Shown here: positions 1 through 64,000 of the stretch, piece by piece
How the letters are laid out: the number at the start of each line of letters is the position of its first letter
Numbering within the stretch: position 1 is the first letter of the stretch
NCBI GenBank assembly: GCA_001534745.1
Contig: CP013997.1
Location: forward strand, 4,464,001 to 4,528,000
Direction of reading: 5' to 3'
From: Pseudomonas monteilii
GTDB lineage: Bacteria; Pseudomonadota; Gammaproteobacteria; Pseudomonadales; Pseudomonadaceae
DNA length: 64,000 nt
Made by a program: the position numbers and the translations under genes
Notes under the pieces: model-generated
The model's input: only the letters and a program-made list of their open reading frames with translations
Database searches by the model: none
What the model was told of the DNA's origin: nothing

Positions 1-210
1 CAGCACCACCTGCAGCTTGTCGTCGAGGTAGCTGAAGACCTCGGTATACGGCGGAATCGCCACGTCGGCTTCGGCGAAGCTGATCTTCAGGACGATGAAG
101 AACGGCAGCAGGAAGAACAGGAACAGCCAGAGGAACGGCACGCCGATCACCAGCTGCCGCCCGTCAGGCGTCAGGCGCTTGAACGCTCGCTTGAGCTTGC
201 GGATCTTCAT
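1..210 (-). CDS. spuG: polyamine ABC transporter permease SpuG/PotH, N-terminal part
   Basis: This is the first 70 residues of an inner-membrane permease; the rest lies off the left edge. A basic N-terminus (MKIRKLKRAFKRL) leads into a strongly hydrophobic first membrane helix (residues about 20-42, FLWLFLFFLLPFF), followed by a periplasmic stretch with SFAEADVAIPPY, as in PotH/SpuG. The ATG overlaps the stop of spuF (ATGA), which implies translational coupling. With the second permease (SpuH, off window) it should form the channel for putrescine and spermidine taken from SpuD and SpuE and powered by SpuF. Assignment rests on the fragment plus operon position. Confidence 0.9.
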   Translation of the reverse strand, partial: MKIRKLKRAFKRLTPDGRQLVIGVPFLWLFLFFLLPFFIVLKISFAEADVAIPPYTEVFSYLDDKLQVVL

Positions 211-1349
211 GAGCGCAGTACCACGCCGCTGTCGTTCTCCCACCAGACGTAGACCTGGTCGCCCCAGGTCGGGCGCGCGCCCTGGCGTTCGGCGTTGGCC
301 ACGAACGACTGGACGATCTTGCCGCTGGGCAGCTGCACGTGGAACACCGAGTGGCCGCCCAGGTAGGCGATGTCGTGCACCTTGCCGTGGGACCAGTTGT
401 AATCGTCGGTCGGCTGCTCGGTCGTGACCAGCAGTTTCTCGGGCCGCAGCGCGTAGAGGATGTGCTTGTCCTCGACCGAGGTGGAGACCCCGTGGCCGAC
501 GTAGATGTTGCGCTCCAGCTCGGGGCTGGCGATCAGGGCATGGCCTTCGGCATCGTCGACCACCTCACCCTCAAACAGGTTGACACTGCCGATGAACTCG
601 CACACCAGGCGGCTGGTGGGGGTCTCGTAGACGTCCACCGGGCTGCCGATCTGGGCGATCCAGCCCAGGTGCATGATGGCGATGCGCTGGGCCATGGTCA
701 TGGCCTCTTCCTGGTCGTGGGTGACCATCACGCAGGTCACGCCGACCCGCTCGATGATTTCCACCAGTTCCAGCTGCATCTGCGAGCGCAGCTTCTTGTC
801 CAGCGCGCCCATGGGTTCGTCGAGCAGCAACAGCTTGGGCCGCTTGGCCAGCGAACGCGCCAGGGCCACCCGCTGGCGCTGGCCACCGGAAAGCTGGTGC
901 GGCTTGCGCCGAGCGTACTGGGTCATGTGCACCAGCTTGAGCATCTCGGCCACGCGGGCCTGGATCTCGGCCTTGGGCATCTTGTCCTGCTGCAGGCCGA
1001 AGGCGATGTTCTGCTCCACGCTCATGTGCGGGAACAGCGCATAGGACTGGAACATCATGTTGATCGGCCGCTCGTAGGGCGGCAGGTCGGTGATGTCGAC
1101 GCCGTCGAGGTAGATGCGGCCTTCGGTCGGGCGCTCGAACCCGGCCAGCATGCGCAGCAGGGTCGACTTGCCCGAGCCCGAACCACCCAGCAGGGCGAAG
1201 ATCTCGCCCTTGCGGATCTCCAGCGACACATCGTCGACCGCGACGGTCTCGTCGAACTTCTTGGTGACGCGGTCGATCTTGACCAGCACCTGTTTGGGCT
1301 GGACACCACCGTCAAGGGGGGGCTTGGAGGCACCGGAGGCAACTGCCAT
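207..1349 (-). CDS. spuF: polyamine ABC transporter ATP-binding protein SpuF/PotG
   Basis: Cytoplasmic ATPase of the putrescine/spermidine importer, 380 residues. The Walker A motif GGSGSGKST lies near residue 55, the ABC signature LSGGQRQR near 150 and Walker B LLLLDEP near 173. A C-terminal TOBE-type regulatory region follows, including YALRPEKL. The start MAVASGA is chosen because GGGAG sits 8 bases upstream; an in-frame start 18 bases earlier lacks that spacing. It lies between the binding-protein genes and the permeases, as in the spu and pot operons. Its stop overlaps the spuG start by 4 bases. Confidence 0.96.
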   Translation of the reverse strand: MAVASGASKPPLDGGVQPKQVLVKIDRVTKKFDETVAVDDVSLEIRKGEIFALLGGSGSGKSTLLRMLAGFERPTEGRIYLDGVDITDLPPYERPINMMFQSYALFPHMSVEQNIAFGLQQDKMPKAEIQARVAEMLKLVHMTQYARRKPHQLSGGQRQRVALARSLAKRPKLLLLDEPMGALDKKLRSQMQLELVEIIERVGVTCVMVTHDQEEAMTMAQRIAIMHLGWIAQIGSPVDVYETPTSRLVCEFIGSVNLFEGEVVDDAEGHALIASPELERNIYVGHGVSTSVEDKHILYALRPEKLLVTTEQPTDDYNWSHGKVHDIAYLGGHSVFHVQLPSGKIVQSFVANAERQGARPTWGDQVYVWWENDSGVVLRS

Positions 1350-1408
1350 GAATGAAACTCCCAACAAGATTTGCTAAGGCCCGCCCCTGTGATGGCGGGC
1401 CCGGATGA

Positions 1409-2605
<1,197 letters not shown>

Positions 2606-2615
2606 TTATCCCGAG

Positions 2616-2652
2616 GGTCCACCTGACCTGGCGCGGCCAGGCGAGGTGGACC
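2616..2652 (-). promoter_or_regulatory. intergenic stem-loop between spuD and spuE
   Basis: GGTCCACCT (2616-2624) and AGGTGGACC (2644-2652) form a perfect 9-bp stem. An inner stem CCTGG/CCAGG sits inside it, separated by 2-base bulges. No U-run follows, so it is more likely an mRNA-stabilising or attenuating hairpin than a full terminator. It would let SpuD be made in excess of the downstream transporter subunits. Confidence 0.6.
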
Positions 2653-2662
2653 TTTCGAACGG

Positions 2663-3760
2663 TTACTTGCCCGACTTGATCTTGGTCCAGCTACGGGTGA
2701 TCAGGCGCAGAGTGGCAGGCTCCTGGTCGCTGATCGCGTAGAGCTTTTTCTTCACGTCATCGGAGGGATAGATGCTCGGATCGCCCGAGATGTCCTTGTC
2801 CACCAGCGGCGTGGCTGCCTTGTTGCCGTTGGGGAAGCGCACGGCGTTGGTGATCTCGGCCATGATTTCCGGTTGCATGAGGAAGTTCATGAAGCTGTAC
2901 GCGGCCTCGACGTTCTCGGCATCCTTGGGCACGGCGACCATGTCGTAGAAGGTGCCGGCACCTTCCTTCGGAATCACGTAGTCGAGCTTGACCTTGCCAC
3001 CGGCTTCGGCGGCACGGGCCTTGGACTGCTCCAGGTCGCCCGAGTAGCCGACGGCGACGCAGATGTTGCCGTTGGCCAGGTCCGAGATGTACTTGGACGA
3101 GTGGAAGTAGGCCACCGACGGACGGATTTTCAGGAACAGGTCTTCGGCGGCCTTCAGGTCGCCCTTGTCCTTGCTGTCGGTCGGCTTGCCCAGGTAGTGC
3201 AGCGCGGCCGGGATCATCTCGGTCGGCGCATCGAGGAAGCTCACGCCGCAGCTCTTGAGCTTCTCCATGTTCTCGGGCTTGAACACCGCGTCCCACGAGT
3301 CGATCTTGTCCACGCCCAGCGCGGCCTTGACCTTCTCGGGGTTGTAGCCGATGCCGATCGAGCCCCACATGTAAGGGAAGGCGTGCTTGTTGTCCTTGTC
3401 GCTGGCGTCGCCGACGGCCTTGAGCAGGTCCTGGTCCAAGTTCTTCCAGTTCGGCAGCTTGGACTTGTCCAGTTCCTGGTAGACGCCGGCCTTGATCTGC
3501 TTGGCGAGGAAGTTGTTCGACGGCACGACGATGTCGTAGCCGGACTTGCCCGCCAGCAACTTGGCTTCCAGGGTCTCGTTGCTGTCGAAGACGTCGTAGA
3601 CCACCTTGATGCCGGTCTGCTTCTCGAACTTGGCGACCGTGTCCGGAGCGATGTAGTCCGACCAGTTGTAGACGTGCAGGACCTTGTCGTCAGCCTGAAC
3701 GGCGGTGGCCACTGCACCTGCGAGGGTGGCGGCCAGCAGCGTCTTGCCCAATTTCTTCAT
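2663..3760 (-). CDS. spuD: putrescine-preferring periplasmic binding protein SpuD-like
   Basis: Periplasmic binding protein of the PotF family, 365 residues, paralogous to the next gene downstream. The signal peptide is residues 1-23 ([23 protein letters not shown]), followed by [23 protein letters not shown] and the C-terminal [11 protein letters not shown] shared with SpuE. An RBS-like GGAG precedes the ATG. In P. aeruginosa the equivalent gene encodes the putrescine binder that feeds SpuFGH. It follows spuC after 127 bp and is followed by a strong intergenic hairpin. Confidence 0.95.
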
Positions 3761-3887
3761 GCGTTTGCTCCGGATTGTTCGTGAGTTCGTCTGTTCAGCG
3801 GCCAGGCCAGTGGGTGCAAGCGCTGGAACACCCGTTAGTCTGGCAAGTTACCGACCGCTGTTACAACACGCGTCAGCGGTCAATCGC

Positions 3888-5249
3888 TCATTCGAGCGAC
3901 TGCAAGGTCAGGTCCAGGCATCGACGGGCCTTTTCCACTAGCTCGTCGATCTCCTCGTGGCTGATCACCAAGGGCGGCGCGATGATCATGGTGTCACCCA
4001 CCGCACGCATCACCAGCCCGTTGGCGAAGCAGAAATTGCGGCAGATCATGCCCACGCCCTGCCCCTCGTAACGGCTGCGCGTTGCCTTGTCCTTGACCAG
4101 CTCGATGGCGCCGAGCATCCCCAGGCCGCGCACTTCGCCGACCAGCGGGTGGTCCTCCAGCTCGCGCAGACGCTGCTGCAAATAGGGTGCCGTTTCCGTT
4201 CTGGCGCGCTCGATGATGCGCTCCTCACGCAGGATGCGCAGGTTCTCGAGCCCGACCGCGGCCGCCACGGGGTGGCCGGAATAGGTGAATCCGTGCGTGA
4301 ACTCGCCGCCTTCAGCCAGGACCTGGGCCACCGAATCACGCACGATCACACCGCCCATGGGGATGTAGCCGGAGGTCAGCCCCTTGGCGATGGTCATCAG
4401 GTCCGGCTTGAGATCATAGTAGTCCGAGCCGAACCACTCACCGGTCCGGCCGAACCCGCAGATCACCTCGTCGGCGACGAACAGGATGTCGTAGCGGGCG
4501 AGAATCTCCTTGATCTTCGGCCAGTAGCTGTCCGGCGGAATGATCACCCCACCGGCGCCCTGGATCGGCTCGGCGATGAAGGCCGCGACCTGATCCTCGC
4601 CCAGTTCCAGAATCTTCTGTTCCAGTTGCTCGGCCGCCCAGATGCCGAAGGCTTCCGGAGTCATGTCGCCGCCCTCGCCGTACCAATACGGCTGGGGAAT
4701 GTGCGCGATGCCGGGGATCGGCAGGCCGCCCTGGGCATGCATGCCGCTCATGCCGCCGAGGCTGGCGCCGGCCACGGTCGAGCCGTGATAACCGTTGATG
4801 CGGCCGATCAGCGTCTGCTTCTGCGGTTTGCCCTTGAGCGCCCAGTAGTGACGAACCATGCGCAGCACGGTGTCGTTGCCTTCGGAGCCGGAGCCGGTGA
4901 AGAACACGTGGCTCATGCCTTCGGGCGCCACCTCGGTGATGGCGTGGGCCAGCTCCAGCGCAGGCGGGTGGGCCGTCTGGAAGAACAGGTTGTAATAGGG
5001 CAGCTCGCGCATCTGCCGCTGGGCGGCGTCGACCAGCTCTTCGCGCCCATAGCCGATGGCCACGCACCACAGCCCGGCCATGCCGTCGAGGATCTTCTGC
5101 CCTTCGCTGTCCCACAGGTGCACGCCCTGGGCACGGGTGATGATGCGCGGGCCTTTTTCCTTCAACTGGCCATAGTCGCTGAACGGCGCCAGGTGATGCT
5201 CGCCGCTCAGGGCTTGCCAGTGCTGGGTTCGTGAATCGTTGACGCTCAT
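3888..5249 (-). CDS. spuC: putrescine/polyamine:pyruvate aminotransferase SpuC
   Basis: PLP-dependent class III aminotransferase, 453 residues, cytoplasmic. The cofactor lysine is in [15 protein letters not shown], and [14 protein letters not shown] carries the aspartate that contacts the PLP ring. GSGSEGNDT binds phosphate. SpuC-type enzymes move an amino group from putrescine, cadaverine or related diamines to pyruvate. The start MSVNDSRT has GGAGGA just upstream; the frame continues 22 codons farther but without a suitable site. It lies 40 bp downstream of the glutamylpolyamine synthetase gene, so both routes of polyamine breakdown are encoded together. Confidence 0.96.
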
Positions 5250-5289
5250 GGGGTCCTCCAAGGTCGGTCGGCCGCAGGGCGGCAAGGGG

Positions 5290-6648
5290 TCACACCGCGA
5301 ACAGCAGGAACTCACGCTCCCAGGAACTGATCACGCGTTTGAAGTTTTCGTGCTCGGCGCGCTTGGTGGCCACGTAGCCGCTGATGAACTTCTTGCCCAG
5401 GTACTGCTCGAGCGCGCGGCTCTGTTCCATGCGCTCCAGGGCGTCCTCGATGGTCAGCGGCAGGCGCAGGTTGCGGCGCTCGTAGCCACGGCCCTGCACC
5501 GGGGCGCTGGCGGCGATGCCCTCGACCATGCCGATGTAACCACACAGCAGGCTGGCGGCGATCGCCAGGTACGGGTTGGCGTCGGCGCCCGGCAGGCGGT
5601 TCTCGACGCGGCGGCTCTGCGGACCGGCGTCCGGCACGCGCAGCCCCACGGTTCGGTTCTCCTCGCCCCATTCGACGTTGACCGGCGCCGAGGTGTCGGG
5701 CAGGAAGCGGCGGAACGAGTTGACGTTGGGCGCGAACAGCGGCAGGGCTTCGGGGATGAACTTCTGCAGCCCACCGATGTGGTGCAGGAACAGGTCGCTC
5801 ATGCTGCCATCGTCGTTGGAGAAGATGTTCTTGCCGGTGTTGACGTCGACCACGCTCTGGTGGATGTGCATGGCGCTGCCCGGCTCACCGGTCATGGGCT
5901 TGGCCATGAAGGTGGCGGCGACGTTGTGCTTGAGCGCGGCCTCGCGCATGGTGCGCTTGAACACCAGGATCTGGTCGGCCAGGTCCAGGGCGTTGCCATG
6001 ACGGAAGTTGATCTCCATCTGCGCGGTGCCGTCTTCGTGGATCAGCGTGTCGAGGTCCAGCTGTTGCAGTTCGCACCAGTCGTAGACATCCTCGAACAAC
6101 GGATCGAATTCGTTGGCGGCCTCGATGGAGAACGACTGACGACCGGTTTCCGGGCGACCGGAACGGCCGATCGGCGGTTGCAGCGGGAAGTCAGGGTCTT
6201 CGCTGCGCTTGGTCAGGTAGAACTCCATTTCCGGCGCCACGATCGGCACCCAGCCACGGTCGGTGTAGAGCTTGAGCACCTTCTTGAGCACGTTGCGCGG
6301 CGACAGCTCGATCGGGTTGCCTTTCTTGTCGTAGGTGTCGTGGATCACCTGCGCGGTCGGCTCGATCGCCCAGGGCACCAGATAGACGGCGTTCTCGTCC
6401 GGGCGGCAGATCATGTCGATGTCGGCCGGGTCGAGCAGCTCGTAATAGATGTCGTCGTCAACGTAGTCGCCGGTCACGGTCTGCAGCAGCACGCTCTCGG
6501 GCAGGCGCATGCCCTTTTCCGCGATGAACTTGTTGGTCGGCGAGATCTTGCCGCGGGTGATGCCGGTCAGGTCGCTGATCAGGCATTCGACTTCGGTGAT
6601 CTTGTGCTCTTTCAACCAATCGGTGAGCTGGTCGAGGTTGTTACTCAT
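5290..6648 (-). CDS. spuB: glutamate-putrescine ligase SpuB (glutamine synthetase family)
   Basis: ATP-dependent gamma-glutamylpolyamine synthetase, 452 residues, the first step of the gamma-glutamylation route. The N-terminal beta-grasp part contains [13 protein letters not shown]. The catalytic part includes MEFYL, METAL-site residues in [10 protein letters not shown] and the [15 protein letters not shown] region. The sequence has the PuuA-like form and lacks the adenylylation loop of true glutamine synthetase. An RBS (GAGG) precedes the ATG. It heads the spu minus-strand operon and is divergent from spuI across 655 bp. The spuA gene found next to it in P. aeruginosa is absent here. Confidence 0.94.
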
Positions 6649-7303
6649 AAATACCTCAGGAGGTCATGTTGATCCGGACCCAAGGCCCGGACGCGACTGA
6701 CGGCAGGCGCCGACCGACATGGTCAGCGCATGCGACACGGCATGGACGAGCCCGCCATTGGATTCTGGATGGAGCGCGTGACGAAAGCAAAGTGCCTTCG
6801 GATGCAGGGGCAAACACGTCGGCCGATCGATGCGGGAGGTGTCTGGCGTGCGGCGCGGGGCTGCGCGGGCGGAAGGTGGCGAGGGGAGAACGAGGACGAC
6901 GACAGGGCCGGCCCGTCAATTATTCCGGTCACGGACGACCCCATGCAAAGCGTATCCGGCAGGGCACCTGGATAGGCCCTCGAAAGAGCATGGCCTGTGG
7001 CGCGGCCGGGGGTGGCGCGCGATGACGAGCGTATCATTCAACCCTCGCTATTATGACTATTATGGGTTGAATCGAAGCTTAGCCTTGTTCATTTTTTTAC
7101 ACAACGTGTGCGTAAAAAATAGATGACGTTCTTCGTCTGGGTGTTGAGATAGGCCTTGCAGGCGCCCCGAATTGCAGCAAAAATGCCCGCTGCATGCCAT
7201 TTTGGGGCATCCCCCCGCGCGCTTGACTTGGCGCCCTCTTTCCGATTGACTGGGCTTGCAAGCCCCGTTTGATTGATATTTTTAACAACAAAGGTGTTGC
7301 ATC
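6649..7303. promoter_or_regulatory. divergent spuB/spuI regulatory region
   Basis: This 655-bp stretch has no gene I can support. Its left half (to about 7020) is GC-rich and featureless. The right half is AT-rich, with a near-direct repeat TATTATGAC/TATTATGGG around 7050-7067 and a 14-bp palindrome at 7252-7265. Both flanking genes read outward, so their promoters must lie here. I found no convincing sigma-54 site on either strand. Confidence 0.6.
7252..7265. promoter_or_regulatory. perfect 14-bp palindrome upstream of spuI
   Basis: GGGCTTGCAAGCCC is a perfect inverted repeat about 40 bp before the spuI ATG. It is a plausible dimeric repressor site or a leader hairpin in the spuI transcript. 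No regulator gene is adjacent, so its partner is unknown. Confidence 0.4.
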
Positions 7304-8680
7304 ATGTCGGTACCCCCGCGTGCCGTTCAGCTTAACGAAGCGAACGCGTTCCTTAAGGAACATCCTGAGGTTCTCTACGTTGACCTTCTGATTGCAGATA
7401 TGAATGGTGTGGTGCGTGGCAAGCGCATCGAGCGCACCAGCCTCCACAAGGTGTACGAGAAAGGCATCAACCTGCCCGCCTCGCTCTTCGCATTGGACAT
7501 CAACGGCTCGACGGTCGAGAGCACGGGCCTGGGCCTGGACATCGGCGACGCCGACCGGATCTGTTATCCGATCCCCGATACCCTGTCCAACGAGCCCTGG
7601 CAGAAGCGCCCGACCGCGCAGCTGCTGATGACCATGCACGAGATCGAAGGCGCGCCGTTCTTCGCCGACCCGCGCGAAGTGCTGCGCCAGGTGGTCAGCA
7701 AGTTCGACGACCTGGGCCTGACCATCTGCGCCGCGTTCGAGCTGGAGTTCTACCTGATCGACCAGGAGAACGTGAACGGCCGTCCGCAGCCACCCCGCTC
7801 GCCGATCTCCGGCAAGCGTCCGCAGTCGACCCAGGTCTACCTGATCGACGACCTGGACGAATACGCCGATTGCCTCCAGGACATTCTGGAAGGCGCCAAG
7901 GAACAAGGCATTCCTGCCGACGCGATCGTCAAGGAAAGCGCCCCGGCGCAGTTCGAAGTCAACCTGCACCACGTGCCCGATCCGCTCAAGGCCTGCGACT
8001 ATGCCGTCCTGCTCAAGCGCCTGATCAAGAACATCGCCTACGACCATGAGATGGACACCACCTTCATGGCCAAGCCCTATCCGGGCCAGGCAGGCAATGG
8101 GTTGCACGTGCACATCTCCGTGCTGGACAAGGATGGCAACAACATCTTCACCAGCGAGGATCCCGAGCAGAACGCCGCGCTTCGTCACGCGGTCGGCGGT
8201 GTGCTCGAGACCCTGCCCGCCTCGATGGCGTTCCTGTGCCCGAACGTCAACTCGTACCGTCGGTTCGGTGCGCAGTTCTACGTGCCGAACGCACCGAGCT
8301 GGGGCCTGGACAACCGCACCGTGGCCCTGCGCGTGCCGACCGGCACGCCCGACGCGGTACGCCTGGAGCACCGTGTGGCAGGCGCCGATGCCAACCCCTA
8401 CCTGATGATGGCAGCGGTCTTGGCCGGCGTGCACCACGGCCTGACCAACAAGATCGACCCAGGCAAGCCGATCGAGGGCAACTCCTACGAGCAGCTCGAG
8501 CAAAGCCTGCCGAACAACCTGCGCGATGCCCTGCGCGAGCTGGACGACAGCGAAATCCTCAACAAGTACATCGATCCGAAGTACATCGACATCTTCGTGG
8601 CCTGCAAGGAAAGCGAGCTGGAAGAGTTCGAGCACTCGATCTCGGACCTGGAGTACAACTGGTACCTGCACACGGTCTGA
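7304..8680 (+). CDS. spuI: gamma-glutamylpolyamine synthetase SpuI (glutamine synthetase family)
   Basis: Second glutamine synthetase-like ligase of the cluster, 458 residues. It has DLLIADMNGVVRGKRIE at the N-terminus, FELEFYLID in the catalytic region, the ATP/metal motif NGLHVHISV and NRTVALRVP near the glutamate-binding site. It matches P. aeruginosa SpuI and P. putida homologues that attach glutamate to polyamines. An RBS (AAGGTG) lies 9 bases before the ATG. It is transcribed away from spuB and followed by a stem-loop and then the tRNA-Arg. Its exact amine substrate cannot be read from the sequence. Confidence 0.93.
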   Translation: MSVPPRAVQLNEANAFLKEHPEVLYVDLLIADMNGVVRGKRIERTSLHKVYEKGINLPASLFALDINGSTVESTGLGLDIGDADRICYPIPDTLSNEPWQKRPTAQLLMTMHEIEGAPFFADPREVLRQVVSKFDDLGLTICAAFELEFYLIDQENVNGRPQPPRSPISGKRPQSTQVYLIDDLDEYADCLQDILEGAKEQGIPADAIVKESAPAQFEVNLHHVPDPLKACDYAVLLKRLIKNIAYDHEMDTTFMAKPYPGQAGNGLHVHISVLDKDGNNIFTSEDPEQNAALRHAVGGVLETLPASMAFLCPNVNSYRRFGAQFYVPNAPSWGLDNRTVALRVPTGTPDAVRLEHRVAGADANPYLMMAAVLAGVHHGLTNKIDPGKPIEGNSYEQLEQSLPNNLRDALRELDDSEILNKYIDPKYIDIFVACKESELEEFEHSISDLEYNWYLHTV

Positions 8681-8699
8681 GGCCGTGGCAGGGTCGGTT

Positions 8700-8742
8700 T
8701 TCGGGTCATGGGCTGCTCTCGAAGGGCTGTCGATGACCCGAA
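8700..8742 (+). terminator. stem-loop downstream of spuI
   Basis: TTCGGGTCAT (8700-8709) pairs perfectly with ATGACCCGAA (8733-8742) around a 23-base loop that can fold further. It starts 20 bp after the spuI stop. There is no U-tract, so it could end the spuI message only weakly or protect its 3' end. Confidence 0.45.
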
Positions 8743-8825
8743 GGTTCGAGGCGGTTGCGAAGAAACCGTATACCCATCAAGGCGATGGACGTCGCCCGCC
8801 AAGATGGGTATCATCGTGCCCCGTT

Positions 8826-8902
8826 GCACTCGTAGCTCAGCTGGATAGAGTATTGCCCTCCGAAGGCAGTGGTCGTGGGTTCGAATCCCGCCGAGTGCGC
8901 CA
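8826..8902 (+). tRNA. tRNA-Arg (anticodon CCG)
   Basis: Full cloverleaf of 77 bases with an encoded CCA. The acceptor stem is GCACTCG/CGAGTGC, the D-loop region is GCTCAGCTGGATAGAGT, and the T-arm is GTGGGTTCGAATCCCGC. The 7-base anticodon loop CTCCGAA gives anticodon CCG (codon CGG). A possible -10 box TATCAT lies at 8809-8814. The gene marks the left edge of the accessory segment that follows; I did not find a copy of its 3' end downstream that would define an attachment site. Confidence 0.97.
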
Positions 8903-8911
8903 TCTTCTCCT

Positions 8912-8930
8912 CCCCTTGTGTCACAAGGGG
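8912..8930 (+). terminator. hairpin after tRNA-Arg
   Basis: CCCCTTGTG and CACAAGGGG form a 19-base palindrome, 10 bases after the tRNA CCA. The following TTAGCG is only weakly U-rich. It probably ends the tRNA transcript or helps its 3' processing. Confidence 0.55.
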
Positions 8931-9265
8931 TTAGCGCTTCTGACAGAAGCCTGTCCTAGTCCTGAAAGCCGCTTTTGCCATTGATTTGCCGCACCCAAGG
9001 GTGGCGGGGATGGTCTAAATGGCCTTTATCAGGAGCCGTGGCGAACATCCGTGGAAAGCGCGAATTCGCCATAAGGGCTGTCCAGCCCAGCGCAAGCCTT
9101 CGAAACCACAGCCGGCGCCCTAGTCTGGGCACGTATGATTGAAAGCGAAATCGACAGGGGCCATTGTTGTCTCTCAGCTCATTGCCTTGGCACGCTGGTA
9201 GATTTCGCAGATTCTGTCTCGATCGATAACAAATTCCTCCTTGCCAGAACCGGTCCAACAATCAC
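8931..9265. other. intergenic stretch, no gene recognised
   Basis: These 335 bp lie between the tRNA hairpin and the 3' end of the ATP-grasp gene. The short open frames here have no recognisable motif or ribosome-binding site. It may be debris at the edge of an inserted segment, but nothing positive identifies it. Confidence 0.5.
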
Positions 9266-10576
9266 TTACGCCAACTCAGGACCGGTATATTTCGCCAGTT
9301 CGTTGCCATACAGCAACGACAGTTCGGCCAAGAACTTGTTGCCTTTGTTTGCAGCAGCATAGGGGCAGTCATCGAGCACGATGACATGGCCAATGGTTCC
9401 AATATTGCCGGTGTAGACGCTCACCTGCTGACCAGGAACGACATGGGCGGTACAGAACGTAATGTCGTACTTGTCCAGCAGCGGTTGCAACAGACGAGGG
9501 TCATAGTCATCGGCAATTCGTCCGCCATATCGCGAGGCGATCGTGACCACGGTACCCGTAGTTTCAATCAGCGAGTCGTCAATCTCGAGGGTTTCCCCCA
9601 AGTGCAGACGGATCAGCATGTCGAATGGATCAATACCGGTGAGCATCCGATACATCTGTGGTGCGACGCTGCCCATCATGCGGGCATTGATCTCCACCAG
9701 GCAGGGGCCTTCATCATCACGAAGCAATTCGACGTGATACAGCCCCATATCCAGTTTCAAGACAGTGAAGACCTGCTGGACGTAGGCCTTCAATCCATTG
9801 CGCGCGGCCGTGTCCAGCCCCGAGGGCATGGTGGCCGTCATCTCGAGCATCTCGTTGTAATCGGCGCGGAAGCGAATGGTCGTTGCGTAGCACGACACGA
9901 CCCCGTCTTGGACGATGGCTTCGACAGAATGCAGCGTACCGTTCACGTATTGCTCGATCACATAGTCGCGGCTGACCAGCGCATTGATCATCGGATCGGA
10001 ATCAGCACGCGCCTGGCGGATATGTTCAACGAATGCGTCGAAATCCTGCTGGGTAAAACAGATCGCCGAAAACTGTTTGGAAAAACCACGTGTGGGTTTG
10101 ATCACGAACGGCAACGCCAACCGGGGCGCCGTACCTTCGGCCAATTGGCTTTCGCTCAAGACCTGAAAGTCGGGGGAACGTACGTTATTGTCGCGCAAGC
10201 GTTCACGCAGACGACTTTTGTAAACAGCATCGCAAAGGTGCTCATGTCTTGGATAACGCGTACCGAGCCACTCGGCTTCCCGGGCCACGGCAACAATCGC
10301 TGCCTCAGACGTAGAGAGCAGTGCATCGATTTTTCGAATGCCGTGGAGCTGCACCAGCAGATTGTGAAATTCCTCTCCCTCAAGCGAATCGATGCGAACA
10401 TAGTCATCGACGTGTTCAAGGTAGGGCTCGATTTTCGAGTGATCTCCCTTGACCGATATTGTCAGAAAAGACGCATCGCGCGGGTGAATGAAGGTCACAT
10501 GACAACCCAGGCGTTTGGCAGCCTCGAAGGCGAGCAGACCACTGACCGTGCTGTCGACCAAGACGACGTGTTTCAT
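9266..10576 (-). CDS. ATP-grasp ligase, amino-acid ligase-like
   Basis: Protein of 436 residues with the three-part ATP-grasp layout. An N-terminal Rossmann-like part (residues 1-110, VVLVDSTVSGLLAFEAAKRLG) comes first. The ATP-grasp core includes LPFVIKPTRGFSKQFS near 165, EQYVNGTLHSVE near 215 and the Mg-binding end CLVEINARMMGS near 310. Such enzymes join a carboxylate to an amine through an acyl phosphate, and many stand-alone members make dipeptides. The start is an ATG within CGCTTTATG. It lies just downstream of an MFS exporter gene on the same strand, a pairing that suggests product export. The substrate is unknown. Confidence 0.8.
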   Translation of the reverse strand: MKHVVLVDSTVSGLLAFEAAKRLGCHVTFIHPRDASFLTISVKGDHSKIEPYLEHVDDYVRIDSLEGEEFHNLLVQLHGIRKIDALLSTSEAAIVAVAREAEWLGTRYPRHEHLCDAVYKSRLRERLRDNNVRSPDFQVLSESQLAEGTAPRLALPFVIKPTRGFSKQFSAICFTQQDFDAFVEHIRQARADSDPMINALVSRDYVIEQYVNGTLHSVEAIVQDGVVSCYATTIRFRADYNEMLEMTATMPSGLDTAARNGLKAYVQQVFTVLKLDMGLYHVELLRDDEGPCLVEINARMMGSVAPQMYRMLTGIDPFDMLIRLHLGETLEIDDSLIETTGTVVTIASRYGGRIADDYDPRLLQPLLDKYDITFCTAHVVPGQQVSVYTGNIGTIGHVIVLDDCPYAAANKGNKFLAELSLLYGNELAKYTGPELA

Positions 10577-10750
10577 AAAGCGCTCCGTACCGTTTTAGGT
10601 GAGAGGGGAAATAGCCGCAGAGCGAAAAAACAACCGCCATAAAGGCCAGCGTGGGAGGGGTGCTGAACCTGTTGCAAAAACACCAGTATACTGAGTCCTA
10701 TCACGCCTTCTAACGCATGGACTCACGACTTACTTATTATGGTGAAGCCC

Positions 10751-11947
10751 CTATCGAATAACGTGCTCGGCAGGCCTTAAACCGAACGAAAGCAGTAGAG
10801 CGGCCGCCAAATAGCACATGACAAAAATGACGCTGGTCCATAGCAATCCGATGTGCTCGACCAATAGTGAGCCCAACACTATCGTTATCATCATTCCGCC
10901 ATAAACGCCCGCATACTGCACCGACGCAACCAGTGGCATGGCAGCGGCCGGCGCCGTCAGCACGACGTCGGATTGCAATTTGAAAAAGGCCAGTTCAAAG
11001 AAAAAGATGTAGAAAAAGTAAGCGCTGTAGCTGGAGGCCAGACCTTCGCCATAGGCAGCTGCCACCATGAACAGTGCGCTGGCGGCTGCCATGAAAAAGG
11101 GCGCCAGCTTGTGTCCACGCTTGTTCAACGTGTAGTAAAGAATCGCGCCGAACAAGGCGGCCACGCTGTTGACCGCTTGCAGCAGACCCACATAGCTCTC
11201 CGACAAGCCTAGGACATGAGCCGGCAGCGTGATCCGCGATACGTTGAAGAAGCCTTGATACAGACTGACGAAAAGAATAAAGCTCCAAAAACTACGGCAC
11301 AATGCCGGTCGGGCTCTCAGTAGATCCGCAAACGTTTCGATCAGCGCCGTAGACGACGGCACGGTGGTACTCGTCGGACGTTCCGCGCGGGGTAGTAGAA
11401 AGGCCGCAAAGGCGGCTATGGCGAACAATGCGGCAGTGATGGCCAGCACGTGCCAAGGCATCATATCGCCCTTGATCAATGCCATCGTAGCACCGGCGAT
11501 ACCACCGGCAATGAACTGTGCGGTCAGGGTCAACGGAACGGTAGATTCGACATTGGCTGAATTGAAATAGCATTTGATGGCAACGATTCGGCCCACCCTC
11601 TGCAACGCGTCCAGCCCTCCAATGGCGATGCTGCCAATGATCGCAACCCCTATGACGGTCGGCAGTAATGAATAAACCAGCACGGCCACCGCCAACGCCA
11701 AGGCATTGGAGAACAGCAACAATGCGCGCGGAGAGGCGCTATCGGACAGTTTGTAAATCTGCCCGACAAATAAGACAGGCAACACCATCGGTGCAAATAG
11801 CACGACTTGCGAGTACAACAGGTTGCCGGTTTCCTTGTAGGTATAATAAGACAGAAAGACATAACTCAACGTGGACGCATAGATGGCGCACAGGTTCACT
11901 ATCCATATAAGAAGCGTAAGGCTTTTCAACGAATAATTAGTATGCAT
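10751..11947 (-). CDS. MFS-type transporter, probable exporter
   Basis: Inner-membrane protein of 398 residues with about 12 hydrophobic segments in two halves, separated by a cytoplasmic loop near residues 190-215 (LPRAERPTSTTVPSS). The first helix starts at residue 10. The length and layout fit the major facilitator superfamily; no substrate-specific motif is evident. AAGG lies 6 bases before the ATG. Codon use and base composition look less GC-rich than in the core genes. The ATP-grasp gene follows 174 bp downstream on the same strand, so the likely job is export of its product or resistance to it. Two tandem 21-bp repeats lie about 145-200 bp upstream. Confidence 0.78.
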   Translation of the reverse strand: MHTNYSLKSLTLLIWIVNLCAIYASTLSYVFLSYYTYKETGNLLYSQVVLFAPMVLPVLFVGQIYKLSDSASPRALLLFSNALALAVAVLVYSLLPTVIGVAIIGSIAIGGLDALQRVGRIVAIKCYFNSANVESTVPLTLTAQFIAGGIAGATMALIKGDMMPWHVLAITAALFAIAAFAAFLLPRAERPTSTTVPSSTALIETFADLLRARPALCRSFWSFILFVSLYQGFFNVSRITLPAHVLGLSESYVGLLQAVNSVAALFGAILYYTLNKRGHKLAPFFMAAASALFMVAAAYGEGLASSYSAYFFYIFFFELAFFKLQSDVVLTAPAAAMPLVASVQYAGVYGGMMITIVLGSLLVEHIGLLWTSVIFVMCYLAAALLLSFGLRPAEHVIR

Positions 11948-12090
11948 CGTGTGCCTTATTTATTATGAGCCCTACTGACGCCAAAAACGGTATGACAGAA
12001 AAAATTACTTGGCAATGAAAAAAATGTAACAACCAAGACGCCCTCCTGCGTCCATCGCTTCATGCACTATTCAGGTGCGAACCTGTAGCA

Positions 12091-12145
12091 GTCATCTGTA
12101 TGCTTTTAGCATTCACATAGAGTCGTCATCTGTATGTTTTTAGCA
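12091..12145. repeat. two tandem 21-bp direct repeats upstream of the MFS gene
   Basis: Copies at 12091-12111 and 12125-12145 begin GTCATCTGTATG and end TTTTAGCA, differing at one base, with starts 34 bp apart. The second is followed by ACAGATG, which is inverted relative to its own CATCTGT. The spacing of about three helical turns fits paired regulator sites for the MFS/ATP-grasp genes. They could also be remains of the adjoining transposon. Confidence 0.6.
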
Positions 12146-12166
12146 CACAGATGAAGTAGCGATTCA

Positions 12167-12620
12167 CTAAAAACTCTGCTGCGTATTCATCTGTTGCAGA
12201 ACTGGTTTCCTCTCGGAGATCCGGCGATGGAAGAAGCGTTGTATGAAATCACACCCACGCGCCGAGTTCGAAGAAGGACGGCCAGCGCGCCTCCGAGATG
12301 CGCTAGATAAAGAAAGGCAATCAAAACCTTTTGGGCATGAGCGTATATCCGTGCCGATGTGGATCAGGCTGCTCCACCACGTCAGTAACGCCGCACCCAT
12401 GTAGCCGATTTCACACAGGCCGCCGAACTGCTACCAGGTGAAGAAAAGGCGGGTACGCCGATGCCGCACACACCCGTGTGCAAAAGCGTGAAGAGCTTGA
12501 GCACCACGAGGTACCCAGGCAAATCGCAGCGCACCGCAGCACCCACGCTAGGTCGAGCAAACACAGCGTGTCGTACAAGACCCAGCGCAAGATCGGTTTT
12601 TTCGTTTCAGACCATGCTCG
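12167..12620 (+). pseudogene. degenerate IS5-family transposase
   Basis: Broken coding remnant with no complete frame. At 12167-12262 one frame reads LKTLLRIHLLQNWFPLGDPA followed by MEEALYEI, the N-terminal IS5-group transposase signature. Around 12313-12380 KKGNQ and a degraded FGM..HIGADVD region appear in shifted frames. From 12407 DFTQAAELLPGEE continues into the KREELEHHEVPRQIAAHRS region (to about 12550) and then KTQRKIGFF. Frameshifts and small deletions join these pieces. It records an old insertion between the MFS gene and the second leuA. I did not see clear terminal inverted repeats. Confidence 0.85.
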
Positions 12621-12653
12621 CCGTGCGTGCCTACACCCCTGCTCCCCCGCGCT

Positions 12654-14351
12654 TCAGACCATGACCGCTCCATCCCGCACGTGCGCGAGCAGGCCCTGCC
12701 GAGTCGCCCTGCACACCGCACTGACCAGCGCCTGCAACGATGCCTGGAGCATGCTGCTGTCTCTGCCGACACCGAACAGCCGTTGGTTGTCGATGCGGAT
12801 CTCCACATAGGCCATCGCGTCGGCCTGGGCGCCCTCGTGTATCGCGTGCTCATGGTAATCCGCGATGTCGAAGGCCAAGCCGCAGGCGTTGAACGCAGCG
12901 ACGAGGGCGGCCAATGGTCCGTTGCCTTCACCGCGCACAGGCAGACGGCCGCCTTCAAAGACCAGCTGCGCGCTCACGCACGTACTGGCGCCTTCCTGGG
13001 TCAGCCTGGGCGGGGTCAGGGTGTAGGGCTTGCCCGGCTGCAGGTAATGCGCGTCGAAGCAGGACAGGATCATGTCGCGGGTCACCTCGCACTCCTCGGT
13101 ATCGGCGACACGCTGCACCAGGCCACTGAACTCCATCTGCAGGCGACGTGGCAGCACGATGCCCTGCTGCTCCAGCAGGTACGCCACCCCGCCTTTGCCT
13201 GATTGGCTGTTGACCCGGATCACGGCCTCGTAGCTGCGGCCCATGTCGGCCGGATCGATCGGCAGGTAGGGAATCTGCCAGTACCCTCCCGGGTTGGCGC
13301 GCTGGTGCGCGAACCCTTTCTTGATGGCGTCCTGGTGGGAGCCGGAGAACGCAGTGAACACCAACTCGCCCGCGTAGGGGTGACGTGGGTGGGTAGGCAG
13401 CTGGTTGCAGTGCTCGACCTCGCGCTGAACGTGGCCGATGTCCGAAAAGTCCAGGCCTGGGCTGATACCGCTGGTATAGAGGTTCATGGCCAACGTCAGG
13501 ATATCCACGTTGCCCGTGCGCTCGCCGTTGCCGAACAAGGTACCCTCGACGCGTTCGGCGCCTGCCAGGCACGCCTGCTCGGCCGTGGAGACCCCGGTGC
13601 CCCGGTCGTTGTGGGGATGCACGCTGATGATCACGCTGTCACGCTGGCTCACCTGTCGGCAGAACCACTCGATCTGGTCGGCGAACACATTGGCGGTCGC
13701 CACCTCCACGGTCGTGGGCAGGTTGAGGATCATCTTGTTGGAGGGCGTCGGTTCATACGCAGCGATGACCGCGTCGCAGATCTCCAGCCCGAAGTCCGGT
13801 TCGGTGAAGCAGAACGTCTCCGGCGAATACTGGTACGTCCACCGGGTCTCTGGGTGGGCCTGCATCAGCGCCTTGATCTCGCGGGTGGCCTGGGTGGCGA
13901 TGTCGATGCAGCCTGCCCGATCGACCCCGAACACGACGTCGCGGAACACCGGGGCGGTGGCGTTGTAGACGTGCACGATCGCGCGCGGTACACCCTTGAG
14001 CGCCTCGAACGTACGCTCGATCAGATGGGTTCGTGCCTGGGTCATGACCTGGATCGTGACATCGTTGGGGATGGCGCCGCTTTCGATCAGTTCGCGCACG
14101 TAATCGAAATCGGTCTGCGAGGCTGCCGGAAAGCCCACCTCGATCTCCTTGAAGCCGATCTTGACCAGCAGGTCGAAGAAGCGGCGCTTGCGTTCGAGGT
14201 TCATGGGTTCGATCAACGCCTGATTACCGTCGCGCATGTCGACGCTGCACCACGTCGGCGCCGCTTGCTGCACGTTGTTGGGCCAGGTGCGATCGGGCAG
14301 GTCGACTACCTCGAAATGGCGGTATTTGGTGGAAGGGTCTTTCAACATCAT
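12654..14351 (-). CDS. second, divergent 2-isopropylmalate synthase-like protein (LeuA paralogue)
   Basis: Enzyme of 565 residues in the long LeuA class: an N-terminal TIM barrel (about 30-310) plus a C-terminal LeuA regulatory domain (about 430-555). Catalytic features are present: DMRDGNQAL with the metal-binding Asp, HPHNDRGTG and [12 protein letters not shown]. It would condense acetyl-CoA with a 2-oxo acid. It differs at many positions from the usual Pseudomonas LeuA, which I expect elsewhere in the genome, so it is probably a paralogue with its own substrate. GGAG lies 9 bases before the first of two ATGs. A palindromic VanR-type operator lies 64 bp upstream. Confidence 0.88.
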
Positions 14352-14414
14352 GGCGGCGCTCTCCTTTGCCTGTGGAAGCGTGTGACGGCCCGGAAGTGGG
14401 TCGCAGACTAAAGC

Positions 14415-14426
14415 ATTGGATCCAAT
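14415..14426 (-). promoter_or_regulatory. VanR-type GntR operator palindrome upstream of the leuA paralogue
   Basis: ATTGGATCCAAT is a perfect 12-bp palindrome identical to the operator described for the vanillate repressor VanR of Caulobacter. It lies 64 bp upstream of the leuA-like start codon. Related sites occur at 36596-36607, 37768-37779 and 37807-37818. No GntR gene is present in the window. Confidence 0.65.
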
Positions 14427-14617
14427 TTATGATGAAAGGGGTGGCTAAGGATTGCGTTTTGCCCTGCGAGGAGGCTGCATGCGCTCAGAAAGTTGTGAAT
14501 AAAGCGGCAGGATTGGCTATTAATTGTCCTTCAATATGAAATATTCGAAAAATAAACCACTGAAGTAAGATTTTCGGCCTGCTTTCTTGCCCGTCTCCCT
14601 GCTTGACGGATCAATAC

Positions 14618-14656
14618 GAAAAAGCCCCCGCACAGCGCAGGCTGGCAGGGGCTTCT
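14618..14656 (-). terminator. rho-independent terminator of the gcvT-gcvH transcript
   Basis: Read on the minus strand, AGCCCC...GGGGGCT forms a GC-rich stem with TGCCAGC/GCTGTGC inside, followed by TTTTTC. It lies about 135 bp after the gcvH stop and closes the minus-strand operon. Confidence 0.85.
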
Positions 14657-14789
14657 TCGATGCATCGAGCGGTCACCTGATGGGCAGAACCGTACAGGCC
14701 ACGCGCAAGCAGGTAATGGTTCGAGCCTGAGCGGCCCAAGGTCGAGACAGGTCGCTGCTCACGACGCCTGAACGCCTGCCAGGCCTCAC

Positions 14790-15173
14790 TTACTCGCCAA
14801 TCGCGCTCTTGTAACCGGCTGCATCCAGCAGCTTGTCCAGTTCGGCGGTATCGTTGGGCTTGAGCTTGAAGATCCAGGCACCGTAGGGTTCTTCGTTGAG
14901 CTGCTCGGGCGCGTCAGCCAGGGCATCGTTGACCGCGATGACCTCACCGCCGACCGGGGCGTAGATGTCCGAAGCGGCCTTCACCGACTCGACCACGCCA
15001 GCCTGATCGCCTGCAGCGAACGTCTTGCCGACTTCGGCCAGCTCGACGAACACCACGTCGCCCAAGGCTTCCTGGGCGTGGTCGCTGATGCCGACGGTGA
15101 CGGTGCCGTCGCTTTCCAGGCGTGCCCATTCATGGCTTTCGGCGAAACGCAGTTCGGCGGGAATATTGCTCAT
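14790..15173 (-). CDS. gcvH: glycine cleavage system H protein
   Basis: Lipoyl carrier protein of 127 residues, which shuttles the aminomethyl group between the P, T and L proteins. The lipoylation lysine lies in [16 protein letters not shown] near residue 65. The length and the start [16 protein letters not shown] are normal for the family, and GAGGAAG precedes the ATG. It is the last gene of the gcvT-gcvH pair. No gcvP lies next to it, so its P partner must be encoded elsewhere. Confidence 0.97.
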
Positions 15174-15219
15174 GTGTCTACTTCCTCGTTTGAATCAGCG
15201 GCGGTCCGCCGGGATAGGT

Positions 15220-16302
15220 TCAGATCAGGATCTTGCCATGGCGCACGAACGTCGGCTTGACCACGCGCACCGGGTACCACTTGCCACGGATCTCGACCTC
15301 GGCGCGGTCACGGCTGGCCATGGGCAGCCGGGCCAGGGCGATCGACTTGTTCAGCGTAGGCGAGAAACTACCACTGGTGATCTCCCCTTCGCCAACCCCG
15401 GCGACGCGGACCACCTGATGAGCGCGCAAGACGCCGCGCTCTTCGAGCACCAGGCCGACCAGCTTGTCCTGCACGCCCTGCTCGATCTCGGCCAGCAGAC
15501 CGGCGCGGCCGATGAAGTCACGGTCGCTCGGCTCCCAGGCGACACTCCAGCCCAGGTTGGACGTCAGGGGCGTATGGGCCTGGTCGATGTCCTGGCCGTA
15601 CAGGTTCATGCCGGCTTCCAGACGCAGCGTGTCACGGGCGCCCAGGCCGCTGGGCGCGATACCGGCGCCGATCATGTCGTTGAACAGCTGCGGGGCCTGC
15701 TCGCCGGGCAGGATGATCTCCAGCCCGTCTTCGCCGGTGTAGCCGGTGCGCGAGATGAACCAGTCGCCGTCGGCCTGCCCTTCGAACGGGTGCAGCGCCT
15801 GAATCAGCTTGGCCCGTGCCGCACTGACCAGGCTGACGACCTTGGCGCGGGCGTGGGGACCCTGTACTGCCAGGATCGCCAGCTCGGGCCGCGGTTCGAG
15901 GCTCACCTCGACACCCTCGGCCTGACGTTGCAGCCAAGCCACGACCTTGTCGCGGGTCGCGGCGTTGGTCACCAGCCGATAGCCCCCTTCGGTGCGATAG
16001 ACGATCAGGTCATCGACCACCCCGCCGCGCTCATCGAGCATGGGGCTGTAGAGCGCCTTGCCGAGGCGATCCAGGCGGGCGACGTCGTTGGCCAGCACGT
16101 AGCGCAGCCACGCCGTGGCCCCAGGGCCGCTGACATCGAGGATGGTCATGTGGGAAACGTCGAACACGCCGCAATCGTCGCGGACCTGGTGATGCTCTTC
16201 GACCTGCGAACCATAATGAAGCGGCATATCCCACCCGCTGAAATCGACCATCTTGGCGCCGAGCGCCAGATGCCAGTCATGCAGGAGCGTGCGCTGTCCC
16301 AT
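15220..16302 (-). CDS. gcvT: glycine cleavage system T protein (aminomethyltransferase)
   Basis: Folate-dependent aminomethyltransferase of 360 residues. It releases ammonia from the H-protein-bound intermediate and makes 5,10-methylene-THF. Typical motifs are KMVDFSGWDMPLHYG near the N-terminus, GVFDVSHMT near 45 and FISRTGYTGEDGLEI near 190, then GLGARDTLRLEAGMNLYGQD. AAGGAG lies 7 bases before the ATG. It is followed by gcvH after 46 bp. Confidence 0.97.
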   Translation of the reverse strand: MGQRTLLHDWHLALGAKMVDFSGWDMPLHYGSQVEEHHQVRDDCGVFDVSHMTILDVSGPGATAWLRYVLANDVARLDRLGKALYSPMLDERGGVVDDLIVYRTEGGYRLVTNAATRDKVVAWLQRQAEGVEVSLEPRPELAILAVQGPHARAKVVSLVSAARAKLIQALHPFEGQADGDWFISRTGYTGEDGLEIILPGEQAPQLFNDMIGAGIAPSGLGARDTLRLEAGMNLYGQDIDQAHTPLTSNLGWSVAWEPSDRDFIGRAGLLAEIEQGVQDKLVGLVLEERGVLRAHQVVRVAGVGEGEITSGSFSPTLNKSIALARLPMASRDRAEVEIRGKWYPVRVVKPTFVRHGKILI

Positions 16303-16421
16303 GGGTTTCTCCTTCCAAGCAGGGTGAAGGCAGTGGATGACAGAACCTTGTCATCATTCGTTGTAAGACCTGCCGTCACAAATGCCGCGCATTGTAGCGG
16401 CATGACCACGGGCTGGCACCC

Positions 16422-18044
16422 TCAGCGAGCGGTGCCGTGTCCTTGGGCCGATCGACGTATCAGGCCGATGACCGGCAGCAGGCCGACCAGCACCAGCGTC
16501 AGGGCAGGCAATGACGCGCGCGCCCATTCACCCTCGCTGGTCATTTCGAAGATTCGTACCGCCAGGGTGTCCCAGCCGAAGGGCCGCATCAGCAAGGTGG
16601 CCGGCATTTCCTTGAGCACGTCGACGAAGACCAGCAAGGCAGCGCTGAACGCACCGGGCAGCAGCAAGGGCAGGTAGACCTTGAAGAACAGACGAGGCCC
16701 CGCGACGCCCAGGCTGCGGGCGGCCTGTGGCAAGGACGGGCGGATGCGCGCCAGGCTGCTTTCGAGCGGCGCATGGGCCACGGCGATGAAACGGATGAGG
16801 TAGGCCAGCAACAGCGCCGTGAGGCTGCCGAGCAGGACCGGCTGCGCAGCGCCGCCCCACGCACGGAACAGCGGGATCATCACGTGATTGTCGAGGTAGC
16901 TGAAGGCGAGCATGATCGCCACGGCCAGGACCGACCCCGGCAAGGCATAGCCCAGGTTGGCCAGGCCGACCCCTGCCCGGATACCGCGCGTCGGGGCCTG
17001 GCGCTTGGCGAAGGCCAGCAGCAACGCCACGGACACGGTGATCAGCGCGGCCAGTGCGCCCAGGTAGAGGGTATGCAGGACCAGGCCCAGGTAGCGCTCG
17101 TCGAGGTCGTGCCGGCCACGGGTGTACAGCCAGGCCAGCAGTTGCAGCACCGGGATGACGAAGGCGCAGGCGAACACCAGCAGGCACCAGGCACTGGCCA
17201 TGAAGGCCTTGAACCCTCGCAGCCGGTACAGGGCCTGGTCACGGGCGCGTTCCTGAGCAGCATGCATCGGGCCACGCGCCCGACGTTCGCCGTAGAGCAG
17301 CAAGGCGACCAGCAACAGCAACAGGCTGGCCAGTTGCGCGGCGCTGGAAAGGCTGAAAAAGCCGTACCAGGTCTTGTAGATGGCCGTGGTGAAGGTGTCG
17401 AAATTGAACACGGCCACGGCGCCGAAATCGGCCAGCGTCTCCATCAGCGCCAGGGCGATCCCGGCGGCGATCGCCGGCCGCGCCATGGGCAGCGCCACCC
17501 GCCAGAACGCTTGCCAGGGGGAAAGCCCCAGCACCCTCGCCGCCTCCATCAGGCCCTTGCCCTGGGCCAGGAAAGCACTGCGCGCCAACAGGTAGACGTA
17601 GGGGTAGAACACCAGCACCAGTACGGTGATGACACCACCTGTCGAGCGCACACGCGGCAGACGCAGGGGGCCGAACAGCTCGCGCAGCGCGCTCTGCACG
17701 GGGCCGGCGAAGTCCAGCAGGCCGACGAAGACGAAGGCCAGCACGTAGGCGGGAATGGCGAAGGGCAGCATCAGCGCCCAGTCCAGCCAGCGCCGCCCGG
17801 GGAATTCGCAGAGGCTGGTGAGCCAGGCCAGACTGACGCCGAGCAGCGTGACGCCGGTACCCACGCCCAGCACCAGGATCAAGGTATTGCCCAGCAGGCG
17901 GGACATCTGCGTCTCGAGCAGGTGCGACCAGATGCCCAGGTCGAGGGTCTGCCAGGACAGCAGCAGGACGCTCAACGGCAGCAGCACCAGGCTGGCGATG
18001 AGCGCGACGGGGAGGTACCAGCGGCGATGAGGCGAAGAGGGCAA
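16422..18044 (-). CDS. iron(III) ABC transporter permease, FbpB-like
   Basis: Inner-membrane permease of 540 residues made of two fused permease halves, each with the cytoplasmic EAA-type loop: EAARVLGLSPWQAFWRVALP near residue 170 and QAARSLGVAGPRLFFKVYLP near 440. This double form is typical of FbpB/SfuB ferric iron transporters. The start is a TTG with GAGG 7 bases upstream. The binding-protein gene lies upstream beyond a 477-bp gap with repeats. No ATPase gene (fbpC) is adjacent, so an ATPase from elsewhere is needed. Confidence 0.9.
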   Translation of the reverse strand: MPSSPHRRWYLPVALIASLVLLPLSVLLLSWQTLDLGIWSHLLETQMSRLLGNTLILVLGVGTGVTLLGVSLAWLTSLCEFPGRRWLDWALMLPFAIPAYVLAFVFVGLLDFAGPVQSALRELFGPLRLPRVRSTGGVITVLVLVFYPYVYLLARSAFLAQGKGLMEAARVLGLSPWQAFWRVALPMARPAIAAGIALALMETLADFGAVAVFNFDTFTTAIYKTWYGFFSLSSAAQLASLLLLLVALLLYGERRARGPMHAAQERARDQALYRLRGFKAFMASAWCLLVFACAFVIPVLQLLAWLYTRGRHDLDERYLGLVLHTLYLGALAALITVSVALLLAFAKRQAPTRGIRAGVGLANLGYALPGSVLAVAIMLAFSYLDNHVMIPLFRAWGGAAQPVLLGSLTALLLAYLIRFIAVAHAPLESSLARIRPSLPQAARSLGVAGPRLFFKVYLPLLLPGAFSAALLVFVDVLKEMPATLLMRPFGWDTLAVRIFEMTSEGEWARASLPALTLVLVGLLPVIGLIRRSAQGHGTAR

Positions 18045-18126
18045 GGGTGAACCTCAGTGATGGAAAGGCAGCGTGGCGCAGAGCGGGGGCTGTCCTGGCA
18101 GCGGTGGGCTTACGCACCTCATTGCG

Positions 18127-18389
18127 GCAATCGCGGGCAAGCCCGCTCCCACACAGGCTGTGTGAAAACTCGGCGACAAACTCGAAGTACGCGTCGCTAC
18201 GTGGATTTTAGGAATGTTTGTGGGACAAACGAATCCAGGAATCACGTAGCGTTGCGTTTTTCCGGTCGTTTTTTGATCTCTGTACCGGCTCTCAGAGTTT
18301 TCACACAGCCTGCACAAGCTGCTTGCGCAGCCATGGCTACACCGACGGCTGCAGAGGTCTGGATAGGAGCTGGCTTGCCCGCGATAGCG
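18127..18389. repeat. pair of inverted REP elements (BIME-like)
   Basis: The left unit has the core GCGGGCAAGCCCGC (18133-18146), followed by TCCCACA. The right unit has GGAGCTGGCTTGCCCGCGAT (18366-18385), the same core in the opposite orientation. This is the common P. putida-type REP, usually found between genes. The MITE-like element sits directly against the left unit. Confidence 0.85.
18154..18312. mobile_element. MITE-like element with 18-bp terminal inverted repeats
   Basis: The ends CAGGCTGTGTGAAAACTC (18154-18171) and GAGTTTTCACACAGCCTG (18295-18312) are perfect inverted repeats. The element is 159 bp long, has no coding capacity and has an inner imperfect inverted repeat around CGCTACGTG/CACGTAGCG. 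CACA flanks it on both sides (18150-18153 and 18313-18316), as expected for a 4-bp target duplication. GGCTGTGTGAAAA ends are known from Pseudomonas insertion sequences, so it is probably mobilised in trans. Confidence 0.8.
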
Positions 18390-18521
18390 TCCGGTCAGGC
18401 GCCGCCTGCATCGCAGGTAGGCCCACGCATCAGCCCATAGGGTCGGGCATGTACCGAGTAGAAAAAAGACAGGTACTCCCACACCCGTAGCAGCATGCGC
18501 GTCGCGGCAGACAGGCATGAC

Positions 18522-19523
18522 TCAGCGCCAGCCTGCCCGGTCCATCAGCTTGATCGCCTCGGCCTGGCGCTTGCCGGCCACCTCGACCGGGATGTCGTCG
18601 GCCTTGAACGTTCCCCAGGCGGCCACTTCGGCCGAGGGCTCGACCTTGGGGTTGGCGGGGAATTCCTGGTTGATGTCGGCGAACAGCTTTTGCGCCTGGG
18701 CACCGGTCATCCATTCGACCAGCTTGGTGGCGGCCTCCGGATGCGGTGCATGCTGGGTCAGGCCGATGCCGGACAGGTTCACGTGCACGCCCCGGTCACC
18801 CTGGTTGGGCCAGAACAGCTTGATCGGCAGATCCGGCTGCTGCTTGTGCAGGCGCCCATAGTAATAGGTGTTGACCACACCCACATCGCACTGCCCGGCC
18901 TCGATGGCCTGCAAGACGGCGGTGTCGTCGGAGAACACGTCGGTGGAGAGGTTGTTCACCCAGCCCGTGACGATTTGTTCGGCCTTCTGCTCGCCATGGT
19001 TTTCGATCAGCGTGGCGGTCAGCGACTGGTTGTAGACCTTCTTGGCAGTGCGCAGGCACAGCCGCCCTTCCCACGCCTTGTCGGCCAGGGCTTCGTACGT
19101 GCTCAGCGAGGCCGGATCGACACGTTCGGTGGAGTAGGCGATGGTGCGCGCGCGCAGGCTCAGGCCCGTCCATGCATGGGACGCGGCGCGGTACTGGGCA
19201 GGAATGTTCTGCTCGATCACCGGCGATTCGATGGGCTGCAGGATACCCATCTGCTCGGCCTGCCAAAGGTTGCCGGCATCGACGGTCAGCAGCAGGTCGG
19301 CCACCCTGTTCTGCCCCTCGGCCTTGATGCGCTGCATCAAGGGGGCTTCCTTGTCGGTGATGAAGGTGATAGGTACGCCGGTCTCTGCGGTGTAGGCGTC
19401 GAAGACCGGCTTGATCAGCTCGTCGATACGCGAGGAATACACCACGATTTCATCGGCCCCCTGGACAGAGTTGCCCCAGAGCAGCACGGTTAGAGTGGCC
19501 AGGAGGGACGTGCGCGACAGCAT
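18522..19523 (-). CDS. iron(III) ABC transporter periplasmic binding protein, FbpA-like
   Basis: Periplasmic binding protein of 333 residues. The signal peptide ([17 protein letters not shown]) ends near residue 23, followed by [16 protein letters not shown]. The adjacent tyrosines in [10 protein letters not shown] (about residue 210) correspond to the Fe(III)-binding pair of the FbpA/FutA family. The start MLSRTS is preceded by GAGGA at the proper distance; an in-frame start 48 bases earlier has no such site. It delivers ferric iron to the FbpB-like permease encoded downstream. Confidence 0.92.
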
Positions 19524-19628
19524 GGTGATTCCTCGTCGATTCACAGAGGCGCAAATCGTAGTCAATCCCATTTGCCGGACAAAGCTTCCCGTCTGGGCAA
19601 GCCGTTACGGGATGTTGCGATGCCGAGG

Positions 19629-20852
19629 CTAGCGGCGCGCCAGCTCAGGCAGGTCCCCGCTCAGGCCCAGGGCCTGACGCACGAACAGGGCCTTGGCCTC
19701 GGGACGCCGATCGACCCATTTCAAGCCGGTGTTGCGCAACCAGCGCAGGGGCAACGGATCGGCCTGGAACAGGCGCTCGAACCCTTCCATGGCAGCCATC
19801 AGCGCCAGGTTGTGCGGCATGCGTCGGCGCTCGTACCGGCTCAGTACACGCTCGTCCGCCAGACGTTCACCTCGGGCCTGCGCACGCTGCAGCTCCTCGG
19901 CCAGCACGGCCGCGTCCAGCAGCCCCAGGTTGACGCCCTGACCTGCCAGTGGGTGGATGGTGTGCGCGGCATCCCCGATCAAGACCAGGCCGTTGTCCAC
20001 GTACCGCTTGGCATGACGTTGGCGCAGCGGTACACAGAGCCGGGCCTCGGCATGCAGCACCTGACCCAGACGCCCCTCGAAGGCCTGCTCCAGCGCCCGG
20101 CAGAAACCTGCATCGTCCAGGGCCATGGCCGCTCGGGCCTGCTCGGGCGTGGTCGACCAGACGATCGAGCACCAGCCTTCGCTCGCTTCGCGCGACAAAG
20201 GCAGGAACGCCAGCGGCCCCTCATCGGTGAAGCGCTGCCAGGCCGTGGCCTGGTGCGACTGGCTGCAGCGCACGCTGGTCACGATGGCCTCGTGCAGGTA
20301 ATCCCACTCGCGGGTCTCGCACCCCGCCAACAGCCGGACCGCCGAGCGCGCGCCGTCGGCGGCCACCACCAGCGGCGTGCGCACCTGTCGACCGCCCGCC
20401 AGGGTCAGCAGCCAGTCGTCCCCCGAGTGGCGCAACTGCTCCAGACGCGCGCCTGGCAGCAGACTGACGTCGCTATCTTGCAGGCATTCGAGCAAGGCGT
20501 CCTGGACCACGCGGTTCTCGACGATATGGCCGAGCACGTCGGCGTGCACGCTGGCCGCGGAGAAATGGATCTGACCGGTGCCGCTGCCGTCCCAGACCTG
20601 CATGTCGGTGTAGGGGCAGCTACGACGACGCTCGATGCCCTCCCAGGCACCCAGGCGCTGGAGGATGCGCTGACTGGCCACCGACAACGCGCTGACACGC
20701 GGTTCGAACGGCATCGACGCCTCATAGGGCGCAACCGACAAGGGCCCGCCGTCGATCAGCAGTACGTCGAGCCCACTGCGGTGCAGGGCCAGGGCCAGCG
20801 CACTGCCGACCATGCCTGCTCCGACGATTACCAGATCCGCGCGCGTTTCCAT
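19629..20852 (-). CDS. ubiquinone biosynthesis FAD hydroxylase, UbiI/VisC-like
   Basis: FAD-dependent hydroxylase of 407 residues acting on the ubiquinone precursor ring. The N-terminal FAD motif is VIVGAGMVGSALALAL. VAADGARSAVR (about 165) and LIGDAAHTIHPLAGQGVNLG (about 290) are the DG and GD motifs of the UbiH/UbiI/UbiF family. It shares a minus-strand run with pepP, ubiH and a thioesterase-like gene. Which ring position it hydroxylates cannot be fixed from the sequence; the position next to ubiH suggests UbiI. Confidence 0.88.
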   Translation of the reverse strand: METRADLVIVGAGMVGSALALALHRSGLDVLLIDGGPLSVAPYEASMPFEPRVSALSVASQRILQRLGAWEGIERRRSCPYTDMQVWDGSGTGQIHFSAASVHADVLGHIVENRVVQDALLECLQDSDVSLLPGARLEQLRHSGDDWLLTLAGGRQVRTPLVVAADGARSAVRLLAGCETREWDYLHEAIVTSVRCSQSHQATAWQRFTDEGPLAFLPLSREASEGWCSIVWSTTPEQARAAMALDDAGFCRALEQAFEGRLGQVLHAEARLCVPLRQRHAKRYVDNGLVLIGDAAHTIHPLAGQGVNLGLLDAAVLAEELQRAQARGERLADERVLSRYERRRMPHNLALMAAMEGFERLFQADPLPLRWLRNTGLKWVDRRPEAKALFVRQALGLSGDLPELARR

Positions 20853-20855
20853 GCC

Positions 20856-21338
20856 TTATGCCTGCCTTGCTCGCGGCTTGAGCCGCACGTAGAGGGTTTT
20901 ATCGACGCGGGCGACCAGTTCGCCGGAGGCGTCGCGAATATCGACCTGCAGCCGCGGCAGGTGTTTCTTGCCGCCTGCGGTGTGTCGGCGAATGTCGTCG
21001 AGCAGGGCATCGTCGAGGTGGAACTCGGCAAAGACCGGGCCCTTGCCCGGGGCGATGAAGTCGATGCTGGCCGCCTTGTCCCAGACGATGTAGTCGCGTC
21101 CGAGCTGTTCGATCAGCAGCAGCATGTAGAACGGATCGACCATCGAATACAGGCTGCCACCGAACTGGGTGCCGACGTAGTTGCGGTTCCAGAACGTCAG
21201 CTTCATCCGCACCTTGGCGCTGCGCAGGTCAGGCCCGATGGACTGCACACGAATGCCGGCACCCAGGTACGGCGGGTAAAGGTTGATCATCCAGCGCATC
21301 AGGCGCGCACGCCAGACGCGCTGGCGCGGTTCTGTCAT
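20856..21338 (-). CDS. DUF4442 hotdog-fold thioesterase-like protein
   Basis: Protein of 160 residues resembling the DUF4442 group of hotdog proteins, with FWNRNYVGTQFGGSLYSMVD in the position of the fold's active-site helix and DKAASIDFIAPGKG in the following sheet. The family is related to acyl-CoA thioesterases, but the substrate is not known. Its ATG overlaps the ubiH stop (ATGA) and its stop is 3 bp from the ubiI-like gene, so it is co-translated with the ubiquinone hydroxylases. Function beyond the fold is not assigned. Confidence 0.8.
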   Translation of the reverse strand: MTEPRQRVWRARLMRWMINLYPPYLGAGIRVQSIGPDLRSAKVRMKLTFWNRNYVGTQFGGSLYSMVDPFYMLLLIEQLGRDYIVWDKAASIDFIAPGKGPVFAEFHLDDALLDDIRRHTAGGKKHLPRLQVDIRDASGELVARVDKTLYVRLKPRARQA

Positions 21339-22534
21339 CGCTCGCCCCGTGGGTCGGGACGCGTGCCCAACCCCATCGCCTGGCGCGCGAACCAGCGTTT
21401 GGCCGGCGGCAGCAGGTCGAGGGCCAGCAGCCCCAGGTTGCGCCCGGCGGCGAGCAGGGGCTGGTCGGTCCCGAACAGGCGCGTGACCTGGTCCGAGAAA
21501 CCGATGGTCAACGCCTGGTCCTGGGTCTGACGCTGGCGGTAACCCTGCAAGGTCGCCAGATCCCCAGGCACCGCAGGACCCGTCAACAGCGCATCGGCCA
21601 GCGACTGCACGTCGCGCAGGGACAGGTTGAACCCTTGCCCGGCGATCGGGTGCAGGCTATGGGCCGCGTTGCCCAGCACGACCAGATGGGGCCGGACCTG
21701 CTCATCCGACTCGATCAGGGCCAGCGGGTAGACATGCCGTGCGCCTACCTGCTGCAGCCTGCCCAAGCGGTAGCCGAAGACGCCCTGCAGTTCGTCCAGA
21801 AACGCGCGATCGTCCACTTCCAGCAGGCGCGCCGTGTCATTGCCGGCCCGGGTCCAGACCAGGGCGCAGCGGTTGTCGGGCAGCGGCAGCAGGGCCATCG
21901 GGCCTTGCTCGGTGAAGCGTTCGAAGGCCTGCCCGCAATGGGCTTCACCTGGGGTGATGTTGGCGATCAAGGCACGCTGGTCGTAAGGGCGATGATGGAC
22001 GTGAATGCCCAGCTGCTCGCGCAGCGTCGAGCGACCGCCGTCGGCCAGCACGGCCAGGTCGCAGTCGAGGTGCGTGTCGTCATTCAGCTGCAGGCGATAA
22101 CCGCCTTCGATGGCGCTCATCCGGGTGACTTCGGCCGGGCAACGCCAGCTGACCACTTCGGGGTCCAGCGCCTTCCACAATGACTGCCCGAGCCAGGCGT
22201 TCTCCACCACATAGCCCAGCGCCGGTACGCCCTCTTCGAGCGCGTCGAGCCGGGTAGAGCCGAAACGGCCACGGTCGGACACCTGGATCTGCCGGATCGG
22301 CTCGGCGCGATGGCTGATGGTCTGCCACAGACCGAGTCGTTCGTAGATCTGCCGGGTGCCGAACGACAGGGCCGAGGAACGCGCATCGTAGCTGGGCTGG
22401 TAGCTGTCGCCCGGGGCGAAGGGCTCGATCAGCACGATCGACCAGCCGCGGGCCTTGGCACCGGCCTGCAGCGCCACGGCCAGGCTGGCACCGACCAGGC
22501 CCCCACCGATGATCGCCAGGCTGAAGCGGCTCAT
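21335..22534 (-). CDS. ubiH: 2-octaprenyl-6-methoxyphenol hydroxylase UbiH
   Basis: FAD monooxygenase of 399 residues in the ubiquinone pathway. The FAD motif LAIIGGGLVGASLAVALQ is at the N-terminus, LADGGRSTLREQL near 165 and LGNAAHSLHPIAGQGFNLSL near 285. The start MSRFSLAII overlaps the pepP stop (ATGA); the same frame is open upstream inside pepP, but that part is not family-like. The pepP-ubiH-ubiI linkage is conserved in proteobacteria. Confidence 0.94.
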   Translation of the reverse strand: MSRFSLAIIGGGLVGASLAVALQAGAKARGWSIVLIEPFAPGDSYQPSYDARSSALSFGTRQIYERLGLWQTISHRAEPIRQIQVSDRGRFGSTRLDALEEGVPALGYVVENAWLGQSLWKALDPEVVSWRCPAEVTRMSAIEGGYRLQLNDDTHLDCDLAVLADGGRSTLREQLGIHVHHRPYDQRALIANITPGEAHCGQAFERFTEQGPMALLPLPDNRCALVWTRAGNDTARLLEVDDRAFLDELQGVFGYRLGRLQQVGARHVYPLALIESDEQVRPHLVVLGNAAHSLHPIAGQGFNLSLRDVQSLADALLTGPAVPGDLATLQGYRQRQTQDQALTIGFSDQVTRLFGTDQPLLAAGRNLGLLALDLLPPAKRWFARQAMGLGTRPDPRGER

Positions 22535-23865
22535 GCGGCAGCTCCACGCGCGGCGCTCATCAGGGCTTCGATCTCGTCCACGGTCTTGGGCACACCTGTG
22601 GTGAGGATGTCGCACCCGTGCTTGGTCACCACGACGTCGTCCTCGATGCGGATACCGATGCCGCGCCATTTCTTGGCCACGGCCTGGTTGTCCGGGGCGA
22701 TGTAGATCCCCGGCTCGACCGTGAGCGCCATGCCGGGTTCGAGCACCCGCCACTGACCGCCGATCTTGTAGTCGCCCACATCGTGCACATCCATGCCCAG
22801 CCAGTGGCCGGCACGGTGCATGTAGAAGGCGCGGTGCGCCTCGTTGTCGATCAGCGTCTGCACGTCGCCCTTGAGCAGGCCGAGACGCACCAGGCCTTCG
22901 GTGATCACGCGGACGGTGGCTTCATGGGCCTGGTTCCAGTGCCGACCTGGCGCGATCTGCGCGAAGGCGGCGGCTTGCGCCTCGAGCACCAGTTCATAGA
23001 TCGCCTTCTGCTCCGGCGAGAAGCGCCCGCTGACCGGGAAGGTGCGGGTGATGTCACTGGCGTAGCAATCGAGCTCGCACCCGGCATCGATCAGCACCAG
23101 GTCACCGTCCTTGAGCACGGCGTCGTTCTGCTGGTAATGCAGGATGCAGGCGTTGCGCCCGGCCGCCACGATCGAACCGTAGGCCGGCATCTTCGCCCCG
23201 CCCTTGCGGAATTCGTAATCCAGTTCGGCTTCGAGGCTGTACTCATGCAACCCGGCACGGCATGCCTGCATGGCGCGCACATGGGCACGCGCCGATACGG
23301 CGGCTGCTTCGCGCATCACCTTCACCTCGGCCGCCGACTTGTACAGCCGCATGTCGTGCAGCAGGTGATCCAGGGCGACGAATTCGTTCGGCGGCTGGGC
23401 ACCCAGGCGGGCCTTGGAGCGGATCACGTTGATCCAGTCCATCAACCGCCGATCGAATTCGGGGTTGCTGCCCATGGCGCTGTAGACACGCTCACGGCCT
23501 TCGATCAGGCCCGGCAGGATCTCGTCGATGTCGGCGATCGGAAACGCATCGTCCGCACCATGATCACGCACGGCGCCTTCCTGGCCGGCACGCAGGCCGT
23601 CCCACTGCTCGCGCTCGGCGTTGCGCTCACGGCAGAAGAGCACGTACTCGCCATGCTCACGGCCCGGGATCAGCGCGATCACCGCGTCCGGCTCGGGGAA
23701 GCCGCTGAGGTACTGGAAATCGCTGTCCTGCCGGTAGACATGCTCGACGTCGCGGTTGCGGATGGCGACGGCCGCCGCAGGCAGGATGGCGATGCTGTTA
23801 GGGACCATCTGCGCCATCAGCGCCTTGCGACGACGGACATACTCGGCCTTCGGAATCCGGCTCAT
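22531..23865 (-). CDS. pepP: Xaa-Pro aminopeptidase PepP
   Basis: Metallopeptidase of 444 residues that removes an N-terminal residue before proline. The N-terminal AMP_N domain is about residues 1-170. The catalytic pita-bread domain shows the dinuclear metal ligands: DAGCELDCYASDITRTF, HRAGHWLGMDVHD, TVEPGIYI and GIRIEDDVVVT. It leads the operon with ubiH through a 4-base overlap and follows ygfB by 23 bp. Confidence 0.96.
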   Translation of the reverse strand: MSRIPKAEYVRRRKALMAQMVPNSIAILPAAAVAIRNRDVEHVYRQDSDFQYLSGFPEPDAVIALIPGREHGEYVLFCRERNAEREQWDGLRAGQEGAVRDHGADDAFPIADIDEILPGLIEGRERVYSAMGSNPEFDRRLMDWINVIRSKARLGAQPPNEFVALDHLLHDMRLYKSAAEVKVMREAAAVSARAHVRAMQACRAGLHEYSLEAELDYEFRKGGAKMPAYGSIVAAGRNACILHYQQNDAVLKDGDLVLIDAGCELDCYASDITRTFPVSGRFSPEQKAIYELVLEAQAAAFAQIAPGRHWNQAHEATVRVITEGLVRLGLLKGDVQTLIDNEAHRAFYMHRAGHWLGMDVHDVGDYKIGGQWRVLEPGMALTVEPGIYIAPDNQAVAKKWRGIGIRIEDDVVVTKHGCDILTTGVPKTVDEIEALMSAARGAAA

Positions 23866-23888
23866 GGCTGGAACGCCCCCTTCGGGTG

Positions 23889-24452
23889 TCAGTGCAACGA
23901 CGGCTTGGCGGCAGGCTCGGCGGCCTGGGCAGGCTTGGCGAACTCCGAGAACAGCAGCAGCGGCGCGACGCGTAGGTACTCCATGACTTCCATGTAGTCG
24001 CTTTCACCGTCCTCGGACTCTTCCAGCGCATCCTGGACCTGGGAAATGGCCACCAAGTCCTGAAGCACCTCGCGCGCCTCCTCGCTGAGCTCCTTGCCCC
24101 CGGCATTGAGCCCGAAGCCGGCGGCGAAGCCCTGGCACCACTGGCCCAGGGCCATGGCGCGCTCGCTCAGCGGGGCGTCATCGCCCGGCAGCAGCAGCAC
24201 GATGGCGATGTCGTCGCCGGTCAGTTCGGCCTTGACCATCTCCTGCAGGCCGACCAGCGCATTGCGCACGGTGTCCTGCGGCTCGACCTCGAGCAGTGCG
24301 GCGGCATCGGCCAGCCAGGCCTCGGCGTCGAAACCGGCGCCCGCGCAGCTGCGACCGAGCAGCAGGCCGTGCAGTTCGGCAGGTGAAACGGGGTGGCCAT
24401 TGCTGCTGAGCAAGGCGGCGAAGGCGGTGTACGGCGATTGGGTATTGGGCAT
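23889..24452 (-). CDS. YgfB/YecA-family (UPF0149) protein
   Basis: Cytoplasmic protein of 187 residues of the UPF0149 family, with the conserved [19 protein letters not shown] near the N-terminus, [14 protein letters not shown] near 100 and an acidic region ([20 protein letters not shown]) near 150. The start is the ATG of MPNTQSPY; a TTG two codons earlier is less likely. It sits directly upstream of pepP, an arrangement shared with other gammaproteobacteria. YgfB of P. aeruginosa is reported to affect AmpDh3 expression and beta-lactam resistance. That role is not shown for this protein. Confidence 0.88.
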
Positions 24453-24604
24453 GGGCAACTAGGCGCCAGGCGGCGCAATGACTAGAATGAAGGTCTCGTA
24501 TCCTAGCACCGGCACGCGCGGCACACTATCGGCACTGGCCGTGAGCGCGCGATCCGGGGCATCATCGCCGGGGACGTGACGACGGAGCGAAGCGAGTGCC
24601 ATCC

Positions 24605-24814
24605 ATGCAAGAGAACGAGCTGCAAGCGCTGATGAGCCGATTCGAGCTGCTGATCGAGCGTGTGGAGCAACTAAAACGGCGTAATGCACTCCTAGTAGCG
24701 CAGGAACGATCCTGGCGCGAAGAGCGCGCCCATCTCATCGAAAAGAACGAGACCGCCCGGCGCAAGGTCGAATCGATGATCTTGCGTCTCAGGGCCCTGG
24801 AGCAAGACTCATGA
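24605..24814 (+). CDS. small coiled-coil protein (TIGR02449, ZapB-like)
   Basis: Protein of 69 residues that is almost entirely a predicted coiled coil, with heptads from LMSRFELLIERVEQLKRRNA through RRKVESMILRLRALEQ. It belongs to the small family found next to zapA in Pseudomonas. The ATG of MQENELQ matches relatives, but a GTG 9 bases upstream has the better-spaced GGAG, so the protein may be 3 residues longer. Its stop overlaps the zapA start (ATGA), suggesting a joint role at the division ring. Confidence 0.83.
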   Translation: MQENELQALMSRFELLIERVEQLKRRNALLVAQERSWREERAHLIEKNETARRKVESMILRLRALEQDS

Positions 24815-25128
24815 GTTCAAGCAACAACGTCACCGTGCAGATCCTCGACAAGGACTATTCGATCATCTGTCCGCCCGAGGAGCGCAACAACCTGGTCAGC
24901 GCCGCCCGCTACCTGGACGCCAAGATGCGCGAGATCCGCAGCAGCGGCAAGGTGATCGGTGCCGACCGCATCGCGGTGATGGCTGCGCTGAACATTACCC
25001 ATGACCTGCTGCACAAGCAGGACCGTCCGGACGTGGCTGCCACGGGCACGTCCCGCGAGCAGGTCCGCGATCTGCTGGAGCGGGTCGACCAGGCGCTGAC
25101 CGACGACCCGGATGCAAAAAGCGTTTGA
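24811..25128 (+). CDS. zapA: cell division protein ZapA
   Basis: FtsZ-associated protein of 105 residues. The N-terminal globular part (VTVQILDKDYSIICPPEERN) is followed by LVSAARYLDAKMREIR and a C-terminal helix (REQVRDLLERVDQAL). It promotes FtsZ filament bundling at midcell. It overlaps the coiled-coil gene by 4 bases and is followed at once by 6S RNA, the conserved zapA-ssrS linkage. Confidence 0.93.
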   Translation: MSSSNNVTVQILDKDYSIICPPEERNNLVSAARYLDAKMREIRSSGKVIGADRIAVMAALNITHDLLHKQDRPDVAATGTSREQVRDLLERVDQALTDDPDAKSV

Positions 25129-25146
25129 ATCTGCGTATACTGGCCA

Positions 25147-25325
25147 CACTCCCTGGTGGATGCGCCAGTCGGTTATGTCCCTGAGCCGATACGCACAACC
25201 ACGGGGGTTGCACGTGGTGCTGGTGTGCATGTCCGCTCGACGGAAAGCCTTAAAGCGTCCGGCAACCTCCACCTTGAACTTTCGGGTTCAAGGGCTACAC
25301 CGACAGCGGTTTTACCGGGGAGCCT
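25147..25325 (+). ncRNA. ssrS: 6S RNA (ssrS)
   Basis: Shares with E. coli 6S RNA the strings GTCCCTGAGCCGATA, AAGCCTTAAA and CACCTTGAAC/GGGTTCAAGGGCTACA, in the same order. The ends pair: CCCTGGT (25151-25157) with ACCGGGG (25314-25320). A -10 box TATACT lies at 25136-25141, so the 5' end is placed at about 25147; both ends are approximate. It binds sigma-70 RNA polymerase and lowers its activity in stationary phase. Confidence 0.93.
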
Positions 25326-25334
25326 GAATACGCC

Positions 25335-25364
25335 GATGCCCGCCCTTGTGGCGGGCATCTTGTT
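25335..25364 (+). terminator. terminator after 6S RNA
   Basis: GATGCCCGCC (25335-25344) and GGCGGGCATC (25350-25359) form a perfect 10-bp stem with loop CTTGT, followed by TTGTT. It lies between 6S RNA and the downstream ligase gene, where partial read-through would be expected. Confidence 0.85.
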
Positions 25365-25408
25365 ATCTGGCGCAGGCTGCGCCAGCACTGCCCCGAGACG
25401 CCCGTGCC

Positions 25409-26017
25409 ATGACCGACACCGCGCCGCTCACCCGCCCTCAGCTACGCCGCCTGCTGCGCACCGCGCGCCGTGCCCTGACACCCGCTGAACAGCACCAGGC
25501 GTCACAGGGTCTGTACCGCCAGCTGGCCCAGCACCCCTTGTTCAGACGCGCCCGGCACATCGCTCTGTACCTACCCAACGATGGCGAGATCGATCCGCGC
25601 CCGCTCCTGCGCGAGGCCCAGCGTCGTGGCAAGCACGTCTATCTGCCGGTCCTGCATGCCTGGCCACGCACCCGCATGGCATTCCAGCGCTTCGAACGTG
25701 GCGAGTCGTTGCGTCGCAACCGGTTTCGCATTCCGGAACCTGTGATCAACCGCAGGCGCCAGCGTCCGACCTGGGCGCTCGACCTGATCCTGCTGCCCCT
25801 GGTGGGCTTCGATGAACACGGCGGACGCCTGGGGATGGGCGGTGGCTTCTACGATCGCAGCCTGGCCTACCAGCAACGTCGGACGACGTGGAAGAAACCC
25901 CGGCTACTGGGGCTGGCCCATGAATGCCAGAAGGTCGAGCGGCTGACTCAGGCCAGTTGGGATGTACCGCTGACGGGGACGGTCTCGGACCGTGAATGGT
26001 ACCTGGTGCCGGCATGA
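25409..26017 (+). CDS. 5-formyltetrahydrofolate cyclo-ligase
   Basis: Enzyme of 202 residues that converts 5-formyl-THF to 5,10-methenyl-THF with ATP. Family motifs are RRLLRTARRALT near the N-terminus, IALYLPNDGEIDPRPLL near 50 and the nucleotide-binding LLPLVGFDEHGGRLGMGGGF near 130, then YDRSLAY. The start MTDTAPLTR is chosen because the frame upstream runs into the 6S terminator. The 6S RNA-ygfA linkage is conserved from E. coli. Confidence 0.93.
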   Translation: MTDTAPLTRPQLRRLLRTARRALTPAEQHQASQGLYRQLAQHPLFRRARHIALYLPNDGEIDPRPLLREAQRRGKHVYLPVLHAWPRTRMAFQRFERGESLRRNRFRIPEPVINRRRQRPTWALDLILLPLVGFDEHGGRLGMGGGFYDRSLAYQQRRTTWKKPRLLGLAHECQKVERLTQASWDVPLTGTVSDREWYLVPA

Positions 26018-26036
26018 CCGGCACGGGCGGGGCGAC

Positions 26037-26186
26037 TCAACGCACAGACTGATCTTGCACCGCGGACGCCTGGTACGAGGCGTCTACCTTGCGCTCCAGA
26101 AAGCTCTGCGCATAGCCCGTGGTGACCACACCCAGGCCAAAGATCAGCACCAGGATCCACAGTGGATCCGTCTTGCGTCGGTTCAT
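26037..26186 (-). CDS. small membrane-anchored hypothetical protein
   Basis: Short protein of 49 residues with a basic start (MNRRKTDP), one hydrophobic segment (LWILVLIFGLGVVTTGYA) and a polar tail. GGGGGG lies shortly before the ATG. It is convergent with the cyclo-ligase gene, 19 bp from its stop. The hydrophobic part could be a membrane anchor or a signal sequence. I recognise no function. Confidence 0.6.
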   Translation of the reverse strand: MNRRKTDPLWILVLIFGLGVVTTGYAQSFLERKVDASYQASAVQDQSVR

Positions 26187-26357
26187 CGATTGCCCCCCTC
26201 GGGCAAACTGATTCGCCCCACGTCCACGATGGCCGCAGGTGCGTAGCCCTGAAAACGGGCGCATTCTCCGACAACCCGAGTCGACAATCAAATGCTGGCG
26301 TCAACCGACTGTCGGTTTGATGCAACGAGTTATTTCAAATAATGTCAGGACTGCGCG

Positions 26358-26810
26358 ATGACTTACTGGTTGATGAAATCAGAGCCCGATGAGCTTTCCA
26401 TCCAGGCGTTGGCCCGCTCGAGCGGTGCGTGCTGGGATGGCGTACGCAACTATCAGGCACGTAACTTTCTGCGCGAAATGGCCGCAGGCGACGAGTGCTT
26501 TTTCTACCATGCCAGCTGCCCGCAGCCGGGCATCGCCGGCATCGCCCGGGTGACCACTGCGGCCTATCCCGACCCAAGTGCGCTGGCACCTGACAGTCCC
26601 TACTTCGACTCCAAGGCCAGTGTGGACAAGAACCCCTGGAGCGCCGTGGATGTTTGCCACGTACGCACGTTCGCACGCGTGCTACCCCTGGGTTTGCTGA
26701 AGCAGCAGGCCGCGCTGGCGGCGCTGCCACTGGTGCAGAAAGGCAGTCGTCTTTCGGTGATGCCCGTTACTGCCGAGCAGTGGCAGGCGATCCTGGCGCT
26801 CGCGACGTGA
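26358..26810 (+). CDS. EVE-domain protein
   Basis: Protein of 150 residues covering one EVE domain (PUA-like fold). Diagnostic parts are YWLMKSEPDELSIQAL at the start, WDGVRNYQARNFLREM near 30, CFFYHASCPQPGIAGIARV near 50 and YFDSKASVDKNPWSAVDV near 85. EVE domains bind modified bases in DNA or RNA; the ligand here is not known. AGGA precedes the ATG. Its TGA abuts the stop of the convergent FliL-like gene, so the two stops form TGATCA. Confidence 0.92.
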   Translation: MTYWLMKSEPDELSIQALARSSGACWDGVRNYQARNFLREMAAGDECFFYHASCPQPGIAGIARVTTAAYPDPSALAPDSPYFDSKASVDKNPWSAVDVCHVRTFARVLPLGLLKQQAALAALPLVQKGSRLSVMPVTAEQWQAILALAT

Positions 26811-27218
26811 TCACTGGACGATCAGGTTGTTGAACAGCACGTCCTCGACGATCGGCTTGCCTTCTTCGGTCTCGAGGACCTGCTGGACCTGCTTGAGCGC
26901 TTCCTGACGAAGCTTTTCCTTGGCCTCGACCGAGCTCATGTCATCCACGCCCTGCTGGGCGAACAGGCCGACCAGCTGGTTGCGAATCAACGGCTCGTGG
27001 TGCTTGACCGCCGCCGCTGCCGCATCCCCGGTAACACGCAACGCCACATCGGCCTTGTAGACGCGCAGGCGTGGCCCGCCATCAAGCGCGTAATTGCCCA
27101 CCAGGGGCGGGGTCAGGGTGATGTAGGCGACCTTGGGCGCGCCTTCTTTCTCTTCCTCGGCCGCCAGGGCCACGCCTGGCAACAACAGGGCCAGTACCAA
27201 CAAGATCCGCGCGTTCAC
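26811..27218 (-). CDS. FliL-family protein with signal peptide
   Basis: Protein of 135 residues. The N-terminus MNARILLVLALLLPGVALAA looks like a cleavable signal peptide, unlike the membrane anchor of standard FliL. The rest fits the FliL fold: VAYITLTPPLVGNY, a basic-hydrophobic strand, HHEPLIRNQLVGLF and the end EDVLFNNLIVQ. The start is a GTG preceded by GAGGAG. No flagellar gene is adjacent, so it is a stand-alone member found in other pseudomonads. Its role is unknown. Confidence 0.85.
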   Translation of the reverse strand: MNARILLVLALLLPGVALAAEEEKEGAPKVAYITLTPPLVGNYALDGGPRLRVYKADVALRVTGDAAAAAVKHHEPLIRNQLVGLFAQQGVDDMSSVEAKEKLRQEALKQVQQVLETEEGKPIVEDVLFNNLIVQ

Positions 27219-27314
27219 GTTCGCTCCTCATGCAAATGACGTCAGCATACCCGAGACACACCGACCTGCCCTGTTATCGGCGGCAACCGGCAAAGCAGGA
27301 GGTCGACGGCCCGA

Positions 27315-27965
27315 TCAGGCCTGGAGCAGACCATGGCACCGACGGAAGCGTGCCTCAAGGCTGCGGTCCGGCATCTGATGCACGCGCAAGGCATCGAGCG
27401 TCTGCTCCACGTATTCACGGGTCGTGCCGTAGTGCCCTTTGGCCGTGGCCAGGATCTGGCTCAGCAAGGTATCGGGCAGGTTTCCAGCGTAGCAGGGCAA
27501 GTGCCGCTCCAGCACGAAACCCAACGCCTGGATACGCGTGCCATCGGCCAGTCGGCAATTGAGCCAGTGAGGGCGATAGGCAGGGTAAGGCATTTCACGC
27601 TGCCACAAGGCCAACAAGGCGGCTTCCAGGTCGGCCTCATCCAATCGGTAGGCCACGCCACTGCACGACCCTCCCCGATCCAGGCCGAACACCAGGCCGG
27701 GTTGCTCGGGCGTACCACGGTGCGCATGGGACCACAGGTACAGCCCACGGTGATAACCATGCACACGTGCGCGCTGACGCTCGAGGGACTTGCACTCCGG
27801 CCGCCAGATGAGCGAGCCATAGGCGAAGAGCCAGACCGGGCCGCCACGGTGCTGGGCCATGGTGCTCTGCATCGATGCCACGAGTTGTTCAGGGGTGTGC
27901 TGCAGGCCGAAATCGAGGGAAGGGGGATACGTCGGTTGCCAGCTGGAGGCTTGAGTCGATGACAT
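27315..27965 (-). CDS. ChaC-like gamma-glutamylcyclotransferase
   Basis: Cytoplasmic enzyme of 216 residues. The family signature VWLFAYGSLIWRPEC (about residue 45) binds the gamma-glutamyl group. TPEQPGLVFGLDRGGSCSGV follows near 90, and the catalytic glutamate lies in the YRLDEADLEAALLALWQRE region. ChaC proteins act on glutathione to give 5-oxoproline and Cys-Gly. It is a single gene with AAAGGA upstream of the ATG. Confidence 0.9.
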   Translation of the reverse strand: MSSTQASSWQPTYPPSLDFGLQHTPEQLVASMQSTMAQHRGGPVWLFAYGSLIWRPECKSLERQRARVHGYHRGLYLWSHAHRGTPEQPGLVFGLDRGGSCSGVAYRLDEADLEAALLALWQREMPYPAYRPHWLNCRLADGTRIQALGFVLERHLPCYAGNLPDTLLSQILATAKGHYGTTREYVEQTLDALRVHQMPDRSLEARFRRCHGLLQA

Positions 27966-28364
27966 CGTGGCGCTCGTCCTTTCTCCGTGACCGTGGAAGG
28001 CCGTAATCTACCTGAAGGGGTCGTCGTGGTTCCAAGTTATAACAAAAATTCCGACGGCAGGCAGGAGAAGGCATCGCTTTGGATAATCTAATTTCTTATA
28101 TCGATAGCGCCAAAATATGAGAGGGCATTGATGTACCCAAGCCACGTCGATGATTACTTTTCACATAGTGGGGAAACTTCAACCTCGAATTGCGCAACTT
28201 CAAGTCTGTCGTGCCATCAGGCCCCAAGAAATTTCCCACGGAATTTTAAGTAGGCTCCGATAGCAGCACCTTAGCCGGCTCTTCATTCTTCGTGCACATC
28301 CATGCACGGATGCTGATCATCGCCGCCTGCCAGGCGCTGAGCGTCCGCAACGAAGGCACTTTCC
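27966..28364. other. AT-richer region upstream of the VasX-like gene
   Basis: This 399-bp stretch is AT-rich compared with its surroundings, especially 28040-28250. I found no gene with a supported start. It presumably holds the promoters of the divergent ChaC-like and effector genes. Confidence 0.5.
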
Positions 28365-31300
28365 ATGATGACCGGTGCACGCATGCACGCCCTGTCTCCG
28401 CCCAACTGTGGCTGGAATCGAATTCCGATTCTTCCCATTCGCTATGCCGTCGTGCCACGCGACACCGAGTCAGGCAGTACGCGCTATGCCGACTCTGGCT
28501 ATGCCTTGGATACAGCATTCCCTGCCCTGAAGCGATCGGTCTACACCCTGCGGGCGCTACGGCCTGGTTATGTGTACGTCTTCATGAAAGGCCCGGAGGG
28601 TGAGCGACTCGTCATCCACGAACACGACGGCGAAGGCCATTTCAAGGAACTGAAGTATCAGGGGCTGGAGTGCTATCACCGCCGTGACTGCTTCGTGTCC
28701 AACCGATCCTTGGGCTGGGTATGGGTCGAGCACGACGAGGCCAGGGCCGCGGAAATCTGGATTGGCTACAGCTCGCACCTGTGGACCAATGCCATGACGG
28801 CCAGGCTGTGTGCCAGCCAGGCGATGCGCAGTCGCCATATGCGACGACTCGATCTTGTCGAGCTGCTCAGCGGCGAGTCATCCCCGTCGACCCAGCCTCA
28901 CGTTCTGCCTGCCGATGCGCTCGTTCAGTGGGTGGAAGATTACAAGCCCGCTGGCCAACGGATGCCGCTGTTCTGGAGCTGTCACGAGAGCAGTCCTGAT
29001 CTGACGCCCTATACCTTCCTGAGCCTGCGCACCCATTACCCTTGCCTGACGCCACGTGTGCCTGCCGTCGTCGCACTCAACGATGCCGAAGGCATCGGCC
29101 TGGACCTTGGCCTGTCGGTCTCGGCGTATCAGCACCAGGTGCGCGATCTCATGCCCACACCGGTACACATGCGTTTCGATGACCCCAGTCAGAGCACCCA
29201 CGATGCCGTGCCCTCGTGCTTTTACAAGACTTCAGGGGTGCTGAGCGCGGACAGTCAGGACTATCACCGCAAGGACATGATCGCCTTTCTGATCGAGCAG
29301 ACGCTGGAAAGCTTGTATGAGCAGAAACGTACACCTGCCGGGCTGATGACAGGTGAGCGTTACCGGTCGAAGAGACGCAGCGACGACCGATATTATCAAG
29401 GCTCCCCAAGCCAACAACGGTATGAAAAGCTGACCGACCCCCGTGCTTCGCCCCAAGGCGCACGCTTGGCAGAACGGCTGGACGTCGAAAAATACTGGGC
29501 GTTCCTCGGGCAGCGTGACCGGATGCAGAGCAAGCGGATGGAACTGCAAGCTATCGCCTTGGAGGCGACCTACGATCATGATGTGTGGCTCGCTTCTGCA
29601 GAGGTCGGCTCACTGGAGAACAACCGCAGCCTGGCTGCAGCCCTGGCTACCTACGACCGCGACAATCGGGACTCGGCCACGAGTCTGGAAACGCTACTCG
29701 CTTTATTGATCCACCCCATGAGTCAGACTTTGCCGGGGACAGAGGACGAAGACCCACGTTTCAAACGGCTTGAGAGGTGGCTGGACCATGAAGATAGCCC
29801 GTTGTACGTCGCATTGGCGCCGTTCAATCCATTCAAAGATCGCGCAGACGCAGTCGCGACGCTATTGAGCGCTAATGCAGGTGTCATTGAGGGTATCGGC
29901 GGGCAGTTTCCAGCGCTTGCTGGCACAACCGACTTGACCGCAGAGTCGGTCAGTACGGTTGTGCTCAAACGTATGCGTGGCCAAACGCGTTGGAACGCTA
30001 GCCATACCTTGCATCAGCAACTATTGGCGGCTGCGAACGACACCAACGCAGTAAAAGCACTTGGCTTACTCGTCGCACGCTATGAGATAACGGACACCTA
30101 CATAAAGTCTGACACGTTCAGCAGCGAGATAAAACGCTTCATCGAAGCCGGCATGGCTGAAGTCAAGAAAACCACCTCATTGCACATCCAGGGAAGCCGA
30201 ACGGTCACCCTTCAAGAGACCACAACGCTCAAAGTGAAGCCCACACGGCTGCTAGTGGCAAAGTCAGGCAGCCTCAGCGCTCTAAACATAGGCGCGCTCT
30301 GGTTCAATATGATCAATTTGAAAGCGGCCTACCATAACGCCGTCGCCATTGGCGGCATCGAACACACCACCAGCTTCGCTTCTGCGCTGTTTGCCACCTC
30401 GGGGTCCATCAGCGCTTCCATCGCCAGCGGCTATTCTCTCAATGAAATACTCAGGCTGCGGAAAGATCTTTTGATCAAAGAGAGCGGCTTTGCAAAAAGC
30501 ACTGTGAAGCTCATCACAAGCAAAATTTATACACGTGCATTAGGTTACCCAGCCATACTTTTGGGATTGGCTTCCGACCTCAGCAGAGCAGCCCGACAAC
30601 GTCGAAACGGTGATAGCATTGCCGCCTTATATTCTTTTGGCGGCGGCATCGCATTTGCACTAGGCAACGGGTTAGTCTTGGAAGGAGGGTTAGCAGCACT
30701 GGGACTAACCACATTAGCATCTACCGCAGGCCTGATTGTCTCAACCGTTATCCTAGTTGGCGCTGCTTTTATCATGGTCGGTCTTATTCTTATTTCAAAG
30801 TCCAATGACCGTATCCATACACCTACCGAGCTATGGATCGCACGGAGCATTTTTGGAAACAAATTGAACGACGGAGAAGTTCGTGAAGGCATAAGACTTA
30901 CTTACGACAAAAAGCTTCCTGATTACAAAAGCTTATCTGAAGAGCTGATAAGTTGGCATGCTATCTACCATGCACCGCTCTTACTAGAAAAAATTGAAAT
31001 AACCTGCATCGCACGCACAATAGAAACCGCCTGGCATGACGCTATACCCATAACGCCTCTAGGCACCTCCGTACCTTATAGCAAGACCTTCTACAGCAAG
31101 CCAAGCATTGCTGAATTCACTGTTCTTCTTAGAGGTTTCATGCTGGGTGAAAGCAAATGGGAAGCCAATGCCGAAGGCATTCACGCGAGGAAGGCCACAA
31201 CTGAAACGGTTATTTACAATGTCGAGGCTTTTGAAACAGCTCAGGGATTGATCTTGAACTTTGAATGTCGCGCAACAGACCTCAAGGAAGTATCTCTTCA

Positions 31301-31382
31301 TGTCCATTATACACCTAGCCACCCTTTAACGAACAGCGAGTCCATTCACCGCACCTTCACGCTAGGAAAATACCCATGGTAG
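28365..31382 (+). CDS. VasX-like type VI secretion effector (pore-forming type)
   Basis: Protein of 1005 residues. The N-terminal region (about 14-180) fits the VasX N-terminal domain: GWNRIPILPIRYAVVPRDTE, YTLRALRPGYVYVFMKGPEG and RSLGWVWVEHDEA. The middle is soluble and charged. The C-terminal part (about 640-815) has long hydrophobic stretches, for example ALYSFGGGIAFALGNGLVLE and STVILVGAAFIMVGLILI, as in membrane-depolarising VasX. Base composition becomes clearly AT-richer from about nt 29900, suggesting exchange of the toxic end. The small downstream gene overlaps it by 7 bases and is the likely immunity gene. No vgrG or PAAR gene lies next to it. Confidence 0.85.
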   Translation: MMTGARMHALSPPNCGWNRIPILPIRYAVVPRDTESGSTRYADSGYALDTAFPALKRSVYTLRALRPGYVYVFMKGPEGERLVIHEHDGEGHFKELKYQGLECYHRRDCFVSNRSLGWVWVEHDEARAAEIWIGYSSHLWTNAMTARLCASQAMRSRHMRRLDLVELLSGESSPSTQPHVLPADALVQWVEDYKPAGQRMPLFWSCHESSPDLTPYTFLSLRTHYPCLTPRVPAVVALNDAEGIGLDLGLSVSAYQHQVRDLMPTPVHMRFDDPSQSTHDAVPSCFYKTSGVLSADSQDYHRKDMIAFLIEQTLESLYEQKRTPAGLMTGERYRSKRRSDDRYYQGSPSQQRYEKLTDPRASPQGARLAERLDVEKYWAFLGQRDRMQSKRMELQAIALEATYDHDVWLASAEVGSLENNRSLAAALATYDRDNRDSATSLETLLALLIHPMSQTLPGTEDEDPRFKRLERWLDHEDSPLYVALAPFNPFKDRADAVATLLSANAGVIEGIGGQFPALAGTTDLTAESVSTVVLKRMRGQTRWNASHTLHQQLLAAANDTNAVKALGLLVARYEITDTYIKSDTFSSEIKRFIEAGMAEVKKTTSLHIQGSRTVTLQETTTLKVKPTRLLVAKSGSLSALNIGALWFNMINLKAAYHNAVAIGGIEHTTSFASALFATSGSISASIASGYSLNEILRLRKDLLIKESGFAKSTVKLITSKIYTRALGYPAILLGLASDLSRAARQRRNGDSIAALYSFGGGIAFALGNGLVLEGGLAALGLTTLASTAGLIVSTVILVGAAFIMVGLILISKSNDRIHTPTELWIARSIFGNKLNDGEVREGIRLTYDKKLPDYKSLSEELISWHAIYHAPLLLEKIEITCIARTIETAWHDAIPITPLGTSVPYSKTFYSKPSIAEFTVLLRGFMLGESKWEANAEGIHARKATTETVIYNVEAFETAQGLILNFECRATDLKEVSLHVHYTPSHPLTNSESIHRTFTLGKYPW

Positions 31383-32242
31383 CTGAAAGACATATTAATA
31401 TGCCTCGCAGTTTGACCAAGCCAAAGATATCCGATCAGCTGATAAGCATGGACAAACGCATTTTATGCCTGCGAAACCCCTGGATCGAAGACTCCGCATT
31501 CATGGGCAAGCTCTATTGCTCCTGGGCGCTTATCTCATTTATTGGGCTTCCTGCTATCCTCTTGCATGACAGCGACTTCGATCCTTTCCTGATCTATTTA
31601 AGCCTGGCCAGCCTCAGCGTCCCCTTGATGCTCGCGCTCTTCTTGCTCTACCGCATCTACCTCCTCAAAACCCTCTCGCACTTCTTCTTCGACAGAGAAC
31701 TGCAAGTCATCACCACATGGCGTGGTAAAAAACCGTTCGTCTGCCAGTGGAAAGACGCGGAGCTATACCCTTCTGCCCGCGTAGGTTTCAATGGCGCCGG
31801 TATCGGCACGGCGCAGTCCCTGGTGATCCGGGACACGGCCAATCCGTCGAAGGGCTTGCTGGATATCTTCATCTGGATAGACGGCAATACCGCCAGCACG
31901 CCAGACGCCTCGAACGTGCTGTCCGTGCAGGCCTACATCGAACACTTCATGGACCACGGCCCTGAAGGGCTGCCGCCCCCGGCAGAGGGCAACTGGGGCC
32001 AGGTCCCCAACCAGCGCATCTACCTGACGCCCCGGGAGGCCCTGCGGCATTACGTGCCCTGGCGCACCGGCGAGCCGTGGGAAGAGCAGCTCAAGTACAA
32101 CGGGTTACTCCCTGTCTGGTGCGTACTCTTCCCCTGGAACCTGTATGGCGCGCTCTGCTGGTATGCGACCTGCCGCCTGTTCAACCTTCGGCAGGCGCCG
32201 GCCTGGGCGCCGGATACGGTCTATTGCCCGGCCGAACGCTGA
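31376..32242 (+). CDS. DUF6708-like membrane protein, probable immunity protein
   Basis: Protein of 288 residues with two hydrophobic segments near residues 43-95 (LYCSWALISFIGLPAILL and SLASLSVPLMLALFLLYRIY) and a mostly cytoplasmic rest containing WRGKKPFVCQWKDAELYPS and a WYATCRLFNL segment near the end. Its ATG overlaps the effector stop (ATGGTAG); another ATG 8 codons later is possible. Proteins of this kind often follow VasX/BTH_I2691-type effectors. A role in protecting the producer's inner membrane is inferred from position and topology. Confidence 0.75.
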   Translation: MVAERHINMPRSLTKPKISDQLISMDKRILCLRNPWIEDSAFMGKLYCSWALISFIGLPAILLHDSDFDPFLIYLSLASLSVPLMLALFLLYRIYLLKTLSHFFFDRELQVITTWRGKKPFVCQWKDAELYPSARVGFNGAGIGTAQSLVIRDTANPSKGLLDIFIWIDGNTASTPDASNVLSVQAYIEHFMDHGPEGLPPPAEGNWGQVPNQRIYLTPREALRHYVPWRTGEPWEEQLKYNGLLPVWCVLFPWNLYGALCWYATCRLFNLRQAPAWAPDTVYCPAER

Positions 32243-32251
32243 GGGCTGTCG

Positions 32252-33220
32252 TCAAGCCCGTGGGGCATAGGCGAACACGTCCGCGCGCATCCGATGCGCA
32301 TCCATGCCGGCCTCGACCAGTGCATCGAGGGTGGCGTAGATCATGTTCGGCGAACCGCTGGCGTACACGTGGACCTGGTTGAGGTCGGCGATGTCTTCGC
32401 GCACGGCTTCATGCAGCATGCCGCAGCGCCCTTCCCAGCCACACAGGTCGCTGACGACCTGATGCAGGTGCAGGTTGGGTAACGCCTCCCACTCGGCCCA
32501 GTGTTCGAGGGTGTAGAAGTCTTCCGGACGGCGCACGCCCCAGTACAGGTGCACCGGGTGTTCGAACCCCTTGGCACGGCAGTGCTCGATCAGGCTGTGC
32601 ATCTGGGCCATGCCGGTACCGGCGGCAATCAGCACGAGCGGGCCGTCAGGCAGTTCGGCCAGGTGGGTATCGCCAAAAGGCATTTCCAAGCGTGCCATCT
32701 GGTCGCGCTGCAGTTGGGCGATCAGCTGGCGTGTGCTGTCTTCGCGTGCCAGCACGTGAAGCTCCAGCTCACGACCACGGTGGGGGGCCGAGGCCAGCGA
32801 AAACGCGGCCTTGCTCGCCCCGTCACGCTCGATCATCAGGTACTGGCCGGCGTGGTAGCGCGGTGGCTTGCCGGCCGGGGCGAGCAGGCGAACACGCCAG
32901 ACATCGCCGCCCATGTCGCGACAGTCGCTCAGGGTACAGGCCAGGGCGCGTACCGGCAGCTCGCCCAGGGCCAGCACACCGTCCCACAGCAGCACGCAGT
33001 CTTCCAGGGGCTCGGCGATGCAGGTGTACAACTCCCCGTGGTCACGCACCTCCCCTTCCTGGCGAATCCGGCCCTCGACCAGCAAGGCTGCGCAGACGTG
33101 ACAATTGCCATTGCGGCAGCTCTGCGGGCAGTCATAGCCCAGGCGCCGCGCGGCCTCCAGAATCCGTTCTCCCGGTTTCACCGCCAGCACGGCGCCGGAC
33201 GGCTGCAAGGTTACCTGCAT
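32252..33220 (-). CDS. 2Fe-2S/FAD-linked NAD(P)H reductase (CDP-6-deoxy-glucoseen reductase-like)
   Basis: Reductase of 322 residues in three parts. A plant-type ferredoxin domain (1-90) has the cluster ligands in CRNGNCHVC and a fourth Cys in ELYTC. An FAD domain follows (YHAGQYLMIERDG, AFSLASAP), then an NAD(P) domain (VLIAAGTGMAQMHSLIEH). It ends 1 bp before the ubiD stop region, so the two form one minus-strand unit. It could pass electrons to oxygenases, but its real partner is unknown. Confidence 0.88.
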   Translation of the reverse strand: MQVTLQPSGAVLAVKPGERILEAARRLGYDCPQSCRNGNCHVCAALLVEGRIRQEGEVRDHGELYTCIAEPLEDCVLLWDGVLALGELPVRALACTLSDCRDMGGDVWRVRLLAPAGKPPRYHAGQYLMIERDGASKAAFSLASAPHRGRELELHVLAREDSTRQLIAQLQRDQMARLEMPFGDTHLAELPDGPLVLIAAGTGMAQMHSLIEHCRAKGFEHPVHLYWGVRRPEDFYTLEHWAEWEALPNLHLHQVVSDLCGWEGRCGMLHEAVREDIADLNQVHVYASGSPNMIYATLDALVEAGMDAHRMRADVFAYAPRA

Positions 33221-34687
33221 TCAATCGATTCCCAACTGATCCCACAGCTCGTCGATACGGCGAGTGACGGCATCATCCTTGACGATGACCCTGCCCCACT
33301 CGCGCGTGGTTTCGCCTGGCCACTTGTGGGTCGCGTCCAGGCCCATCTTCGACCCCAGGCCCGATACCGGCGACGCGAAGTCGAGGTAGTCGATCGGCGT
33401 GTTGTCGATCAGCACGGTATCACGCTTGGGATCCATGCGGGTGGTGACCGCCCAGATCACGTCGTTCCAGTCGCGGGCGTTGATGTCGTCGTCGGTCACG
33501 ATGACGAACTTGGTGTACATGAACTGGCGCAGGAACGACCAGACCCCCAGCATCACCCGCTTGGCATGGCCGGGGTACTGCTTCTTGATGGTCACCACCG
33601 CCATGCGGTACGAGCAGCCTTCGGGCGGCAGGTAGAAGTCGACGATTTCCGGGAACTGCTTTTGCAGGATCGGCACGAACACTTCGTTCAAGGCCACACC
33701 AAGGATCGCCGGCTCGTCGGGCGGCCGACCGGTATAGGTGCTGTGGTAGATCGGACGCAGGCGGTGGGTGATGCGCTCGACCGTGAACACCGGGAAGCGG
33801 TCCACTTCGTTGTAGTAGCCGGTGTGGTCGCCGTACGGGCCTTCGTCGGCCATTTCGCCAGGGTGGATCACCCCTTCGAGCACGATTTCCGCACTGGCCG
33901 GTACCTGCAGGTTGCTGCCGCGGCATTTCACCAGCTCGGTGCGATGACCGCGCAGCAAGCCTGCGAAGGCGTACTCCGACAGGCTGTCGGGCACGGGAGT
34001 GACCGCTCCCAGAATGGTCGCCGGGTCGGCGCCCAGGGCCACGGCCACGGGGAAGGGTTCGCCGGGATGCTTTTCGCACCATTCGCGGTAGTCCAGCGCA
34101 CCGCCCCGGTGGCTCAGCCAGCGCATGATGACCTTGTTGCGGGCGATCACCTGCTGGCGGTAGATGCCCAGGTTCTGCCGTTCCTTGTTGGGGCCGCGGG
34201 TCACGGTCAGGCCCCAGGTGATCAGCGGCGCGACATCGCCAGGCCAGCAGTGCTGGACAGGCAGCGCGCCCAGGTCGACGTCGTCGCCTTCGATCACGAT
34301 TTCCTGGCAGGCCGCGTCCTTGAGCACCTTGGGCGCCATGGAGATGATCTTTTTGAAGATCGGCAGCTTGGACCAGGCGTCCTTGAGGCCCTTGGGCGGC
34401 TCGGGCTCCTTGAGGAAGGCCAGCAGCTTGCCGATTTCCCGCAGCTCGCTCACCGACTCGGCGCCCATGCCCAGCGCCACGCGCCCGGGCGTGCCGAACA
34501 GGTTGCCGAGCACGGGCATGTCGAAACCGACGGGGTTCTCGAACAACAGCGCCGGGCCCTGCTTGCGCAAGGTCCGGTCGCAGATTTCGGTCATTTCCAG
34601 CACCGGTGATACCGGCACCGCAATGCGCTTCAGCTCGCCGCGCTGCTCTAGCTGCCGCACGAAGTCCCGCAGATCCTTGAATTCCAT
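33221..34687 (-). CDS. ubiD: 3-octaprenyl-4-hydroxybenzoate decarboxylase UbiD
   Basis: Prenylated-FMN-dependent decarboxylase of 488 residues in ubiquinone synthesis. Family parts are [20 protein letters not shown] at the start, [20 protein letters not shown] near 50, [20 protein letters not shown] near 170 and [15 protein letters not shown] near 290. The ATG of MEFKDL is preferred; a GTG 4 codons earlier is possible. It normally lies next to rho in P. putida, so the 11.6 kb between them here is probably inserted. Confidence 0.95.
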
Positions 34688-34727
34688 CGCCCAGGTCACA
34701 CTACAAAAGAGGCGCCTAGCTTACCTG

Positions 34728-35624
34728 CTATCCCTCGCCTGTGCGCAACCCCTCGGCGCATGACAGCAGCCGCTGCACCACGGTGCGCCTCGGGTGCGCC
34801 TGGGTAGCGAGCCCCAGCACGGCCCGCGGGCGCTCCAGCGCCAGGGCGCGGAAGGCCAGCCCTGGCCGCTGCATGCGCTGCATGGACGCCGGGACGATCG
34901 CCACGCCCATGCCGGCGGAAACCAGGTTGACCGCCGACGATACCTGCGGGGCCTGCTGATGGATCAGGGGGTTGAACCCGTGGGCACGACATTCGGCCAC
35001 GATATCGGCGCTCAACCCATGGCCTGACTGACGCGCATAGAGCACGAAGCGCTCGTGACGAAGATCCTCCAGACACAGACGATCACGTCGCGCCAGAGCA
35101 TGGCCGCTGGGTAACACCACCATGAGTGGTTCTTCGCTGAGGATGTGGAAGGCCAAGTCATCCGTGTCGGCAAAAGGAGGCCGGACGATGGCGGCATCCA
35201 GCTCCCCTTGGCTCAATCGCCGGATTAGCGTTTCGCTGTCATCTTCGAGCAGCGTGAGGCCGACGTCGGGACAGGCCTGCTGGTAACGGCTGATCAGCTG
35301 GGTGACCGTTTCGTTGAACGACGCCGACTCGGTGAATCCCAGGACCAATGTGCCAAGCTCGCCATTGGCCGCCCTGACGGCCTCTTTTTTCGCCTGCTCG
35401 ACGCGCGCCAGGATATCCAGCGCCGACGTGAGGAACACGGCGCCCGCATCACTGAGCACCACGCCGCGGCCCTGGCGCAAGAACAGCGGCGTACCGACTT
35501 CCTGCTCGAGGGCACGTATCTGCTGCCCCAGCGGAGGCTGGGCGATGTGCAGGGCCTGCGCGGCCTTGGTGAAGCTCTGGGCCTGGGCCGTGGCGACGAA
35601 ATAACGCAGATGACGAAGCTCCAT
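34728..35624 (-). CDS. LysR-type transcriptional regulator
   Basis: Regulator of 298 residues. The N-terminal winged helix-turn-helix (residues 1-60) reads MELRHLRYFVATAQAQSFTK and AAQALHIAQPPLGQQIRALE. A periplasmic-binding-like effector domain follows from about 90 (LVLGFTESASFNETV). It is divergent from the isocitrate lyase-family gene across 104 bp, the usual layout for a LysR regulator and its target. AT-rich sequence at 35640-35670 probably holds both promoters. The inducer is unknown. Confidence 0.93.
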   Translation of the reverse strand: MELRHLRYFVATAQAQSFTKAAQALHIAQPPLGQQIRALEQEVGTPLFLRQGRGVVLSDAGAVFLTSALDILARVEQAKKEAVRAANGELGTLVLGFTESASFNETVTQLISRYQQACPDVGLTLLEDDSETLIRRLSQGELDAAIVRPPFADTDDLAFHILSEEPLMVVLPSGHALARRDRLCLEDLRHERFVLYARQSGHGLSADIVAECRAHGFNPLIHQQAPQVSSAVNLVSAGMGVAIVPASMQRMQRPGLAFRALALERPRAVLGLATQAHPRRTVVQRLLSCAEGLRTGEG

Positions 35625-35728
35625 GGAACCTTTTACATCCTAATCAGGTACTTTTTAAATATTAGACATCCTCGACAAGGCCCGCCAAGCTTTTCCCTCC
35701 TTCCCGAGAGCAAGAGGCAGAGGACGCC

Positions 35729-36580
35729 ATGACCGTCACCGCACAGCTGCGTAAACACCTCGCCAGCGGCACCAGCCTGGTCGCCCCAGGCGCCTACGAT
35801 GGGCTGTCCTCGCGCCTGGTCGAACTGGCTGGGTTCCAGGCCGTCTACGCCAGCGGCGGCGCCATTGCGCGCTCCACGGCATTGCCGGACATCGGCCTGC
35901 TGAGCTTCAGCGAAGTGCTCGAGCGCATCGAGAAAATCGTCGACGCCACCACGCTTCCCGTGATCGCGGATGCCGACACCGGCTTTGGCGGCGGTCCCAA
36001 CGTCGAGCGAACCGTGCGCGCGTTCGAACGTATCGGTGTGGCGGCCCTGCACCTGGAAGACCAAGTCTTTCCCAAACGCTGCGGGCACCTGAACGACAAG
36101 ACACTGATCGCCCCGTCGGAGATGTGCACCAAGATCCGCATCGCGCGCCATGCCCTGCAGGATCCGGACTTCGTACTGATCGCCCGCACCGATGCGATCG
36201 CCGTCGAAGGTTTCGAGGCCGCCCTGGACCGTGCCGAGGCCTACATCGAAGCGGGTGCCGACATGATCTTCGTGGAGGCACCGGAGACCCTGGCGCAGAT
36301 CGAGGCGATCGCGCACCGTCTGCCCGGCCCGAAACTGATGAACATGTTCCACGGCGGCAAGACGCCCATGGTGCCGGTCGAGACCTTGGCAGCCTTGGGC
36401 TATCAGCTGGTGATCATCCCGTCGGACCTGCAACGCGCCGCGATCCACGCCATGCAGCAGACCTTGGCCGAGATCATGCGCAGCGGTGACAGCGCCGCGA
36501 TGGCCGACCAGCTCACCAGCTTCACGGAGCGCGAAGCGATCGTGCGCACCCAGCGCTACCTGGCCTTGGAAAAAGGCTGA
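35729..36580 (+). CDS. isocitrate lyase/PEP mutase-family enzyme
   Basis: Enzyme of 283 residues with the TIM-barrel motifs VIADADTGFGG (Mg-binding Asp residues) and LHLEDQVFPKRCGHL with the catalytic Cys used by C-C lyases of the family, such as methylisocitrate and 2,3-dimethylmalate lyase. PEP mutases lack that Cys, so a lyase acting on a substituted malate is the better guess. AGG precedes the ATG. It is divergently paired with the LysR gene and separated from the next gene by an operator-like sequence, so it is probably a separate unit. Confidence 0.88.
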   Translation: MTVTAQLRKHLASGTSLVAPGAYDGLSSRLVELAGFQAVYASGGAIARSTALPDIGLLSFSEVLERIEKIVDATTLPVIADADTGFGGGPNVERTVRAFERIGVAALHLEDQVFPKRCGHLNDKTLIAPSEMCTKIRIARHALQDPDFVLIARTDAIAVEGFEAALDRAEAYIEAGADMIFVEAPETLAQIEAIAHRLPGPKLMNMFHGGKTPMVPVETLAALGYQLVIIPSDLQRAAIHAMQQTLAEIMRSGDSAAMADQLTSFTEREAIVRTQRYLALEKG

Positions 36581-36588
36581 AACGGCGC

Positions 36589-36607
36589 ATCCAATTTAGG
36601 ATCCAAT
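36589..36607 (+). promoter_or_regulatory. VanR-like operator upstream of zapE-like gene
   Basis: ATCCAAT (36589-36595) is directly repeated as GGATCCAAT (36599-36607). TTAGGATCCAAT (36596-36607) matches the palindrome ATTGGATCCAAT at 10 of 12 positions. It lies just after the lyase gene and about 60 bp before the zapE-like ATG. Confidence 0.55.
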
Positions 36608-36667
36608 GTCTATCGTTGCGCAGTGACTATGGCTACTATCCGGCATCGGTCCTTGGTAGGGTTTGAG

Positions 36668-37765
36668 ATGAAACACGGTAATGCAGGAAACGAGGTGGTT
36701 GCCGCCATCGAGCAGGCTGCCCATGCCAAGGGCTATACGCTCGATGCCTACCAGGTGGCCGCTGCACGGCGCTTGGGCGACTTGACCCAGACGCTGCTCA
36801 ACCCTTCGTTGTTGATGCGACTCGGGCATCTGATGCCCCGTGGCCTCTACCTGTGGGGGCCGGTAGGACGCGGCAAGAGCTTCGTGCTGGATACGTTCTT
36901 CGCAGCCGTGCCCCTGCCCCAGAAACGTCGCATTCATTTCCATGCCTTCTTTCGTGAGTTCCACCAGCGCATGTTCGAGCATGCGGCCACGCCAAACGCG
37001 ATCGAAACGGCACTGGACAGTCTGCTCGGCGATTGCCGCCTGCTGTGCTTCGATGAGTTCCACCTGCATGACATTGGCGATGCCATGCTGGTCAGTCGCC
37101 TGTTCAAGGCCTTGCTCAATCGCCGCTGCGTGATGGTCGTGACCTCCAACTACCCACCTCAAGGCTTGCTGCCGAACCCGCTGTACCACGAGCGCTTCCT
37201 GCCGACCATCGAACTGATCGAACAGCACATGGACGTCCAGTCCGTGGCGGGCGACCTGGATTATCGCGCCTCCAGTGACGCCTCGGCAGATGCCTTCAAC
37301 CAGGGTGCCTTCGTGTCTCCCGGAACCGCCCAACAACGACAACACCTTGGCGTACCGGTCGGGTTGCCGGAGACGGGGCCGCTGACGGTCAATCACCGCG
37401 TGCTCGAGGGTCTGGTGCTGGATGACGACATGGTGTACTTCCGGTTCGCGGACCTGTGCGAAGCCGATTCAGCCACCATCGACTATCTGGCCCTGGCCGA
37501 TCGGTACACGCGCTGGGTGATCGATGCCGTACCCAGGTTGTCGACGGCCAGTGCAGCCGGGCAGCAACGCTTCCTCAACGTCATCGACGTGCTGTACGAC
37601 AAACGCGCCACGCTGTTTCTGATCAGCGAACTGCCGTTCGACCAGATGATGGATGCCTGCGAGGCCGGCGACCTGGCTCGCACGCGCAGCCGTGTGAGCC
37701 AGTTGCGCGATACGCATCAGGCTCCATCGGAAGCGACGAACAGACCCGCAACGGTGTGCGACTAA
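36668..37765 (+). CDS. ZapE/AFG1-like P-loop ATPase
   Basis: ATPase of 365 residues. Walker A is GPVGRGKSF near residue 77, Walker B LLCFDEFHLHDIGDA near 125, and sensor region VVTSNYPPQGLLPNPLYHERF near 160. This fits the AFG1/ZapE family, known for a division-linked ATPase that destabilises FtsZ. Core Pseudomonas genomes already carry a zapE near the mreB/rpsI region, as far as I recall, so this is likely a paralogue recruited to the locus. The start MKHGNAGNE has AGGG 6 bases upstream; earlier in-frame starts have none. Confidence 0.85.
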   Translation: MKHGNAGNEVVAAIEQAAHAKGYTLDAYQVAAARRLGDLTQTLLNPSLLMRLGHLMPRGLYLWGPVGRGKSFVLDTFFAAVPLPQKRRIHFHAFFREFHQRMFEHAATPNAIETALDSLLGDCRLLCFDEFHLHDIGDAMLVSRLFKALLNRRCVMVVTSNYPPQGLLPNPLYHERFLPTIELIEQHMDVQSVAGDLDYRASSDASADAFNQGAFVSPGTAQQRQHLGVPVGLPETGPLTVNHRVLEGLVLDDDMVYFRFADLCEADSATIDYLALADRYTRWVIDAVPRLSTASAAGQQRFLNVIDVLYDKRATLFLISELPFDQMMDACEAGDLARTRSRVSQLRDTHQAPSEATNRPATVCD

Positions 37766-37767
37766 AG

Positions 37768-37818
37768 AAGGGATCCAATCGGTGTTGCGCCGTATTGGGT
37801 GCTGATTTAGGATCCAAA
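37768..37818 (+). promoter_or_regulatory. promoter with two VanR-like operators before the permease gene
   Basis: A -35 box TTGCGC (37785-37790) and a -10 box TAGGAT (37808-37813) are 17 bases apart. GGATCC-centred sites flank and cover them: AAGGGATCCAAT (37768-37779) upstream of the -35, and TTAGGATCCAAA (37807-37818) overlapping the -10, centres 39 bp apart. This is the layout expected for repression by a GntR-family dimer. It should drive the permease-to-tautomerase genes. Confidence 0.65.
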
Positions 37819-37853
37819 ACGAATTACCCACATAACAAGAAAGGACTCGTGTG

Positions 37854-38606
37854 ATGATCGACGGGCTGACCATTGGATGGGCTCCCTACGCCCTGATTTT
37901 TGCCACCCTGCTATGTGCCTACGTGATTTTCGGCATTGCCGGGTTCGGGACTGCCCTGGTGGCGAGCCCCGTGCTGGCCCTGTTCCTGCCGGTTGCCAAG
38001 ATCGTTCCGCTTCTGGCGCTGATGGACCTGTTCGCGGCCCTGGTCAACGTGAGCCGTGACGGTCGTAATGCCGACTGGCGCGAACTGCGCCGCCTGGTCC
38101 CCATGATGATCCTCGGCAGCCTGATCGGCGCGGCCATCCTGTTGGCCACACGCCCTGAGTACCTGCTGCCGGCCCTGGGTGTCTTCGTGGTCTGTTATGC
38201 CCTGTATTCGCTGAGCGGGCTCAAGCCCCAGCGCCACTTCAGTGCAGCGGCGGCCTACCCGTTCGGCTCGATTGGCGGCGTCTTCAGCGCCTTGTTCGGT
38301 AGCGGCGGGTTCATCTACGCGATCTACCTCAGCGGCCGGATCCCGACCAAGGATGCCATGCGCATCACCCAGACCACGCTCATCGGGCTGAGTACGCTGA
38401 CCCGCGTGGTGCTGTTCGCGCTGGCCGGGGTGTACCTCGACACCAGCCTGCTGTGGCTGGCGCTCTTTCTCGCCCCTGGCATGTTGATCGGCGTCACCGT
38501 CGGGCGCCGCATCACGCTGAACATGTCGCGTGAACAATTCCTCAAGGTGATCAACATCGTGGTGCTCGTTTCCGGCATCACCTTGATCGCGCGTTATTAC
38601 GTTTGA
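37854..38606 (+). CDS. TauE/SafE-family membrane permease
   Basis: Inner-membrane protein of 250 residues with about 7-8 hydrophobic segments. The half-repeat pattern of the TauE/SafE (DUF81) family is visible: FGIAGFGTALVASPVLALFL near residue 24 and PFGSIGGVFSALFGSGGFIY near 140. Members move small organosulfur or carboxylate anions, mostly outward. AGGA precedes the ATG, which is preferred over the GTG one codon earlier. As the first gene after the operator-containing promoter, it probably carries the pathway's substrate or product. Confidence 0.85.
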   Translation: MIDGLTIGWAPYALIFATLLCAYVIFGIAGFGTALVASPVLALFLPVAKIVPLLALMDLFAALVNVSRDGRNADWRELRRLVPMMILGSLIGAAILLATRPEYLLPALGVFVVCYALYSLSGLKPQRHFSAAAAYPFGSIGGVFSALFGSGGFIYAIYLSGRIPTKDAMRITQTTLIGLSTLTRVVLFALAGVYLDTSLLWLALFLAPGMLIGVTVGRRITLNMSREQFLKVINIVVLVSGITLIARYYV

Positions 38607-38674
38607 CCTGCCGGCCTCTTCAGGAGGCCGCATCGGACCACGGCTTTCCCCACAACAACAACAAGGAAGTTCTG

Positions 38675-40201
38675 ATGGACGCTGGTGCGCACAACGAAAT
38701 GATGACAGGGGCCCAATTCCTGGACAGCCTCGACGATGGACGCGACGTGCATATCTATGGCGAGCGGGTGAAGAACGTCTGCGAGCACCCGGCTTTCCGC
38801 AATAGCGCCTACTCGCTGTCGCGGCTGTACGACGCGTTGCATGATCCGGCCACGCAGACGCTGATGACGGACATCGACCCGGACGGCTATCGAACGCATC
38901 GCTACTTCATGCCGGCACGCTCGTCCGCCGATCTGCTCAAGGCACGGGACGCCATCGCCCATTGGTCGCGTCTGTCCTATGGGTTCATGGGCCGTACGCC
39001 GGATTACAAGGCCGGCTTCACCGCGACCCTGCGCTCCGACCCACACCTCTATGCGCCGTTCCACGACAACGCCTTGGCCTGGTACCAGAAAAGCGCCCGC
39101 CAGGTGATGTTCCTCAACCACGTGTTGGTCAACCCACCCATAGGGCGGGCACGCAGCGTAGCGGAGATGCGCGACATCTACCTGCATGTGGAAAAGGAAA
39201 CGGACGCTGGCATCATCGTGCGCGGTGTGAAGATGGTGGCCACCAGCGCCGCCTTGTCCAATGCCACCTTCGTCGCGCAAAACAGCGCGACCCAGTACCG
39301 GGCCGGTACCGAAGAAGACTTTGCCCTGTGCTTCATCCTGCCGATGAACGCGCCCAACCTGAAGATCATGTGCCGCCGCTCCTATGAAGCTGCAGCCCTG
39401 AGCCCGTTCGACAATCCGTTGTCCAGCCGCTTCGACGAAAACGATTCGGTGCTGATCTTCGATGGCGTGCTTGTGCCCTGGGAAAACGTCTTGATCTACC
39501 GGGACGTCGAGCGGGCGCGCAGCTTCTACGCCGCGTCGGGCTTCCTGAACCGTTACCCGTTGCAGTCCGGCACCCGCCTGGCCGTCAAGATGGACTTCAT
39601 CTGCGGCCTGCTGGCCAAGGTGCTGGCATCCAACGGTTCGTCGGAATTCCGTGGCGTGCGTACGCGGCTGGCGGACATCGTGGCCCTGCGCAACATGCTG
39701 TGGACGTTGACCGAAAACCTGTGCCAGTCGCCCGAAGTCCGTCAGGATGGCTCGGTCGTGCCACGCCTCGAAGCCGCCGCCACCGTGCGCTACTTCGGCA
39801 CCCAGATGATGAGCCAGCTCAAGCCGGTCTTCAACACTATCCTTGGTGGCTCGCCGATCATGCAGGTATCCAGCTGGCTGGACATGGCCGACCCCCAGAC
39901 CCGGCCGTTGATCGATGACTATTACCAAGGCACGGGCCAGACTGCCTCCGAGCGCATGAAGCTGATCAAGCTGCTGTGGGACGCGCTGGGCAGCGAGTTC
40001 GCCGGTCGCCATGAGCTCTACGAGAACAACTACGCCGGCAACAACGAGCAGGTTCGCCTGGACATGCTGCGTCATTGCGAAACCGCCGGTGTGATGGATC
40101 AGTGCACCTCTCTGGTCGACCAGTGCCTGGGTGACTACGACGAAACCGGCTGGGCAGCGCCTGGCTGGCGGTTCGAGCCGCGACACCCCGAAATCCGCTG
40201 A
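38675..40201 (+). CDS. HpaB/PvcC-type FADH2-dependent monooxygenase
   Basis: Protein of 508 residues of the 4-hydroxyphenylacetate 3-monooxygenase (large component) family, related to acyl-CoA dehydrogenases. Visible parts are MMTGAQFLDSLDDGRDVHIY near the start, FLNHVLVNPPIGRARS near 145, GIIVRGVKMVATSAALSN near 185 and VLIFDGVLVPWENVLIYRDV near 270. Such enzymes hydroxylate phenols using reduced flavin from a separate reductase; none is encoded nearby. AAGGAAG lies 5 bases before the ATG. The substrate is unknown, and the family match is to the fold rather than to HpaB itself. Confidence 0.87.
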   Translation: MDAGAHNEMMTGAQFLDSLDDGRDVHIYGERVKNVCEHPAFRNSAYSLSRLYDALHDPATQTLMTDIDPDGYRTHRYFMPARSSADLLKARDAIAHWSRLSYGFMGRTPDYKAGFTATLRSDPHLYAPFHDNALAWYQKSARQVMFLNHVLVNPPIGRARSVAEMRDIYLHVEKETDAGIIVRGVKMVATSAALSNATFVAQNSATQYRAGTEEDFALCFILPMNAPNLKIMCRRSYEAAALSPFDNPLSSRFDENDSVLIFDGVLVPWENVLIYRDVERARSFYAASGFLNRYPLQSGTRLAVKMDFICGLLAKVLASNGSSEFRGVRTRLADIVALRNMLWTLTENLCQSPEVRQDGSVVPRLEAAATVRYFGTQMMSQLKPVFNTILGGSPIMQVSSWLDMADPQTRPLIDDYYQGTGQTASERMKLIKLLWDALGSEFAGRHELYENNYAGNNEQVRLDMLRHCETAGVMDQCTSLVDQCLGDYDETGWAAPGWRFEPRHPEIR

Positions 40202-40271
40202 CCGCTGACCTTTGAAAAACGATGCCCTCGGGCATCGACGGCCTTTCTTTGCCTGAAAACAGGAGATACCG

Positions 40272-41315
40272 ATGTTCTACACCGGTGAATGGAATCGTGA
40301 CGAAGTCGACTACAAGGCGCTGGCAGGACAATGGCATGTGTTGTGCCGCAGTGAAGACGTCGGCGTGCAGCAGCCGCTGGCCGCCAAACTGCTGGGCGAA
40401 GACCTGGTGCTGTGGCGAGACGAAGCAGGCCAGGTCCATGCCTGGAAAGACTACTGCGGCCACCGTGGCGCGCGCCTGTCCCTGGGCTGCGTCAAGCAGG
40501 GTGAAATCGAGTGCCCCTACCACGGCTGGCGCTACAACGCCCAAGGGCAGTGCACACGGGTACCTGCCCACCCGGAACGCAGCGGACCGGCCTCGCACCG
40601 CCTGGTGTACCGGCACCATGCGCAAGAGCGCTACGGCTATGTCTGGGTCAGCCTGGAAACGCCTCAGCGGCCCCTGCCCGAGCTGCCGCAATGGGAAGAC
40701 GACAGTTACCGGAAGGTCTACGCCGGTCCGTACCACTACAAGGCCAACGCGTTGCGGTCGCTGGAAAACTTCATCGACGCTTCGCATTTCCCCTTCGTCC
40801 ATGCTCACCTCAACGGTCTGCCGGACGCACCGGAACCGTTGAAAAAGTACAGCGTTCACGAAGACGAACGGGGCTTGCACTCGTCGGAGATCACGGTGTT
40901 CCAGCCGTTCGGCGATCACCGTGGCATACCCGTCAACGCGCGCTATACCTACTCGGTGCTCAATCCCACCACCGCGTACTTCATGAAGAAAACCGGCGAA
41001 ACCGAGCGTTTCTGCACGTTCTTCAATGCCACGCCGGTGGATGAAGCCGAGTGCATCATCTGGCTGATCGTGGCCATCAACTTCGGTCCGGAGCTGACCC
41101 TCGAGCAGATCCTCGCCCGTCAGAACACCGTGTTCGAGCAGGATCGGCGCATTGTCGAATCGCAACGCCCTGCCCGCCTGCCCTTGGATCCACGCGCGGA
41201 AATGCACGTGGTCAGCGACCGCATGGGCCTCGAATACCGCCGCTGGATCCATGCCCTGGGCCAGCGTGCGGTCAGCCAGAAGCAGGACTCCACCATCGCC
41301 ACGGTTTCCCTTTGA
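40272..41315 (+). CDS. Rieske non-haem iron oxygenase, alpha subunit
   Basis: Oxygenase component of 347 residues. The Rieske cluster ligands are in DYCGHRGARLSLG and ECPYHGWRYN (C-x-H...C-x2-H, about residues 62-82). The mononuclear iron site has ENFIDASHFPFVHAHL near 165, with the Asp and two His. The overall form is of the VanA/phthalate type that uses a separate reductase, and none is adjacent. These enzymes demethylate, hydroxylate or desaturate small molecules. AGGAG precedes the ATG. It lies 13 bp before the aminotransferase gene. Confidence 0.92.
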   Translation: MFYTGEWNRDEVDYKALAGQWHVLCRSEDVGVQQPLAAKLLGEDLVLWRDEAGQVHAWKDYCGHRGARLSLGCVKQGEIECPYHGWRYNAQGQCTRVPAHPERSGPASHRLVYRHHAQERYGYVWVSLETPQRPLPELPQWEDDSYRKVYAGPYHYKANALRSLENFIDASHFPFVHAHLNGLPDAPEPLKKYSVHEDERGLHSSEITVFQPFGDHRGIPVNARYTYSVLNPTTAYFMKKTGETERFCTFFNATPVDEAECIIWLIVAINFGPELTLEQILARQNTVFEQDRRIVESQRPARLPLDPRAEMHVVSDRMGLEYRRWIHALGQRAVSQKQDSTIATVSL

Positions 41316-41328
41316 CAAGGACTGCCCC

Positions 41329-42699
41329 ATGAACCCGAATGCTTTGCACATGCTGGCCGCACGAGAATCCAACGCCCGCACCTATGCCAGAAACATTCCC
41401 AGGCTTTTGAGCCAAGGCCAGGGCGCCGAGGTCATCGACAGCGAGGGTCGCCATTACCTGGACTGCCTGGCCTGCGCGGGCGCGCTACCCTTGGGCCATA
41501 ACCATCCGTTCGTCCGCGATCGGGTGATCGCCTTTCTTCAATCGGGACAACTGCAGCAGGCGCTGGACATCGCCACTCCCGCGAAAGTCGACTTCGTCGA
41601 GGAGCTGTACCGGGCGCTTCCCGCCGAATTTGCCGCCAACGCTCGCTTCCAGCTCTGCGGTCCTACGGGCGCGGATGCCGCCGAAGCAGCACTCAAGCTG
41701 TTCAAGACCGCCACCGGGCGGCGTCCGGTCATCGTCTTCCAAGGCGCCTACCATGGCATGACCCACGGCACGCTGGGCATGATGGGCAATCTGGCGCCCA
41801 AGCATGCCATCAGCGGGTTGCCCGGCGAGGTGCATTTTGCGCCGTATCCCTATGCCTTCCGCAGCCCCTTTGGCGCAGGTGTGCATGCCGCAGACACCGA
41901 TGCGCTGAGCCTGGCGTGCCTGGACAACCTGCTCAGCGACCCTGAAAGCGGCGTTGGCAAGCCCGCCATGGTGCTGCTCGAAGCCATCCAGGGCGAAGGA
42001 GGCTGCATTCCCGCCAGCGCCCATTGGCTGCGTCAGGTACGAGAGATCACCACGCGGCATCACGTTCCGCTGGTGATCGACGAGATTCAGAGCGGCATTG
42101 GTCGCAGTGGCGACATGTTCGCCTTCGAGCACGCCGGCATCACCCCCGACGCCATCCTGCTCTCCAAAGCCATCGGTGGAGGTTACCCCCTGTCCGTGCT
42201 GGTCTACCTGGACCAGTACGACCTGTGGAAACCCGGTGCGCACGCCGGCACGTTCCGGGGTAACCAGATCGCGCTGGTCAGCGGTGCCGCCACCCTGGAA
42301 TACATTCGCCAGGAGGGCCTGCTCGATCATGTACGTCAGGTGGGCGCTCAACTGCGGGACGGCCTGCTACGACTCCAGCAGGAACATACCTGCATCGGCG
42401 ACGTTCGAGGCCGGGGCCTGATGTTGGGCATGGAGCTGGTCGACCCAGAGGGCGCACTGGATACCCAGGGTCATCGTCTGGCTGCGGGTGAATTGGCCAC
42501 ACGCGTGAAGCGGGCCTGTCTGGACGAAGGTCTGCTCATCGAAACGGGCGGGCGGCACGGCGCGGTGCTACGTTTCCTGCCACCGCTGGTGATCACGTCC
42601 ACGCAAGTGGAGCAGATCCTGCAGCGTCTTGGCCGCGCACTGCAACGCACGCTGGCTCAATCGCCCCAGGTGGCGAACGCACTGGAGGCGCAAGCATGA
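41329..42699 (+). CDS. class III PLP aminotransferase (diaminobutyrate aminotransferase-like)
   Basis: Aminotransferase of 456 residues. QLCGPTGADAAEAALKLFK binds phosphate, VFQGAYHGMTHGTLGMMG precedes the core, PLVIDEIQSGIGRSGDMFAF holds the PLP-ring Asp, and LLSKAIGGGYPLSVLVY the Schiff-base Lys. The pattern is closest to omega-aminotransferases of the Dat/EctB/RhbA kind. The start MNPNALHML has AAGGA 8 bases upstream. Its stop overlaps the N-hydroxylase start by 4 bases. This pairing is also found in hydroxamate siderophore loci, but no siderophore synthetase is present here. Confidence 0.93.
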   Translation: MNPNALHMLAARESNARTYARNIPRLLSQGQGAEVIDSEGRHYLDCLACAGALPLGHNHPFVRDRVIAFLQSGQLQQALDIATPAKVDFVEELYRALPAEFAANARFQLCGPTGADAAEAALKLFKTATGRRPVIVFQGAYHGMTHGTLGMMGNLAPKHAISGLPGEVHFAPYPYAFRSPFGAGVHAADTDALSLACLDNLLSDPESGVGKPAMVLLEAIQGEGGCIPASAHWLRQVREITTRHHVPLVIDEIQSGIGRSGDMFAFEHAGITPDAILLSKAIGGGYPLSVLVYLDQYDLWKPGAHAGTFRGNQIALVSGAATLEYIRQEGLLDHVRQVGAQLRDGLLRLQQEHTCIGDVRGRGLMLGMELVDPEGALDTQGHRLAAGELATRVKRACLDEGLLIETGGRHGAVLRFLPPLVITSTQVEQILQRLGRALQRTLAQSPQVANALEAQA

Positions 42700-43997
42700 A
42701 CCGTCTCTCGCCTGTCGTCGACATCCTGGGCATCGGCTTCGGCCCGGCCAACCTGGCCTTGGCCATCGCGCTCGAAGAGCTGGCACCTCACTTGGACGTG
42801 GCCTTTCTCGAGCGGCGTCTGGGGCCGCTCTGGCAGCCCAACATGCTGCTGCCCGGCTCGGACATCCAGAACCATCCGCTGCGCGACCTGGTGACGCCAC
42901 GCAATCCACGCAGCCGCTATGGCTTCACCAACTTCCTCTTCGAGCAAGGCCGTCTCTACGAGCATTTGAACCTGCCGCTGCATTATCCCTTGCGCGAAGA
43001 GTACGCCCAGTACGTCACCTGGGCTGCCGGCTTCTTCGCCGACCGCGTGCAGTATGGCTGCGAAGCACAGGCCGTGGCGCTGGTCGAGGCGCCTGAAGGC
43101 GAGCGTCACTACCAGGTGACCTGTACCGACGGCCGTGTCGTGTGCGCACGGGCGCTGGTCCTGGCGCCCGGCCGCACCCCTCACATCCCGGCACCCTTCG
43201 CGGGGATCAGCGACGCCCGTGTTCGCCACCTGAACGACTACCTGCCAGCGCTGGCCGAAAGCATCGCTGCGACGGGCGGCCAATCTCGGGTGGCGGTGAT
43301 CGGTGGCAGCCAGAGCGCCGTGGAAATCCTGCTCCATGCCAGCGAACAGTCGGGCGTCCGGGACGTGGTGGGCTTCACACGCAATTTCGGTTACCGGCAA
43401 AAAGACACCAGCCCGTTTTCCGATGAGGTCTACTTTCCTGCCTTCGTCGATACGTTCTACAGCGCCACCCCCGACCAGAAAGCACGGCTGCGCCGGGAGC
43501 TGGTACACACCAACTATTCGGCGGCCGATATCGACGTGCTCAACCAATTGTACGTGCGTCGCTACGAGCAGTCCCTGCGTGGTGAAAGTCGGCTGCAGTT
43601 GCGCACGTGCGAGGAGATCCAGGCGTGTCGTCCGTCGCCCGGACAGGTGGAGATAGAAAGCCGGCACGCCCTCGAGGGCCGTCATCATCGCCAAGGGTTC
43701 GATCTGGTCATCCTGGCCACCGGTTTTCTCGACCTTGGCCAGGGCGAACGACAGGAGCCTGTGCCGCCGCTGCTGGCCACGTTGGTTGGCGAGTACGCAC
43801 ACGCAGGGCTGTCGGTTCAGCGCGACTACCGCATCGACTTGGGCAACGCGCTACCGATCTATCTGAATGGTCTGTGCGAATCCACTCATGGGATGGGCGA
43901 TGCGGGTTCCTTCAGCTTGCTAGCACTGCGCGCCCAGTCCATCGTCGAGTCGCTGAGCGCTTGCCTGGCGGCTCCAGAGCGCGTCGATCATGCATAG
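42696..43997 (+). CDS. SidA/IucD/PvdA-type flavin N-hydroxylase
   Basis: FAD- and NADPH-dependent monooxygenase of 433 residues. The FAD motif DILGIGFGPANLALAIALEE is at residues 8-27, the NADPH motif VAVIGGSQSAVEILLH near 200, and the family C-terminal motif DLVILATGFLDL near 335. Members hydroxylate the terminal amine of lysine, ornithine or a related diamine. Its substrate may be the product or precursor of the upstream aminotransferase. The start overlaps the upstream stop (ATGA) and its own stop overlaps the next start by 8 bases, so the three genes are tightly coupled. Confidence 0.93.
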   Translation: MNRLSPVVDILGIGFGPANLALAIALEELAPHLDVAFLERRLGPLWQPNMLLPGSDIQNHPLRDLVTPRNPRSRYGFTNFLFEQGRLYEHLNLPLHYPLREEYAQYVTWAAGFFADRVQYGCEAQAVALVEAPEGERHYQVTCTDGRVVCARALVLAPGRTPHIPAPFAGISDARVRHLNDYLPALAESIAATGGQSRVAVIGGSQSAVEILLHASEQSGVRDVVGFTRNFGYRQKDTSPFSDEVYFPAFVDTFYSATPDQKARLRRELVHTNYSAADIDVLNQLYVRRYEQSLRGESRLQLRTCEEIQACRPSPGQVEIESRHALEGRHHRQGFDLVILATGFLDLGQGERQEPVPPLLATLVGEYAHAGLSVQRDYRIDLGNALPIYLNGLCESTHGMGDAGSFSLLALRAQSIVESLSACLAAPERVDHA

Positions 43998-45246
43998 TCC
44001 AGGCTTGCGCGAATTGCTGACGGCGCCCTCGTGCTGGCAAGCCCGACTGACCTGCCGTCAGGTCCATGGCGCGCCCCTGCCCCTGCAAACCGATGTCGCC
44101 GTCATCGGTGCCGGTATCGGCGGCCTGGCCGCCGCGCAGCGGGCACTCGAAGCGGGGCTGTCCGTTACGGTACTGGAAGCGAACCAGGTAGGCAGCGGCG
44201 GCAGCGGTCGAAACTCGGGCTTTGTGGTTCCCGTGCCTGCTCGCCACACGCCAGACTCGCTTCGTCGATGCGTGGGCAGTGGTACCAGCGTCTTGATGGC
44301 AGCACTTCAAGAGGCTGTCCACGGTGTGTTCGAGCAGGCACCGGGCGCGGATCGGCGTGGCTGGTTGCAACCGTTCACGCCGACAGCATCCACCCAGGCA
44401 CAGACACTGGCCGCCGGTTGGCGAGCCTTGGGCGTGGAGGTCACCGTACTCGAAGGTGAAGCCCTGGCGCATGCAATCGGCACCTCTCGCTATACGAAGG
44501 CGCTGCACTTCCCAGGTGGGGGAGCCATCAATCCCATGACCTTGCTGCAACAGATGGCCAATGCGATCCATCACCAGGGTGGCTCGATCATCGAGCAGTG
44601 TCCAGTCATCCGAGTTACCCCCAAGGGCCGTGGGGTCACCCTGGAAACGCCGGCAGGCTGCCTGAGTGCAGGTCGTGTCTTCATCGCCGGTAATGCCTAC
44701 GGCACCGGAGCCAGCCGGGTGACCCGCCACGCCGTAGGCCCCCTTCCGCTCACTTTGGCCACCTTCGCGTTGCCTCGCCCTGCCGCATCCAGCCCGCTGC
44801 CTTTTTCCGACACTCACAAGGACATGTGGTTTGCGCGCTGGCTTGACGCCCGTACGGTCTTGACCGGATGTTTCGCCCTTCCGCTGCAGCGAGGGGCGAA
44901 AGCCTGTGGCGATCTGTTGCAGGCGCGCCTGGAAGGGTTGTACGGCCACCGCCCTGCGACACCGTGTCAACAGTGGGCCGGTTGGGTGGGCTTGACGCCC
45001 GACGGCCTGCCCAAGGTCCACGACAGCGAAGGACGCGTTCTCAGCTGGAGTGGCTGCAATGGCCGCGGTATCGCCCTTTCGCTGATGATGGGCCGAACCC
45101 TGATGGACCAGCTGTGCGGGCTGACCGGAATACGCCTTCCCCTGACTGCACCGGGCTGGCAACCGAGCACGGTGCTGGCCTGGCTGGCACAGGCCGTCAT
45201 CGCTCGAGACCGTTACCAACAACGCCGCGCCCTGCTGGCGCTTTGA
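43990..45246 (+). CDS. DAO-family FAD-dependent amine/amino-acid oxidase
   Basis: Flavoprotein of 418 residues. A 35-residue N-terminal stretch precedes the FAD motif VAVIGAGIGGLAAAQRALEA and GGSGRNSGFVVP. ALHFPGGGAINPMTLLQQMA near 175 and SWSGCNGRGIALSLMMGRTL near 350 match the substrate and second FAD regions of PuuB/DadA-type oxidases. It would oxidise a C-N bond to an imine. It overlaps the N-hydroxylase gene by 8 bases. The substrate is not known; one option is an N-hydroxylated or secondary amine made by its neighbours. Confidence 0.88.
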   Translation: MHSPGLRELLTAPSCWQARLTCRQVHGAPLPLQTDVAVIGAGIGGLAAAQRALEAGLSVTVLEANQVGSGGSGRNSGFVVPVPARHTPDSLRRCVGSGTSVLMAALQEAVHGVFEQAPGADRRGWLQPFTPTASTQAQTLAAGWRALGVEVTVLEGEALAHAIGTSRYTKALHFPGGGAINPMTLLQQMANAIHHQGGSIIEQCPVIRVTPKGRGVTLETPAGCLSAGRVFIAGNAYGTGASRVTRHAVGPLPLTLATFALPRPAASSPLPFSDTHKDMWFARWLDARTVLTGCFALPLQRGAKACGDLLQARLEGLYGHRPATPCQQWAGWVGLTPDGLPKVHDSEGRVLSWSGCNGRGIALSLMMGRTLMDQLCGLTGIRLPLTAPGWQPSTVLAWLAQAVIARDRYQQRRALLAL

Positions 45247-45270
45247 GCCTCTTTTACACGAGACACCACC

Positions 45271-45900
45271 ATGAGCGCCTGTCCCTTTCATTATTCGCAG
45301 TACCGCTCCACCTCACCCCAACTGATCGACCGCTTCATCGACGCCTTTCCCCTGGCGGTTCTCACCTCGCACGAAGAAGGCCGCTTCTTTTCAAGTCATG
45401 TGCCGCTGCTGCGCCAGGCGGACGGTTCGCTGTTCGGCCATGTGGACGGCCGCAATCCTCAGTTTCGCGGCCAGGAGGAGATCCGTTGCCAGATCATCTT
45501 CATGGGGCCGTCTGCCTACATTCCGCCTGAGGCGTATGTCTCCTCTCAGCTACCGACCTGGAATTACCTCGCCGTGCACATGCAGGCCATCGTCCGTGTC
45601 TCCGAGAGCCTCCACCAGAACCTCGAGATCCTGCAGCAGACGGCTCAGCGATTGGCGACCAGCGACCGGAGCTACCGCGTTGACCCGACCGACCCCAGGG
45701 TGTCGAGCAATCTGCCCCATATCCTCGGCCTGAACATTCAGCCGATCTCCGTGGAGGGTCGCTTCAAGCTATCCCAGGACAAGACCGCGTTCGATGCCTC
45801 GGCTGCGCTGGACCATCTGCTGTCTCGAAGCCTCGACGAGCACCACGACCTGCTGGCCGACCTGCTGACGCCTGCCCCCTTGCATCCTACTGAGGCCTGA
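45271..45900 (+). CDS. PaiB-like FMN-binding protein
   Basis: Protein of 209 residues of the PaiB (FMN-binding negative transcriptional regulator) family. It shows FPLAVLTSHEEGRFFSSHVP near 30, HVDGRNPQF near 65, FMGPSAYIPPEAYVSSQLPT near 85 and WNYLAVHMQ near 105, the split-barrel flavin-binding core. Bacillus PaiB was linked to regulation, but many members are likely flavin enzymes. Here it ends a run of redox genes, so an enzymatic or flavin-supplying role is as likely as regulation. Confidence 0.87.
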   Translation: MSACPFHYSQYRSTSPQLIDRFIDAFPLAVLTSHEEGRFFSSHVPLLRQADGSLFGHVDGRNPQFRGQEEIRCQIIFMGPSAYIPPEAYVSSQLPTWNYLAVHMQAIVRVSESLHQNLEILQQTAQRLATSDRSYRVDPTDPRVSSNLPHILGLNIQPISVEGRFKLSQDKTAFDASAALDHLLSRSLDEHHDLLADLLTPAPLHPTEA

Positions 45901-45902
45901 GC

Positions 45903-46292
45903 ATGCCCATCGTACGTATAGAAGACCCCGTGCACCGAACCCCTGAAACACGCCAGGCGATCATCGAGACGGTTTACCGTTGCCTGCGCCAGGTATTCAA
46001 GGTCAGCGACGAGGAGCTGCAAGCGCGTTATCACACCTACGCCGCCCCTGATTTTCGCAGTCCGGGGGACTGCGAGGCCTTTCTCCAGATCGAGATCACT
46101 GTTTTCAAAGGGCGAACGCTGGAGACCAAGCGGCGGCTGTACCAGGCCATCAGCCAGGCGCTGTCGGAGCAGCTTCACCTGCCGGCGCAGGCCATGCTGA
46201 TCCTGCTCGACGAGCGTGAGGGCGAGAACTGGGGCATGCGCGGCGGCATACCTGCGTGTGAGATCGATTTCGGCTATGCCATCGACATCTAG
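45903..46292 (+). CDS. tautomerase-superfamily protein
   Basis: Protein of 129 residues starting MPIVRIED, so Pro-1 is exposed after Met removal as in 4-oxalocrotonate tautomerase and MIF-like enzymes. The length is twice that of 4-OT subunits, with the second half (IEITVFKGRTLETKRRLYQA) matching the beta-alpha-beta repeat. Such enzymes tautomerise enols or dehalogenate. It begins 2 bp after the PaiB-like stop and is followed by a perfect terminator hairpin, so it ends the transcript. Confidence 0.88.
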   Translation: MPIVRIEDPVHRTPETRQAIIETVYRCLRQVFKVSDEELQARYHTYAAPDFRSPGDCEAFLQIEITVFKGRTLETKRRLYQAISQALSEQLHLPAQAMLILLDEREGENWGMRGGIPACEIDFGYAIDI

Positions 46293-46324
46293 CACCGAGA
46301 CGTCCCAGCGGGAGCAGTAAACGA

Positions 46325-46348
46325 AAACGGCGCCCGAAGGCGCCGTTT
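46325..46348. terminator. bidirectional terminator between tautomerase and rho genes
   Basis: AAACGGCGCC (46325-46334) and GGCGCCGTTT (46339-46348) form a perfect 10-bp stem with loop CGAA. It has A residues on the left and T residues on the right, so it can end both the plus-strand block and the minus-strand rho transcript. Confidence 0.9.
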
Positions 46349-46364
46349 CTGTTCGAAGCGTCTG

Positions 46365-47624
<1,260 letters not shown>

Positions 47625-47820
47625 AAGGGGAGTGACGTAATCATGTAAGAAGGGAGGATTAAGCTTCTGGCTTAATGAAGCCGCGCCGCAAGAAGGCGAC
47701 AGGATCGCGTACTGATTCGAATTGGGGGTGCATCGGCGACGGCGTGCAGAGGGCACTGGAGAAACAGTGCGAGGCCGAATGTATCACTTGCTTTTTTCGA
47801 CGTCTAGTGATTTGCAAAAG

Positions 47821-47849
47821 AAAAGCCCCGGAAATCCGGGGCTTTTTCG
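47821..47849 (-). terminator. terminator of trxA
   Basis: AGCCCCGGA (47824-47832) and TCCGGGGCT (47835-47843) form a strong stem. On the minus strand it is followed by TTTTCTTTT. It lies 22 bp after the trxA stop and separates trxA from the rho leader. Confidence 0.9.
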
Positions 47850-47864
47850 TCGCTCGGGCCTGCC

Positions 47865-48191
47865 TTAGAGGTTGGCGTCGAGGAACGCGGCCAGCTGCGA
47901 CTTGGACAGTGCACCCACCTTGGTGGCCTCGACGTTGCCGTTCTTGAACAGCATCAGGGTCGGGATGCCACGCACGCCGTGCTTGGCCGGGGTTTCCTGG
48001 TTTTCGTCGATGTTCAGCTTGGCGACGGTCAGCTTGCCTTCGTAAGTGGAGGCGATGTCGTCCAGCACAGGGGCGATCATCTTGCAGGGACCGCACCATT
48101 CGGCCCAGTAGTCGACCAGTACCGGACCTTCGGCCTTGAGCACTTCGGCCTCGAAGGTGGCATCGGTGACGTATTTGATCAGATCGCTCAT
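47865..48191 (-). CDS. trxA: thioredoxin 1
   Basis: Cytoplasmic disulphide reductase of 108 residues with the active site [10 protein letters not shown] near residue 31 and the cis-proline in GIPTLMLF. The start MSDLIKYV is chosen because it gives the exact family length; the frame is open 42 codons farther but unlike thioredoxin. It sits between ppx and rho, the usual trxA-rho order in gammaproteobacteria. Confidence 0.98.
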
Positions 48192-48433
48192 GGATATCTC
48201 CATATCATAGGCAAGAAAACGTAACCCATCATAGCCGCACCGGCGCGCTACAGGAAGCTGCGGGCGATTGGCAGTCACTATAGCAGTGCTTGATTGCATC
48301 AATCGTGACGGCCCCATGACAGCCCTGCGCAGCCCGATTACCTGCTCTCCGTCAAGCTCACACGCAGCACGCGTTGGCGTGCGGCGTGGATCGTGGCACG
48401 ATTGTCGGGTAATCGACCGAGAACCTCGAGATC

Positions 48434-49936
48434 ATGCCGCATACCAAAGCGAAGAACCTGTCCCTGATCGCCGCCATCGACCTTGGCTCCAACAGCTTCC
48501 ACATGGTTGTGGCCAAGGCCCACCTGACCGAGATCCGCATTCTCGAGCGACAGGGCGAGAAGGTTCAGCTGGCCGCCGGCATCGGCGAGGATCGCCTGCT
48601 CAGCGAGGAAGCCATGCAACGCGGCCTCGACTGCCTCAAGCGCTTCGCCCAACTGATCAATGGCCTGCCCGATGGCGCCGTCAGGATCGTCGGCACCAAC
48701 GCCCTGCGCGAAGCCCGCAACCGGGCCGAGTTCATCCACCGGGCCGAGGCCATCCTGGGTCATCCCGTGGAGGTCATCTCCGGCCGCGAAGAAGCGCGCC
48801 TGATCTACCTGGGCGTTTCACACACCCTGGCCGACACCCCAGGCAAGCGCCTGGTCGCCGACATCGGCGGTGGCAGTACCGAGTTCATCATCGGCCAGCG
48901 GTTCGAACCCCTGCTGCGCGAAAGCCTGCAAATGGGCTGCGTGAGCTTCACGCAGCGTTATTTCCGCGACGGCAAGATCACCCCGGCGCGTTACGCACAA
49001 GCCTACACGGCCGCGCGCCTGGAGCTGATGAGCATCGAGCATGGCCTGCATCGGCTGGGCTGGGACGAAGCCATCGGTTCGTCCGGCACCATCCGCGCCA
49101 TCGGCGCGGCCATCAAGGCCGGTGGACAAGGGTCTGGCGAAGTCAATGCGGCTGGCCTGGCCTGGCTCAAGCGCAAGCTGTTCAAGCTTGGCGAGACCGA
49201 CAAGATCGACTTCGACGGGGTCAAGCCGGACCGCCGTGCGATCTTCCCGGCCGGGTTGGCGATCCTCGAAGCCATCTTCGATGCCCTGGAGCTGCAGCAG
49301 ATGACCCACTGCGACGGCGCGCTGCGTGAAGGCGTGCTGTACGACCTGCTGGGCCGTCATCATCACGAAGACGTGCGCGAGCGCACCCTCAGCTCCCTGA
49401 TGGAGCGGTACCACGCCGACCAGCAGCAAGCCGAACGCGTCGAGCGCAAGGCGTTGCATGCCTTCGATCAGGTGGCCGCCGCCTGGGGCCTCGAGGAAGG
49501 CAACTGGCGGGACCTGCTGGGCTGGGCGGCCAAGGTGCACGAGATCGGGCTGGACATCGCGCATTACCACTACCACAAGCACGGCGCCTACCTGATCGAA
49601 CACTCTGACCTGGCGGGGTTCTCGCGCGAGGACCAGCAGATGCTGGCGCTGCTGGTGCGTGGCCATCGACGCAACATTCCCAAGGACCGTTTCGCGGAGT
49701 TCGGCGCAGAAGGCGAGACCTTGATCCGCCTGTGCGTGCTGCTGCGCTTCGCCATCCTCTTCCACCATATCCGCGGCACCCAGCAGATGCCCAAGGTCGA
49801 GTTGCATCCCGGGCACGACCGACTGGACGTGGTGTTCCCGGAAGGCTGGCTGGAACAGAACCAGCTGACCCAGGCCGACTTCGCCAACGAGGCGCAGTGG
49901 CTGGCTCGGGTCGGCTTCGTCCTCAGCGTACGCTGA
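48434..49936 (+). CDS. ppx: exopolyphosphatase
   Basis: Enzyme of 500 residues that removes terminal phosphates from polyphosphate and possibly pppGpp. The ASKHA-fold motifs are [17 protein letters not shown] at residues 12-28, [10 protein letters not shown] near 97 and [12 protein letters not shown] near 140. The C-terminal HD-like domain has [20 protein letters not shown] near 370. It is divergent from trxA and convergent with ppk. Both end in LSVR because the overlap is a palindrome. Confidence 0.96.
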
Positions 49937-49937
49937 G
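49922..49937. other. 16-bp palindrome forming the ppx/ppk convergent overlap
   Basis: CTCAGCGTACGCTGAG is a perfect palindrome that encodes the last codons and stop of both ppx (plus) and ppk (minus). The two genes overlap by 14 bp, and both proteins end Leu-Ser-Val-Arg. It may act as a weak hairpin at both 3' ends. Confidence 0.85.
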
Positions 49938-52151
49938 AACCGGGTTGCTCAGGCGCTCCAGCAGGGTCGCCTGGGCATTGCGTGGGTTCTGGTTGCCGGT
50001 CGGTGTGCTACGCACGTAGCGGCCATCGGACTGCAGGATCCAGGCGTGGGTGTTGTCGGTCAGGTAGCTGTCCAGCTCCTTCTTGACGCGCATGATCAGT
50101 TTCTTGCCCTCGACCGGGAAGCAGGTCTCTACACGCTTGTCGAGGTTGCGCTCCATCCAGTCGGCGCTGGACAGGAACATCTGCTCCTCGCCGCCATTGA
50201 GGAAATAGAACACCCGCGTGTGCTCCAGGAAGCGCCCGACGATCGAGCGCACCTGGATGTTGTGCGACACCCCCGGAATGCCCGGCCGCAGGCAGCACAT
50301 GCCCCGCACCACCAGGTCGATGCGCACGCCGGCCTGGCTGGCCTTGTACAGGGCGCGGATGATCTTGGCATCGGTCAGCGAGTTGAACTTGGCGATGATG
50401 TGCGCAGGCTTGCCGTCCACCGCGAACTGCGTTTCGCGCGCGATCATGTCGAGCATGCCCTTCTTCAGGGTGAACGGCGCGTGCAGCAGCTTCTTCATGC
50501 GCAGGGTCTTGCCCATGCCGATCAACTGACTGAACATCTTGCCCACGTCTTCGCACAGCGCATCGTCGGAGGTCAGCAGGCTGTAGTCGGTGTACAGACG
50601 GGCGTTGCCAGCGTGGTAGTTGCCCGTGCCCAGGTGGGCGTAACGCACGATGTCGCCGGCCTCCCGTCGCAGGATCAGCATCATCTTGGCGTGGGTCTTG
50701 AAGCCGACCACGCCATAGATCACCACCGCGCCCGCTGCCTGCAGACGGCTGGCCATCTGCAGGTTGGACTCTTCGTCGAAGCGGGCGCGCAGCTCGATGA
50801 CGGCGGTGACTTCCTTGCCATTACGTGCCGCGTCGACCAGTGCATCGACGATTTCCGAGTTGGCACCGCTGCGGTACAGGGTCTGGCGCACCGCCAGCAC
50901 GTGGGGGTCCTTGGCAGCCTGGCGCAACAGGTCGACCACCGGCGTGAAGGACTCGAAGGGGTGCATCAACAGCACGTCCTGCTTGCCGATGACGCTGAAG
51001 ATGTTGTCCGCGTTCTGCAGCAGCTTCGGAATGGCCGGCGTGAAGGGGGTGTACTGCAGCTCTGGGTGACTGTCCAGGCCCGTGATGCTGAACAGGCGCG
51101 TCAGGTTCACCGGGCCGTTGACCTGGTACAGCTCGCTCTCGCTCAGGTTGAACTGCTTGAGCAGGTAGTCGGACAAGTGCTTGGGGCAGGTGTCGGCGAC
51201 TTCGAGCCGCACGGCATCGCCGTAGCGACGCGAGAACAGCTCGCCGCGCAAGGCACGCGCCAGGTCCTCGACGTCCTCGGAGTCCAGCGCCAGGTCGGCG
51301 TTGCGGGTCAGCCGGAACTGGTAGCAGCCCTTGACCTTCATGCCCTGGAACAGGTCGTCGGCGTGTGCATGGATCATCGACGACAGGAACACATGGTTGG
51401 CACCTGGCCCACCGACGTCTTCCGGTACACGGATCACCCGTGGCAGCAGCCGTGGTGCGGGGATGATGGCCAGACCCGAATCGCGCCCGAAGGCATCGAC
51501 ACCCTCGAGCTCGACGATGAAGTTCAGGCTCTTGTTGACCAGCAACGGGAAGGGGTGCGTCGGGTCGAGGCCGATCGGAGTGATGATCGGCGCGATCTCG
51601 TCGCGGAAATAGCGGCGCACCCAGGTCTTGAGCTTGGGTGTCCAGTAGCGTCGGCGAATGAAGCGGATCTGATGCTTGGCCAGCTCGGGCAGCAGCACAT
51701 CGTTGAGGATGGCGTACTGTCGCTCGACTTCCAGGTGCACCAGTTCGCTGATCCGCGCCATGGCCTGATGGGGTTGCAGGCCATCGGCGCCGGCCTGTTC
51801 GCGGGCGAAGGCGATCTGCTTCTTCAGGCCGGCGACGCGGATCTCGAAGAACTCGTCCAGGTTGCTGGAAAAGATCAGCAGGAACTTCAAGCGCTCCAGC
51901 AGCGGATACGACTCGTCCAGCGCCTGTTCGAGCACGCGGATGTTGAACTGCAGCTGCGACAGCTCACGATGAATGTACAGACTGCTGTCGTCCAGCCCTG
52001 GAATGGCGATGGCCGGCACGGGTGCCGGAGCAGGCGCCACGGCGTCCGGGGCCGCCTCGAGGGCAGGCAGGTCTGGAGGCGTCTGCACCAGCTCGGTGGG
52101 CACCGCGTGGGCTTCCTGGGGGTCGAACGGTGTCGGCACTTCGTTATTCAT
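49923..52151 (-). CDS. ppk: polyphosphate kinase 1
   Basis: Membrane-associated enzyme of 742 residues that polymerises ATP gamma-phosphate into polyphosphate. A proline/alanine-rich N-terminal extension (about 1-52) precedes [19 protein letters not shown]. The first PLD-like region has [14 protein letters not shown] with the phosphorylated His near 460. The second has [25 protein letters not shown] lies 7 bases before the ATG. It lies 19 bp downstream of hemB on the same strand. Confidence 0.97.
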
Positions 52152-52170
52152 CAGTCGTTCCTGAAGGGCC

Positions 52171-54017
<1,847 letters not shown>

Positions 54018-54172
54018 GCACGCCCGCCCGCTGACGTTCGTCTGATAACCGACCGCGGTTCTTTTCCAGGCCCTTTGGCACGAAGACATGCGTGGCACAT
54101 ACGGTGGCATGCCTTGAGCGTGCGTATCTGCCACACTGTCGTCATCGATGCCTCGACCTTGGAGAAACGAGC

Positions 54173-54838
54173 ATGCAGAAGAAGATTGCGGTGATCTTGT
54201 CGGGTTGTGGCGTCTACGATGGCGCTGAAATCCACGAAAGCGTCATTACCCTGCTACGCCTCGATCAGCGTGGCGCACAGGTGCAGTGTTTTGCACCCGA
54301 TATCGATCAGAAGCACGTCATCAACCACTTGACCGGCGAAGAGACCCCGGGCTCGCGCAACGTATTGGTGGAGTCGGCGCGCATCGCGCGTGGCCAGGTC
54401 AAGGACCTGCGCGAAGCCAGGGCCGATGAGTTCGACGGACTGATCGTGCCGGGTGGCTTCGGGGCCGCCAAGAACCTCTCCGATTTCGCTGACAAGGGCG
54501 CCGACTGCAGTGTGCAGCCCGAGGTACTGGCTTTCATCGAGGCTTTCGCCGAACAGGGCAAGCCCGTGGGCCTGATGTGCATTGCGCCGGCCTTCGCGGC
54601 GAAGATCTACGGTGAAGGCGTTGTGTGCACGATCGGCAACGATGCCGAGACCCTGGCAGCCCTGGTTGAGATGGGCGCCGCGCACGAAGAATGCGACGTG
54701 CACGACATCGTCGAGGACACCAAGCGCAAGCTGGTCACCACACCCGCCTACATGCGCACGCAGTCGATCAGCGAAGCGGCTGCAGGCATCTACAAGCTCG
54801 TGGACCGGGTGCTGGAGCTGACCCACGCCGACTGGTGA
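54173..54838 (+). CDS. elbB: ElbB-like glyoxalase (DJ-1/PfpI superfamily)
   Basis: Protein of 221 residues with KKIAVILSGCGVYDGAEIHE at the start, FDGLIVPGGFGAAKNLSDFA near 85 and the nucleophile-elbow Cys in GLMCIAPAFAAK near 135. This matches isoprenoid biosynthesis glyoxalase ElbB. The E. coli enzyme has weak glyoxalase activity, and its physiological substrate is uncertain. GGAG lies about 8 bases before the ATG. It appears as a single gene. Confidence 0.93.
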   Translation: MQKKIAVILSGCGVYDGAEIHESVITLLRLDQRGAQVQCFAPDIDQKHVINHLTGEETPGSRNVLVESARIARGQVKDLREARADEFDGLIVPGGFGAAKNLSDFADKGADCSVQPEVLAFIEAFAEQGKPVGLMCIAPAFAAKIYGEGVVCTIGNDAETLAALVEMGAAHEECDVHDIVEDTKRKLVTTPAYMRTQSISEAAAGIYKLVDRVLELTHADW

Positions 54839-54881
54839 GGACGGCCGGCAGCCTGCTGAAGGCCTTGCAACATGGCTGACA

Positions 54882-55343
54882 TCAGGCGCCTGCCTGACGC
54901 AGCAGCCGCGTCAGGATGCGATCCAGCGCATTGGCGAACGCCTGCTTCTCCCGTTCGCCGTAGGGCGCCTGCCCTCCTCCGACCTGGCCTTGCTCGCGCA
55001 ACTCGGTGAAGAGGTTGCGCACGGCCAGGCGGTCGCCCATGTTCCGCTCATCGAATTCTCGGCCACGCGGATCCAGGGCGGCGACGCCCTTCTTGATCAA
55101 CCGATCGGCCAGGGGTACGTCGCTGCAGATCGCCAGCTCGCCGGGCAAGGCGTTGTCGACCAGGTAATCGTCCGCAGCATCCATGCCGCTGGGCACGACG
55201 ATCAGGCGCACGCAGGTCAGGGTGGGCTTGGCCAGGGCTTGGCCGGCGACCATCACCACCTCCAGCTTGCGCTTGAGGGCGAACTTGATCACCAGGTCCT
55301 TGGCAGCTTTCGGGCAGGCATCGGCGTCGATCCAGATACGCAT
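54882..55343 (-). CDS. UPF0178 (YaiI/DUF188) family protein
   Basis: Protein of 153 residues with the family's N-terminal MRIWIDADACPKAAKDLV and the PIN-like acidic residues, LVDNALPGELAICSDVPLAD near 75 and LDPRGREFDERNMGDRLAVR near 105. The fold is related to PIN-domain nucleases, but no activity is proven. The start is the ATG beginning MRIWIDAD; the frame continues upstream without family character. Confidence 0.9.
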   Translation of the reverse strand: MRIWIDADACPKAAKDLVIKFALKRKLEVVMVAGQALAKPTLTCVRLIVVPSGMDAADDYLVDNALPGELAICSDVPLADRLIKKGVAALDPRGREFDERNMGDRLAVRNLFTELREQGQVGGGQAPYGEREKQAFANALDRILTRLLRQAGA

Positions 55344-55505
55344 CGTGGGTAGGCAGTCCTGAGTAGGGTCGGTGGGGAAGTATGGCCTAGCGGCGGGAGA
55401 GGCTTCAAACGGTAGGCGAACGTGTGACATGGCGGGGTTCATGGACCCTGCGGTCCACTCTCCGTCACGTCGATGCCCGGGCGGACGCCCAGGCGTGGCG
55501 TCGAT

Positions 55506-55847
55506 TCAGATCAATCCTTCTTCCTCGTCTTCCTTGATCAAGGTGGTCAGGCTCCCCAGCGCCTTGCGCGCATGCGAGCGGCTGAGCAGCTTGGCCTGTG
55601 CACCCGGCGGCAGATCGGTGATGCTGAAGACCCCTTTTGCCGTCAGCACTTCGATCAGGTCCTCGAGCACCCGGATCATGTCGAGGTCGCTCTGTTTCAA
55701 CTGCTTCAGGCTGTTTTCCACCACATCGTCGGCGAACCAGTCCTGAATCTCGGCATGGTCCGGCGGCAGTGTCTCGGTGGATTCGGCATAGGGCGCAGCT
55801 TCCACACGCAGCAGCCGACCTCCGGCGTCGCGTTGCACGTAGAACAT
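55506..55847 (-). CDS. conserved small Pseudomonas protein (tryptophan synthase beta-like)
   Basis: Protein of 113 residues starting MFYVQRDAGGRLLRVE, with an acidic middle (PPDHAEIQDWFADDVVEN), LDMIRVLEDLIEVLTAKGVF and an acidic end EDEEEGLI. Homologues in Pseudomonas are labelled tryptophan synthase subunit beta-like, although the sequence is far too short for that enzyme. GAGGGAA precedes the ATG; an ATG 5 codons earlier is less well placed. Function unknown, probably cytoplasmic. Confidence 0.82.
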   Translation of the reverse strand: MFYVQRDAGGRLLRVEAAPYAESTETLPPDHAEIQDWFADDVVENSLKQLKQSDLDMIRVLEDLIEVLTAKGVFSITDLPPGAQAKLLSRSHARKALGSLTTLIKEDEEEGLI

Positions 55848-56004
55848 GGCGTGTTCCCTCATCACGATGATGCTTGTTGGTAGATCGCAGCATAGGCAAA
55901 GTTCACCCACTTCGCCGGCCAGAAGCGCGAGTATGCGCTGTGGACGGCGAGAGGCAAACCCTCCACGTCGCGATGGCCGGTCAAGGCCACCACGAACGCG
56001 TGGA

Positions 56005-59000
56005 TCAGTTGTTGGAGTTGTCGATCTTGATGGTCGGGTCGGCACCGCTGATCAACGAGTTGATGCTGGAAGTCGACCAGTTGACACCTTCGAGCTTGAT
56101 CGACACATCGGCGTTGGCCAGGCCACCCGCTGCGTTGAGCTTGCCCTCGCTGCTGACCTGCAAGGTCGAGCTGCCGTCGACCGTGCTGATCTTCAGGAAG
56201 TTGTCGATGGTGCTGGCCTTCTCGCCCTGCAACAGATCACGCAGATCGATACGGTCGCCTTCACTGGCCTTGAAGTCCTTGATCACGTCATTGCCCGTGT
56301 CACCTGCCCTCCAGATGAAGGTATCGGCACCCGTGCCGCCGGTCAGGGTGTCGTTGCCCTTGCCGCCGATGAGGAGGTCGTCGCCTTCGCCACCGTCCAG
56401 CAAGTCATTGCCGTTGCCGCCGAGCAGGATGTCGTTGCCCTTGCCGCCGTACAGCTTGTCGTCACCGCCCTGGCCGAACAGGATGTCGTTGCCATTGCCA
56501 CCGTTGAGGAGGTCGCCCCCATCGTTGGTGCGCGAGACGTCGAACTCGTTGTAGTGCTCGGAGACGTACTTGTGCATCAGTCGCGCATCCACACCGCTGG
56601 CATCGACGCCCAGCTTGCCGGCCACGTACCCTTGCAGTGCCTCGACACCCGTGCCGGTCACGCCGTTGAAAGTCACCAGGTCACCGAACAGGATGTCGTT
56701 GCCGTCACCCCCGTTGACCGTATCGTTGCCTGGTGTGGTCGGCTCGGTATGGCTGAGGATGGCATCGGCCAGCTGACTCGGGTCGATGTTGGTCTGCGGC
56801 GTTTGGTCCGAATCATACGGCTTCAGGTCATTGGCATTGATATCGCTGTTCAGGCCAATGGCTTCGACGTTGGACAAATCAGAGAGCAGTTTGAAGCTGC
56901 CTTGCGAGTTGACCGTCGCGCTATCCGATGGGCTGCCTGTTCCTGCAGTGCTTGATAGCTCGAAACCGCCATTGCCTTCAGCATGAAGCTCGCCTTTCAA
57001 GACGGTCTTCATGTACGAGCTAAACAGCCAGTACTGCTTGACATCTACTGTCAACACGCCGTTGTTGACACTGACATAGGTGTTGCCATTGTCGAAATAG
57101 CGTCCGGCGATGGATCCGCCTGGCTGATACCCGTAGGTGCTCAGGTAGGTGTCCAAGGTGATACCGGACGAAGTCAGGGTCGGGTTGCTGTCTTCACCGG
57201 TCTGATAGGCCGTCGGTTGCCCGTCGGTTATGAAGTAGGTCTGATTAGTGCCTGTGCTACCGGCATTCTTGAGGTTCTGGAACCAGTTGGCAGTCGTCTT
57301 GAAAGCATCTTCATAGTTGGTCAAGCCATCCGATGCCATGGTAGACAGCGCATTTTTCAGCGTCGCCAGGCCCGCATCATTGAGCGTCACCGAGACGGTG
57401 CTCTTGACCTGGGTAGCGAAATCCACCAGCAGGACGTTCACCGTTCCAGACATGGAGCCCTTCACGCTTTCCGCCAGTTTCATGAACACCGTTTCCAACG
57501 ACTTCTTGGCGGCGTCCACGCCCGTCTGACCCATGCTGCCCGACGTGTCGACGATGAAAGCGAGGTTATAGCTCTTGCCAGCTATCACCCGCAGGCCTGA
57601 AACGTCTGCCACGACGATGTCACTGCCAGTACCGGCGTTATACGTATCGTTGCCCGTGGTCAGGTTGGTGGCCGTGTAGGTGTCGGCATAGACCGTCACC
57701 TTCAAGGTCCCCTCGTTGATGGCCGTGCTGCCGCCGACGTTCTCCGAGGACATCGACGTCACCTTCACGTCGAACTGACCGGAGTAGTACGCCGGTGGCT
57801 TGATGGCCAGGTTCGACAGGTTCCAGCCCGTGACGTCCACGGCAGCCGAGCCGACCGTGACGCTGTGGCCTGCGTTGTCGCTGAGCACGGCACCTGCCGG
57901 AATGCCGCTGAGCTTGACGCTCAGGCTCTCGGAACCATCGGTATCGGTCAGCGCAGTACCGATACCGACCAGTTTGACGCTGCCGTTCTCCGGCCCTTCA
58001 TTGAGCTTGTAGCCGTCATAGTAGGTCTGGCCGCTGGCGTTGGTATGCACATCCGATGGCGTCAGCCCGGCACCGGCCATGTCGCTCAGGCTCTGGTACA
58101 TCGGGATGTTGGTACTGCTCAGGTCCGTGACCGCGCCGCTGCCGACCTTGATGTTCAGGTCATAGCTGCCCGGACCCGACTGGTTGGCATGGTACACCTC
58201 GATCGGGTAGTAGCCGCTGGTGGTCGGGGTGAAGCTGCCCGAAATGCTGCCACCGCCGCCCCAGGTCGCATTGACCACGCCTTTGCCGCCGATGGTGACG
58301 TACAAGCTGTCGTCGGCTACGCCACTGAAGGTGTAGACCTTGCCGGCTTCCAGGTACAGCAGGCCCGAGGTCTTGGAGCCGGTCTGGGCCGTCACGCTGC
58401 TGTCGGACTGCACGTTCGTGGTGGTCTCGCTGCGGTTGGCGCTGCCAGAGTTGGCGAACACCGTCTTGAGCGCTTCACCCGTGATGCCGTTGCCGTCGTT
58501 CCCAAGGCCCTTGAGGGTAGTCCAGGACTCCTTGGTCAGACCCAGAGAATTGACGTTGTTGCTGGCGATGCTCAGCGTCGGCTTGTCCGCCACCGGTGCG
58601 ATGTCGATCTTCATCGTCGCTTCGGTGCCGACGTTGGTGCCGTCGAACGGTTTGAACTTGACCTGCGCGTAGTCGGCCTGCTTGTTGCCGACACCCGAAC
58701 CACCATAACCATCGACGCCCGACTGGTTGGCCAGCGGCACGAACTTCAGGTAGCCCTTGCCGATGTCCGCCTGGCTGACCGTCTGGTTCAGCGTGACGTC
58801 CACCCAGGCCGTGCCGTTGAAGAACTTCAACGCGCCCAGGTCCGGCAGTTTGCTGATGCTCACGCTCAGACCGGTGTTGCCGTCGGCGTCCGTGACCTTG
58901 AAGTTGTCCCAGGTGAAGACGTAGTCGGTGTCTTCGACGCCGGTAACTGCGCCGCCGGTGGACACCGGGGCGTTGTCGTTGTCGATGATCGTCGTGGTGA

Positions 59001-62000
59001 TGCTGGACTTGCTGGCGTCGATCGCCAGGTTCTCGAAGCCACCCCCGGTCGCGCTGGTGACCTTGACGACGAAGTTCTCCGCACCTTCGACCAACTGATC
59101 ATCGATGGTCTTGATGTCGAAGCCCACGCTGCTGGCGTTGGCCGGGATCTTCACGGTGGTGACGCCGGTGTAGTCCTGGCCGTTGGTCGCAGTGCCGCTG
59201 TAGGTCAGCGTGACCGTGACTTCGCTCTTCGAGGGGTTGGTCAGGTTCAGCGTGTAGTGCGCCGTTCCGCCTTCGATCACCGAGGCATCGCCGCTGAGGG
59301 TCAGGCTGGTCAGGTCGCCCTGCCCGGCCGGCTCGTCGGTGACGGTGGTGGTGCGGGTTTCTCCACCCAGGGTCAGCTTCTCGAAGACCTCGCCGCCGCT
59401 GACCGAGGCCAGCTTGTTGACGATGTCCGCCTGACCACCCACGTAGGCATCGTCCTTGGCGACGATGGTCACGGTGCCCGTGGTGCTGCCGGCGGCGACC
59501 TTGAGCAGGGTGCCGTCGGTGAGAGTGAAGGTCAGGCCACTGTGGCCACCGACAGGCAGGCCCTGGGCATTGGTCAGGGTCACCGTGTAGGTGACCTGGC
59601 CGCCTTCGGTGACGGTGGTCTTGTCCGCCGTCAGGGTCGCCACGACCTCGTTGATCGTGTCGCTGATCTGCACGGTGGCGCTGCTGTTGATATCGAGGTT
59701 CTCGAACGACTTGCCGACCACGGCAGCGTCCTTGACGCTCAGGGTCAGCGAGCCTGCATCCTTGAACACGTCCTCGCCCTGGATCGGCGCCTTGTAGATC
59801 GCCTGGGTCTGGCCCGCGTCGATGACGACCTGCGCACCGTTGCTCAGCGTCACGGTGAGCGCTTGGTCGAGCTTCTGGCTGACCTTGATGGTGAACGACG
59901 GCTGCTCGGTTTCGTTGACGTCGCCATTGCTGACGATGGTCACCGAGACCTTGTCGCCCTGGTTGGTGGAGCCCGTCGTGCCGCTGCCTGGCTCGTCCTT
60001 CACCGAGGTGAAGACTTCGTCCTGGCTCATCGTCAGTTTTTCGAAGATGTCGCCGCCGGCTACGGTCACCAGTTTGTTGACGATGGTGGCATGGCCGCCG
60101 ATGAAGACGTCGTCTGGCGCAGTGACTTGAGTGGTACCCGTGGCGCTGCCTGCGGCCAGGAACACCTTAGTGCCGTCGGACAGGGTGAAGGTCAAGCCAT
60201 TGTGACCGCTGACTGGCAATCCTTGAGCATTGGTCAAGGTGACGGTGTAGTTGAACGTGTTGCCCTCGATGACCGATGTCTTGTCGACAGTCAGGGTTGC
60301 GATCACTTCGCTGACCGTATCGCTGATCTGCACGGTGGCCGCATCGCCCAGCTGCAGGTTCTCGAAGGCCTTGCCCGTGACCGCAGCGTCCTTGATGCCA
60401 ACGGTCAGCGATCCGGCGTCCTTGAAGACGTCATCACCCTGGATAGGCGCCTTGTACTGGGCCTGGGTCTGGCCGGCCGCGATGACGACACTGGCGCCAT
60501 TGGTCAGGGTCACGGTGAGGTCGCGATCCAGTATCTGATTGACCTTGACGGTGAAGGCTGGCGCCTGCGACTCGTCCACATCGCCATTGCTGGTGATGGT
60601 GACCAGCACCTTGTCGCCCTGGTTGTTGGAGCCAGTCGTACCCGAGCCTGGCTCGTCGGTGACGGTCGTGGTGCGGGTTTCGCCGCCCAGGGTCAACTTC
60701 TCGAAGTTGTCACCGCCGCTGACCGAGACCAGCTTGTTGACGATGTCGGCCTGGCCGCCGGTGTATACGTCGTCCTTCGCCACGATGGTCGCGGTGCCGG
60801 AGGTGCTGCCAGCCGGGATCTTGACCACGGTGCCGTCGGTCAGGGTGAAGGTCAGGCCGTTGTGGCCACTGACCGGCAGACCTTGGGCGTTGGTCAGGGT
60901 CACGGTGTAGGTGACCTGACCGCCTTCGGTGACGGTGGTCTTGTCAGCGGTCAGTGTCGCCACGACTTCGCTGGTGGTGTCGGTGATCTGCAGCGTGGCT
61001 GGCGTGGTGCTCAGTTGCAGGTTCTCGAAGCCTTTGTTGCCGGCATCGACTGCGCTCTGCACGCCCAGCTTCACGGTTTCGCCATCTTTGAAGACGTCGT
61101 CGCCTTGAGCCGCCAGGGTGTAGGTAGCCGTGGTTGCGCCGGCTTTGACGGTCACAGTGGCACCGTTGCTGAGGGTGACGTTGAGGTCACGCTCCAGCGT
61201 GCGGTTGAGGGCGACGGTGAAGGTCGCCGGCTGGTTCTCGTTGACGCTGGTCTGGTCGGCGGTGATGCCGACAGTGACCAGATCGCCGCCGTTCGAAGTG
61301 CCAGTACCGCCTGGGTTGCCAGGGGTGCCAGTCTCATCGGTGACGGTCGTGGTGCGGGTTTCGCCGCCCAGGGTCAGCTTCTCGAAGTTGTCGCCGCCGC
61401 TGACCGAAACCAGCTTGTTGACGATGTCGGCTTGACCGCCGGTGTATACGTCGTCCTTCGCCACGATAGTCGCGGTGCCAGTGGTGCTGCCCGCAGGTAC
61501 CTTGACCACGGTGCCGTCGGTCAGGGTGAAGGTCAGGCCGTTGTGGCCACTGACCGGCAGACCTTGGGCGTTTGTCAGGGTCACGGTGTAGGTGACTTGG
61601 CCGCCTTCGGTGACGGTGGTCTTGTCGGCCGTCAGCGTTGCCACGACTTCGCTGGTGGTGTCGGTGATCTGCAGCGTGGCTGGCGTAGTGCTCAGTTGCA
61701 GGTTCTCGAAGCCCTTGCCGCCAGCATCGACTGCACTCTGCACGCCCAGCTTCACGGTTTCGCCATCTTTGAAGACGTCGTCGCCTTGGGCTGCCAAGGT
61801 GTAGGTAGCCGTGGTTGCGCCTGCTTTCACGGTGACCACGCCACCATTGGTCAGCGTGACGTTCAGGTCACGCTCCAGCGTGCGGTTGAGGGTGACGGTG
61901 AAGGTCGCCGGCTGGTTCTCGTTGACGCTGGTCTGGTCGGCAGTGATGCCCACGGTGACCAGATCGCCGCCGTTCGAGGTACCGGTACCGCCTGGGTTGC

Positions 62001-64000
62001 CAGGGGTGCCCGTCTCGTCGGTGACGGTCGTGGTGCGGGTTTCACCGCCCAGGGTCAGCTTCTCGAAGTTGTCGCCGCCGCTGACCGAAACCAGCTTGTT
62101 GACGATGTCGGCTTGACCGCCGGTGTATACGTCGTCCTTCGCCACGATGGTCGCGGTGCCAGTGGTGCTGCCCGCAGGTACCTTGACCACGGTGCCGTCG
62201 GTCAGGGTGAAGGTCAGGCCGTTGTGGCCACTGACCGGCAGACCTTGGGCGTTGGTCAGGGTCACGGTGTAAGTGACCTGACCGCCTTCGGTGACGGTGG
62301 TCTTGTCGGCCGTCAGCGTCGCCACGACTTCGCTGGTGGTATCGGTGATCTGCAGCGTGGCTGGTGTGGTGCTCAGTTGCAGGTTTTCGAAGCCTTTGTT
62401 GCCGGCATCGACTGCGCTCTGCACGCCCAGCTTCACGGTTTCGCCGTCTTTGAAGACGTCGTCGCCTTGTGCGGCCAGGGTGTAGGTCGCCGTGGTCGCA
62501 CCCGCTTTCACAGTCACGGTAGCGCCGTTGCTGAGTGTGACGTTGAGGTCACGCTCCAGCGTGCGGTTGAGGGTGACGGTGAAGGTCGCTGGCTGGTTCT
62601 CGTTGACGCTGGTCTGGTCGGCAGTGATGCCCACGGTGACCAGATCGCCGCCGTTCGAGGTACCGGTACCGCCTGGGTTGCCAGGGGTGCCCGTCTCGTC
62701 GGTGACGGTCGTGGTGCGGGTTTCGCCGCCCAGGGTCAGCTTCTCGAAGTTGTCGCCGCCGCTGACCGAAACCAGCTTGTTGACGATGTCGGCTTGGCCA
62801 CCGGTGTACACGTCGTCCTTGGCAGTCACGACGACGCTACCGCTGGCGTTACCGTTGGCGATCACGACCTTGCTGCCGTCGCTGAGGGTGAAGGTCAATC
62901 CACCATGGCCTGTCACCGGCAGCCCTTGGGCGTTGCTGAGGGTCACGGTGTAGGTGACCTGACCGCCTTCGGTGACGGTCGTCTTGTCAGCCGTCAAGGT
63001 CGCCACGACCTCGTTGGTGGTGTCGAGAATCTGCAGGGATGCCTGGGTGGCATCGATCTGCAGGTTTTCGAAGCCTTTGCCACCGGCATCGACAGCGGAC
63101 TTCACGCCCAGCTGAACAGTCTGACCGTCCTTGAAGACGTCATCGCCTTGAGCCGCCAGGGTGTAGGTGGCTGTCGTGGCGCCGGCCTTGACGGTGACGA
63201 CACTGCCATTGGTCAAGGTGACGTTCAGATCACGCTCGAGCGCGCGGTTGATCGTGACCGTGAAGGTCGCGGCCTTGTCTTCGGTCACCGACGGCTGATC
63301 GGCCGTGATGCCCACGGCAACGAGGTCGCCACTGTTTGGTGTACCGGTACTGCCCGGGTTGCCTGGCGTACCAGCCTCATCGGTGACCGTGGTGCACGTG
63401 CTGCCCGAGGTCGACAGCTTCTCGAAGACGTTGCCACCGGTAATGCCGGTGATCGACTTGATGATGCTTGCCTGACCACCGACGTAGACGTCGTCGGCCG
63501 TGGTCAGTACGTAAGTGCCGCTCGCCTTGCCAGCTTCGATGGTGACGACACCACCGCCTTCCAGCGTGAAGGTCATGCCTTTGTGGCCAGTGACCGGCAG
63601 ACCGTCCTTGCTGATCAGGGTCACGGTGTAGGTGATCTGACCGCCTTCGGTGACGGTGGTCTTGTCGGCCGTCAGTGTCGCCACGACTTCGTTGATCGTA
63701 TCGGTAATCTGCAGCGTTGCTGGGGTAGTGCTCAGTTGCAGGTTCTCGAAGCCTTTGCCGCCCGCATCGACCGCGCTCTGCACGCCCAGCTTCACGGTTT
63801 CGCCGTCTTTGAAGACGTCGTCACCTTGAGCGGCCAGGGTGTAGGTCGCCGTGGTCGCGCCTGCTTTCACGGTCACGGTATCGCCGTTGCTGAGGGTGAC
63901 GTTGAGATCACGCTCCAGCGTACGGTTGATCGTGACGGTGAAGGTCGCTGGCTGGTTCTCGTTGACGCTGGTCTGGTCTGCGGTGATGCCGACAGTGACC
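56005..64000 (-). CDS. giant LapA-like RTX adhesin, C-terminal part
   Basis: At least 2660 residues of a cell-surface adhesin; the frame is open to the right edge, so the N-terminus is missing. In protein order there are tandem repeats of about 227 residues (nt 64000 to about 59330), a Calx-beta-like unit (about 59330-58980), a PA14-like module (about 58400-58140) and a von Willebrand A domain with the MIDAS motif DTSGSMG (about 57600-57100). RTX nonapeptides such as [15 protein letters not shown] (about 56720-56300) and a C-terminal type I secretion signal follow. It should be exported by a LapBCE-type system and hold cells in biofilms. The retention and LapG-cleavage region would lie off window. 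Confidence 0.92.
59330..64000 (-). repeat. 681-bp tandem repeats in the adhesin gene
   Basis: The motif ending ttgtc recurs at 60941, 61622, 62303 and 62984, exactly 681 bp apart, and again at 63662 (678 bp). Each unit encodes about 227 residues with [44 protein letters not shown] and [14 protein letters not shown]. The copies between about 60650 and 62990 are nearly identical. More diverged units lie nearer the C-terminus (59330-60650). Confidence 0.95.

Follow-up and report, generated by a model that had tools for sequence, protein, structure and literature searches.

A scattered gene block between ubiD and rho of Pseudomonas monteilii that looks like an undescribed pathway for a small nitrogenous compound

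Gene content and signals of the block

The window analysed here, a 64,000-nt stretch of Pseudomonas monteilii (GCA_001534745.1, CP013997.1, forward strand, 4,464,001-4,528,000), carries nine plus-strand genes at 36589-46348 (Table 1). All nine are open, intact and in order, and their domains match the families named in an earlier reading of this DNA made from the sequence alone. These nine genes stand, but the limits drawn in that reading were too narrow, leaving a divergent LysR-type regulator and an upstream lyase outside. Its several overlaps of 4-8 bases are correct in size but confined to two junctions, viz., aminotransferase/SidA (4 bases) and SidA/DAO (8 bases), the remaining gaps ranging from 2 to 85 bases. 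The perfect terminator that it placed at the end of the block is confirmed, with 10-base arms and a CGAA loop; this stem was missed by an automated terminator scan and recognised by reading the sequence.

Table 1. Features of the block and its flanks in the window
Feature	Position	Strand	Remarks
ubiD	33221..34699	-	Block flank
LysR-type regulator	34728..35624	-	PF00126 + PF03466; divergent from block
Isocitrate-lyase/PEP-mutase-superfamily C-C lyase	35729..36580	+	PF13714; methylisocitrate-lyase-like, KRCGH motif
Operator-like site TTTAGGATCCAAT	36595..36607	+	5' of AFG1-like gene
AFG1/ZapE-like P-loop ATPase	36623..37765	+	PF03969; NF040713 above cut-off
Two GGATCCAA sites, 39 bases apart	37771..37818	+	5' of TauE
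TauE/SafE-type permease, predicted exporter	37851..38606	+	PF01925
HpaB-type two-component flavin monooxygenase, oxygenase part	38675..40201	+	PF11794 + PF03241; ATG 38675
Rieske mononuclear-iron oxygenase (Rieske/VanA-C)	40272..41315	+	PF00355 + PF19112
Class III aminotransferase, L-2,4-diaminobutyrate type	41329..42699	+	TIGR00709; ATG 41329
SidA-family flavin N-hydroxylase (Lys/Orn N-oxygenase)	42696..43997	+	PF13434
DAO-family amino acid/amine oxidase, glycine/sarcosine/proline-oxidase fold	43990..45246	+	PF01266
FMN_bind_2 ('PaiB') protein, piperazate synthase/NohD/PaiB heme family	45271..45900	+	
Tautomerase-superfamily protein, N-terminal Pro	45903..46292	+	PF14552, PF01361
Terminator, tautomerase/rho interval	46324..46348	.	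AAACGGCGCC-CGAA-GGCGCCGTTT + one flanking A
rho	46365..47756	-	Convergent; ends on far side of terminator

The operator-like site 5' of the AFG1-like gene has a GGATCCAA counterpart at the equivalent place in three other loci (L033, L034 and L035), in which the spacing of the paired sites 5' of TauE is also identical. The TTTAGGATCCAA sequence is present twice in the whole genome, both copies lying at the block, while a relaxed form of the pattern does not rise above chance in the window.

Distribution of the block

In 13 of 18 other same-genus genomes the 1.5 kb flank of ubiD contains rho, and we therefore regard the block as an insertion between the two genes, as the sequence-only reading had it; the same neighbourhood is seen in 6 of 8 other-family genomes having a ubiD match. 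Co-occurrence, for which it had suggested a search, is likewise seen: the block-type N-hydroxylase, the 'PaiB' protein and the Rieske oxygenase are found in the same 7 of 398 same-genus genomes, that of the window included (3 to 7 candidates at most scored per genome; E limits of 1e-3, 1e-25, 1e-60 and 1e-100). A genome scan with two peptide patterns, which is no census, yielded 42 loci from named genomes, and the Rieske, aminotransferase and N-hydroxylase genes are clustered in 26 of these, from Pseudomonas, Photorhabdus, Chromobacterium, Azohydromonas, Mycetohabitans, Paraburkholderia, Caballeronia and Stenoxybacter. Among these 26 loci, counted in named genomes only and with L038 and L049 cut by contig ends, the Rieske oxygenase is present in all 26, TauE in 24, HpaB in 22 (it is also absent from genomes G188 and G122), the AFG1-like ATPase and the tautomerase in 21 each, and DAO in 18, one of its 8 absences being a contig cut. 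Given that HpaB and DAO are missing from some loci, the end product may differ among lineages or these steps may be non-essential. The upstream lyase is present in 10 of the 26 (43-97% identity), and a LysR orthologue adjoins it in L033-L035 (81-96%) and L039 (68%); the isocitrate-lyase-like gene is part of the block in some lineages.

Pairwise distances of the block proteins correlate across loci (r = 0.55-0.96, 7 near-duplicates of 29 loci being set aside), and for none of the 36 protein pairs did any of 500 permutations reach as high a value, though part of this correlation comes from the common ancestry of the host species. The nine genes form a real unit, and a set of about ten sits at differing genome positions in scattered bacteria; that this block is a horizontally spread biosynthetic operon has, in our view, an even chance of being right. 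No paper describing a cluster with this gene set was found in the open-access literature covered, which includes few subscription papers (titles and abstract starts were judged), in line with the earlier reading, whose author knew of no such pathway.

Predicted diaminobutyrate enzymes and the heme-family protein

The aminotransferase exceeds the cut-off of the diaminobutyrate-2-oxoglutarate transaminase model TIGR00709 (476.8 against 401.6 bits), and its best structural matches are diaminobutyrate transaminase structures. In the SidA protein, Arg63 and Asp243 replace the ornithine-type Lys and Asn, which we take to be Lys69 and Asn254 in PvdA numbering, in 30/30 block rows (L067, L073 and L086 being left out of the residue table), while all 7 PvdA/KtzI-type rows carry Lys and Asn. 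The Lys/Asn pair of an L-ornithine N5-hydroxylase of PvdA/KtzI type is thus absent and, judged by these residues, the block SidA is not of the ornithine type; the earlier label of SidA/PvdA type is right for the family and wrong for PvdA. A fragment of hydroxamate siderophore biosynthesis, to which the SidA family would point, as would the only NCBIfam match of this protein (far below cut-off) to histamine N-hydroxylase, a siderophore enzyme, is very improbable. We reject it, together with an ornithine hydroxylase, on the SidA residues and on gene content: no IucA/IucC, NRPS or acyltransferase gene was recognised among the block genes, in agreement with the earlier remark that known siderophore synthetases are lacking, and Lys/Asn are found in the product of another, PvdA-like gene of the host genome (L090).

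The Arg is also present in all 21 nearest non-block rows tested, in 5cqf (labelled L-lysine 6-monooxygenase) and in two paralogue rows, and the second position varies among the nearest relatives (Gly, Glu, Asp, Asn); on this comparison the Arg lacks specificity for diaminobutyrate enzymes. SidA is predicted to act on L-diaminobutyrate, but because its Arg is shared with a lysine-type enzyme we hold the diaminobutyrate steps of the aminotransferase and SidA to be only somewhat probable.

The class III aminotransferase was correctly named in the earlier reading, which overlooked that the SidA/aminotransferase pair is related to hydrazine-forming clusters. The nearest non-block SidA relatives come from 25 loci (43-52% identity; L074 is a fragment), in 23 of which an aminotransferase of the same type lies no more than 1.5 kb away in the same orientation (within 250 bases in 16); hydrazine-synthetase-type genes, cupin and MetRS-like, are present in 11 of the 25. 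In a SidA tree from which 10 of 62 rows were left out, the block rows form a single clade (100/98) that joins (96/86) a 10-row clade, 6 rows of which are from loci with cupin/MetRS-like genes; a Streptacidiphilus locus (L071) with cupin, MetRS, DAO, SidA and aminotransferase genes falls inside the same larger clade. The Actinopyridazinone-type Apy9-Apy11 clusters, comprising hydrazine synthetase, FAD oxidoreductase and diaminobutyrate N4-hydroxylase, resemble the block in the aminotransferase and SidA pair of related loci and in the neighbouring SidA clade, and the review PMC11705231 describes Apy11 as a dedicated diaminobutyrate N4-hydroxylase in a hydrazine cluster. The block differs in having the heme-family protein, Rieske oxygenase and HpaB instead of cupin/MetRS genes beside SidA. 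A tblastn search of the window and of 29 block loci with L063 queries found no cupin; the MetRS query gave only one distant match (23%) each in L036 and L077, some 5 kb away from the block.

The 'PaiB-like flavoprotein' of the earlier reading is better placed in a fold family in which the closest proteins of known structure, viz., piperazate synthases, NohD and PaiB, bind heme. Equivalents of His61 (the heme ligand), Asn66, Thr102 and Lys173 are present in 28/28 rows, so that the fold, the ligand and the Thr102/Lys173 catalytic pair of piperazate synthases are all found. This pair is non-discriminating because NohD and PaiB retain both residues, and the four-residue set is no proof of catalysis because it is kept in plain PaiB, which lacks N-N activity according to an excerpt of PMC13274692. 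The synthases SbPZS, KtzT, PipS and LnzB share Asn63, Ala100 and Tyr150, to which NohD has been mutated according to PDB entry titles and which, we infer, define synthases; the block protein has Asp, Leu and Arg there in 28/28 rows. A canonical synthase based on an Asp177/Lys178 match to SbPZS also fails, KtzT, PipS and LnzB having Glu/Gln at these sites. Compared with KtzI-KtzT piperazate pairs, the block likewise combines a SidA-family N-hydroxylase with a heme FMN_bind_2-fold protein, but lacks the Lys/Asn of the former, the Asn/Ala/Tyr of the latter and, among its genes, an NRPS, and has an extra aminotransferase, Rieske oxygenase and HpaB. A role of the 'PaiB' protein as flavin reductase for HpaB is possible but less likely, the protein being kept in the HpaB-less loci L036, L037, L039 and L077.

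These residues could instead suit a dehydratase that, like NohD (an N-hydroxylamine dehydratase; PDB 9oqs series), turns an N-hydroxylamine into an imine, giving a product without an N-N bond, such as an acyclic aldehyde, enamine or nitrile, or a ring made otherwise. We consider this possible, if on the unlikely side. The fold and the Arg at NohD position 144 (28/28 rows) agree with it, the synthase-type residues are absent, and VIA-align places NohD 9oqt and 9oqu first, with SbPZS and PaiB less than 1 Z unit behind; by Foldseek, PaiB 9vyc ranks first. However, only the Arg of the wild-type NohD set (Ala59, Val96, Arg144) is matched, positions 63 (Asp) and 100 (Leu) fitting neither NohD nor PaiB. 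Dehydration of N4-hydroxy-diaminobutyrate would merely regenerate the presumed aminotransferase substrate as its imine, a futile loop if no other enzyme acts earlier. For ring closure, an excerpt of PMC11705231 states that KtzT (slightly) and PAI2 convert N4-hydroxy-diaminobutyrate to 5-aza-proline; an excerpt of PMC12154649 concerns another heme family.

Oxidative enzymes and the predicted pathway

Catalytic motifs of HpaB, Rieske oxygenase, AFG1-like ATPase, tautomerase and upstream lyase are conserved across relatives. The HpaB protein shares the fold family of HpaB (4-hydroxyphenylacetate 3-hydroxylase) and of 4oo2, presumably SgcC, and keeps Arg113/Tyr117/His155 (E. coli numbering), which we take to be the phenol-binding triad, in 26/26 rows, the E. 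coli row included; it differs in falling below the cut-off of TIGR02310 (HpaB-2 4-hydroxyphenylacetate 3-monooxygenase; 560 against 885.2 bits) and in that no HpaC gene was recognised in the block. The closest solved relatives of the Rieske oxygenase are SxtT/SxtDIOX, with NdmA also related, enzymes that act on nitrogen-rich rings; unlike these, it has no reductase gene within the block. No reductase for either oxygenase was recognised among the block genes, and the host genome has six genes with flavin-reductase domains outside it. Of four fetched loci of Rieske homologues, L133 and L135 were covered by a Pfam scan; in L133 a 45% homologue has a reductase, an amidohydrolase, an AllG/AtzH-domain protein and an ABC transporter alongside, which hints weakly that the substrates are nitrogen-rich rings. 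For DAO, the predicted model (m05030baf0615, pLDDT 81.5; best chains 4ysh, 1ng3 and 3ad9) does not settle the substrate, as the whole glycine/sarcosine/proline-oxidase family scores alike, and the block DAO is only distantly related to those found in two hydrazine-type loci (22% and 24%).

The LysR regulator, the methylisocitrate-lyase-like enzyme, the tautomerase and the HpaB and Rieske types are also typical of breakdown pathways and count against biosynthesis. The operon could thus degrade or detoxify an aromatic or nitrogen-ring compound, with HpaB and Rieske oxygenase oxidising the substrate, tautomerase and lyase finishing, and aminotransferase and oxidase recovering nitrogen. The lyase lies below the TIGR02317 cut-off (298.8 against 354.4 bits) and carries K(R/K)CGH, which we take to be a lyase motif, in 12/12 rows, on which we reject a phosphonate route via PEP mutase; in L039 its gene adjoins a permease gene, presumably, from its sequence, of carboxylate type. 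We nevertheless judge breakdown improbable, given that no ring-cleavage dioxygenase, CoA ligase or uptake system is present among the block genes, that the aminotransferase belongs to the diaminobutyrate family and that many of the nearest SidA/aminotransferase pairs sit in clusters with hydrazine-synthetase-type genes. The earlier suggestion of a nitrogenous, perhaps aromatic compound being made or broken fits in its first half, with the diaminobutyrate aminotransferase, the non-ornithine N-hydroxylase and the HpaB triad; breaking is less favoured.

The gene set looks like an undescribed pathway that would oxygenate a small diamino acid at nitrogen and go on to remodel it, perhaps into an exported rare nitrogen-nitrogen ring compound. 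Gene content, intact motifs, block unity, family placements and residue patterns were observed; the five-step biosynthetic operon that we read from them, with its substrates, reactions and product, is a prediction to which we give about equal odds for and against. The aminotransferase would convert aspartate semialdehyde to L-2,4-diaminobutyrate and SidA would hydroxylate the 4-amino group, giving N4-hydroxy-diaminobutyrate. The heme-family protein would then break the N-O bond, either closing an N-N bond to give pyrazolidine-3-carboxylate ('5-aza-proline') or removing water to give an imine. We lean slightly towards closure on pathway logic, the residues speaking against a canonical synthase; closure is a hypothesis because all three tested synthase residues are missing. 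Oxidation of the product by Rieske oxygenase, DAO and the phenol-type HpaB would most sensibly yield a hydroxylated aromatic nitrogen heterocycle, for export by TauE. In its most specific form, a Proteobacterial route from a diaminobutyrate N4-hydroxylase through closure of a five-membered N-N ring and DAO/Rieske/HpaB oxidation to a TauE-exported aromatic hydroxypyrazole, the proposal is tentative and rather doubtful; its putative third-class heme enzyme would, by its Asp/Leu/Arg active site, be neither piperazate synthase nor NohD.

Few enzymes are known that use heme to cleave N-O bonds and form N-N bonds, and the residues that steer them are under study, according to NohD PDB titles. The block family offers a natural third residue set at these positions, with a different predicted substrate and in tractable bacteria. 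An N-N heterocycle made without NRPS or cupin/MetRS would mean that pyrazolidines or pyrazoles can be reached by a new, short route. Unrelated bacteria, several of which are associated with insects, nematodes or fungi, would then share the compound, which would point to an ecological role.

The tautomerase, lyase and AFG1-like ATPase would be accessory to this biosynthesis. A PADLOC search with the AFG1-like gene gave no match; its product conserves Walker A and B in 24/24 rows, and Pro directly follows the start Met of the tautomerase in 25/25.

Insertion, spread and unity of the block

The interval between ubiD and rho holds a LysR gene (minus strand), a methylisocitrate-lyase-like gene, the nine block genes and a perfect-arm terminator common to the block and the convergent rho, so that the perfect terminator described in the sequence-only reading is indeed seen. 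The block is an insertion between ubiD and rho, as that reading had also held, since the two genes adjoin each other in 13 of the 18 other genomes of the genus and in six of the eight other-family genomes having a ubiD match. Its GC content (0.60-0.66) is similar to that of the flanks, and the genome is a single contig of 4.71 Mb.

A pattern scan of a genome collection, built on an alignment of 14 SidA relatives, returned 42 loci, of which 26 have the Rieske, aminotransferase and SidA genes together (two of these, L038 and L049, are cut by contig ends). These block loci carry the heme/PaiB gene in 24 cases, TauE in 24, HpaB in 22, AFG1-like and tautomerase genes in 21 each, DAO in 18 and the lyase in 10. 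Among the block loci compared, only L033-L035 have both ubiD and rho in their flanks and thus the genomic position of the block differs between genomes. The block forms a unit, and the between-locus distances of its proteins correlate at 0.55 (TauE-DAO) to 0.96 (SidA-DAO and Rieske-SidA). In 398 same-genus genomes, SidA (70% identity or more), a PaiB-type protein and Rieske (79% or more) are found in the same seven, including the window's own and one with an estimated contamination of 9% (G051); Rieske homologues at 46-48% are found in eight further genomes. HpaB at 86% or more is present in five of the seven, with no HpaB match in genomes G188 and G122, and at 44-50% in 12 other genomes. The closest named records to the block SidA are those of Pseudomonas entomophila strains 4A7 and 6C6 (93%), and the block is also present on plasmid pBRH01 of Mycetohabitans rhizoxinica HKI 454, where its genes are individually annotated with general names. 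Full-text searches of a mainly open-access collection listed no paper on this gene cluster.

The heme protein, aminotransferase and SidA

Among the block proteins, the FMN_bind_2 one tells the most. Sequence searches, profile searches and a model (pLDDT 87.6) place it in one group with PaiB, SbPZS, LnzB, KtzT, PipS and NohD. A gap in E-value sets its close relatives apart (66 of 70 proteins with E-values up to 6e-34, the next at 8e-12). The equivalents of SbPZS His61, Asn66, Thr102 and Lys173 are kept in all 28 block rows, and in NohD and PaiB too. Asn63, Ala100 and Tyr150, common to all four synthases with sequence rows compared, are replaced by Asp, Leu and Arg (28/28); PDB entry titles record mutation of NohD to the synthase-type residues (A59N, V96A, R144Y). 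Because of these three replacements a canonical piperazate synthase is ruled out, and the residue signature also differs from that of NohD, though NohD's Arg is shared.

In a profile search the aminotransferase exceeds the diaminobutyrate family cut-off. Unlike ornithine hydroxylases of the PvdA/KtzI type, which have Lys and Asn at two positions (7/7 rows), the block SidA has Arg and Asp (30/30). All 21 nearest non-block rows share the Arg, while their second position varies among Gly, Glu, Asp and Asn. The Arg is not confined to these proteins, as it is also seen in 5cqf (called L-lysine 6-monooxygenase) and in second SidA copies in loci L065 and L072. Replacement of Lys by Arg could let the enzyme reach a shorter substrate. 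The block SidA proteins form a single clade (100/98) in the SidA tree, and their sister (96/86) is a clade of 10 rows, six of which come from loci that carry cupin and MetRS genes; the tree program gave a long-branch warning. The same type of aminotransferase lies on the same strand within 1.5 kb of SidA in 23 of 25 non-block loci with a SidA of this related kind (L057, L059-L069, L071-L074, L081-L089), 16 of them within 250 bases, and is absent from four other tested loci, PvdA-like or distant (L090-L093). Cupin and MetRS genes occur in 11 of the 25; unlike such hydrazine-synthetase clusters, the block is without this pair.

Pairs of SidA with a diaminobutyrate-type aminotransferase in L081, L082 and L084-L089 represent a further use of the pair; their 19.9 kb stretch gave no cupin, MetRS, Rieske or PaiB-type match, and the neighbours, named from sequence, are presumably EamA-like (L081) and LysE-like and GNAT-like (L087). 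On Xenorhabdus plasmid pXT29 (28.9 kb), SidA and the aminotransferase ('ectB') occur with genes for a MetRS-like and an adenylation protein, close to a transposase gene of the Tn3 family.

Predicted pathway and later oxidases

By analogy, the block is predicted to work like known pairs of N-hydroxylase and heme enzyme; its steps and product are proposed from gene content and comparison. The best support is for conversion of aspartate semialdehyde to L-diaminobutyrate and then to N4-hydroxy-diaminobutyrate, two steps that family, residues and neighbours make fairly probable. The heme protein would then act on this hydroxylamine. It might, tentatively, close the ring to pyrazolidine-3-carboxylate, for which a review (PMC11705231) gives precedent in side activities of KtzT and PAI2; the later oxidases would then have a ring as substrate, and an aromatic hydroxypyrazole on which HpaB could act would follow naturally. 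About equally possible is dehydration or other N-O chemistry: the heme-protein residues argue against closure, and the same review has the synthase PipS only dehydrating several non-native substrates, but dehydration would reverse the aminotransferase step unless another enzyme acted first.

As for the later oxidases, the E. coli HpaB Arg/Tyr/His triad is kept in 26/26 HpaB rows, which points to a phenol or phenol-like hydroxy-heteroaromatic substrate. DAO has a glycine/sarcosine/proline oxidase fold, and its structure matches include NikD, an enzyme that aromatises a ring imino acid. SxtT and SxtDIOX are the closest solved relatives of the Rieske oxygenase. Four loci with homologues of about 45% were fetched from other same-genus genomes, and the two scanned with Pfam show a reductase beside the homologue, together with an amidohydrolase, an AllG/AtzH-domain protein and an ABC transporter (L133) or RES-domain and GntR-family genes (L135). 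The block Rieske enzyme, without its own reductase, could borrow that beside ubiD.

Putative control sites and neighbouring features

The GGATCCAA sites are similar to the operators of VanR-like regulators of the GntR family, and the nine-gene block may therefore be driven by promoters of its own; a promoter scan over 34500-48500 found no sigma-70-type promoter.

Features in and around the block (window positions)
Feature	Position	Strand	Basis or remark
leuA-like gene	12654-14351	minus	PF00682, PF08502
Palindromic AATTGGATCCAAT site	14415-14427	minus	just 5' of leuA-like gene; similar to block sites
6S RNA	25147-25325		Rfam scan
VasX N-terminal domain protein, 1005 residues	28365-31382	plus	PF20249
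288-residue protein	31376-32242	plus	no Pfam match; directly 3' of VasX-domain gene
Ferredoxin-domain NAD-binding reductase gene	32252-33220	minus	PF00111, PF00175; beside ubiD
GGATCCAA sites, three	one 5' of AFG1-like gene; two 5' of TauE, 39 bases apart		kept in L033, L034, L035
Pseudomon-Rho leader RNA	47680-47779	minus	RF01720 (Rfam), 111.3 bits; precedes rho

In its later part the VasX-domain gene runs through DNA of low GC content (0.46-0.52 at positions 30000-31999), and the 288-residue protein is perhaps its product's immunity partner.
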